DNA of 64,000 nt from Malania oleifera (Eukaryota > Streptophyta > Magnoliopsida > Santalales > Ximeniaceae), in assembly GCF_029873635.1 (NCBI RefSeq), contig NC_080417.1, positions 31,856,214 to 31,920,213 on the forward strand. Reading direction: 5' to 3'. Under the pieces are notes generated by a model. That model saw only the letters and a list, made by a program, of their open reading frames with translations, was not told the DNA's origin and made no database searches. The position numbers and the translations under genes are program-made. Shown piece by piece: positions 1 through 64,000 of the stretch; the stretch's first letter is position 1, and each line of letters opens with the position of its first letter.

Positions 1-340
1 ATAGATGGACAAAATTATATTTAAAAATATTAATTTTAAATATAACTTTAAGATAGTATTTGGAAATATAAATTTTGGTTTGGATTTAGGTTTATATCAA
101 TTTGTAAGAAATTATATATTTATATTATGTTGTGTCAAATTTCAAAAATTCAATTTCAAAATCTAAATTCGATGCTCCAAAAACAAAATTAATAAATTTG
201 AAAAGAAATTTAATACATTAGTTGTGTATAATCTAATTTTGCACAACTTATAAATCCAAACTAGCTCAATATATTACTCCAAGGATTTCATTAGAAAATA
301 TTTATTAAATATGAGAAATAGTAGGCTATTCACACTACAA
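1..340. other. AT-rich flank, no gene seen
   Basis: No coding potential is visible. About 45-180 forms a weak inverted repeat: a half beginning TTTGGAAATATAAATTTTGG and a half ending GATGCTCCAAAAACA. It resembles other short TTTGGAAG-ended foldbacks in the window, for example near 5578 and 19911, and may be an old MITE. Confidence 0.35.
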
Positions 341-625
341 CTTTTTCCTCTGGCTTTGTGAAATAGAGTATGTATATATAACTAGAGGAAGAATGATGAA
401 AGAAAAACAAAAGAATAAAGAAGAAATAGAAAATAGAAAAATAACAACTAACTAAAACTAACTATTTTTCATTGTACTGTAATAGTCCCCTCAAGATGAT
501 GTGTAGATATTATGCACATTCATCTTGTATAAAAGAATTTCAAAAACTTTAGAACCTAAAGACTTGGTCATTAAATCTGCAAGCTGATGAGCTTAAGATA
601 CATGTAAAGTGGTAATAAGACCCTT

Positions 626-1063
626 TTATAATTTCTCACAAACCAAATGGCACACGATTTCAATATGTTTAGTACATTCATGATAGACTGGATTGGCTAC
701 TATGTGAAGAGCTCCTTGGTTATCACAAAATGAGTGAGCTGGTTGAGGATGGTGGTGATGCAAGTCAGCAAGTAAAGCTTTGATCCAAATAATTTCATAG
801 ACTGTGAATGCCATTGATCTATATTCAGTTTCTGCTAAAGAACATGATATGGTGAGTTGCTTCTTAGATTTCCATGATACAAAAGAATCCCCGATGAAAA
901 TGCAATAGCCACTTATGAATCTGCGAGTATCTAGGCAACTGGCCAAATCTGAATCTGAAAAAGCTTTGATATGAACCTTTGATGAAGATGGAAAAAATAA
1001 GCCTTGTCTAGGAACATATTTGAGATATCGCAAGATTCTCATAGCAGCTTGTAAATGGGGCAT
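626..1063 (-). pseudogene. Copia RNase H domain fragment
   Basis: This 145-codon open frame carries the typical Copia RNase H pattern: an acidic start at SDSDLASC, then [19 protein letters not shown], a [11 protein letters not shown] block with the second acidic residue, and a [12 protein letters not shown] block near the C-terminus. The domain removes the RNA strand of the RNA-DNA hybrid during reverse transcription. The frame continues weakly upstream (1063 to 1262) with RPDITF and HHFSQFL motifs after a stop. It belongs to the same broken pol gene as the RT at 1262-1880. Confidence 0.88.
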
Positions 1064-1261
1064 TCAAGGGGCATCTAAAAATTGACTAAAATGATGTACG
1101 GGAAAAGTAATGTCAGGTCTAGTATGAGTCAAATACAATAATCTACCAATAAGTCTTTTGTAAGCTGAAACATACTCCCCTAGTTCACCAGAATCTTTAG
1201 ATAACTTTGTATAAGGATCCATAGGAAATAAAATTGGTTTAGCAGCAAGTAATCCAGCATT

Positions 1262-1880
1262 TCAAATGAGTTCCAAACCATATTTTCTTTGAGATAAAGA
1301 TATGCCCTTCTTTGATCGAGCTATCTCCATACCAAGAAAGAATTTTGCAAGCCCCAAATCCTTCAACTTAAACTCAGCATTTAGTGATCTTTTAACATTT
1401 TCAAGAGCAGTTATATCACTACTAGCTAGTAGTATATCATCTACATACAACAACAATGCAACAAAAGAACTACCTTCTTTCTTAGTGAACAATGAATAAT
1501 CAGCCTCTGATTGTGAAAATCCCATTGTAATACAGTATAGAAGTAAATTTGGAATTCCACTTTCTTGAAGCTTGCTTCAAGCCATATAAAGATCTATGCA
1601 ATTTACATACTCTTTTGTCCCCCTTACTAAGATAACCTGAAGGAGACTTCATATAAACTTCCTCATCTAATTCCCCATATAGGAATGCATTATTAACATC
1701 TATATGAAAGATATGCCAATTGTGTATCGCAGCAAGTGATAAGATACACATCACAGTAACCATCTTTGCTACAAGTGAGAAAGTCTCAAAAAAATCTAAG
1801 CCTTCCATTTGAGTGTGACATTTAGCAACAAGTCTTGCCTTGTGTCTCTCTATTGAACCACCAGAATTGTATTATATTTT
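1262..1880 (-). pseudogene. Copia reverse transcriptase fragments
   Basis: Two overlapping open frames (1500-1808 and 1262-1525) together make most of a Copia RT. The first has [19 protein letters not shown] and [12 protein letters not shown], both hallmarks of Copia RT. The second has the catalytic YVDD box at 1436-1447 within LLLYVDDILLASS, followed by the FLGMEIARS block. The two frames differ, so there is a frameshift near 1510-1520. The enzyme would copy element RNA into DNA inside the virus-like particle, but this copy cannot make a full protein. Confidence 0.9.
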
Positions 1881-2399
1881 ATATACCCACTTACAACCTA
1901 TGGGAGTTTTATTAGATGGTAGTGTTGTGAGAACCCAAGTGTCATTCATTTCTAATGCAGATAATTCTGCAGACATAGTAGCTCTCTAATAGGCATGCTG
2001 GACAGCTTGGTGATTAAATGAAGGTTTGAAATCAGAAGAAATAGCAATAGAGAATGCTCTATGTGATTCAGATAATTTGGAGTAAGAAACAACTTCAGAA
2101 ATGCTATGTTTATTACCTAAGGTAGTAGCAGGATCCCTAGTAGATGAATGAGAATCAGAAGTAGCTAAGTTACAATGATAGGATTGCAGATAACCAAGCT
2201 TCCTGTGTTGTCGAGTTGATTTTATCAAAGGTGGAAATTAATTTGCATCATGTAAAGGTAAGTTTGTATTAGATGAAACAACAGGAGCAAGAGTAGGAAT
2301 TGCTTATGACAATGGTTCAGCAAAGATTATATTCTCATTATAAACAAAAACTGGATTATGAAGAACTGTAATAGAACTTTCTGAAGTTTTGTTGGACTA

Positions 2400-2846
2400 A
2401 AATGAATTGTCATGTGTAGAAATCTAATTGAAGTCAAAGGCAAAAGGAAATATTGATTCATGAAATATGACATCTCTGGAAACAAAGAATGTTTTCTGTT
2501 CCAAATCATAAAGCTTGTAGCCTTTTATACCAAATGGATAACCTATAAACATACATTTTCTTGCTCTTAATGAAAATTTTGATCTGTTTTGGGCAAGGGT
2601 TGATGCATAACATAAACACCCAAAAACTTTTAAATGTTTATATGTTGGAAGTGAATTGTAAAAAGCTTCATATGGAAATTTGTCATTCAAAATTAAATAT
2701 GGAATTCTATTAATAAGATATGTTGCAATAAGTATACACTCTCCCCAGGAAATCAAAGGAATGTTTGATTGAAATTTTAAAGCTCTTGCTACATTTAATA
2801 GATGTTGATGTTTTCTCTCAACTATAGAATTTTGTTGAGGTGTTTC
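2400..2846 (-). pseudogene. Copia integrase, C-terminal part
   Basis: Minus-strand reading gives [20 protein letters not shown], which holds the third catalytic acidic residue (E of the DDE triad) and the conserved ERKHQH block. It is followed by [20 protein letters not shown] and [12 protein letters not shown], typical of the end of a Copia integrase core. The N-terminal half lies across the solo LTR at 4878-5230. Joined across the LTR, with one 5-bp duplication removed, the two halves read as one integrase. Confidence 0.87.
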
Positions 2847-4882
2847 TGTTGACCTTATAGGTCACACCCGATTTTGATAATGACAAATACTCTAGTATTT
2901 GATAGCTTTCAAGTTTGTGTGCAGGTTTATATTATCAAATCAATTGATGGCACACGAAGTAAAGCATGAAGACCCTTAAGATCATTTATATTGTAATTCG
3001 TTATTATTCATTTGAGTCTATAATGGTAACATAGGAAAGGTCTGTAATAATCATTACATGGCATGCATGTAAGAACTATAAAGCTCAAGACCTTACTTTA
3101 GGGATCGGTCAACTGACGCCGAAATTTTTCGGCAAGAAAAATGGCCTTAGAAATGACCCTAGGTCCTTACAAAATACTCAAAAAATTCCCCATTATCACA
3201 TATGTTATCAGGGGAAGCTTTTAATTTAAATCTAGACCGAAATGCACATTTTTAGTGTGTTCGGTCGACCAAACTATAATGCACAGAAGCATTCGGTTGA
3301 CCGAACCTTTACCAGGTCAAAAATTTGATCATGGCTCGGTTGACCGAACAAGACCAATTCAATTATGCTGGTCGACAAAACTCCCTGAGGTCAACACTTT
3401 AACTTTTTGGTCGACCAACTAGGAAAGCATTTCAATGTCCTGGTAGACTGAAGGTCCTCGGGAGATGCCACAACTGTCTAGTCGACCAAACTTTTTAGTT
3501 CAAAGTGTTCTGGTTGACCGAACTGCTCAAAAATGGAAAAATCGCCTTGGAACCCTTAGTCTAGTCAACCGAACTCTCAATTCAAATTTCTCTCAGTCGA
3601 CCGAACTTGGTCACTTGGTTCAAGTTCGATCAACCGATGCTCTCGGATTGGCAAATTATTTTTACTGCAGTTAAAGTTTTTAAATAAGGTTAATTTTCTT
3701 AATGATTTTTTAAAGCAAATTTAATAAATACCCTTGGTGTCCCCAATGGTCATAATTTTGCCTATGCCTATATATATCTCTTCATTTGTAAAATTAAGGT
3801 AAAATTAGTAAATAGTATTAAGCCAAAATTTTCTGAAAAATTCCAAATCCTATTTTCTCCTACTAAGTCCATAACACTCAAATACCTTCATTCCTTTGAG
3901 AATTCCTACTTTGTGAGTGTTTTACTAATCATTTTTTAAATTGCTAAGAAACCCTCTCTTGCTTTGCTTGTGATTTTCATATTGAGGGTTTAGCTTGATT
4001 TTTCCCCCAATTTTATTTGATAAATCTTTGTGTGGGAAAAATCTTATAACTAAGTGGGTCTTTGGGTTGTCATTGCAAGACTCATTAGGGTGTATAATTT
4101 TTTGTGTGCAAAAATATTTTACAAGTTTAGATTGAATATCTCGTTGTGCATTATTATTGAGAAAATTATTTTGGAGATATTCTAGATTTCTATTAGTTTG
4201 AATCTTTGAAACCCAAAACTAAGATTGAGAGTTTATCATTGCTTAGTTTCAAAGATTAGCTTGTATAAACACTTATGTACTTGACTTGAGATAATCACTA
4301 TACTAAGTGTTGATTGCACACATAGAGCACCGAGCTTATAGTTCATACATCATTGAGGTGCATTGATTATATTGTGCGTATTGTAGTACATACCTGCTTA
4401 GTTGATAAGCACATTTCTGTGTACGTAAATTTATATTGATTGTATCCAGGTGTGGGCCTGAAGAGGGAGACTAGCCCTGTTGAATAGTCTCGGATTAACT
4501 TAGACCCTGTTAGGAAAGCTAGATGCGCCAACCTAGTAATACGTGTTGGTTGGGGTCAGCCCCGTTAATTGACCTGAATGTAACCAGTGCCGCTCCACCC
4601 GTTAAGTGAACTTTAGTGGAATCCTCGGGTTTGTGAGTTAGAGGCGGGGACGTAGGCACAATTGGCCAAACCTCGATAACATTTCTTGTGCATGCTTTTA
4701 ATTTCTGCATTTTAAATTCCAGCACATGAATGTTTATATTTTACTATTGTGAATGATTGGATTTATAATTACATAGATAGACCCTAGGTTGAGTAATACT
4801 GGTGTTAAACCGAATGACCTAGGTGATAATTTTTAAATACCCAATTCAACCCTATTGGGAATCCACCAATTCTAACAGTTTC
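2842..4882 (+). mobile_element. Solo LTR (2847-4877) with 5-bp target duplication GTTTC
   Basis: The inserted sequence begins TGTTGACC and ends TCTAACA, and is flanked by GTTTC at 2842-2846 and 4878-4882, the 5-bp duplication made by LTR-element integrases. It is 2031 bp with no internal coding region, so it is a solo LTR left by recombination. It is related to the LTRs at 25634-27634 and 34252-36245: shared blocks include GATTTTGATAATGACAAATA at the start, AGGAAAGCTAGATGC near 4511 and a GGCGGGGACGTAG block near 4643. A TATA-like stretch (CCTATATATATCTC) lies near 3765. It interrupts the Copia integrase. Confidence 0.93.
3235..3640 (+). repeat. Array of TCGRCCGAAC-like motifs in solo LTR U3
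   Basis: About ten variants of a 13-15 bp motif, such as TTCGGTTGACCGAAC, CAGTCGACCGAAC and TAGTCGACCAAAC, are spaced roughly 30-50 bp apart just upstream of the LTR's TATA-like region. The spacing is irregular, so this is a motif cluster rather than a clean tandem repeat. The same motif type recurs in the other related LTRs (25990-26400, 34630-35010, 46540-47000 on the other strand) and at 29040-29380. Confidence 0.75.
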
Positions 4883-5230
4883 AACACATGATACATAATG
4901 TAAAATTCCTTTTTAATTAAAAAGATTTATCATTTTGAACTCTAAACCATTGTCAGATCTCATACATTTAATTTTTGTCTCAAATTGTGTTTCAACCAGA
5001 TTGTAAAAGGCAATAAAAATGTTTTGAACTTCATATTTCTTTTTCATTAAGTAGGTCCAAGTAAATCTAGAATGATCCTCCACTAAGGTAAGAAAGTATC
5101 TAGAACCATTATGAGTTGGAACAAAAAATGGTCCCCATATATCAGCATGAACAAGATTGAAAGAAAAACTTATAGTACAAACTCGAGCAAGAAAAAGAAT
5201 TCTTTTCTTATTCCACACACCATTACAAAC
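4883..5230 (-). pseudogene. Copia integrase, N-terminal catalytic part
   Basis: The frame carries FNLVHADIWGP with the first catalytic Asp, then NGSRYFLTLVEDHSRFTWTY, and IKCMRSDNGLEF with the second catalytic Asp. These are the first two acidic residues of the DDE integrase core. The end of this frame matches the start of the fragment at 2400-2846 across the solo LTR. The upstream residues run into LTR-derived sequence, so the zinc-binding domain is lost. Confidence 0.88.
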
Positions 5231-5365
5231 TAAAACCACTATATATATAACCAGAGGAAGAAGGATGAAAGAAAAACAGAAGAATAAAGAAGAAACAGAA
5301 AACAGAAAAATAACAACTAACAAAACTAACTAAAACTAACAATTTTTCATTGTGCAGTAATACTC

Positions 5366-6525
5366 TGCGATCCCTTATTTTATTATTTGACTTGTTTCAG
5401 TGGACAGTATTGCCTTTACAACAACTAAAATTTAAAGGAGTTTAAGGGGCATTTTGTAGAGTTATTTAAAAATAAAAAATAAAAAAACCAAAATAGAGTT
5501 ATAAGGAAATTTTTTTAAAAAAAAATGGGATATTAGAAAAAATTTACAAGCATTCGAAGTCATATAAAATTAGTAACACAGTGTTTGGAAGTATGAATTT
5601 CATACTTTAGGTTTGAATTTCAATAGATTTTGATAAATTTTAAATATAATTTTATATTATATCTTTTTAAAATTTTATACATTCAATTCAAAGCCTCTTC
5701 AAATATAAGGTAAGTGGGCATAGAATTTAGTAAAAGGGCTGAGATGAATGTATTGAATTGTAAGAGAAGCGTTTTTTTTTTTAAATAAACAAAATTACAC
5801 TATTATGAGTTAATTGTAAGCTTACTTGGGCATGCATTCACATTCCCAAGTTTCTTCTTATTTTTAAAATACAATTTTTTATAAAAATATTTTAATCTTA
5901 TGTTTGAAGAAACATTGAATTTAGATTTGTATTAGATTTGAATAAGATGTAATATATAACGTGAGAAAATTTAAAAATTAGAAATATTTTAGCAATTTTA
6001 TTATTAATTTTTAAAACAACGAGAATCATAAAATTAATTTAAAAATTGAAATTGTCTAAAATTACTTATGTCTATTTTTTTTAACATAATTATGATTATA
6101 AGCGAATGTTATAATTTAAAAAAAATATTAAAGGAAAATAATAATTGAAAACTATCTCTCGTTTCCATTAATAAACAATTTTATGTGGTGCACACTAGTT
6201 TATTAACCAAAAGATGTCAATATAAGTACAACCGTAACCCATTTTCAGCATGTACTATTTTGTTTACTAAATTAAAAAAAGCATATAAAACTAAAATAAT
6301 AAAATAAAAAATATATTTGATGATTAAAAAAATTTAAATTAAAATGAACCAAAAACTATACCATTTGAGGTTTATATTTAAGATTGAATACTTGAATTTT
6401 ACAATCAATTTTTAACAATTTTTTTATTTTTTTATTGTCATGTTAAAGATGCCGAGGTTTAAAATAATTTCAAACGTCTCGTAATATTATTTTGATAAAA
6501 GACTAGCATTTTGCATGAAATATAA
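5366..6525. other. AT-rich intergenic DNA, no gene seen
   Basis: There are long A and T runs and no supported ORF. A weak foldback of about 135 bp near 5578-5715 begins CAGTGTTTGGAAGTATGAATT and has a complementary half ending near TCAAATATAAGG; it may be a small MITE. Confidence 0.4.
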
Positions 6526-6930
6526 TACAAGAGGTGCAACAACTTTTGTAAGAAGGTATTTAGTTTAGGGGGGTGAAAAGTAATTTTATTTTTAGATTAG
6601 ATTCACATTTCAAACACAGAACAAATTAGTTATGAAAAATCGAACATAGAGCAAATTAGTTAATTTTTGCAAGAAATAAAAGACAAGAGTGTGCAAGGAC
6701 TCTGGGAGAAGGTATATAGTTTAGGGGATGAGAAGTAATTTTATTTTTTTTAAAGGTTAAATCCGTCTTTCAAATATAGACCAAATTAACGCTTTTGTGA
6801 GAAACATTGGACAAGAGGATGCAAGGACTTGCAAGAAAGTACATGGTTCAAGGGGTGAAAAGTAATTTCATCTTCTTTTTTGTTTTTTTTTAAAGGTTAA
6901 GACGCAGAGCAAATTAGCTGTGAAATTGTG
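6525..6930 (+). repeat. Three imperfect repeats just upstream of the Maf gene
   Basis: Three copies begin near 6531, 6689 and 6815. Each has a GAGG/GTGCAAGGACT-like start, then AGAAGGTATTTAGTTTAGG, then GTGAAAAGTAATTTTA, a T-rich run, AAAGGTTAA and a CAAATTAG block. The copies are 126-158 bp apart and clearly diverged. The array ends less than 200 bp before the Maf start codon, so it lies in or beside the promoter. Confidence 0.7.
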
Positions 6931-7120
6931 TTGGCAATCTACTCTACTCCCATCAAGGGGAGCAAAGTAATTTCACATACAGTTCTTGTTTTTCCACGAA
7001 ATTGTCTTCTCGCCAGAGCACCATTTTTTGTGGGAATTCACTCATATTTCATCGGGGTGACGATTGAGAGTATTTCTTGAGGGCGTCAGAGTCTGGGGGC
7101 GAGAAAGAAGGAGAAAGATA

Positions 7121-22443
<15,323 letters not shown>

Positions 22444-22712
22444 CAGCCGTTGTAGTTGCACCAAGGCCCCTTTCCCTGCTTCAGCATTTTATCTTTAGGA
22501 TGTATGAACCATGCATATAAATTGCGAACTCCAGAATTTTTTAACTGTCATGTCAGAGTTATGGGTTGGAATCCTGTTCAGATACTCGCACACAATTGTG
22601 TTTGTTATTTTTGGTAGCTGATGTTTCTAATGATTCTTTGCTTTTTTTGGGGGGTCAAATATTTGCTTTGTAAGTTGAACAAACACTGGCATGATTTACT
22701 TTTATCAAAAAG
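22444..22712 (+). other. 3' flank of the Maf gene
   Basis: Probably the 3' UTR and downstream DNA. I could not identify a clear polyadenylation signal. A G-run and T-rich tract lie near 22640-22655. Confidence 0.4.
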
Positions 22713-23990
22713 AAGACAACTGATTGACAGTGCATGTTTGACACAACAAAGAAGGCAAGGTTTAGTAAATAGCCCAAATTCCAAAATAGAAGAAGAGAGG
22801 CTTATGTGTTTATGACAGAATTGCAGATGATTCTTTAGGCATTCTGTTTGTTTAACCATTTCCATACTGCAAATCTCTATTTATACTAAATATCGAAATA
22901 AATTCTTACTTTTCTTTTGTAAGCATAGATGTTAATCTTTAGATTTGAATTTGTATGGATTTCAACAAATAAAATTGTATTTAGTTTTTCTTTCGAAATC
23001 TATACGAATTTAAATCCAAAACACAAAGTTCATGCTTTTAAGCACTGCCTTGCCATCTCCTTATCCTTTTTGGGAGAGACCTTATACTTGGATTAATGTG
23101 GATTTGGACTAAATGTAACACAAAATTGAATTCAATTTCGTCAGATTCGAACTCCATGCTCCCAAATGCAGCATTAATATTTAATGTATCATCTCAAAAC
23201 TTTTTAAATTGTGGAATTTTAGTTTTTAGAACCCGTTCGTTTAATGATAAACTTACGTTCACTTGTGTGTCTCTCATTTTGTTTTTCTTCAGTTTTGCAT
23301 TTAAACTCATCTGAATTCTGTCTCCTCCAAATCTATTTTCTCTTTTTATGTGGTTGTTTTTTGTTTTTGAAATTTAATATTTTTCAATAATATTTGTAAT
23401 ATTTCTTAAATTTTACCTAGTTGTGAAATTTTCCTAAATAAAAATAATCAGGCAATAAGAGATTAGTTCTTAGAATTTTTTAAAATTATATTTTTATACA
23501 AATGATTAAGACAAAATTATTAATCACTTTTCTAAAGCAAAGCAAAGTTACAGAATGATTGATATAAGATTATTAATTAATTTTCTAAGGCAAAACAAAA
23601 TTAATTTATACAACTGTATAAAAATATCAAAATATTTTATTACAACTTCAGTATATATTCTAGACAATTTTCAAATTAAAAAAAAATACAGGTGATGGCT
23701 ATGAGTAGTTCCTAATTATTTATGTTAAAACTTCATGAAAAATAATTAAAATAATATCATTAATCAATTTAGATTGTGTTTCTTCATTTAGTATGAAGGT
23801 AATATGCACTATATATATCTCCAATTTTGTAGGCTAATCAAAAATTTATTTATATTTATATTTATAGTTTATGTTTAACAGTATAAATCTCCTTTTTTTT
23901 GTCCTTTATAAATGTCTGACAAGTCTTGTTATTAACAAATAAATAAATAAAGACAAATGATTGATAGTATGTGTTTGGCCCAATCAAATG
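22713..23990. repeat. First copy of an AT-rich tandemly duplicated block
   Basis: The block has three recognisable parts. The first, with AATTCCAAAATAGA near 22779, TTAATATTTTTCAATAATAT near 23367 and GGCAATAAGAGATTAGTTC near 23452, recurs at 36639-37480 and 40700-40960. The second (about 23510-23830; CTAAAGCAAA, CAGGTGATGG) recurs at 41570-41870. The third (about 23810-23990; GGCTAATCAAAAATTTATTT, AGACAAATGATTGATAGTAT) recurs at 40530-40715. The order fits a tandem duplication later opened by transposons. No gene is present. Confidence 0.75.
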
Positions 23991-24079
23991 GAGTTTTTTT
24001 CCAAGTTTATTATTATTTTATAATAAAATATTAAATAATACTCTGTTTGGGAAAATTATTCTCACAATGACGCTCATGT

Positions 24080-24176
24080 AATCTCGCTACTTGGTCTAAC
24101 GAGATTTAAAGGATCAGAGCAATTGGGATGTTGACATGTGGCTAACAAATCTCGCTGGACCATTCAGCGAGATTTG
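24080..24176. repeat. Paired hairpins in the left arm of element A
   Basis: AATCTCGCTACTTGGTCTAACGAGATT begins at 24080, and a second hairpin with arms AAATCTCGCTG and CAGCGAGATTT lies at about 24148-24176. The right arm has the matching pair at 36442-36470 and 36511-36538, the first followed by GCCACGTG. The same stem occurs in elements B and C. Confidence 0.85.
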
Positions 24177-24959
24177 CCTACAAATGGAACCAGTGCATGA
24201 GTTTGTCAACGAGTTTGTCAGCTACATTTAAAAGAAAAAAAAAAATGAGGGAGTAGAGGACAAGGCTGATGCGTGCGTCAGCCGAGTTAGCGGGAGGGGC
24301 AGAGGGAGAGGGGAGGGTGGGTCAGTCACTTCTATCAGCCAAAAAAAAAGGGGTGAGTGGACATGCTCAGTAAGAGGGGCAGGGAGAGAGGAGAGAGAGG
24401 GAAGGGGGAATTGGTTTATATAATTATATGTATATATATATGTTATAATTTGTTATATTCCATTATTTTATTTCATAATACTTTAAAAATATCAGAACTC
24501 AATTTAAAAAATATCAAGACTCAAAAATTGGGACTTAATTTTTTAAAATACTAGGACTCAACTTAAAAATACCAGGACTCAATTTAAGTGTCATTTAAAG
24601 CTAAAAATATTTTCCACTTTTTATTTATTTTTCAAATGAAACAAAAAAAAAGTAAGTTAATTTTTTAATTTCAAAATATTGTACAAAAATAAATACAATA
24701 ATAAAAAAATTTGAAATAATTTACTTTTGGGAATATTAAGACAAAAAATGACATTTTACTTTATAATTACATAAAAAAATTATTTAGCATACAAAGAAGA
24801 AATTAAAGTTTTTATATACAAAAAAAAAAAACATAACAAAACAAAATAAATACAAATATAGTGAAACACAAAAAATCAGTTTTGATCACAATTTTTTTTA
24901 CACAAAACTCAAGATATTATTAGACACTCTCAATCACCTAGGATGTCAATATAGATCGA

Positions 24960-25490
24960 AATATAGTAAAAACATAGAAGGTTTTTAAATTGAATTCCGG
25001 ATATTTTTAAACTAAATCCCATATATTTTTAAACTGAGTCCCATATATATGTCTCGGACATTTTTAAACTGAGTCCCGAATATTTTTAAATTGATTTTCG
25101 AATATTTTTAAATTGAGTCCCGATATTTTTAAATTGTGTCTCTATATATTTAAACCAAGTCCTAGATATTTTTAAACTGAGTCCCAGTATTTTTAAACTG
25201 AATCCCGGATATTTTCAAACTAGGTCCTGTATATTTTTAAATTTTATCCCGGACATTTTTAAACTGAGTCCCGGATATTTTTTAAATTGAGTTTCGAACA
25301 TTTTTAAACTGAGTCTCAATATTTTTAAATTGAGTCCTAATATTTTTAAGTTGAGTCTTGGTATTTAAAAAAATTAAGTCCCGATTTTTGAATCTCGATA
25401 TTTCTTAAATTGAGTTCCAGTATTTTCAAAGTTGAGTCCTAGTATTTTAAAAAATTTAGTCCCAATTTTTGGGTCCCGATATTTTTAAAG
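24960..25490. repeat. Minisatellite of ATATTTTTAAACTGAGTCCC units
   Basis: Roughly 20 units of about 20-22 bp, built on ATTTTTAAACTGAGTCCCGG with many variants, run across this stretch. Inverted copies (CTCAATTTAAAAA, GGACTCAACTTAAAAATACC) occur in the opposite arm at 24480-24600. The array is part of TIR element A. Confidence 0.85.
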
Positions 25491-25525
25491 TATTATGAAA
25501 TAAAAAATAGAATATAACAAATTAT

Positions 25526-25530
<5 letters not shown>

Positions 25531-25562
<32 letters not shown>
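25531..25562. repeat. AT dinucleotide microsatellite
   Basis: About 14 AT units. The inverted counterpart in the left arm (24425-24443) is a much shorter ATATATAT run, so the repeat expanded on this side. Confidence 0.9.
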
Positions 25563-25563
<1 letters not shown>

Positions 25564-25633
25564 TGTAAACCAATTCCCCCTCCCCTCTCTCTCCTCTCTC
25601 CCTGCCCCTCCCACTGAGCATGTCCACTCACCA

Positions 25634-27634
25634 TATTTACCTAATTGGTCATATCCCGTTTTGATAATGACAAATACATTGGTATTTGATGTTTGCCCTG
25701 AGCTTGTATGCAGGTTCACTCTACGCATGAAATTGAAAAGAATCCTATCTCATGGTAGCGTATGGTGACCCCGAGGAAGAATGAAGACTATTGTGTTTAT
25801 TCGTAATTGTAATTTTTATGTTCTTCATTCTGGACTGTAACATAATATGGTCTGTAATAATTGCATCATGCATGATAGACCTATATGCTCAGGTAGCCTT
25901 AGATTGATCCTTAGGTTCCTACACATTTAGTGCACAAGACCCCTCCTAAACACACATGTCTTCAGGGGTGAATTTAAATTAAAGTATGAACTTTAACTCA
26001 AAATTGTATAGGCTTTGGGCGACCGAACCAGGCAAGGTAATTTTGCCTCGATCGACCGAACAAAGGCTAGTCAAATAGTTGACTTCACTTCGGGCGACCA
26101 AACCCAAATGAACCAAGTGTTCACGGTCGATCGAACTCAAATCCTAACTTTTTCCAATGTCCTCGGCCGCCCGAACTTTATGTTCATTTTCACCTCGAGC
26201 TACCGAACTAAGCAGCTCGGCAGACCAAACTTAAACTTAAGGACAAGCAACCGAACCTCGAACTGTTTGAAAAATTGCCTTGTTCAGCCACCCAAACCAT
26301 TTTTAAGGCACCCGAAATTCAAAAATTACTTTTCTTCATATGACTGTTCAGGCGACTAAACTTATGGCTCAGTCAACCAAAACTCTCAAGTTGACCTAAC
26401 TTTTACCACAATTAATTAGGGTTAAACAGGGTTAATTTTATTAAACTCATTTAAAATAATTCTAATATTTCCCTTGGTGTCCCCAACGGTTATAATTTTG
26501 GTTTTGTCTATATATGTGTGTTCATTTGCTCAATTAAGACAAGATTAGCATTTAGATTAGCCTAAAAATACTCTTAATTTTTGAGAGTATATTTTTCAAA
26601 TACAAAGCCCATACACTCTTCCTTTGCTATTCCCTTGATAAATCAAGTTTCTAAAGAGTGTCCTTGAGTGATCCTAATTTGATTCCACTTGCTTAAAACT
26701 CTCCTTGTTCCAGTTGATTGATTGTTTTTGATTGAGAGTTTTAGCCAAGGTTTTTTCCTAATTTAATTAATAATCATTGTGTGGGAAAACCTTGTAGCTA
26801 GTGAGTCTTTGCATCATTATTGCAAGACTCATTAAGCTTATGTTTTTTATTGTGTTAAAATTATTTTCACAAGCTTATTTTTCAAATATCTCTTAAGCTA
26901 ATATTTTGAGAAAATTATTTTTGGGATATTTTGAATATTCTTGTGGGAACTCTTTGTAACCCTAGTTGTGATTGATTAATATTGATACATTGTTTCAAAG
27001 AGTATTTGAAAATACACTCTAGGACTTGATTGTATATTGACATTAGACTGAGTGTTAGCACACTTCATTGACACTGAGCATAAATACTATCATCTGCGAG
27101 TGCATATTTATCTGGACTGTATTGTGGTACATATCTGCTTATGTAGAAGCACTTAAATTTGTACGTAAAAATTCATATTTGTCGATTGTATTCCAAGCAT
27201 GGAAATGACGAGGGAGACTTGTCCTGTGAAAATTCCCAGATTGACTTTGACTCGATTAGGAAAGCTAGATGCACCATCCCGGTAAGGTGTTGTAAACGCT
27301 GTCGTTCCACCCGTGAAGTGAGCCTTAGTGGAATCCTTATACTTGTGAGTCAAGGCGGGGACGTAGACAGTATTGGCCGAACCCCGATAACATATTTTGT
27401 GTCTTCTCTTTATTTAATTTCTGCACTTTCAATTCCGCATATGTTTGCTAGTACTTGAACTGCTGTGAATGTTTTAATTGCTTTAAATATTTGCATACGT
27501 ACTTGCTTAGGCAATTGAGTCTATTTTAAAAAGACCCTAGGTTATGTAATACTGTTGCTGGATTAGTTGAACATAGGAAGAATTTTTTAAATCTCCAATT
27601 CACCCCCCCTCTTGGGATTGCACCAAAGTCAACA
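25634..27634 (+). repeat. 5' LTR of the 10.6-kb retrotransposon
   Basis: It aligns with 34252-36245. The first bases (TATTTACC against TGTTAACC in the 3' LTR) show the terminal TG has mutated to TA. It ends AAAGTCAACA. A cluster of CGACCGAAC-like motifs covers about 26010-26380, and a TATA-like TCTATATATGTG lies near 26508. It is related to the solo LTRs at 2847-4877 and 45243-47409. Confidence 0.92.
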
Positions 27635-27690
27635 ATTGGTATCAAAGTCTCGTCACTTAGACTTAAATGTTATTTTGTAAAAAGATCTTG

Positions 27691-28949
27691 ATGGCTCATG
27701 TTGGTGCATCCACATCTTGCGAAGGAGGGTTATCTACGAACCCTCCAGTGTTTTTCGTTGAAAATTTCGCCGAATGGAAATTTAGAATGACCATATATGT
27801 TAAAGCTTTAAATTAGAGGTTCTGGAAAGTTATTGCCAAGGGAAATAATGTTCCAATGAAAATCATTGATTGTGTTGAAATTCCCAAATTTGAAAATGAG
27901 TTGAATGATAATGACAGGAGCATAATGCAGATAAATTTTGATGCTATGAACACCTTGCTGCATGCTTTAGATTCTAACATTCTTTGTGAAGTTATGGCAT
28001 GTAATAGTGCTAAAGAGATATGAGAGAAACTTGAAAAGAGATATGGAGTAACTAAGCAAGAAAAGGCGATCACTCCTTGTGACTCAAGCTCAAAGGATCT
28101 TAAAGGAGAAAAACAGTTCTTTATAACTTTAACCGACGATGAGGTAAATTTGTCTCCTTCTACTTTATCAAATATTTTGATAATGATTCATGTGATAATT
28201 CTACTGATGCGTCTGATACAGGATCATGTGATAGTTTTGGTAGTGAAAGCATGCCTACTTATAAGGAATTGCAAATTGAATTTGTTAGAATTTATAAGTC
28301 TCTTGTCAAAACTAACAAAAGATATATTGCATTGAAAAACAAGTATGGGGCATCTTTGAAAGAATGTGAGTCAAAAGTTCTTATTGAAAGGAAAAATGAT
28401 TTCAAAATGAAACAATTAGTAAATAAGAATGAAAAGTTGGAAAAAGAGTTGAATGTATTAAAATCTCAAACTTCAAGTGATAATAAGAAAGATCTTTTCA
28501 TTTCAGAACTTGAATGTAAAGCAAACAACATGACCAAAGAATTTGTGAAATTACAGGATGTTTGCAAAGGTCTAAAGAGCTTAAAAATTCAAGATCTGGA
28601 AAAGAAAATAGAAAAACAAACTAAGATCATCTACACATTCACTAGAGGCAAGGACAACATTAATAAGTTGCTAGGTTCACAAAAGATGACCTTAGATAAG
28701 GAAGGTATAGGTTATAATGGGGTTAGAAATAGAAAGAGGAAGAATCTTTACATGGGGTACTTTATGAGAGAGTCCAAACATTATGCTAGTACCTCCTCCA
28801 GTCCATATTCTCACACTTTCTGTGCATTATGTAAAAAGAAGGGACGGATGAAGTTTGATTGCGAATTTAAACGAAAAGGGGTGAAAATGAAGCAAGTGTG
28901 GAGAGTCAAAGAAAAAACCCGAATCTATCTCTCCTTGACCCTAAAATGA
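27691..28949 (+). pseudogene. Copia-type gag (UBN2 family), broken
   Basis: From the ATG at 27691 the frame reads FFVENFAEWKFRMTIYVKAL and WKVIAKGNNVP, then LHALDSN and CNSAKEI, stop, EKLEKRYG. These are the conserved blocks of the gag polyprotein of plant Copia elements. In-frame stops lie at 27814 (TAG) and 28021 (TGA). After a frameshift near 28165-28180, a 232-codon open frame (from 28251) continues with a Lys/Glu-rich likely coiled coil. It ends in a zinc-knuckle remnant at 28821-28862, CALCKKKGRMKFDC, where Arg replaces the zinc-binding His. The part between KRYG and the coiled coil is shorter than usual. The protein would form the virus-like particle. Confidence 0.85.
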
Positions 28950-29039
28950 TCTAAGTGTCAAGCGGTTAGAATTGGTGCCCTCAATAATCATTAGGTCATG
29001 TATCTAAATCATAGGGGTCGTGTCAACTGAGAAAAAGTC

Positions 29040-29410
29040 AAAAGAAGAGAGGCTAACTAGGTTCGGTTGGCTGAACCCAATTCAACTTAATTCATTCAGT
29101 CGACCAAACAAGTAAGTTAACCAGATCGTTGACCACATTCGGGCGCCTAACCGTTCCTGTTAAAAACAAGTTTGGGCCACCGAACATGGTTCGGGAGACC
29201 GAACTGATCTTCGAGTGACCAAAGCTTCGGGTTTTTAATTTATCAAAGAGAGTCAGCCAACCGAACCCAAATGACCTTGTTTATTTCGGGGTACCAAGGT
29301 TAGGAATGTGAAAGGTCACCAAAGATTTAGCCAACCGAACAAACTCAACTTCTAGGGGATTTAAGATGGTTCGGGCGACCGAATCACGATCTATATATAT
29401 TTTGGCCGCG
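29040..29410 (+). promoter_or_regulatory. Internal leader with CGACCGAAC motifs and TATA box
   Basis: This internal stretch holds many variants of the LTR motif, such as TTCGGGAGACCGAAC, CAGCCAACCGAACC and TTCGGGCGACCGAA, at 20-50 bp spacing. They are followed by CTATATATATTTTGG near 29391 and then a pyrimidine-rich, leader-like tract with AAACCCTAGTTTTCCTC before the ATG at 29524. The layout copies the U3-TATA layout of the element's own LTR. I infer a second promoter for the downstream gene. Confidence 0.55.
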
Positions 29411-29523
29411 TGAAATATGTCATTTTTTTCATCTTTCTTGAGAGAACCTGAGAGTTCCTCTCTTCCTGCTGCCCTCTACTCTCACTCCAAACCCTAGTTT
29501 TCCTCAGAATACCTCTTCCAATC

Positions 29524-30552
29524 ATGTCTAGGGATCATAGGCCAGCTAAATCTGGGATTGCTCTTGAGCAATGGTTCATTTTAGTAGAAAGAAGGATCAA
29601 GTACGAGAAAGTCTTTAGGCTCAAGGAGCCTATCTTAGGTAAGGTACGTGACATAGAATTCATGCATCATTTCCATAATGTGTTAAAAATGTTCAAATAT
29701 TAGGGATGGTATGAATTTGTTAGTTTTCAACCCAAAGGAATGTATCCTATTCCTGTTAGATTATTTTACGCAAATCTAGGACAGGAAAACCAGTGATACT
29801 ACTCCCGAGTTTTTGAGACCAATATTCACTTTGATAACGAATATCTGGATGAGACCCTCAATATTCAGGGAGGAGAATTTGATTTCTTGGACTCTGTCTT
29901 TACTTGGATTAACGAGCAGGAGTTTACTGTGAGCACTTTTTTTAATCTTGTTATGACTAACCCTGTAGTTGATCTAAGTCATACCCCTAGCTACAGGACT
30001 GTGAAACTCGAGGTGAAAGTCATGCACCACCTGATCTCTTATAATATTTTGCCAAAATCTGGGTCTAGGGATCATGTTTCCTACCTAGGTTGCTTCGTGA
30101 TGTGGCGCCTCTTTACAAGGAAGAAGCTACATTTGCCAAGATTGATCTTAAAGTGGATGTTTGTAAAGACCGTGGGAAAAAGAATCATTCTGTCGTATGG
30201 GGGTATCCTTAATAGGGTCTTAGTCAGAGAGAGAGTCACCAAGACTCCTTATGCAGTGCTGAAGAAGATAAAAAACACAGATACCTTCTCCTCTACAACC
30301 CTGAATCTAATGGGATATGAGCTAACCGGCAACATGTGGTTGCCAACTATACTAGTGAGAGGAGCAGGCCTATGGGAGCTTCCTCAAGAGCATCCTCACA
30401 TGCCATCTAATGCAAAGATTATGGCTACCATCACGAGTCTCATAGCTTCTTTTAATGAGTTTAAAACATCTATCCAGAGTGAGATCAGGGAGTTGGCTTC
30501 CATATCTCAGATGAGGCACGCGGAGTTTTACGCTGAATTCACAAAACTTTAG
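29524..30552 (+). pseudogene. Putative plant transposon protein domain gene (PF20167-like)
   Basis: From ATG 29524 the frame runs 343 codons to a TAG at 30550, broken by TAG at 29701 and TGA at 29794. Recognisable blocks are RLFYANLG, a YRTVKLEVKVMHHLISYNIL stretch, SRDHVSYLGCFVMWRL and KKLHLPRLILKWM. These match the plant-wide domain annotated as putative plant transposon protein, usually found next to retroelements; its biochemical function is not known. The C-terminal part (MATITSLIASFNEFKTSIQS) looks like a coiled coil. It sits after gag in the same orientation, behind its own leader. The family assignment is from remembered motifs. Confidence 0.75.
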
Positions 30553-30659
30553 TCAATTGTAAAGGCAAACTTTCACATCCTTGGTGAGCGTCTGAGGGAT
30601 ATGAATGAGGATGATAAAGGTGGGGAGCAGATGGACATGAGTAGCGATGATGAAGAAGG

Positions 30660-31421
30660 GCCTGATGATGGGGAGGCCTAGAGGAGGCTTTGAGGATCAA
30701 CTGCTTATCCATATTATCTTTTTATACATACTTGGGTCTGTAATACTATATTGCTTTTATTTTTTTTGCTTTTTGCATTACATTCTCACACACCACACTC
30801 ACATATTGATGATTATTTTTTTGTGGTTGACTTAAGTTTACAGGCGATGGCTTGCATGTTTTAAATTTCTCCGATTATTCAGTTTGCCTAATTAATGCCT
30901 CCTGCATGACGGATGCAGTTGATGGGTATTGCCTGCTGGTAGAAATTTTAGGTTCTCGCATGCTGAACATGAATACTAACTGTTTGCTTGAATATTTTTT
31001 ATGTAGATTTTTATGGGAAATATCCTATTTACAAACGGCATGCTGCCGAATTTTTATCTGACATTTCCCAAAATATTCAATTTTTTTGCTAAATGACTGA
31101 TGCATGTGCATGAATAATTTAGTTTGAATTCAAATTAAGTAGCATCTGGTTGATGCAAAATCATTGAAGAATTATATGATATAATCAGTTTTTAATAAGC
31201 AGGTCTCCATGGGAAAAGCTTTTTTTTTTTTTAAGACGAAATGCTGCTAAATTTTTCTCAAATTTATTGCACACATCCTATGCTTTATAAAACTGAACTC
31301 TATGAACTGAGTTTGTGTTCCTAGAACATCATTTTTTTTATGCATCATGACTATTCTCAGTATGATCAGTTCTAGTTAACTTCAATCATCTTGATGGACT
31401 TAAATCCAATCTTTTGTGGCA
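30660..31421 (+). other. Non-coding internal region of the retrotransposon, left part
   Basis: No ORF with a known domain is present. There are repeated short blocks such as GGGAAATATCCT / ACGGCATGCTGC near 31020 and AAGACGAAATGCTGC near 31233, similar to AAACGACATGCTGC at 33978, suggesting an internal repeat. Confidence 0.45.
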
Positions 31422-32324
31422 TGTATTGTAACGACCTGCTTAACTTATCAAATAATAATCATAAATAATAATAACATCAACCCAAACCCGTGGGTAGTGG
31501 GGATAGCCCTGTCATAAATAGCGGAAACCTAAGCAGCAATAAGTATAAAATTACAACCATCCAACTAATATAACATAATACCAGAGTCTACTTACACCAA
31601 AATAACATACATGTATTTTCAATCTCCCATAACATTCCAAGTACAACTAGGATCTCACAACAAAATAATACTGATCCTAGTACAAAATCTTACCCTCCTA
31701 GAAGGGTAATTCAACAAAATCAATGGCGGCCACGACCCGCCGATCTCTTAGGGGCTCCTGAAAAATTAATTAAATTCAGGGGTGAGACACTTCTTAGTAA
31801 GGAAAAATAAACTGAATACAGTTGTGCGGCAACATGAACATTTAATACAATTATATATAGAGTACATTTCATATTTCTGTAAACGTTCATCATATCTTAC
31901 TGAATAATCATATACTTTCATATTTGCTAATAAATCATATCGTTCATAAAACGTCTATTATAACTGATAATATTGAAAACATACTCAGGATGAATAACTA
32001 GCTGATGTCATGTATTACCCCCCATGACGGGTTGTGCAGCCCGAAGACGGGACCCGACAATAGTTGGCCGACCACTGTCGAGTCAAAAATGTCTGTAAGT
32101 ATGATGGGCCCGCCACACCCTGGTCCAGACTGTCAAGTGGATGTCTACAACTCTACACTGAAAGCCACATCGACTATCCATCTTCCACCCCCTCGTGGAG
32201 TGGTTAGCACAAGTCTGAACATAGATTTCTGATCTATAAGCTACGGTACCATGCTCCTGAACTGAGTTAAACTAACATTCGGGTTCTGATAACATATAAT
32301 ACATGATATTATAGCATTTTTCAT

Positions 32325-32465
32325 CATTTCATGAATACGGCCTCGCACCGAAAATCATTTCATAAATACGGCCTCGCGCCAAAATCATTTCATATATATA
32401 CGACCTCGCGCCGAACATTTCATAAATATGGCCTCATGCCGAAATTATTTCATATATATCATTTT
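32325..32465. repeat. Minisatellite in the solo LTR
   Basis: Four to five units of about 30 bp, with TACGGCCTCGCGCCGAAA and ATCATTTCATAAA, are repeated with small changes. Confidence 0.8.
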
Positions 32466-33174
32466 GAAAATAAATCAACTGTCATGTACTTTTCAAAATC
32501 ATCATAATATACTGTATCTTTTCATAACTCCTGAAAACATGCTTTATTCGTTAAATTTGTTATATCATTACTTTTCATAAAAATAACATTCATGCCACAC
32601 AAAATTGAATAATTCCGTACATTTCATTCTAAAATGTCATTTTCCGTATAATAGCATTATTTTCCCAATAACATACATTTCTCAATAATATTCAAATATC
32701 ATGCATATTCCCTGAAATTTATTTACTGATTAATAATAATAATACGTGTGGAAAATCACTACTTTAGTTTATTCCCATACTTGGCTACTAAGAAAGCCCC
32801 TAAAAATCTCGGTCTAACACCCGTAGGGTTTCTTGATCAATGCCCTAAAAACAACAACCCCCAGAATTAAACATTAGTATTTCTTCGTAAATATCATTTC
32901 CTACAACTATGGTAAGACCAAATTTTGCATAAAAAGCCTTACCTTGATTTGGGGACAAATTTCAACTTGCTCCCACCAACGATCCGCTCCTGTAAAAATG
33001 GAGAGAACTTCTCCAAGAGCGTCATGGTGGCTTCAGATCATCGAATCGGCGGAAATCCGGCCCAAAATCAAAGAGAGAAGAGGAGGAAACCGAAGGGAGA
33101 GAGAAAGGGAGTTTCTACACTGAATTTCCATAAAAAAAAAATCCGAGTTTTCCACTATTTATAGGGCTGGATTT

Positions 33175-33350
33175 GTCGACAACCCACGTCATCTCGTTGA
33201 TGAGTCACGTCATCTCGTCGACGAGTCCTTTAATAATTCTATCGAGAAACCCACTCCTCGTTGACGAAATTTAAACTGCTCAAAACCTCTTTCGACATTC
33301 CTCATCGACGAGACATGTCACCTCGTCGACGAGCCCAATTACAATTTCGT
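33175..33350. repeat. Cluster of CTCGTCGACGAG palindromes
   Basis: The perfect 12-bp palindrome CTCGTCGACGAG occurs at about 33214 and 33333, with near copies CTCGTTGATGAG, CTCGTTGACGA and CTCATCGACGAG nearby. In the minus-oriented LTR this is U3, just upstream of the TATA box, so the motifs may be promoter elements. Confidence 0.7.
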
Positions 33351-33427
33351 CAACGAACTTTTGTTTCCATTTCCCACCATTTTAATCATTATTTAAATAC
33401 TATTATTCTTCGGGTCATTACATGTAT

Positions 33428-34251
33428 GGTTCGTAAATTCATAATTAAAGCCTAGGCTAGCTCTAAAGTGGAAAGGGGGAGCCCTTGTTTTTTTAAAAAA
33501 AAAAAATTAATACTCTTAGGGCCATTTAAATTCTTTGAGGAGAACATTATCCCTAAAACACTTGTTGATTATTTCCAAAGGGGGATCTCTCTTAAAGACT
33601 AATCTACATGAAATGATTTTAACTGATAATCTTTTGTCATGTTGTCTATTTATTAACTTCAAAATACTTATGTCTTATGCTCAAATTGTAAGAATAGAGA
33701 GAGTGCATAATCTGAGGGGGAGCCACTTCACTTAAAAAAGTACGGTTTTGAAAAATTAAACACTATCTCACATTATTCATTGCTATACTCTATACCTTGT
33801 GAGAATATCTTTCATTCATTGTGTGCTGCATGAGTACATTATCTCTTTGACTTGGCTATTTGAATTGATCAATACTGAACTGTTTGAGTTGATTGCTGTA
33901 AATTACTGTAAATCATTTGTTGAACTCAAACAGGTCACTTAGATAAAGATTTTTTTTGGGAAAATGCTTCATTTTTAAACGACATGCTGCTGAAATTTCT
34001 AAAAATCTTCCCAAACTATATCTTGTATCTAAATGATTGTTACTCATTGCTTGCCTATATGCTTCAATTCTTTTCTCTTGGCCCTTTTTTCTGATGCCAA
34101 AAGGGGGAGAAGTTTGACAAAATTGGGCACTTTAGTAATCTTTTTAAATGCTTGAGCTTTTAAATCTCTTTATGCATATTGTGAAGGGGGGCCCTTATTG
34201 GCTGTACCCACTTTTGCATAAAGTATTTGTCATCATAAAAAATAGGGAAAT
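33428..34251 (+). other. Non-coding internal region of the retrotransposon, right part
   Basis: Continuation of the internal region after the solo LTR, with no gene. It contains AAGGGGGAGCCCTTG and AAGGGGGAGAAG tracts and ends with the purine-rich tract before the 3' LTR. Confidence 0.45.
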
Positions 34252-36245
34252 TGTTAACCTAATTGGCCATATCCCGTTTTGATAATGACAAATACATTGG
34301 TATTTGATGTTTGCCCTAAGCATGTATGCAGGTTCACTCTACGCGTGAAATTGAAAAGAATCCTACCTTATGGTGGCGTATGGTAACCCCAAGGAAGAAT
34401 AAAGACTATTGTGCTTATTTGTAATTATAATTTTTACATTCTTCATTCTGGACTGTAACATAATATGGTATGTAATAACTACATCAGGCATGACAGACCT
34501 ATATGCTCAGGTAACCTTAGATTGACCTTTAGGTTCCTACACATTTAGTGCACAAGACCCCTCCTAAACACACATGTCATCAAGGGTGAATTTAAATTAA
34601 AGTATGAACATTAGCTCAAAATTGTATAGGCTTCGGGCGACTGAACCAGGCAAGATAATTTTGCTTCAGTCAACCGAACAGAGGCTGGTCAAATAGTTGA
34701 CCTAACTTCGAACAACCGAACCCAAAAGAGCTGAGTGTTCACGGTTGACCGAACTCAAACCCTAACTTTTTCTAACGTCCTTGGGCGCCCGAACTTTATG
34801 TTCATTTTCACCTCAGGCGATCGAACTAAGTAGTTTGGCAAACCAAACTTAAGGACAGGCAACCGAACCTCAGATAGTTTGGAAAATTGCCTTGTTCAGC
34901 AACCCGAACCATTTTTCAGGCACCCGAAATTCAAAAATTACTTTTCTTCATGTGACTGTTCGGGCAACTGAACCTATGGCTCGGTCGACCAAAACTCTTG
35001 GGTTGGCCTAATTTTTACCAAGGTTAATTGGGGTTAAACAGGGTTAATTTCATTAAACTCATTTAAAATAATTCTAATATTTCCCTTGGTATCCCCAATG
35101 GTTATAATTTTGGCCTTGTCTATATACATGTGTTCATTTGCTTAATTAAGACAAGATTAGCATTTGGATTAGCCTAAAAATACTCTTAATTTTTGAGAGT
35201 ATATTTTTCAAATACAAAGCCTATACACTCTTTCTTTGTTATTCCCTTCATAAATCAAGTTTCTAAAGAGTGTCCTTGAGTGATCCTAATTTGATTCCAC
35301 TTGCTTAAAACTCTCCTTGTTCCAGTTGATTGATTGTTTTTGATTGAGAGTTTTAGCCAAGGTTTTTTCCTAATTTAATTAATAATCATTGTGTGGGAAA
35401 ACCTTGTAGCTAGTGAGTCTTTGCATCATTATTGCAAGACTCATTAAGCTTATGTTTTTTATTGTGTTAAAATTATTTTCACAAGCTTATTTTTCAAATA
35501 TCTTTTAAGCTAATATTTTGAGAAAATTATTTTTGGGATATTTTGAATATTCTTGTGGGAACTCTTTGTAACCCTAGTTGTGATTAATTAATATTGATAC
35601 ATTGTTTCAAAGAGTATTTGAAAATACACTCTAGGACTTGATTGTATATTGACATTAGACTAAGTGTTAGCACACTTCATTGACACTGAGCATAAATACT
35701 ATCATCTGCGAGTGCATATTTATCTGGACTGTATTGTGGTACATATCTACTTATGTAGAAGCACTTAAATTTGTACGTAAAAATTCATATTTGTCGATTG
35801 TATTCCAGGCATGGAAATGACGAGGGAGACTTGTCCTGTGAAAATTCCCAGATTGACTTTGACTCGATTAGGAAAGCTAAATGCACCATCCCGGTAAGGT
35901 GTTGTAAACGGTGTCGTTCCACCCGTGAAGTGAGCCTTAGTGGAATCCTTATACTTGTGAGTCAAGGCGGGGATGTAGGCAGTATTGGCCGAACCCGGAT
36001 AACATATTTTGTGTCTTCTCTCTGTTTAATTTCCGCACTTTCAATTCCGCATATGTTTGCTAGTACTTGAACTGCTGTGAATGTTTTAATTGCTTTAAAT
36101 ATTTGCATACATACTTGCTTGGGGAATTGAGTCTATTTTAAAAAGACCCTAAGTTGTGTAATACTATTGTTTGATTAGTTGAACCTAGGAAGAAATTTTT
36201 AAATCTCCAATTCACCCCCCTCTTGGGATTGCACCAAAGTCAACA
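34252..36245 (+). repeat. 3' LTR of the 10.6-kb retrotransposon
   Basis: It starts TGTTAACCTAATTGGCC and ends AAAGTCAACA, and aligns with the 5' LTR along its whole length. The motif cluster lies at about 34635-35000 and the TATA-like TCTATATACATG near 35120. The 99-codon and 66-codon frames at 35765-36070 are paired in both LTRs and are chance frames in a conserved R/U5 region. Confidence 0.92.
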
Positions 36246-36628
36246 CCCCCCCCCCCCCCCGTTTTTTTTTGCTGACAGAAGTGACTGACCCCCCTCCCTT
36301 CTCTCTCCTCTCTCCCTTCTCACGCCCTACCCCTCTTGCTGGCTCAGCTGACGCACGCATCAGCTTTGTCCACAACCCCCTTGTTTTTTTTTTTCTATTG
36401 AATGCAGCTGACAAACTCATGCACCAATTCCATTTGTAGGCAAATCTCGTTGGATGGTCTAGCGAGATTTGCTTGCCACGTGCCAACGTCCCAATTGCCC
36501 TGTCCCTTTAAATCTCGCTGGACCATGCAACGAGATTACGTGAGCGTCATTCTGTGAATAATTTTCTCAAACAAAGTATTATTTAATATATTATTATAAA
36601 ATAATAATAATAAATTGGGAAAAAAATC
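36246..36628. repeat. Right arm of TIR element A
   Basis: After a 15-base C run, the sequence is the inverted complement of 23991-24360. The CTGACGCACGCATCAGC block pairs with GCTGATGCGTGCGTCAG near 24264. The arm ends with GGGAAAAAAATC and the target duplication. Confidence 0.88.
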
Positions 36629-36638
36629 CAATTAAAAG

Positions 36639-37712
36639 CCATTGTTTAGTAAAATCCAAATTCCAAAATAGATGAAGGTTGGCTCATGTGTATAGTTAGA
36701 TGATTCTTTAGGGGAGTACAATCTTACAGTTTGTTTAATCATTTCCATACTAAAAATATTTATTCATACTAAATATTAAAATAATTGCTTAGTGTCTCTT
36801 TACTCTTTCAAAAATTCATCTTGAATTTTTAAAATTTTGAAGAACACATGATTTCATTTTATTGGTTGACTTATTACAAACTTAATGATTAACTTACATC
36901 CACTTTTTCTCTCTCATTTTTTTTTCCTTTAATTTTTGCATATAAAGTCATCTAATTTTCCTTCTCCTCACTCATTTGGACCGGCTTCAGTGGTAAGGGT
37001 GAAATTGTGACTTTAGAGACCCCAAGGTCACACATTTGATTTGCCTCTGAGGCATTACACTGGTAAATTATCAGGGATGCATTAATGGGTGGGCGACAAC
37101 ACTTCACCCCCATGAATTTGGTTCCGCACCGGGGGGTCCAAAGGACTCGTCGATGACTGGAGTTCCCACGTCATTAAAATAAAAAAGAAACAAATTTCAT
37201 CACATTTACAATCCACTTGTTTCTCTTTCCCTCCAAGAATATTTACTTTTTTTGGTCTTGTTACTTTTTTTTTTCCAACTTTAATATTTTTCAATAATAT
37301 TTTGTCAATATTAAATTTTATCTAGTTATGAAATTTTTAGATAAAATTTATTGGGCAATAAGAGATTGGTTCTTAGATTTATTTAAAATAAGATTTTATT
37401 CTAATGATTAAGATAAAATTATTTTAGGATTTTTTCAATTGTGGAAATTATTTCCAAATTTTGGTTTAAATTTTCAAAAAATTATGAAAATGTGAACTTA
37501 TTTTTTTAGCTCAAGGTTCTTGCTAAAATTTTATAAAAGAAAGCATTTTTTAGTTGTGTATTTTTTATTTGTAAATTTAAAATAACTTCAACAAATACAA
37601 CTTTTTTAAAAAAAATCAAATTATTATATGGGATAGTATTGGAGATGACGGATTTTGAAGCTTTCGGAAGAAACTAATTACATGATTCAAACAATTCAAC
37701 ACCTCCTCACTT
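36639..37712. repeat. Second copy of the AT-rich duplicated block
   Basis: It matches 22713-23500 (AATTCCAAAATAGATGAAGG, TTTAATATTTTTCAATAATAT, GGGCAATAAGAGATTGG) and 40700-41260 more closely. It carries a SINE at about 36972-37180 that the other copies lack. Confidence 0.75.
36972..37185 (+). mobile_element. Probable tRNA-derived SINE, plus strand
   Basis: A box A-like CAGTGGTAAGGGTG and a box B-like GGTCACACATTTGATT are 30-35 bp apart, followed by a GTTCCGCACCGGGGGG block and an end near CCCACGTCATTAAAATAAAA. The corresponding place in the related block at about 23325 lacks this insert. Clear target duplications were not found. Confidence 0.6.
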
Positions 37713-37959
37713 TTCTAGTATAATGTATACTCGTTTTAAGAAGAGATAATAACACTTAATAACCTTTAAAAGTGGAAGAAATAGAAGTCAAATAGAATTT
37801 TTTTTTTTTTTAACTAGGAGGTTAGATCGTTTTTCATGCAAGGATTGTAAAGTTATTTCAAGTGAAAACCTAATCACACAACATAGAGTCTTAGTGTTAG
37901 ATATATATATATATATATATGTTAAAAAAAAGAAGAAAAATGATAAAATAAACTAGTGT
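37713..37959. other. AT-rich spacer with TA microsatellite
   Basis: No gene is seen. A T14 run lies at about 37800 and about ten TA units at 37900-37920. Confidence 0.4.
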
Positions 37960-38725
37960 AAGAGAATTAGGTGGTGGAACCTAAATGGAGTAAATATAAT
38001 AAAATTAAAAAATGATCAAAGATGAGGATTGGAATATATAGGATGAGATAGATATAAATACTCTTTCTAGTAGATTAGTTAGCTTTATTAAAATGATAGC
38101 AAAATAGATTTTAGGTGAACTAAGGAAAAATTTTCGTATAGTAAAAAAAGTTGGTGGTGAGATCAAGATGCCCAAAAAACTGTAAAGAAAAAAAAAATTA
38201 GTATAAAACGTGGGAAAAAATGTAGAAACATTGATAACTTTAAAAAGTATAAAGAGGCGAGAAAAGATGCAAAAAGGCTGTTAGTGAAGCTAAATACAGA
38301 TCATTTAATAGTTTGTATGATAGATTAGATACAAAAGAAGAGGAAAATGATATATTTAAACTTGTTAAAGTTAGAGAAAGGAAGAGTAAGGACCTAGAAA
38401 ATGTAAAATATATAAAAAGTGAGAATAATATTATCTTGGTTAAGGACGAAGACATTAAAGAAAGATGGTGAAGTTACGTTAGTTGGTTGTTTAATGAAAA
38501 CCAATAAGAAGGCTTAAACTTAGATTTGACAAATGATGAAAAGACTAAAAATATGAGATTTATTTGTAAAATTAGAGTTAATGAAGTTAAGTTTGCACTA
38601 AAAAAGATGAAAAAATGGAAAGTTATAGGATCGGATAAGATCCCAATTGAAGTTTGAAAATACTTAAGTGATAACAGAATTATATGGTTAACTAATTTAT
38701 TTAATACAATTATAAAAACTAAGAA

Positions 38726-39180
38726 ATGTCAGATGAATGGAGGAAAAACACTTTAATACCTATATATAAAAATAAAGAAGATATTCAAAATTGTAATAAC
38801 TATTGTGGAATTAGACTTATGAGTCATACAATGAAACTTTGGGAAATGGTAGTTGAACAAAGATTAAGGTTAGAAATGAATGTTTCAGAAAATCAATTTA
38901 ATTTTATGTCTGGGAGATCTACCACAAAAAATATATATCTTTTAAGAAGATTAATGGAAAAGTTTAGGAAAAAGAAGATAGACTTGTATATGATATTTAT
39001 TGACCTAGAGAAAGCATATGATAGGATACCTAGGGAAGTTCTATGGTAGGTTTTAGAAAAAAAGGGTGTATATAGTAGGTATACTAATGTCATTAAGGAT
39101 ATGTACGATGGAGTAATGACTATTGTATAGATTATAAATGGAGAAATTAAAGAATTTTCAATCACCATAGGAGTACATCA
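38726..39180 (+). pseudogene. RTE reverse transcriptase, fingers and palm
   Basis: The 107-codon open frame reads [60 protein letters not shown] and [18 protein letters not shown]. These are RTE-clade RT blocks, including the first catalytic Asp (FIDLEKAYD). After a stop at the end of that frame it goes on with EKKGVYSRYTN and the HQGS block before the LTR insertion. Confidence 0.88.
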
Positions 39181-39192
39181 AGGATCTTATTT

Positions 39193-39541
39193 GAGCCTGA
39201 AAACATTCATGATCCAATGGATAAAGAGAGAGAGAGCGCAGGTGGGGTTGCATGGAAGGTGGTGCAGCGGCTACGGCTCAAAGGAGAAAGAAATTAGGAT
39301 CGTTTATGCTTTGATACCATGAAAACATTCACGATCCAATGCAAAACGAGAGAGAAAAAAATAGAAAGAAAGAGATTCAATCGCAAAAGAGAGAGAGTTT
39401 CTATGCAAGAGGCAAACTTAATTACATAATTGCATACCATTGGAACTAATAAGCCCAACTCTAATAATGATACAAAGACTAAAGTGCCCTTAAACTAAAA
39501 TATTACTTACATAATACAATATAATATAATATAATAGAGCC
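39193..39541 (-). mobile_element. Small LTR remnant (39198-39536) with GAGCC duplication
   Basis: GAGCC lies at 39193-39197 and 39537-39541. The insert has a direct repeat, TGAAAACATTCATGATCCAA at 39198 and TGAAAACATTCACGATCCAA at 39319. Just before the second copy is GCTTTGATACCA, the complement of a tRNA-iMet primer site. I read this as a minus-oriented element: LTR at 39319-39536, primer site and a short interior of about 100 bp, then a truncated second LTR. It could be a TRIM. It cuts the RTE RT exactly at HQGSxLS/PY. Confidence 0.75.
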
Positions 39542-39600
39542 CTTATCCTTTTGTTTTAATGATAGACCAAATTGATTAAGAGTATTCAAAATTAGATTCC

Positions 39601-39823
39601 ATGGTATATGTTGTTTGCAGATGATATTGCATTAATTGATGAAACTAGGGGTAGAATAGAGGCCGAGTTAGAATTATGGAAAGAAGTTTTGAAATTTAAA
39701 GGCTTTAGGATAAGTAGAAATAAGACAGAATATATGAAATGTAATTTCAATAATTGTAGGAGGAATATTGGAGACAAAGTTAAACTTTATGATGAAGAAA
39801 TAAATAGCCCTTGTAAATTTTGA
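39601..39823 (+). pseudogene. RTE reverse transcriptase, catalytic FADD and thumb
   Basis: After the insertion the frame reads MLFADDIALIDETRGRIEAE with both catalytic Asp residues, then ELELWKEVLKFKGFRISRNK and TEYMKCNF, the usual RTE continuation. The short stretch between the HQGS block and FADD is damaged. Confidence 0.87.
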
Positions 39824-40429
39824 TACCTTGAATCAATTATGCAAGCTGAAGGAGAAATTGAATATGATGTAATGCATAGAGTTAAAGCAGGTTGGGTAAA
39901 ATGGAGAAGTGTTTCAAGTGTGCTTTGTGATCGTAGAATACTCCTTAAAATTAAAATGTAAGTTTTATAGGACGATTGTAAGACTACTATGCTATATGGA
40001 TCCAAATGTTAAGCGGCAAAGAAACAGAATATCCCAAAAGTAAAAGTTGCCGAGGTGAGAAGGCTTAAATGGATAAGTGGTATAATACTGAAAGATAAAT
40101 TAAGGAATGAACATAATCTCGGTAAGTTAGGTGTAGCTCTTACAGAAAATAAGATAAGAAAGGAACGACTCAGATGCTATTGACACTTGCAATGTAGACC
40201 ACATAGTGTACCAGTAAGGAAGAGTAAGTTAGTTATTGTGAGGGACAGTAGAAGGAGTACAGGTACACCTAAAATAACTTGGAAGAATATAGTGAGTACA
40301 AATTTAATAGTCCTAAATCTATAAAAAGAAATGGTCTGTGATCGCATAAATTGACGAAAAAGATTTCATGTAGCCGACCTTAACTAGTGAGACTTAAGGC
40401 TTGATTTTGTTGTTGTTGTTATATATTTA

Positions 40430-41870
40430 ATTTTTGATTGGTTGATTTTTTAACTATTGAATTTCTATTAATGACTCATTTAATAATTTAATTAATTTAT
40501 CATAATTTTGTACTCAATTTATTTGAAATATATATTTCCAATTTCATGGGCTAATCAAAATTTATTTATATTTTTATTTATAGTTTATGTTTAAAAGTAT
40601 AAGTCCCTCTTCTTTTTTCTTTTTTTCCTATATAAATGTCTGACATGTTTTGTTATTAACAAATAAATAAATAAAGACAAATGATTGATAGTATGTGTTT
40701 GGCCCAATCAAAAGTCATTGTTTAGTAAAATCCAAATTCCAAAATAGATGAAGGCTGGCTCATGCGTACATTGTTTACCTTTTTTGGTCTTGTTATTTTT
40801 TGTTTTCCAACTTTAATATTTTTCAATAATAATTGTCAATATTTATTAAATTTTATCTAGTTGTGAAATTTTTGGATACAAATTATCGGGCAAAGAGATT
40901 GATTCTTAGAATATTTAAAATAAGATTTTTTAAATGATTAAGATTAAATTATTTTGGGATTCGTTCAATTGTGGAAATTATTTTCAAATTTTTATTTAAT
41001 TTTTCAAAAATTATAAAAATGTGAACTTATTTTTTTAGCTCAAGGTTCTTGCTAAAAATATATAAAAGAATGTGTTTTTAGTCGTGTGAAGTTATTTTTT
41101 TTTTTTACTTTTTTAGTACATTTAAAATAATTTCAACAAATACAACTTTTTTGTTTCAAATTATTATATGAGATAGTATTGGAAATGATGGATTTTGAAG
41201 CTTTGGAAAAAGCTAATTACATAGTTCAAACAATTCAAAATTTAAGATCTGAGTTCCATGCTTTATATGCAAAGTAAAAAGTTAGAAATGTCAAAAAGAA
41301 CAAAAAGATATTTCCCAATTTTCTTATATAAATTTAGAAAATTAATAAACAAGGTGTATTTTTTAATTATTTAAAATTTAAAAATGGAATATAAAACTAT
41401 TTACATAAGCAAATAACGGCAAAATTTTTTATTTCTGTTCATTTATTTTAAACAAACGTTGTACAACTAAAAAATAATTTTTTTGTAATTCTTTATAAAA
41501 TTAAATTGAAAAAATAAAATAAAATTTTTTTTTTTTTGCAAAAAATGGGCTTTATTTTCTTTTCTAAAGCAAAATAGAGTTTTGTTTAAGATGAAATTAT
41601 TAGTTACTTTTCTTAAAAAAACGATGTTAATTTATACTAGTAGCTAGTATAATTGTAGTAAAAATATCGAAATATTTATTATAACTTCAGTATTTTTTGG
41701 GAATTTTCAAATTAAATGAAGAACAGGTGATGGTTATTTGTAGTTCTTAATTATTTTAAGTTAAGAGTTAAATATTAAAGGAAAATAATTAAAATAATGT
41801 CATTAATTAATTTAAATTATGTTTCTCCATTTAACATAAAGTTAATATGAAATATTATTTTGATCTCTTT
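40430..41870. repeat. Third copy of the AT-rich duplicated block
   Basis: Parts appear in the order 40530-40715 (matching 23810-23990), 40700-41260 (matching 36639-37700 with a 560-bp gap where the SINE lies) and 41570-41870 (matching 23510-23830). It shows the uninterrupted target of element A at 40710 (CCCAATCAAAAG). A MITE-like AT-rich piece may occupy 41270-41560. Confidence 0.75.
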
Positions 41871-42313
41871 GGCTTGTATATATAAAAACTTTGTGATAAT
41901 TTTAATTTTTGTAAGTATAAAATATTAGAGGATACTAAATTATTATGTTTTGATAAGTTAAAATCTATGATAAGTAAAATAAATAAAGGAAAATGACTAT
42001 CTACTTCTAATCTATTTAAAATTTTTTAAATGTTCAATTTTAAGAGCATATTTGATTCACATAATTTGTTGACTTTTTAATCTACTTAATACTTCTATAA
42101 TTTCTATTAATTATAAATAAAAAATATTATTTTTAAACTCTTAAACTATTACGCACATTTTGCCAAAATGTGGAAATAAAAAAATAGTGAAGATACATTG
42201 CAAATGAAAGGACTTTCAAGAAATATTTAAAAATTGAATTTGATTTCATTTTTTTTTTTATGATTCCCGATTGTGAATTCAATTTCGATCTTAGATGTTC
42301 ATGAATCAACAAT
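41871..42313. other. AT-rich DNA, no gene seen
   Basis: No ORF and no recognised repeat. It forms the left flank of the L1 insertion. Confidence 0.4.
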
Positions 42314-42852
42314 TACTCAAATAGAATCCCTTTTTTTTTTTTTTTTTAGAAATAGCTGGAAGTCACCCACATAGTTGCACCGTCTCATTATTAATAACTC
42401 TCACTTATTATAGAGGAAAATCGTGATTACAAACAAAGCCTTTGGGAGATTACAAATAAACACAAAAAAAAAAAAAAAAAACCCTCCCAAAAACTAACTA
42501 CAAACCAAAAAAATAAAATAAAATAGAAAAACCAAATTTAAACAAACCTAACCAAACGATCCAGACTAAACCTGCCTAAGACAAATAACCAAGCAAACTA
42601 CATAACCTAACATCTAATGCTAGGGAAGCCGAGACTATCAAGTCTCAATATGCCTCTAAGCTTCCTCAGAAGCTCATCCCCTTCCTCGAAACTATATATC
42701 ATACCTTCTTCACCTTGACGAGCAAAATAACCTGCCGCTTAATTAGTCTCTATATAAATGTGTCGAATAGAGAACCGAAGACCTTGAAGCTCTGAAACAA
42801 TCTCCTCCCAAAAATCTCATAAATATCATATCGTGCATTTATCATTATTGAT

Positions 42853-43647
42853 CTAATCAACAATCAGCTTAGAATCACATTCAATAATAATATTACAAAA
42901 GCTCAAATCCTTACATAACAACACCCCCATGTGCAAAGCACGAAACTCAGCTTCATTATTCGTACCTTGTCCAAAATAAGAAGAAAAAACACCTTTAAGA
43001 TTGTCAAAGGAATCTTGAATAGGGCCTCCACCCCCACACGAACTCGGATTACCTCTACAGCTTCTGTCAACATTTAACTTCACAAAACCCGTTGATGGTT
43101 TCTCCCAAACAACTATACGCTGTCTTCTAAGATTATGAGGCACTATTCGAGATATGTCAAATAAATCAAACCCCTCAGACCTGGATTGCAAAACAGAATG
43201 CTCTATCAAAATCCGCCTAATCCAAAAACAAATGGATCTCCAAACCCCCTCCTTAGACTCCACTGTATTTTTCATCCTAACTTTGCACTGAAATTGCCAA
43301 ATATACCAAGTGATTATAGAGGGAATTAACCCAATAATAATGCCACATTGAGAAGACTTTTTTGCTAAAGAAAACCAATGAAAGACACGCCCCCACCAGG
43401 TTCCTGCAATGAATTTCGGCAGGCCCAAAATACAAGTCGCTCTATCCCAAACAAACAAAGCCACCTCCCTTGAACTCAACACATGATCAAGCATTTCAAT
43501 CTTCTTGTTAATACAACAGTCACATCTTGAAGCACGATAAATACCACAATGCTGGATGCATATATTCACCGGCATACAATTGAATCGAGCCTTCCACATA
43601 CACGCTGAGATTTTTTTTGGGAGAAAATTATGCCATATCCACTCCAT
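42853..43647 (-). pseudogene. L1 ORF2: zf-RVT and RNase H domains
   Basis: The 264-codon open frame starts with WHNFLPKKISACMWKARFN, then CDCCINKKIEMLDHVL, the zinc-binding zf-RVT region at the C-terminus of plant L1 ORF2. Further on, VKLNVDRSCRGNPSSCGGGG, NNEAEFRALHMG and IIIECDSKLIVD are the RNase H blocks with D, E and D catalytic positions. Plant L1 elements often carry this RNase H domain. The frame stops just after the third acidic block. Confidence 0.9.
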
Positions 43648-45242
43648 ACCCGGGTAATTGTCTTGCTTTAATTTGATAATTTCTCAAGCACCAGATGACG
43701 AAAAAATTCCATCCAAAGTCAGGTTCCATATTAGAACATCTAGACCCTGTTTCTTACTATGCAACGAGAGCAAAATGTCACCCAACATATCAGGACCTAT
43801 AAGATCTTGCATTCGCTCCTAATTCCACCCATTGTCATCCATGTAATCCCTCACCTGGATAAGAGAACAGGAGACGTCCTCCACGTTTAAACAAAGAGGC
43901 CCTGAATTCAGTCAGCGATCAAACCAAAAGGAGACCCGTCCATCACGAACTCTCCAAATGGTGTTCTCACAAACAACCGGCAAAACTTGCATTAAGGACT
44001 TCCAAAACCTTGAACAACCTGAATAATTGCTAGCAAGAGCAAGATGCCCTTTCAAAACATATTTAGCCTTAAAAAATCTCATCCATAAATTATCCATTTT
44101 CAACAAATGGCAAACAAACTTTATGTGAAGAGATCTCTGCACCTCCACAAAATCTCTAATTCTCAAACCTCTTTCCAACTAGGGAACGCATAATTTCTTC
44201 CAAGCCCGCCATTTACGCTTAAACTTTCCATTTTTCTCTCCCCAAAAGAATGAGGATAAAACAAAGTTTACCTTCTTCAGGGTAGAACGAGGTACATCAA
44301 GAATAGCCAGCAAGTGAAGTGGCATAGATGACAGTATATGTTTCAACAGAATTAACCGACCACCTTGCGACAAAAGCTTAAGCTTCCAACTCGCCACCTT
44401 TGATTGAATTTTATTAACCAAAGGTTCCAGAATTCTTGCTTTAAGCCTTCCTGACACAAGAGGAATGCCCAAGTATGTTGTAGGAAAGGATTCTTCAAGA
44501 AAACCCGAGGTCCTGTAAATCTCACGATGCCTTAATATATTAAGGAGCTTAGAAAAATACACAGCAAATTTCTCCTTACTAATATGCTAGCCTCACCATT
44601 TTTCATACAACTCAAGAGTCTTCAATAAATTCCGAAATGACCTTGCATCTCTATTAGAAAAAATCAATAAATCATATGCATAAATAAGATGTGAAACGAT
44701 AAGAGCATCAACAAGATGGAAAAATCTACCATTCTTGCCCAACATAAAATTTTATTATAACAACCTAGACAAGACTTCTTCCATAAAAATAATGAGGTAA
44801 GGCGAGAGAGGACCCCTTGACGCAAACCCCTCGTTGGTTTAAAAAAAAACCTTTGAAAGAGTCATTTAGCATAATAAAGAACCAAGGAGACTGAATACAA
44901 TTTGCCATAATCCCCCAAAATTATCACCAAAACCAAAAGCCACCAGGACATCTAAGAGAAAACACCAATTAACTCAGTCATAAGCCTTGGCCATATCAAT
45001 CTTAAGCATTACATTGCTACCCTGATTTTTCCTATGTATCGAATGCACCATCTCCGAGGCCAAAGTAATATTTTCAAAAATATTACATCCCGAAATAAAA
45101 GCTCCTAATTCCTAAGATATCATCTTATGTAAAACCCATGTCAACCGAGCCACTAAAATCTTTGAAAAAATTTTATACGCCACGGAACACAAACTTATAA
45201 GTCTAAACTTATCAAAACTCTTTCGATCCAACACTTTAGTGA
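43648..45242 (-). pseudogene. L1 ORF2: RT palm, thumb and C-terminal region
   Basis: From right to left the minus strand gives FDKFRLISLCSVAYKIFSKI and NVMLKIDMAKAYD (catalytic Asp block) near 45230-44970. The active-site block near 44680 reads IYAYDLLIF, where the expected YADD has become YAYD, so a catalytic Asp is lost. Then come TYLGIPLVSGRLKARIL, GGRLILLKHILSSMPLHLLA (44179-44562) and SLHIKFVCHLLKMDNLWMRF (43912-44178). Several stops separate these frames. Confidence 0.85.
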
Positions 45243-47414
45243 TGTAATTGGTGTGATCCCAAGAGGGGGGTGAATTGGGTATTAAAAATTTCTCCTAGGT
45301 TAATTCAAGATAACAATAGTATTACACAACCTAAGGTCTTTCTAAGTAGTCTCAATTCCCCCAATTAATCAGATATGCTAATATTTAAAACTAATAAATC
45401 ATTCATAACAATTTAAATATTGGCATATAGATACCACATCATATCCCATTTAAATTTAAAGGTGTGTATGTAAAAATGATTTACCAATTAATGCGAACCT
45501 ACACGAGTGCAACATATCTTATTTAATTCAAATGTGTGCATGTAGATAATTATAACAATAAATAAACAAGCATACACATATAGAAATTAAAGTGCAGAAA
45601 ATAAATGAGATAGAGAGACACACACACGATATTTGTTATTAAAGTTTGGCCAAACCAGCCTACGTCTCCGCCTTGGACATAATCCCTAAGGATTCTACTA
45701 TTCATGCTCACTTAAACGGGTGGAGTAGAAGCCGTTTACAACCTTTCCTTACGGGGTAAGGTAAATCCCAGCTCAATTACCAGGTTAAGCCCAACTGGTC
45801 TCCCTTATGGGGCGGAGAAACCCCAACTCAATTCATGGGTTGAGCCACAACCAACACTCCTTGAGAGACAGAGATACCTCAACAACACTTTACGAGTAGT
45901 GCCAAAACCTAGCTAAATTTTCAAGCTGAGTCCAACTGGTCTCCCTTACGGAACAGAGACTTTCCAGTTCAATTTACGGGTTGAACCCAACCGATATAAT
46001 AAAGATGTAATTTTTGTACACATAAAAGTACTTCTAAATACAAGCAAAGATGTACAATATTAACGCTCTTAAAATGCACTCTCTAATGATATGAAACATA
46101 CTCAGAGAGTGAGGGTGTTATTTTCAAAATAATATTTTTAATCTTTAAAAAATAATGTGTATAATAAGTGCTTCAAAGATTTTACCCTAATAAAAAAATT
46201 TCTCCAAATTTTTTTCCAATATGAAATAGGAGAACTTAGGGTTTTGGTTTTTCAAATGATTTTTACAACATAAAAATTTATCCATGAAAGCATGGATGTA
46301 AAAATAAATGCCTTAAAATAAAAATGCTCTCTTTCAAAAAGTTTTTCAAATGATCAAAAGGAAAGAGAGTAGGAGAGTAAAAATATTGTCCTAAAGGAAA
46401 GATTTTTGCAATAAAAATATGTTTGGGGGAACTTTGAATAAAATAGCCTAAATAAATTTGAGAGAAAATTTTGACTAATCAAAATTTCTAATCAGGCTTA
46501 TGGAAGGGGTATATATAGAGTTCTGGAAATTTTGACTGTTGAGGGACACGTTCGGTATATTGAAAATGTTTAATTAAAAAATTAATGACGTTTTAGTGCT
46601 TAAAAAAATTTCCAACCCGAGAGGTTCGGTTGCCTGGTGCTAAGGCCGGTCGACTGAACACACACAAAATTTTGAAATTGATTTTGGGTTCGGTTGGTCA
46701 TGGGAGATGATTGGTCGGCTGGCCAAGGCGATTTGCCAAACCTTCATAGGTTCGGTTGGCCGAGCCTAAGTCCGATTTGTCGATTCTTGAGGCTTGGTCG
46801 GCTGATGGCATTTTGACTTAAAAGATCGGTCGGTTAGGGCATGTAGAAAGGCCAAGTTTTAAAGTCGGTTGACCGTGGAAGTAGTGTTAAAAAATGGTCG
46901 ATCGACCAAGCCTAGTCAAACATTTGACTTCTGGCTAGTCGGTTGATTGAGGCACTTTGAACGTGCATGGGTTGGTCGACTGACGTCAATAAGGATCCTA
47001 GGTTTGACTTTGTTTTTTACCCTAAAGTTATTTTAAAACCTTTGTAAGTTATAGACACATTTGAAAAAGGTTTGAATGAAAGGTTTAAGTCCCTTAAGGT
47101 CATTCTATGGTCATTCTAAGCTTTGGTATTCATATCATGCAGATGCATGCATTATTACAGATTAAGATAAAAATTAAATGCAATACAAATTAAAATCAGT
47201 GTCTTCGTCTTCTTCTTTACTCTTTTGTCTTCATGGAATATGCCAGATTGAGCTTTAAGTTCTTTCTTAGTTTCCATGTCCTTTTGATCTTATGTGTGAC
47301 CTGATTTATATACCTGTTCACACACTTAAAAACACAAATAAGATACGAGTGCTTTGTCAACATCAAAACAGAGATTGAACTCAAAAAGTCAACATTTAGG
47401 ATTCAACACAATGA
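45238..47414 (-). mobile_element. Solo LTR (about 45243-47409) in the L1 RT, minus orientation
   Basis: The left edge TGTAATTGGTGTGATCCCAA is the complement of the related LTR end (GGGATTGCACC), and GGGGGGTGAATTGGG matches the same LTR. The right edge is near TTCAACAC at 47409. The flanks AGTGA (45238-45242) and AATGA (47410-47414) match at 4 of 5. On either side, L1 RT sequence continues. The sequence shares the AGGCGGAGACGTAG-type block and the array of TCGGTCGACC-like motifs (46540-47000) with the LTRs at 2847 and 25634. The minus strand has CTCTATATATACCCC near 46510 as a TATA-like site. Confidence 0.8.
46540..47000 (-). repeat. Array of TCGRCCGAAC-like motifs in the minus solo LTR
   Basis: Variants such as AGGTTCGGTTGCC, GGTTCGGTTGGCCGAGCC, AAGTCGGTTGACCG and ATGGTCGATCGACCAAGCC recur every 25-50 bp, in inverted orientation relative to 3235-3640, as expected for a minus-oriented LTR. 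The array lies upstream (higher coordinates) of the TATA-like site. Confidence 0.72.
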
Positions 47415-48262
47415 AAGAAGAGGAATAGAACCTAGGTAGCTTTGTTCCCTTAAAAAATCGTTGCAACTTCAACAATATCATCTTTCATAATATCCCAACA
47501 AGCCATATAGAAACCGGACCCAAATCCATTGGGACCAGGAGAACTATGCTTCGGAATAGAGAAAACCGCATCACAAACTTCCTCAACCACAAGAATCGCA
47601 CTGAGCATAGAATTTTCCTCTCTTGTTAAAATTGGCTGAATAACAGGATCCAAATCGGCATGAATAACCTCTTGTTCCTCAGTCAGAAAATTATGGAAGT
47701 AATTAATAGCTTCTTGATGAATTTCCTCTAGAGAAGAAAAAACAGAGCCATCTACCAAGTGCATATTAGTCACCATGGATTTCTTCCATCTCTGTTTAAC
47801 AGAAGCACGAAAAAACCTTGAGTTTTGATCTCCTTCAAGAAGCCACTTCTTCATAGCTTTCTGAGCCCAACAAGCTTCTTCTCTAGCCTCCCACTCCGCC
47901 AACTCCATTTTGGTACTCAAAAAATCAGCCTCAACTTGTTGATCAAACTGAGCCTGAAGTTGAAACTCAAGTATCTCCAACTTTTCTTCAAGAGCGTGAA
48001 TGTTAAGATTTACCCGACCGAAGGTCTGTTTATTCCAAGTTCTTAACACATTTTTCAATTTTTTAAGCTTTGCCGCTAGTTTAAATAAACCACTCGAAGA
48101 TTCCAACAGCTTCCACACCTCCTCCACACAGCCCAAAAAGGAATTGTGAGAAACCCACATATTTTGGAATTTAAACGGAGTCAGACCATACTGTACCCGA
48201 GGAGCCGACAAATGAACCACCATCAGACAATGATCAAAAGACTTCCTAGGCAAATATTCCAT
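47410..48262 (-). pseudogene. L1 ORF2: endonuclease end, linker and RT start
   Basis: The 270-codon frame (47450-48262) opens with YLPRKSFDHCLMVV, the end of the endonuclease (SDH site, here FDH). It goes on with a Glu/Lys-rich linker (EARE.CWAQKAMKKWLLEGDQ, NSRFF) and reaches IPKHSSPGPNGFGSGFY, the conserved start of the RT domain. It is then cut by the solo LTR. A stop separates it from the main endonuclease frame. Confidence 0.9.
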
Positions 48263-48280
48263 ATATGCCGAATGAAATAA

Positions 48281-48874
48281 ACTCTAAAAAGCAACATTAA
48301 CCAAAACACGATCAAGTCTTGCCCAACTACGAGACCTCCCTATATGCCCATTGCAACCCTGAAATCTCATCTCAAGAAGACTACAATAATTCAGACAATT
48401 ATTAAATTCCGACATCACCACCAATGGACGTTGATTACCCCTAATTCGTTCACTATCACTACGGATGACATTAAAATCTCCAACCATTAACCATGGAGAC
48501 TCCCCATCACATAAATTCTGAAGATCCTCCCAAAGAAAGTGTCGCTCCAAATGAGAACACTTAGCATAGACAAAAGAAACCAAAATTTTCCTAGCATTAA
48601 AATGAACCCAACCCGACAAGGCTTGGTCCAAAGAGTGAATAATATCCACATGGTAACTTTCCTTCCATAAAATCCAGACTTTCCCTCCCGAATCTTCATT
48701 GCAACAAAAATATTGAAAACCCCAAAAAGAAGCTAACCTCGGCATAGCAACCGAATTATGAAAAGGTTCAAGAATAGCTACCGCAACAACATGAAACTTC
48801 CGAATAATAACTTTCAGACGACTCCGAGAACGACCCAACCCTCTTATGTTCCACACTAAAATGGTGTCAATCAT
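48281..48874 (-). pseudogene. L1 ORF2: APE-type endonuclease
   Basis: The 196-codon frame opens MIDTILVWNIRGLGRSRSRL and has VVAVAILEP with the catalytic Glu, VSFVYAKC, WLMVGDFNVI with the Asp-Asn pair, and SWARLDRVLVN with a further catalytic Asp. These are the ordered motifs of the apurinic-endonuclease-like domain that nicks target DNA to prime reverse transcription. The start is close to the natural ORF2 start. A stop at 48281-48283 precedes the SDH-like end. Confidence 0.92.
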
Positions 48875-49296
48875 AAAGAATTTTTTAATGAATGGGTTAC
48901 AACTTGTGTGTCCCGATAATCACAGCTCCCCATCTTCCCATGATTCTTTTTCTTTGAAGACCTTAGAATTCCTGGATCTGTCTCATAATTTTTTGTATTC
49001 ATCAAATTTTCTTCTCGTGTTTCCTCTCTATCCAATGAATAATCACAATCATTCAACTTTAATTTTCCTTTATCAACCATCACTCCCTCACCTTCAAGAG
49101 CCAAAACTTCTAACACAATATCACACTAACCATCTTCCACTTCCATAGACAGGACATTATTCACCATATTGGCAATCGTATTTTCGGTACGATAATCATC
49201 TGTGGTATCACAAGCAACTACCTCTAAAGAGATAGTTTGAAAAGCAGTGACAACACCATGCGAATCAGCTTCACAATCAATCTCCTCACATATTTC

Positions 49297-50010
49297 CTAA
49301 TTTTCCAAAACATCATAATTGAGCTCCTGATTCATCGTCTCATGCAGTTCCTCAACAACGAGATCCGCTAGCCTTTGTTTAAATTCACCTGAATCTGAAG
49401 CCCCTCCTTGATCGAACTCTGTATTCGCCTTAAGAGGTTCTTTATTCAAAACCTGTTTCGAAAGACTCACTTCTCTCCCTTTTGACGCTCTATTTCTCTT
49501 ATCATATTTTTTTTGGAGCCAATACAGGTTTATCCATTCTCTCTTCCATCTTCCCATCAGAATAACGCACACCCACCCTACAAAATGGCGAAGTATGTCC
49601 CTACCTATGACATTTAGAACAATAGAACCCAGGTTTCTCGTACTTGACTTTTTGCTAAATAATTCTATTAGCTGAAACAACAATGGGAAATCATAGCACT
49701 GATTTCATCAATAAATCCACCTTCACACACATCCGAGCCTCCAACACCCTGGTCTTGTTCAAAGTTGCATGATCAATACCCAAATATCTACCAAACCTAG
49801 TCGCAAAGATTTGCAAGCATTTGGAACGGAACAGATGAAGAGGCAAACCTGGAAGAAAAATCAATTAGGATGCAAAAGGAGGTTCCTTTTGCAGCTCAAA
49901 ATCCTTTGTCCAAACCAAATAAATGAAACAGTGCCCCTACCAAAATTCTCCCTTCTCGAGACCATGCATGCATAAAGTCACATTCACTCCTCAATTGCAA
50001 TAGCACATGC
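49297..50010 (-). pseudogene. L1 ORF1: DUF4283 end and zinc knuckle
   Basis: From 50010 leftward the minus strand reads HVLLQLRSECDFMHAWSREG and, with shifts, KEPPFAS and FLPGLPLHLFRS, RYLGIDHATLNKTRVLEARM and CVKVDLL, typical of the plant L1 ORF1 RNA-binding region. A zinc knuckle follows near 49620-49575: C-S-K-C-H-R-stop-G-H-T-S-P-F-C, with all four metal ligands kept but a stop within it. The rest (49297-49560) is Lys/Glu-rich. ORF1 binds element RNA. Confidence 0.82.
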
Positions 50011-50106
50011 TGTAAAGACTTGAAAAATAATAATAATATTATTAACTAATTAATTATTATTATTAAATTGAATTAATGAAATAAATAATAGGATGAATAT
50101 ATAAGT

Positions 50107-50170
<64 letters not shown>

Positions 50171-52534
50171 GTTTATGATATTTTATATATATAGGTTAAA
50201 GTAGATATAATATTATTATAGTGGTTAGTGGTTAGTATTACTATTGCATGCAGTCTTTAATTTCAAAATTGAATCTTCACTCTTGCAAAAGCCTCACGCC
50301 CTCTCTCTCCCCAACTCTCCTCCATGGCCACCTCTCTCTCTCTCTCTCTCTCTCTAAAATTTCTTGGCAAATATTCAGCTGATCAGAAAACTAAAGGTAC
50401 AGTTGGATTCTTATCTCCGTTACCGACATTTCTATCGGAGTGAATTTGTCATGAGAGCAACGTAGGCACCACTCCTGGGGTAAGGTAAACCCTCACTTTT
50501 TTACTCAATTTCTCCTTAGATCTTCAGCTAAATCGACGATCGGGCACCACCACGAGGTCCTAGTCTCGATAGTCGTCATTTTAGTCAGAGTAAATTTTTA
50601 ATTTTGGTTTCCTAGGCATCACTCCAAAGCGAAAGTGAGATTTACGGAATTAAGTAAATTGGTTATATTTGATAGTTCAATTATTTATTTGGAATGTATG
50701 GGCCTAGGAAATGTTAAAATAGTATTTTATTTAGGGTTGATTTAATTGAACTAGGATTATTGAATCAAGATTCGGGTGAACATCGCAGGCATCGTTTTGG
50801 GGTCCTTGTTGACGTAGTTCAAGAAGCCAAGTAAGGGGGAATATATATTAAACCAGGATTTTATGAACTAAACATATAAAAAAATGGATAATTTATGTAT
50901 ATGTATACGTTTTCTCATTAGTTAAAAATACTAACCGTTTAAATTATGATTTCTGAGCCTAGGACTATTTTATTACTTATATATATGTGAAAATGAAATA
51001 ATGAAAGTGAAATATTTTTGAGGATAATTATGTAAGAAAATAAAGGTATATTTTCAGTATATGAATGTTAAATGTAGATTAGCTTATTTTACAGGAAATA
51101 TATGAATTTTACTGCTAAATTGTGTGGCATGAGTAAAATGGAAATTCTGTGTAAATTATGTTATATGTATGAGATGCAGGTTATATAGGAAATGCAATGA
51201 GAATGAAAATGTGTTATGAATTATGCTGCATGTGATTGTTAATGTAACCATGGGAATAATGAACAATCGAAAAGAGTTATAGACTAACTGATGATAGCTG
51301 AAAGGAGCTGTAGTAGCAGGCTAGCGCATATCTATGTGGACTAACTAATGTACAACTGAAGGTGCTGTAGTACGAATGCAAGGGAAATGAAATGAAAATG
51401 AGAATGAAATGGAATGTGAATGATATGGAAATGAAATGTGAAATGTAAATGATGTAAAATGGGAAGGAGTCACGTAAAGTGAAATGCTACGAAATGTAAA
51501 AGCAGAGAACATGAACAGATGAGAAATACAAAATAAATGACAAACAGAATAATGTATTATGGTATTATCAGTATTTATGCTAATATAACATGGTACGAAT
51601 TATGGGCGGGGTAAACTCTTCGCCCGAAAGCTTGCTGAGAAAGGCGAGTGCCCTAGTAGGTATCAGATGTAGCAGTAGGCTGCATAACGTATTAGGGGAG
51701 AGAAAAATTACTTGTATGGGCGGGTAAATTTCTTTATTCTCGGGAGCCTTCGCTGGTAAACCTTTGTATGAATAGTGTGAGTACGAGATTACTTTTTCAC
51801 TTGAGAGCTTACTGAGTAAGGTAAGTGCCCTGATATGCTTCAATTATGACCATGGGTTGCCTAAAGTATCAGATCAGAGGGGTGTTACTTGTATGGGCGG
51901 GTAATCATCCCAATCCTTGGGTATTCTCATGGGTAAAATACCTTGCATGTGCTTTGACTAGGCTTAGGAAATGATTTCAGAAATTATGTTAATGATTTGC
52001 AAATGATGAATAATATGTTATTTACAAACCTGATGTTGGCCACACGCTGATTTAATATATTATTTCTTCCCTTACTGAGATGCATCTCACCCAAATACAA
52101 ATCTATCTTTTTGAGGACCTCCACGTGATCAAGCTTAGAAAGCTCAGAGCTGTTATAGCTTTTTTCAGAAAAATGGTATAAACTTGTGATGATATTTTGG
52201 GTTGTATCTAAGTTTTAAGCTTTATGTTTTATGTTTTAAGTCTTCTGAGAAATGGATGGTTGTGAATACTAGATGTTGGAGATATGTATATATGTGGATA
52301 CAGGTGAATGAATGGTTTATTTTAAAATGTAGATAGATATAGAAAACTCTGGTATTTTATTTTTGGATTATTGTATTTATGTTTTCTACTTCATAAATGA
52401 TAATAGAATGTCAGGTATTAGGTAAATAAATGAATGACGTGGCACCCGGGTCCCACCATGGGTTCGAGGCGCCATGAAGCACGGTTTATTGAGTATAACG
52501 CACTGGACCGGGTTTTCGGGTTCGGGGCGTTACA
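50011..52534 (+). repeat. Gypsy 5' LTR with microsatellites
   Basis: It begins TGTAAAGACTTG and ends GGGGCGTTACA, followed by the primer site TGGTATCTGAGC at 52538 (tRNA-iMet type). It contains TA and TG dinucleotide runs (50120-50168), a CT run (50332-50354) and repeated GTATGGGCGGGTAA blocks (51715, 51890). Its start and a TTACTGAGATGCATCTCACCC block near 52072 are similar to the solo LTR at 31427-33422, so the two belong to related families. Confidence 0.88.
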
Positions 52535-52883
52535 TTTTGGTATCTGAGCAATAGATTTTGGGTTCTGCAAACTTAGGGATGATTTATACCAAAGTATAGG
52601 AATTAGTTAAGATGAGGATACTAGATGGATAGGTTAGACATTAAGAAGTATAAGATTTTGTTTTGTAGTTTAGAGGCGGAAATACGTCGACTATTTCCTA
52701 TGATTTTTCTGAAGTAGTCGATAGCCTTAGAAAAGCCACGATAAACCTTAGATAATTTTGTTTCTGAACTGTGAGATTGATCCTTATATGGAGAACTTGG
52801 ATGTATATTGGATTTAAATTTAATAATTGTGTTATTAGAATTATGATATGGGATTCTTAACTCTTTCTTGTCCTATTTTCAAG

Positions 52884-53836
52884 ATAGATCCTAGGAATGA
52901 GGATGTAGAGGCTAAAGGAAGAGATGATGCGGAGACTTCCAGTGAGGAGGACTTGGATACCTCCATAATGCTGAGGGGTATAGCCAGACAGGTCAAGGCA
53001 GAAATGAGGAAGAATCCGAGAGAGTAGAAGTGTCCACTTGCAGGTCAGGCCTGCAACATCAAGGAGTTCATGAGAATGAATCATCTGGCCTTCGTAGGAA
53101 GACCTGATCTAGTGGTTCCAGAGAATTTGGTACAAGAGATAGAGGAGATCATGGTTGTACTCGACTGCATGGATGACCAAAAGGTTCATTATGCCGTATT
53201 TAAGATGACCGGAGATGCAAAATGCTGGTGGCTTTCTGTGAAGCTACTATAGGAGCAGAGGCTGGTAAAGATAACACTGACCTGGGAGCGATTTAAAGAA
53301 CTATTCTTTGCTAGGTATTTCCCTTTATCTATTAGTGAGGAAAAGATTGAAGAGTTTACTAATCTGACCCAGGGGGATATGACCGTTGGGAAGTATGCGA
53401 CAAAATTTGTGGAGCTATCTCGCTTCGCATTGTTCTTGATCCCGAAAGAGCCAAAAAGGCCAGGAAATTTGAAAAAGGCTTGAGACGCAGAATCTACGAG
53501 CTGGTGGTGGGATTCTAGGTCTAGAATTTCTCAGACTTGGTTGATAAGGTTTCGGTGCTGGAGCAGAGCTTCCAAAGCAGCACAGAGCCTACAAAGCAGA
53601 AGAAGAGGCTTGCACCATCCAGTTTTCAGGCTGAGGTCAGTTAGGGATCGGAGAAGAAAGAGAAGAACACAGTGTGTCCGAGACAGGAGACAAGGGATCT
53701 GGGTTATTCTGGTTATTAGGGTAATCAATCTTACTCCGTATGCCAGAAATATAACAAGAGACATAGGGGTGAATGCTGGTTTGGGACTTCTAATTGTTTT
53801 AAGTGCGGTAAACCGAGGCATATCAAGAAGAATTGT
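52884..53836 (+). pseudogene. Gypsy gag with zinc knuckle, broken
   Basis: The reading starts at an ATA codon (52884) where ATG is expected before DPRNEDVEA. It continues with a Glu-rich segment and the gag core: [55 protein letters not shown] and [13 protein letters not shown] perfect CX2CX4HX4C knuckle lies at 53795-53836 (CFKCGKPRHIKKNC). Several in-frame stops and at least one frameshift exist. The lost start codon is notable. Confidence 0.87.
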
Positions 53837-53869
53837 TAGGAACCGTTGCCTGTTGTACATATACTTAAC

Positions 53870-54052
53870 CATCTCGGATTCAGAAAAAACAAAGGCTTGT
53901 TCACCATGAATCTCAACCGGATGTCTTATAGGGAGTTTAAAACCCGAAGATATATTAGGTGTGGAAGCCATAACTTGAGCAAAGGATTTAAAAAAAAAAC
54001 AGGCATCGGAAACCCCCACCAAAGGCGGTGCCAAAGAAGGAACAACCTCCAT
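53870..54052 (-). pseudogene. L1 ORF1: N-terminal part
   Basis: From ATG at 54052 the minus frame reads MEVVPSLAPPLVGVSDACFF, then KSFAQVMAS, IPIR-like LPIRHPVEIHGEQAFVFSES. This matches the start of plant L1 ORF1 (DUF4283: ...GEQAFVFSE). Beyond about 53870 the sequence is Gypsy, so this is the left limit of the L1 part. Confidence 0.8.
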
Positions 54053-54099
54053 AGCCAAACCCTAGTAGACCCCCACTACGAGTTCCAATAACCTTTCAA

Positions 54100-55009
54100 A
54101 ACTCTAACTTTTCATATGCTAGACAAATTCCTATATTGAAAATGTAAAAATAAAAACCAACCTCTTTGTGGAAAGATGTCAGCTTTGTGTGCAGTGGTGA
54201 CGCTGTTGTAAGGGGAGGTTCGTTGCTATTGTGAGGAGAGATTGGTGGCCTGAAATGCGGGTGGTTGGAGACGGTGCGAAGGAGAGGCTACTGTTGTTGT
54301 GGCTGTACGGCAGTCCCCTCGGTGTCTGTGAGTGGCGATAGAGACGACGATGACGACGACGACGGAAACAAAGAAGACATGCGGCGATGACGACCCCCTA
54401 TACGTGCAACGTTTCCTTACATGCAGGGTTCCTTTAAAGGAGAAACTGGGACAGTCGTGACAGAGACGGCGACTATAACAGGAAAGGCGTGCGGAAAACC
54501 CTCATATGGGCAGCGTTTCCCTACGTGCAGCGGTTCCCTATGTAAGGAGATTACGTGGCACTGGCTAGGGCGTCAGCATTGGAGTGGGGCAGCAACAACC
54601 TTTGCAATGGCAAGTGGCAAGTAGGCAGGCGACGGTGCAAGACGAGATACTCCTCTGCAATGATGGGGCAGGCGATGCTATTTATGACGGGAGGTGGCAC
54701 GGGAGGCGAATGGCAGTAGACCGCGGTCGTCAACGTCAGACGCTGCGACGTAAGGAATCCCAAAACGCTGCGACATTGGAGGCGGGCAGCGACAGCCCCT
54801 GCAACGACAGGCGTTAGGACGACAGACAAAGTAGTTTGTGTGGCTATGGAGATGTTGAATGACTGGTAACGGAGAAGGTGAGGGTCGAAGCATGAGGAGA
54901 GAGTGGTTTGATATGGCTGCGGTAGGGTAGGAAGGTTAGAGGTGGAAGAGGATGATGGCTAAGGGTGGCCGTGCGAGAGGCTAGCAGCAGACGACGGTCG
55001 GCTAGGGCC
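54100..55009 (-). other. GC-rich 5' UTR of the L1 element
   Basis: Lies between ORF1 and the 16-bp target duplication, and is clearly richer in G and C than its surroundings, with CGTCGTCGTC and GTTTCCCTACGTG-type repeats. Open frames here on both strands (54421-54893) have low-complexity composition and no domain. As the outermost 5' part of a near-complete L1, it probably holds the internal promoter. Confidence 0.7.
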
Positions 55010-55050
55010 TACTCAAATAGAATCCATATATGTATTTATTTATAAATATA

Positions 55051-57184
55051 TAAGAGTTTGGAATTTTTTCCGAATTTATCATTTTTTTTAAAAAATATAT
55101 TAAATAATACCTTTTTTGGGAAAATAATTCCCAGAATAACTCTGACGTAATCTTGTTACTTGAAGTAGTGAGATTTGCCACGTGTCATTTCGGGAATTAT
55201 TTTCCCAAAAAAGATATTATTTAATATATATTTTTAAAAAAATTGATAAATCAGGAAATAAATTCTTTTGTGTAATAAATCAGGAAATAAATTCTTTTAA
55301 TATATTTTTTAAAAGAGTGATAAATCGGAAAATAAATCTTTTGCATAATAAATTATTCTGCGTAATAAAACAAAATTTAATTCTTTCTCTTACTTTTGGA
55401 ACAATAAATTTTTGAAAAAAGAAAATTCCTATTTAATTATATCTATTTTTTTCTATTTAATATATTTTTGAAATTTTTTTTACTTAAAAGTATTGTTTTG
55501 TTTACTAGATTTAAATATTCTTTTTAGAACGATTTAGAAATGGGATAAGTGTGAAATATTTTTATTTAGTTTGCCTTATATCAATATAGAAAATGTATAA
55601 ACGATACCCATTTCTCTATTTGGTTCATAACAAAAATAAAATTTTTACATAAGATTCTCATGAGTTGTATGAAATTAAAATTTTCATATTTTGTGAGCAT
55701 AAAGATAAGAGTGTCACATTTTTTAAAATTTTATATTCCTCAAAATATAAAAATTGCCATCATATATGGCTTGCTAATCACTAGTTATATGTAAAAATAA
55801 ATATCATGAAGACTTTAAAAAAAATTAAGGGTCTATTTAGTTATGGAAAATATTTTTAATTTTTATTTTTAGTTTTAAAAAATATTTAAAAAATAGCTAA
55901 TTTTTTATTTTTTAGAAGTTTTTTCTAAAATAAATTAACAGTATAAAAAATTTGACACTATTTTCTTGTAGAAATAGTTCTATTTTTATTTTTTAAATAA
56001 TTAAAAATGACATTTTTTAATTTTTTAAATTTATATAGAAAAGGTAACAAATATTTTTTTTACTATTTTTTAGATTTCTAACTCTTGTTTGGTTAATTAA
56101 GACTTGAGAGCATGTACTCATATATTAAATTTTGATTTGTGAATTCAAATCCAAAATTAGTGATCAAAACTATGTATTATATAAATTACTTTTTTTAAAA
56201 AAAAAATTACTTTAAAATTTATTTAAAAATCTAAAATTACAAATAAAAAATTATTTTGACTTTTAAACAAAATATTTATTTCTAACTATTTAATATGAAT
56301 CTTAAAAACTAGAAAATCAATTAAAATTTTATAATTTTTAAAAAATAAAAAATAAAAATATTTTCCACAACTAAACTAGGGTGGTGCTTGATAATTGGGA
56401 CTATAAGAATTGAAATTGAAATAATTGATTCTCATTCCCAATGTTTGCGTATTGTAAATCTCATTTCAATTCCGCATGCAAAATGATATTTCCCCTTTTG
56501 TCTATATTTTGATTCTTACCTCTTACTCTAGAATCAAATCTTGATTCTTGAAAACACAATATTTATTATAATATGACAATTTATATATAATATATATTAG
56601 ATAAATTTTAAAAATAATATTAATATTGTGATATCATCATTAATATTTTTATTATATATAATAATATTATAGCATATAAAAATTTATAGAAAGTATAATT
56701 CAATTTGAATGTGACTCCTGTCAATCAGTGTTATTTTTGTTTCATTTCCTTTATGTACTAGTAATACCATTATCCTTCATCGAGACAACCAAATCCAGGC
56801 AAACTAACGCATTTTTACCCATGACTAATTATGGAAAACTAATGCGTAATAAAACATGTGGCAAATCTCGCTACCATAAAAGAATTTATTTCCCGATTTA
56901 TCATTTTTTTAAAATATATTAAAAAATTAATTTCCCGATTTATTACGCAGAAGAATTTATTATGCAGAATAATATATTTCTTGATTTATCATTTTTAAAA
57001 AATATATATATTAAATAATATCTTTTTTAGGAAAATAATTCCCGAAATGACATGTGGCAAATCTCACTACTTCATGTAGCGAGATTACGTCAAAATTATT
57101 CTGAAAATTATTTTCCCCAAAAAGGTATTATTTAATATATTTTTTTTAAAAAAGGATAAATTCGGAAAAAACTCTAAGAGTTTG
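55051..57184. mobile_element. Long-TIR element B (55061-57174) with perfect 10-bp target duplication
   Basis: TAAGAGTTTG lies at 55051-55060 and 57175-57184. The ends are GAATTTTTTCCGAATTTATC (left) and the complement of GGATAAATTCGGAAAAAACTC (right), and the arms pair for more than 120 bp, including ATATATTAAATAATACCTTTTT, GGGAAAATAATTCC, TGACGTAATC and the ATCTCGCTAC hairpin. The 2114-bp interior is AT-rich, non-coding, and holds a MITE-like insert at about 55829-56381 and partial second copies of the arm near 56840-57000. The end sequence and duplication length match elements A and C. Mutator-like elements usually make 9-11 bp duplications, so I place the family there provisionally. Confidence 0.88.
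55829..56381. mobile_element. MITE-like insert in element B
   Basis: The left edge GGGTCTATTTAGTTATGGAAAA and the right edge TTTTCCACAACTAAACTAGGG are inverted repeats, related to the Tourist-like MITE at 11279-11899. The interior is AT-rich. Target duplication is unclear. Confidence 0.5.
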
Positions 57185-57753
57185 TATTGCCTGTGACCTT
57201 TTCCCCATTAATTATATATGCATTTTTTTTATAAAGAAAAAATATATTTTTTAAAATAAAATAAAAATTAAAATAGATGGCTATGTTTATTGATTAGGCT
57301 GTAAAACTACAATATTGTTACCCATTCATAAATCATAACTTTTAACCAAAGGCCAAAACCCTCATGCAACTAGGTGGTGTGTGTGAGCCCAATCACACCA
57401 ACCTTAATGTTACTGTAGTTTTGATTCAAGTGTCTGAGTGAGTCAAATATACTTGCAAATCACAAGCTACATAGGTTGACTTAGTTTGTATCTTGATTCA
57501 ACTTCGTTATGTTCAAATTTGAGTCAAGTTGAAGCTACTTGAGTAGTTTGATGCATCTAGTTCGAATTTTATAATATTAATCATGAACTTAATCGAGTCT
57601 AATCGAGCTTTTGCAATTTTATTATTTTTATATTATCTAAGTCCATATATTTAATATTATATATACATTATATTGTTTTATATTATTTTTATATAATTAG
57701 TATTATTTTTGTAATACCTATTAAGGTTTTTTTCTTGATTCAGCAAATTAAGC
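57185..57753. other. Spacer between elements B and C, no gene seen
   Basis: AT-rich, with no ORF and no recognised repeat. Confidence 0.4.
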
Positions 57754-58171
57754 GCAAGAAGACGAGTTTTTTCCCCTTTTATCTTTTTTTTTAAATATAT
57801 TAAATAATATCCTTTTTGGGAAAATATTTTCCGAAATGACTCTGACGTAATTTTGCTACTTGGAGTAGCGAGATTTAAGCAAATCTCGTTATTTGAAGTA
57901 GCGAGATTTGCCACGTGTCATTTCCATAAAAAAAAATTATTTAATTTATTTTTAAAAAATAATAAATCTGGAAATAAATTATTCTGCATAATAAATCGGG
58001 AAATAATATATTACGCAGAATAATTTATTTCCCGATTTATCATTTTTTTAAAATATATTAAAAGAATTTATTGTATAATAAATTGAAAATTTGAACTTTA
58101 TTTTAAATTACCAATTTTAATTGTACCTAAAGTTAATATATATATATATTGACACAACAAATATTATTGAC

Positions 58172-58208
<37 letters not shown>

Positions 58209-59380
58209 TGACAGTTTGTTAAAGGGAAAAAAAATATAACGTTTAAAAATATTATTCATTTTTAAAAAATGTTTAAAAATAATAATATATATTTAGAGTT
58301 TGAAATTTAAATTATGAATATGATTTTTATGTATTTGTACAAAAAATAAATTTTTTTTTATAATTTTACCCAAATTTAAATTTGACTCTCGAATTCAAAT
58401 TCCCAAATATAATTTTTTATTTTAATTATTAACTGATTTTTTATGATCGATGAATAGAAAAAATCAAAGTAAAAAGTCGATTCTTTTTAAGAGACAAAAA
58501 AAAGAAAAAGAAAAGTGTGTTGGCTTTTTTGAGGTTAAATATTCTTAAGTCAAAGATTTGTATAATTAATGTATTTATTTGTGGATTCTAATTATGTGGG
58601 ATACTTTTTCTAAGACTACTTCATAAGTGTTTTCACTTATTGTTTTGTTCAATTAATAAAAAAAAATGAGAGAATATTAAGATATGATAATTATGTATAT
58701 ATTTATTATTTAAAGTAAAGATGAATTATCTTTATTATAAGAGATGAGAAAAAAAAATGTTAAAGACTCGCTTAGTCGTGGAAGATATTTTTTATTTTCT
58801 AATATTTAAAATTTTAAAAAGTTATAAAATTTAGCTTTTTAAAAAAAATATTTTGAATATACATATAAAAAAGGTATAAAATTGGGTGTAAATACCCATA
58901 AAATATAATAAAGAAAAGAAATTGGAAAAAAAAATTTTTGGCTAAGAAAGGAGAAAAATCGGTTATGATTTTCTGGAGAGGAGAGAAAACCGGTGACGAT
59001 TTTGGGGATTTGTCGCGGGACGGTAAATAAAAACCATTTCAAACTCTAAATAATTCTCTTTACATTTTGTTAATTTATTATTTTGACTCTAAATATAAAA
59101 ATATATATTTTAAAAAAATTATTCTGTGTAATAAATTCTTCTGCGTAATAAATCGAGAAATAATTTATTACGTAGAATAATTTATTTCCCAATTTATCAT
59201 ATTTTTAAAAAATAAATTAAATAATATATTTTTTATGGAAATGACACGTGGCAAATCTCGCTACTTGAAGTAACGAGATTACGTCAGGATTATTCTGAGA
59301 AATATATTCCCAGAAAAGATATTATTTAATATATTAAAAAAAAAAAAAAAGATAAAAGGGGAAAAAACTCGCAAGAAGAC
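57754..59380. mobile_element. Long-TIR element C (57764-59370) with perfect 10-bp target duplication
   Basis: GCAAGAAGAC lies at 57754-57763 and 59371-59380. The left end GAGTTTTTTCCCCTTTTATC and the right end GATAAAAGGGGAAAAAACTC are perfect 20-bp inverted complements. Inside them both arms carry ATATTAAATAATATC, a GGGAAAATA block, GACGTAAT and the hairpin; the left arm has two hairpins in a row (57849-57910) ending GCCACGTG, the right one at 59253-59280 next to ACACGTGGC. The 1607-bp element has no ORF with a known domain. It includes several TTATTACGCAGAATAATTTATT blocks and a TA microsatellite (58174-58204). Confidence 0.9.
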
Positions 59381-59664
59381 AGTTCCCCAGCTCCCCTTTG
59401 GCCCTTCCCCATTATCGCACTGTCGCACAGCGCACAGCACAGCTATAGCCTAGCTGACGCACCACCTCTTTCTCCTTGCATTATCGGCATCAGCCAGCAC
59501 CTCCTTCAGTGTTGCCAGCATCGCTTCCTTCACGGCTACACCGCACACCCTCCTCTCACCCAAGCTCCCTGACCAGTTGTGTGATTCCTCACACGGCCAG
59601 CCTCCCAGTCTAGCAGTGCCGTGCTTCCTCCTGCGGCAGTCTCCAGACCAGCTGCGCACCTTTG

Positions 59665-59707
<43 letters not shown>

Positions 59708-59708
59708 G
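59381..59708. other. GC-rich block ending in a CT microsatellite
   Basis: This 330-bp stretch is far richer in C than its surroundings and ends in about 18 CT units (59669-59705). It looks like the leader of a plant gene or of another retroelement, but no coding start or splice pattern could be confirmed. Confidence 0.4.
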
Positions 59709-61105
59709 AACTAAAGCTCATACAAAATTTAAAATTCAATACAGAGTATGGATTATAGATCAGTAGATCAGTATTAATGCTTATAAAATCTTTAATACGG
59801 GATATGGATGATAGAATATGGTATTATCTGATTGTTTTATAACTCTGTCCTGAACTTCTTAGAAATTGCAATTTTTTTTCTTCCCCAATCCTGTAATTTC
59901 AATGTTATGAGATGTTAAATGGAATGTGGATCATGGAATATTGCTTTATTCTATTGTGGTTATTGCACTCTGATTTGAGTTTTGAGCAGTGGAGAAAAAA
60001 TTGTAAGACAGTCCACAAATTAGTAAGGAAATGATAAAATACATATCATTAGTGAATTTGTTTCCTGATGGCAAGTTGTTTCAATTTTATAATTCAAAAT
60101 TTACCGTTCCATAACCATTCCAACGAGTAAAAAATAGCATCCATGTCTTGCCAATTACTCTTCACCAATGACCTCAATTTCTAGATCATGAAGTCTGGGT
60201 TTAGAGTTGGAGGTCTCTTTGAATTTTGAATAGATTCTTGTAGAAGTTGCCAATGGCTTGTTCTACTTTTGTGTTATGAAGATTCCAATAATTTTGATCA
60301 AATCTATGCAATTATCTCTCTTGTGAGAACTGGCTACTCTATGGAAGAAATTAATCCTACTCGTTTGCACCCATCACATAAATTTGTAGAATAGACGTTT
60401 AACTTACTATTTGTACCATGTGCTTTTTGATTTTATAGATAGTTTTTTTGGAATGCATAATGCTGTGAGTTTGTGTGTGTGTGTGTGTATCTTTTTTTTT
60501 TTTTTTTTCCCTGCATATCGAGTCACAGTGTTTATTAGCATTGGCTGCCCTCTGTCCTGGCCTTATATACTTCTTGTATACTTGATCTTCTTTACTTTAA
60601 TTAATTCTGCCTTTACCTTTCAATTTTTTTCCCATTCCTGCATGTATAAGAACAGGAACAAATATGATCAATCAAAGGTTCCTTCAATATACACTAGTGG
60701 TTATATATAGACATGGATTTCAACTCAAACCACTATCATGTGCACATACTGAATCCACTAAACTAGTTGCTAAATTCTGGGCCATTAAAACCCCAAGCTA
60801 TTCAACCTCTTCTCCATAGTATATGTGCATATATATAAGAAAACTCCAATAGCCAAGTGAAATCAGTTGGATATATCCTTGTAAGTTGTTAAACTTTACC
60901 ACTGTTAAAAATAATTGCTGTTTGGGCTGCAATTAGTTCAAGTGGCGCTAGGCCTTTAGAACTTGATTGTTTAACGCATTGTGTAGTTTCATATTGGTCT
61001 TTTGACTTACTGCCTCGGCTAGTAATACTATGTCTTGAGCTTTTTGGGAGCCAGTAATGGCTAAATTCCCTATCTTCATGGGCTGAAGGGCACCTTATTT
61101 ATCTG
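59709..61105. other. No feature recognised; simple repeats
   Basis: Contains a GT run (60471-60488) followed by a T17 run (60492-60508). No ORF has a recognisable domain; the 99-codon frame at 60411-60710 is built over these repeats. Confidence 0.35.
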
Positions 61106-61109
61106 TTTA

Positions 61110-61450
61110 GGATTTTGGTTGGTGTAGCTGGTAAGGTAGAGAAGATTATGTGGGATTTTATTTTGTATGGAGTGGGAAAGAAAAGCAATCATTTGGTTGG
61201 ATGAGAGGTTGTTTGTAGGCCTGAGTGTAGGGGAGTTATAGCCCTCGATATATTCGTGTATAAAATATTGCTATGTTGGGTAAATGCATTGACAGTTTAC
61301 CATTTCAGGTGAACTGCCTTTGGCACAGGCCATAGGGTGATTAGAAGTAACTTTGGATTGTAGGAAAATGGCTGGATGCTACTATAGGGATGAAAAATGC
61401 TTGTGGGAGTCCTTAGGGGTATATTTTTGCAAATTCCTTTGTTTTTTTAC
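61110..61450 (+). pseudogene. L1 ORF2 C-terminal remnant, plus strand
   Basis: Shifting frames read VGVAGKVEKIMWDFI, GVGKKSNHLVG, EVVCRPE and GTGHRVIRSNFGL, which follow the order of the region after the RT thumb in plant L1 ORF2 (WGG...KVCRPK...WHRVIRSKYG). Only about 110 codons remain, with stops. It is a separate insertion from the L1 at 42330-55009. Confidence 0.6.
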
Positions 61451-61617
61451 TATTGTGCATTTGTTTTCATTTATTTCTTTGAAGTTTGTGGTTGATGCTC
61501 GGTGTGTTGAATACATCCTTTTGCCTCAAAACCTCATGTCAATTTCCTTTTTTTTTTTTTCAAAAAAATAAAAATATACTGATTAGAAAACCTAATAGTT
61601 AGTAAGTTCTTATGGGT

Positions 61618-61618
61618 A

Positions 61619-61657
<39 letters not shown>
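61618..61657. repeat. AT microsatellite
   Basis: About 19 AT units. Confidence 0.9.
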
Positions 61658-62084
61658 AGTTTTCCTTTTTCTATCTTTTATTTAAATTAATGCCCAAGAA
61701 AAGGTCATGCATTTCAGCATATATGTTTGGAAATTATTTTTTGAGTTTCTAATTTATTTTTCCTTGTTTTGATTTCATTCTTGTTACTTGAAATAGGAAT
61801 ATATTAGTTGATAAAGTGATCCTCATCTATAGTAGGATCTTGAGAGTGAAGGTCCTCAGCCTTTTAAGTTTGCTAGATTTTTGGAGTGGTTTTCTATTGA
61901 AATAAAGGAATATCTTTGCTATTTGTTTAATTAATTGAATTTTTGTTTAGGTAAATGCAAAAGCAACTTAATATATTGAGAAAAAATTGAAAATTGAGTC
62001 CAAATTTTGGTATACTTGTGCATAGTTCAAGCCATTGTGTTAGTATTTGCAATGTCATTTCAAACTTAATTAGTTTTATGATAA

Positions 62085-63830
62085 AATTCATCAACGCTCT
62101 TTGAGTTTGTTGAATATGACACTCCACCCCTTGAGTTGTCCAAAACTACTAACACCCCCCACCCCCCCAAAGGTTTAATTTTATTGACAAAGAAGACCTT
62201 CTATTAGTCAACTGTTAGCCAATCGTTAAGTATGTGTAAACAAATGAATTTTATCCTTAACAAAATGATACTTTGAATGTCATCAATTTAATAAATTAAT
62301 TAAGTTGAGAAAACTAGTTAGTATTATGTCTTGAAAACTAAGTAAGCGAATTGAAGAACTAATTGGTTATCAAATTGATAGATTCAACTAGTCCAATTAC
62401 TTTTGCTCAACCAATTGACATTATGACAAAATTATTCTATTATTAATTTAAAAAAATATATATATTAAAAAATTAAGGGTAAAAGACATCGACCTTCCAT
62501 TGAGTTTTTGAAAAATTCTAGGGACCTCCCCTGAGGTTTGTCAAAAAGACACAAATCTCCCTTTGTATTTTACAAAAAGATAAGTCTTTTGAGTGGAAGT
62601 TAGTGTCTTTTTGCTAAAGCTCGGGTAAGGTTTGTGGCATGTTTAAAATCTCAAGGGAGGTCCTTGAAATTTTTGAAATCTCATAGGAGGTCCTTATCTT
62701 TTTGTCAAATCTAAGGGTGGTTATTGTCTTTTACCCAAAAATTAAAAATTGCTAATTTTTTGATGACCTAGAACTCCAACTTGGGTGAGCTCTTTGGATC
62801 CACTTAGGCGGCACCAAATTGGAGGGATGAAAACATTGTTGCCTGCCTATTAATGCATCCCTAGTAATTCACTAGGCAAACTACAAGTGGGGAAAAAAAA
62901 ATAGAAATTACTAATAAATTATTAAAAAAATACTTAGTGATGATAAGGCTACAAAATATTTGTTATACGTAATTTTCATGCAAATTAAATGACTAAATAC
63001 ATTTAAATGAAAGATAGTTTAATATTTTAAAATTTAAATAATCTATTAAACACATTGTTAAAAAAATTTGAACTAAAATTTTAAAATTTATTCTTCATAA
63101 ATTAAAGCTAGTTGAATGTTAGTTCTTCTATGTGTAAAATATGAATGCTAAAATGGATGATAAAACTCAAATTTATATTATTTGGTTGACCTTTGCTTAG
63201 GCCACTTCACCAAATTTTCTTTATTTTATCTAGGTTGCTATGTTATTAAATATTATAACCAGCCAATATGAATTGATTTTAAACTATATTTTATTTTTAA
63301 AAATATAATTAGTCATTTAATTTGCATGAAAATTGTATATAACAAAAATTTTGGAATGTTATAATTTTTTAAGTATTTTTTTTTCTGAATTATTAGTATA
63401 ATTTATTTACTTATTTTTTTATCATCTATTTTTAAAATTTGTTGAAATAATAATTTAATTATGTTGTCTTGCCTATATCAACTAGTTAGATAGGTTAGCC
63501 CAAGAACTAGTGTTCAAGTGTTACGAGTTCAATTTTCAAAACAGTGTACTTAATTGACCAATTTTCTTAACTTCATTTATTAAATTATGGTCATTTTCTT
63601 AATTTATCTTTTCACAATTGAATAAAAGGTTTGTTAAGGGTAAGTTTCATTTTTTTTTATGTCAACTTTACTATAGACTAATTATTGACTAGTGGAAGGG
63701 TGTTTTGTCCATAAAATTAAATTTCAAGGGATTTTTTTGGTAGTTCTCAAAAACTTGAAGTGTCTAATTTAAAAAACTTAGGGGAGGAGTGTCTTATTTA
63801 GTAAACTTAGGGAGTGTTGTTGGGCTTTAC
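62085..63830. mobile_element. Probable TIR element with long inverted ends
   Basis: The left end (CATCAACGCTCTTTGAGTTT, then GACACTCCACCCCTTGAG) pairs with the complement of the right end (CTTAGGGGAGGAGTGTC, AAACTTAGGGAGTGTTGTTG). Further inside, TTAATTTTATTGACAAAGAAG pairs with the complement of CTTCCACTAGTC-adjacent sequence near 63690. The arms pair loosely for 150-300 bp. No transposase is present and the exact ends and target duplication are not resolved. A MITE (62477-62736) lies inside. Confidence 0.55.
62468..62745. mobile_element. 260-bp MITE (62477-62736) with perfect 9-bp target duplication
   Basis: AAAAATTAA lies on both sides (62468-62476 and 62737-62745). The ends are GGGTAAAAGACATCGACC and the complement of GGTTATTGTCTTTTACCC, and the arms continue with paired AGGGACCTCCC / GGGAGGTCCTTGA blocks, so almost the whole element folds back. 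The 9-bp duplication suggests a Mutator-like origin. The duplicated sequence is AT-only, which lowers its weight. Confidence 0.75.
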
Positions 63831-64000
63831 CCATTAGTTTGTTGTAATTATATGTATTTTCTACCAGTTGTTGTAACCATGTGTATATCTTTAAACTTCC
63901 ATATTTTGCATAGATGTTAATTTTTAATTGGGTATTTTTTTTTTAAAGTAAGAATGCCCCACTATTTGAAGAAGTTGTTGTAATGCCCCACTAGGTTAAG
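63831..64000. other. Window end, no gene seen
   Basis: AT-rich with no supported feature. Confidence 0.3.

Follow-up and report, generated by a model that had tools for sequence, protein, structure and literature searches.

The stretch of DNA analyzed here, called the window, comprises 64,000 nucleotides of Malania oleifera contig NC_080417.1 (positions 31,856,214 to 31,920,213). It contains two neighboring elements, B and C, which we classify as non-autonomous foldback Mutator-like elements (MULEs) from their ends, arms, and duplications.

55051..55060, + strand: left target duplication of B, TAAGAGTTTG
55061..57174, no strand: element B, non-autonomous foldback MULE, 2,114 bp
55061..55342, + strand: left inverted arm of B, 282 bp
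56878..57174, - strand: right inverted arm of B, 297 bp, 84% identical to the left arm
57175..57184, + strand: right target duplication of B, TAAGAGTTTG
57754..57763, + strand: left target duplication of C, GCAAGAAGAC
57764..59370, no strand: element C, non-autonomous foldback MULE, 1,607 bp
57764..58058, + strand: left inverted arm of C, 295 bp, 74% identical to the right arm
59103..59370, - strand: right inverted arm of C, 268 bp
59371..59380, + strand: right target duplication of C, GCAAGAAGAC

A first-pass annotation of this DNA had assigned B and C one end type and exact 10-bp duplications. Both features were borne out: the duplications are perfect for both elements, the arms are inverted, and the terminal sequences are GAATTTTTTCCGAATTTATC and GAGTTTTTTCCGAATTTATC in B and GAGTTTTTTCCCCTTTTATC at both ends of C. 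As an estimate of chance, 18 of 2,000,000 random pairs of 10-mers drawn from the window were identical. Genome searches with the joined flanks returned no empty site, giving for B its own flanks and one partial match and for C its own flanks and 39 partial matches, all confined to the first 73 bases of the 240. B shares more than its arms with elements in L012, L014 (401), L018, L022, L023, L024 (401), L026, and L028, and C is covered over its full length by elements in L014 (2478) and L024 (2054).

The window also holds a third element, A, which is interrupted by a retrotransposon, and a copy of the insertion site of A in which the element is absent.

23981..23990, + strand: left target duplication of A, CAATCAAATG
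23991..36628, no strand: element A in its present form, foldback MULE split by an LTR retrotransposon
23991..24588, + strand: left inverted arm of A, 598 bp, 77% identical to the right arm
25404..25632, - strand: right arm of A, inner piece, inverted match to 24352-24588 (80%)
25636..36245, no strand: LTR retrotransposon inside A, LTRs at 25636-27634 and 34254-36245, 93.5% identical
36257..36628, - strand: outer piece of the right arm of A, which the retrotransposon splits from the inner one; 79% inverted match to 23986-24353
36629..36638, + strand: right target duplication of A, CAATTAAAAG
40528..40768, + strand: paralogue of the insertion site of A from which A is absent; the target occurs once, as CAATCAAAAG, at 40705-40714

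A had been counted as a member of the same family, with flanks matching at 8 of 10 positions, and as one 12.6-kb element. The membership stands: its terminal sequences (GAGTTTTTTTCCAAGTTTATT and GATTTTTTTCCCAATTTATT) are related to those of B and C, and because CAATCAAAAG at the empty site is one base off from each of the two target copies, the eight matching positions are what remains of a 10-bp duplication that has decayed. The empty-site paralogue rules out a chance match. The single 12.6-kb transposon does not stand, since an LTR retrotransposon is nested in it; minus these 10.6 kb, A measures 2,028 bp (2.0 kb) and has arms of 598 and 615 bp with 77% identity.

A strict end motif, GA[AGT]TTTTTTCC, occurs five times in the 64 kb, each time at an end of A, B, or C (the left end of A has one extra T), and one pattern alone gives 472 exact end motifs in the genome. 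The shared ends, GARTTTTTTCC..., are accompanied about 90 to 105 bp farther in by the motif GTAGCGAGATT, often as inverted pairs, and all 10 near-matches to this motif in the window (at most one mismatch) lie inside A, B, or C. The terminal inverted repeats are long, as in MULEs (approximately 270 to 300 bp in B and C and 600 bp in A), and the left arm of B has the palindromic structure of foldback MULEs: 55061-55265 is an imperfect palindrome of 205 bp (83%) with a predicted hairpin of -57.4 kcal/mol as DNA (z = -14.2; 0 of 200 shuffles equally stable). Arm palindromes of at least about 150 bp occur in 14 of 21 elements compared, while that of A is only 25 bp and six elements have none by the script used.

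As the first-pass annotation had stated, A, B, and C carry no transposase: a tblastn search of the window with the family transposase gave a best E value of 0.14. In a scan for captured host genes, none of 10 interior open reading frames (four from A, B, and C) scored above a Pfam cut-off. Some interiors are GC-richer, for example L019 7237-8336 at 0.49. A full-text literature search for the end sequence GAGTTTTTTCC returned no transposon paper, judged by title.

We next consider duplication lengths across the genome, for which a table over all copies had been proposed. The B arm was found at 38 sites in 1.49 Gb, including B and C, leaving 36 outside the window. With length left free between 6 and 12 bp, a duplication was recognized at 25 of these 36 sites and at 11 none was recognized; 23 of the 25 were 10 bp (18 perfect and five with 9 of 10 matches), one was 8 bp, and one was 7 bp. 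Random far ends passed the same procedure in 3.5% of cases. The exceptions are 8 bp at L010, a dubious 7 bp at L021, and 9 bp with 8 of 9 matches at L024. The rule behind this tally penalizes departure from the end consensus and was drawn up after a loose-end tally, so it was not blind; it supersedes both that tally (27 of 38 sites including B and C, five at 11 to 12 bp via shifted ends) and one confined to pairs of arm hits (15 of 34 pairs scoring at least 5). Among ten large elements with paired ends (C7:760635-774396 and nine others), nine have 10-bp duplications and one, C3:47388843, has a perfect 9-bp duplication. Ten base pairs is therefore the modal duplication length in this family (23 of 25 B-arm sites and 9 of 10 large elements), but the constancy that had been suggested fails, since 8 and 9 bp, and dubiously 7 bp, occur.

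The 37 listed duplications of 10 bp consist of ordinary sequence with 66% A+T, and none is a pure (TA)n run of the kind targeted by SaTar-type MULEs. A mode of 10 bp lies within the range for MULEs (7 to 12 bp, usually 9). The idea that 10 bp alone might mark a lineage was not upheld, because published MULE ranges are given as 7 to 12 bp (PMC9168764) and 8 to 11 bp (PMC5907723) and guayule MULEs are described as also making 10-bp duplications (PMC5907723).

Relatives that carry a transposase are present elsewhere in the genome. The proposed search for an autonomous copy led to C7:760635-774396, which has the family ends at both termini, a perfect 10-bp duplication (GAATTCCGAC) on both sides, and, with the transposase domain 4.8 kb inside, an 884-aa MULE transposase frame. 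This protein matches PF10551 (E = 3.2e-17) and the SWIM domain PF04434 (E = 6e-7), and its match to the MuDR DNA-binding model is below the model's cut-off; we take D494, D555, and E659, placed by eye, to be its putative catalytic triad. That a relative sharing the end type encodes a DDE transposase of the MULE type agrees with the earlier assignment of these elements to one Mutator-like family.

This association recurs. At 40 scored sites 96 to 100% identical to the C7 arm, a PF10551 match lay on the element side, at most 15 kb away, in at least 17 and on the outer side in none among the listed matches (150 transposase positions of 1,008 candidates), whereas a shifted control gave a mean of 0.08 and a maximum of 1. 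Thirteen of the 150 listed places have open frames of 875 to 918 aa in which the match runs without stops, and four of the nine large paired elements besides C7 contain one of the 150. The flanks of another transposase-bearing element, C1:128598765, agree at only 7 of 10 positions. In the 9 kb read of L030 (C10:19851309), a MULE from elsewhere in the transposase list, similarity to the family arms was limited to short and weak matches. When A, B, and C were compared with two transposase-bearing elements, the end regions matched and the interiors did not; none of the three is therefore a simple deletion product of these two elements.

Together, these sequence comparisons make it very probable that A, B, and C belong to the non-autonomous foldback MULEs and are mobilized in trans by the MULE transposase of large relatives. 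The relatives would supply the enzyme that A, B, and C lack, and it would recognize the shared ends and the repeated GTAGCGAGATT motif, its putative binding site. It would then excise the element and insert it at a target site opened with a presumed 10-base stagger, and repair filling ten bases on both sides would leave the 10-bp duplication. We infer that such mobilization by a C7-type transposase occurs at present or occurred in the past.

Other readings differ in the duplication, the enzyme, or the timing. If the true duplication were 8 bp and the ends one base longer per side, the outer bases of each 10-mer should pair, and they are complementary in A (C...G) and C (G...C), where this reading is therefore formally possible, and in 16 of the 37 listed ten-bp duplications, including C7:760635; at L010, moreover, canonical ends are flanked by a clean 8-bp duplication. 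The outer bases of B, however, are T and G, which makes B unambiguous, and they are likewise non-complementary at 11 of the 18 B-arm sites with a perfect 10-bp duplication and in C7:8793965, C9:63758882, C2:121966777, and C10:33570487. An 8-bp duplication would need two coincident flank bases per copy and a terminal base that differs among elements, yet GA is the usual start, and it is refuted in the unambiguous cases of B, L015 (TATGGAGCAT), and C7:8793965 (TGCAATCTTC). We consider it extremely improbable. It is also very improbable that another superfamily, for example of P or hAT type, moves these elements and that they merely lie near MULEs. Such a mover would fit the lack of a transposase in A, B, and C, and long foldback arms are known outside MULEs (Galileo is grouped with P elements in the account in PMC3573991); against it, the C7 element is bounded on both sides by the same end type and by a 10-bp duplication of its own and encloses the transposase domain, and the one-sided co-location recurs across the C7-arm sites.

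A further reading treats A, B, and C as relics with ends that the present transposase can no longer recognize, the present C7-type family being only a cousin; this accords with movement in trans in the past and departs from it for the present. Over their longest matches (111 to 124 bp), the B and C arms are 79 to 82% identical to the C7 arm, compared with 96 to 100% among the 40 C7-type sites, and their identity to their own partner arms is 84% in B and 74% in C. Old copies are expected to diverge anyway, and these data do not separate age from lost recognition; we regard the relic reading as possible but rather unlikely.

The family has described parallels. The gSaTar/AgS-MULE elements of guayule (PMC5907723) are likewise non-autonomous MULEs with inverted arms whose transposase-bearing partners were recognized through shared ends; by description, those inserted in ordinary sequence make duplications of 10 bp, but most target (TA)n microsatellites, unlike the family here. 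MuTAnT of Medicago (PMC4486113), also non-autonomous and with arms of modules that fold back, differs in its 9-bp duplications and TA microsatellite targeting. Tm1 Mutator/Foldback elements of root-knot nematodes (PMC3169594) similarly have composite foldback arms, groups with and without transposase, and duplications of 8 to 10 bp in 45 of 53, yet 9 bp is commonest, the host is an animal, and the transposase is reported to resemble the Phantom subclass. Barley Abermu MULEs (PMC9168764) are likewise large (8.2 kb), bear a transposase and additional genes, and have arms of about 140 bp, but their duplications are 9 bp in 267 of 278 cases (10 bp in one) and their ends are GGG...CCC. FARE foldback elements of Arabidopsis, as described via PMC4486113, share long palindromic repeats at both ends and are classed as MULEs.

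The present family combines a clear mode of 10 bp instead of 9 with transposase-bearing copies, and the stagger could therefore be tied to a particular transposase. Copies with arms 96 to 99% identical to that of C7 point to recent movement. More speculatively, and in our view unlikely, the family may be a MULE lineage in which the 10-base stagger is the transposase's own trait, the arms are built of repeated inverted GTAGCGAGATT, and a plant mobile domain gene was acquired in an event separate from those in grasses and Amborella, perhaps as a means against host silencing. A plant mobile domain gene adjoins many MULE transposases in this genome and is a candidate for such a role, as speculated for other MULEs (PMC5418596). 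The cases described there, in grasses and Amborella, share the captured domain and are fusion proteins, whereas in the two copies read here the domain is found downstream of the transposase frame, either as frames or as diverged pieces.

Elements B (55061-57174) and C (57764-59370) were described in the first-pass annotation as neighbours with one end type, inverted repeats and perfect 10-bp target duplications, and the window sequence bears this out. The arms (terminal inverted repeats) of B measure 282 and 297 bp and are 84% identical, and those of C measure 295 and 268 bp and are 74% identical. Among 2,000,000 random pairs, only 18 gave identical 10-mers by chance. The strict end motif, the conserved terminal sequence of the family, occurs five times in the 64 kb, every time at an end of A, B, or C; the left end of A (23991-36628) adds an occurrence with one extra T. 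The motif GTAGCGAGATT (at most one mismatch) has 10 window occurrences, all inside A, B, or C. The left 205 bp of B is predicted to form a hairpin spanning nearly its full length (z = -14.2). The B interior at 55818-56356, about 71 to 73% similar to window positions 11310-11910 and 41230-41519, is possibly an older small transposon within the B ancestor.

The same annotation treated A as a looser relative. This holds insofar as A carries a 10-bp duplication, now decayed; the interval 23991-36628, however, includes a second transposon:

25636-36245, nested LTR retrotransposon (2 kb per LTR), interrupting A's right arm

Its LTRs (25636-27634 and 34254-36245) are 93.5% identical; without this stretch, A is 2,028 bp long, and its arms (598 and 615 bp) are 77% identical. 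A second window copy of the insertion-site sequence, at 40528-40768, lacks A and holds a single CAATCAAAAG at 40705-40714. The copies flanking A (left, CAATCAAATG; right, CAATTAAAAG) each differ from that 10-mer by one change, and the duplication was therefore originally 10 bp and has since decayed. Two long frames within the retrotransposon gave only sub-cut-off Pfam matches, its LTRs match window positions 3626-4758 at about 68%, and a 22-bp unit forms arrays at 24982-25489, within A.

In the assembly (1,494,336,490 bases in 510 contigs, 13 of which, of 86 to 157 Mb, were met in the analysis), there are 472 instances of the end pattern GAGTTTTTTCCNNNTTTATC and one of its backward control. 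The assembly size, the plant mobile domain (below), and the types of repeat point to a plant host. A search with the B arm returned 75 matches, for which the best 40 of 1,586 candidates were scored; these comprised both B ends and 38 other sites, 36 of which were read (loci L0nn). With duplication length left free between 6 and 12 and departures from the end consensus penalized, 25 of the 36 had a recognized duplication: 23 were 10 bp long (18 perfect, 5 with a single mismatch), that of L010 was 8 bp, and that of L021 was 7 bp. Under the same rule, 3.5% of 1,440 trials with random far ends passed. L010 can alternatively be read as a perfect 10 bp with one end shortened by two bases. The other 11 sites had no recognized duplication under this rule; at 10 bp, L011 and L067 agree at 9/10 positions and L022 at 8/10. 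At L014, skipping a second element that inserted at the end of the first gives GTGATGAGAG and ATGATGAGAG for the first (9/10). Second elements in the same loci agree at 10/10 (L014), 9/10 (L019), and, as a 9-bp match, 8/9 (L024); a further pair in L019 (2290, 3622) had no duplication by eye. The copies form sub-groups: B has more than its arms in common with eight other elements, two others cover the entire C, and L015, L025, and L011 make up a third.

Family members have also inserted into one another or directly beside one another. At L014 (401-4358), the duplication of the second element, AAAAGACTCA, takes in the end of the first; at L019 (6799-9601), one member sits within another; and the L069 duplication, GAAAAAACTC, resembles an element end.

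For A and C, a true length of 8 bp with longer ends is formally possible, since the outer bases of the duplication are complementary. The same is true of 16 of the 37 listed 10-bp duplications and, among the 18 perfect duplications in the B-arm tally, of 7; B and the remaining 11 of the 18 are unambiguous. The 8-bp reading is also disfavored because GA, the usual element start, is conserved while the base just outside varies. Complementary cases would be common anyway, because the 37 duplications, counted on both strands, show a mild bias toward CA at their first two positions and TG at their last two.

We searched the genome for the MULE transposase domain (PF10551), scoring 150 of 1,008 candidates ("listed" transposases); 13 of the 150 places have open frames of 875 to 918 aa with a match free of stops. 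One of these, with an intact 884-aa frame, lies in C7:760635-774396 (Cn denotes a contig), a 13,762-bp element with ends GAGTTTTTTCCCGTTTTAAC and GATTTTTTTCCCC and a perfect duplication, GAATTCCGAC. The protein matches the Pfam models MULE (3.2e-17) and SWIM (6e-7) and, below cut-off, the MuDR DNA-binding model, and the element's arm matches those of B and C at 79 to 82%. The 40 scored C7-arm sites match this arm at 96 to 100% identity, each alignment covering 116 or more of its 120 bases; a listed transposase lies within 15 kb on the element side at 17 of the 40 and on the outer side at none (shifted controls: mean 0.08, maximum 1). Ten further end pairs were read. Nine enclose 6.4 to 14.3 kb, eight of them with 10-bp duplications and one (C3:47388843) with a mismatch-free 9-bp duplication. 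The remaining pair, C1:136018822, bounds a small element of 1.6 kb that has canonical ends and 9/10 agreement. At C1:153911409, the left end is damaged beside a 10-bp duplication, and C3:121225857 has a perfect 10 bp with canonical ends, where the script favored 11 with one end shifted by one. Including C7:760635, the 10-bp length holds for 9 of 10 large elements.

A second transposase-bearing type, C1:128598765-128607965 (9,201 bp; arms of about 330 bp, 90% identity), is nearer A (76% arm identity) than B (68 to 71%). Its flanks agree at 7/10 positions. It has above-cut-off matches to MULE, SWIM, and plant mobile domain, and its transposase frame is broken, with matching pieces in different frames. 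A larger foldback element, C1:128596506-128608281, encloses it and has a perfect 10-bp duplication, CTTTCTAATG.

The plant mobile domain, already reported in MULEs from grasses and Amborella (PMC5418596), is very abundant in this genome: a search gave 2,388 first-look candidates, 111 of them scored, and 207 matches. When the first 110 rows were placed by their position relative to listed transposases rather than by family ends, 25 had a listed transposase on their own strand no more than 8 kb upstream, at a distance of 1.4 to 2.2 kb in 24 cases (shifted controls average 0.04); for the other 85, the list holds no MULE transposase immediately upstream. The C7 element holds only diverged pieces of this domain (32 to 40% identity; one short piece, 86%).

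The MULE tests made here were positive for the family, and the foldback-arm tests for most elements. The suggestion that these ends and 10 bp may mark a distinct Mutator-like lineage stands only in part: 10 bp is the family's usual length but falls within the published MULE range. Because guayule MULEs also show 10 bp (PMC5907723), whereas barley Abermu shows 9 bp in 267 of 278 (PMC9168764), modal duplication length seems to be characteristic of each family, and 10 bp is not confined to this one. Neither of the two enzyme-bearing elements read matches A, B, or C in their interiors, so the ends alone provide the link. The transposase-bearing relatives are the likely enzyme source for A, B, and C. 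The simplest account would be cut-and-paste in trans, in which the transposase of large copies would act, or have acted in the past, on the shared ends and cut the target with a 10-base stagger; from the observed ends, duplications, and copies, we infer this reaction.

The window holds other repeats. LINE-like remains on the minus strand at 42856-48919 have zf-RVT, RVT_3, and endonuclease/exonuclease/phosphatase domains above Pfam cut-offs, and minus-strand frame pieces at 629-5329 resemble, by inspection, a Copia-type retrotransposon. A 164-bp unit present twice at 14134-14461 (99% identical) is probably a recent local duplication.
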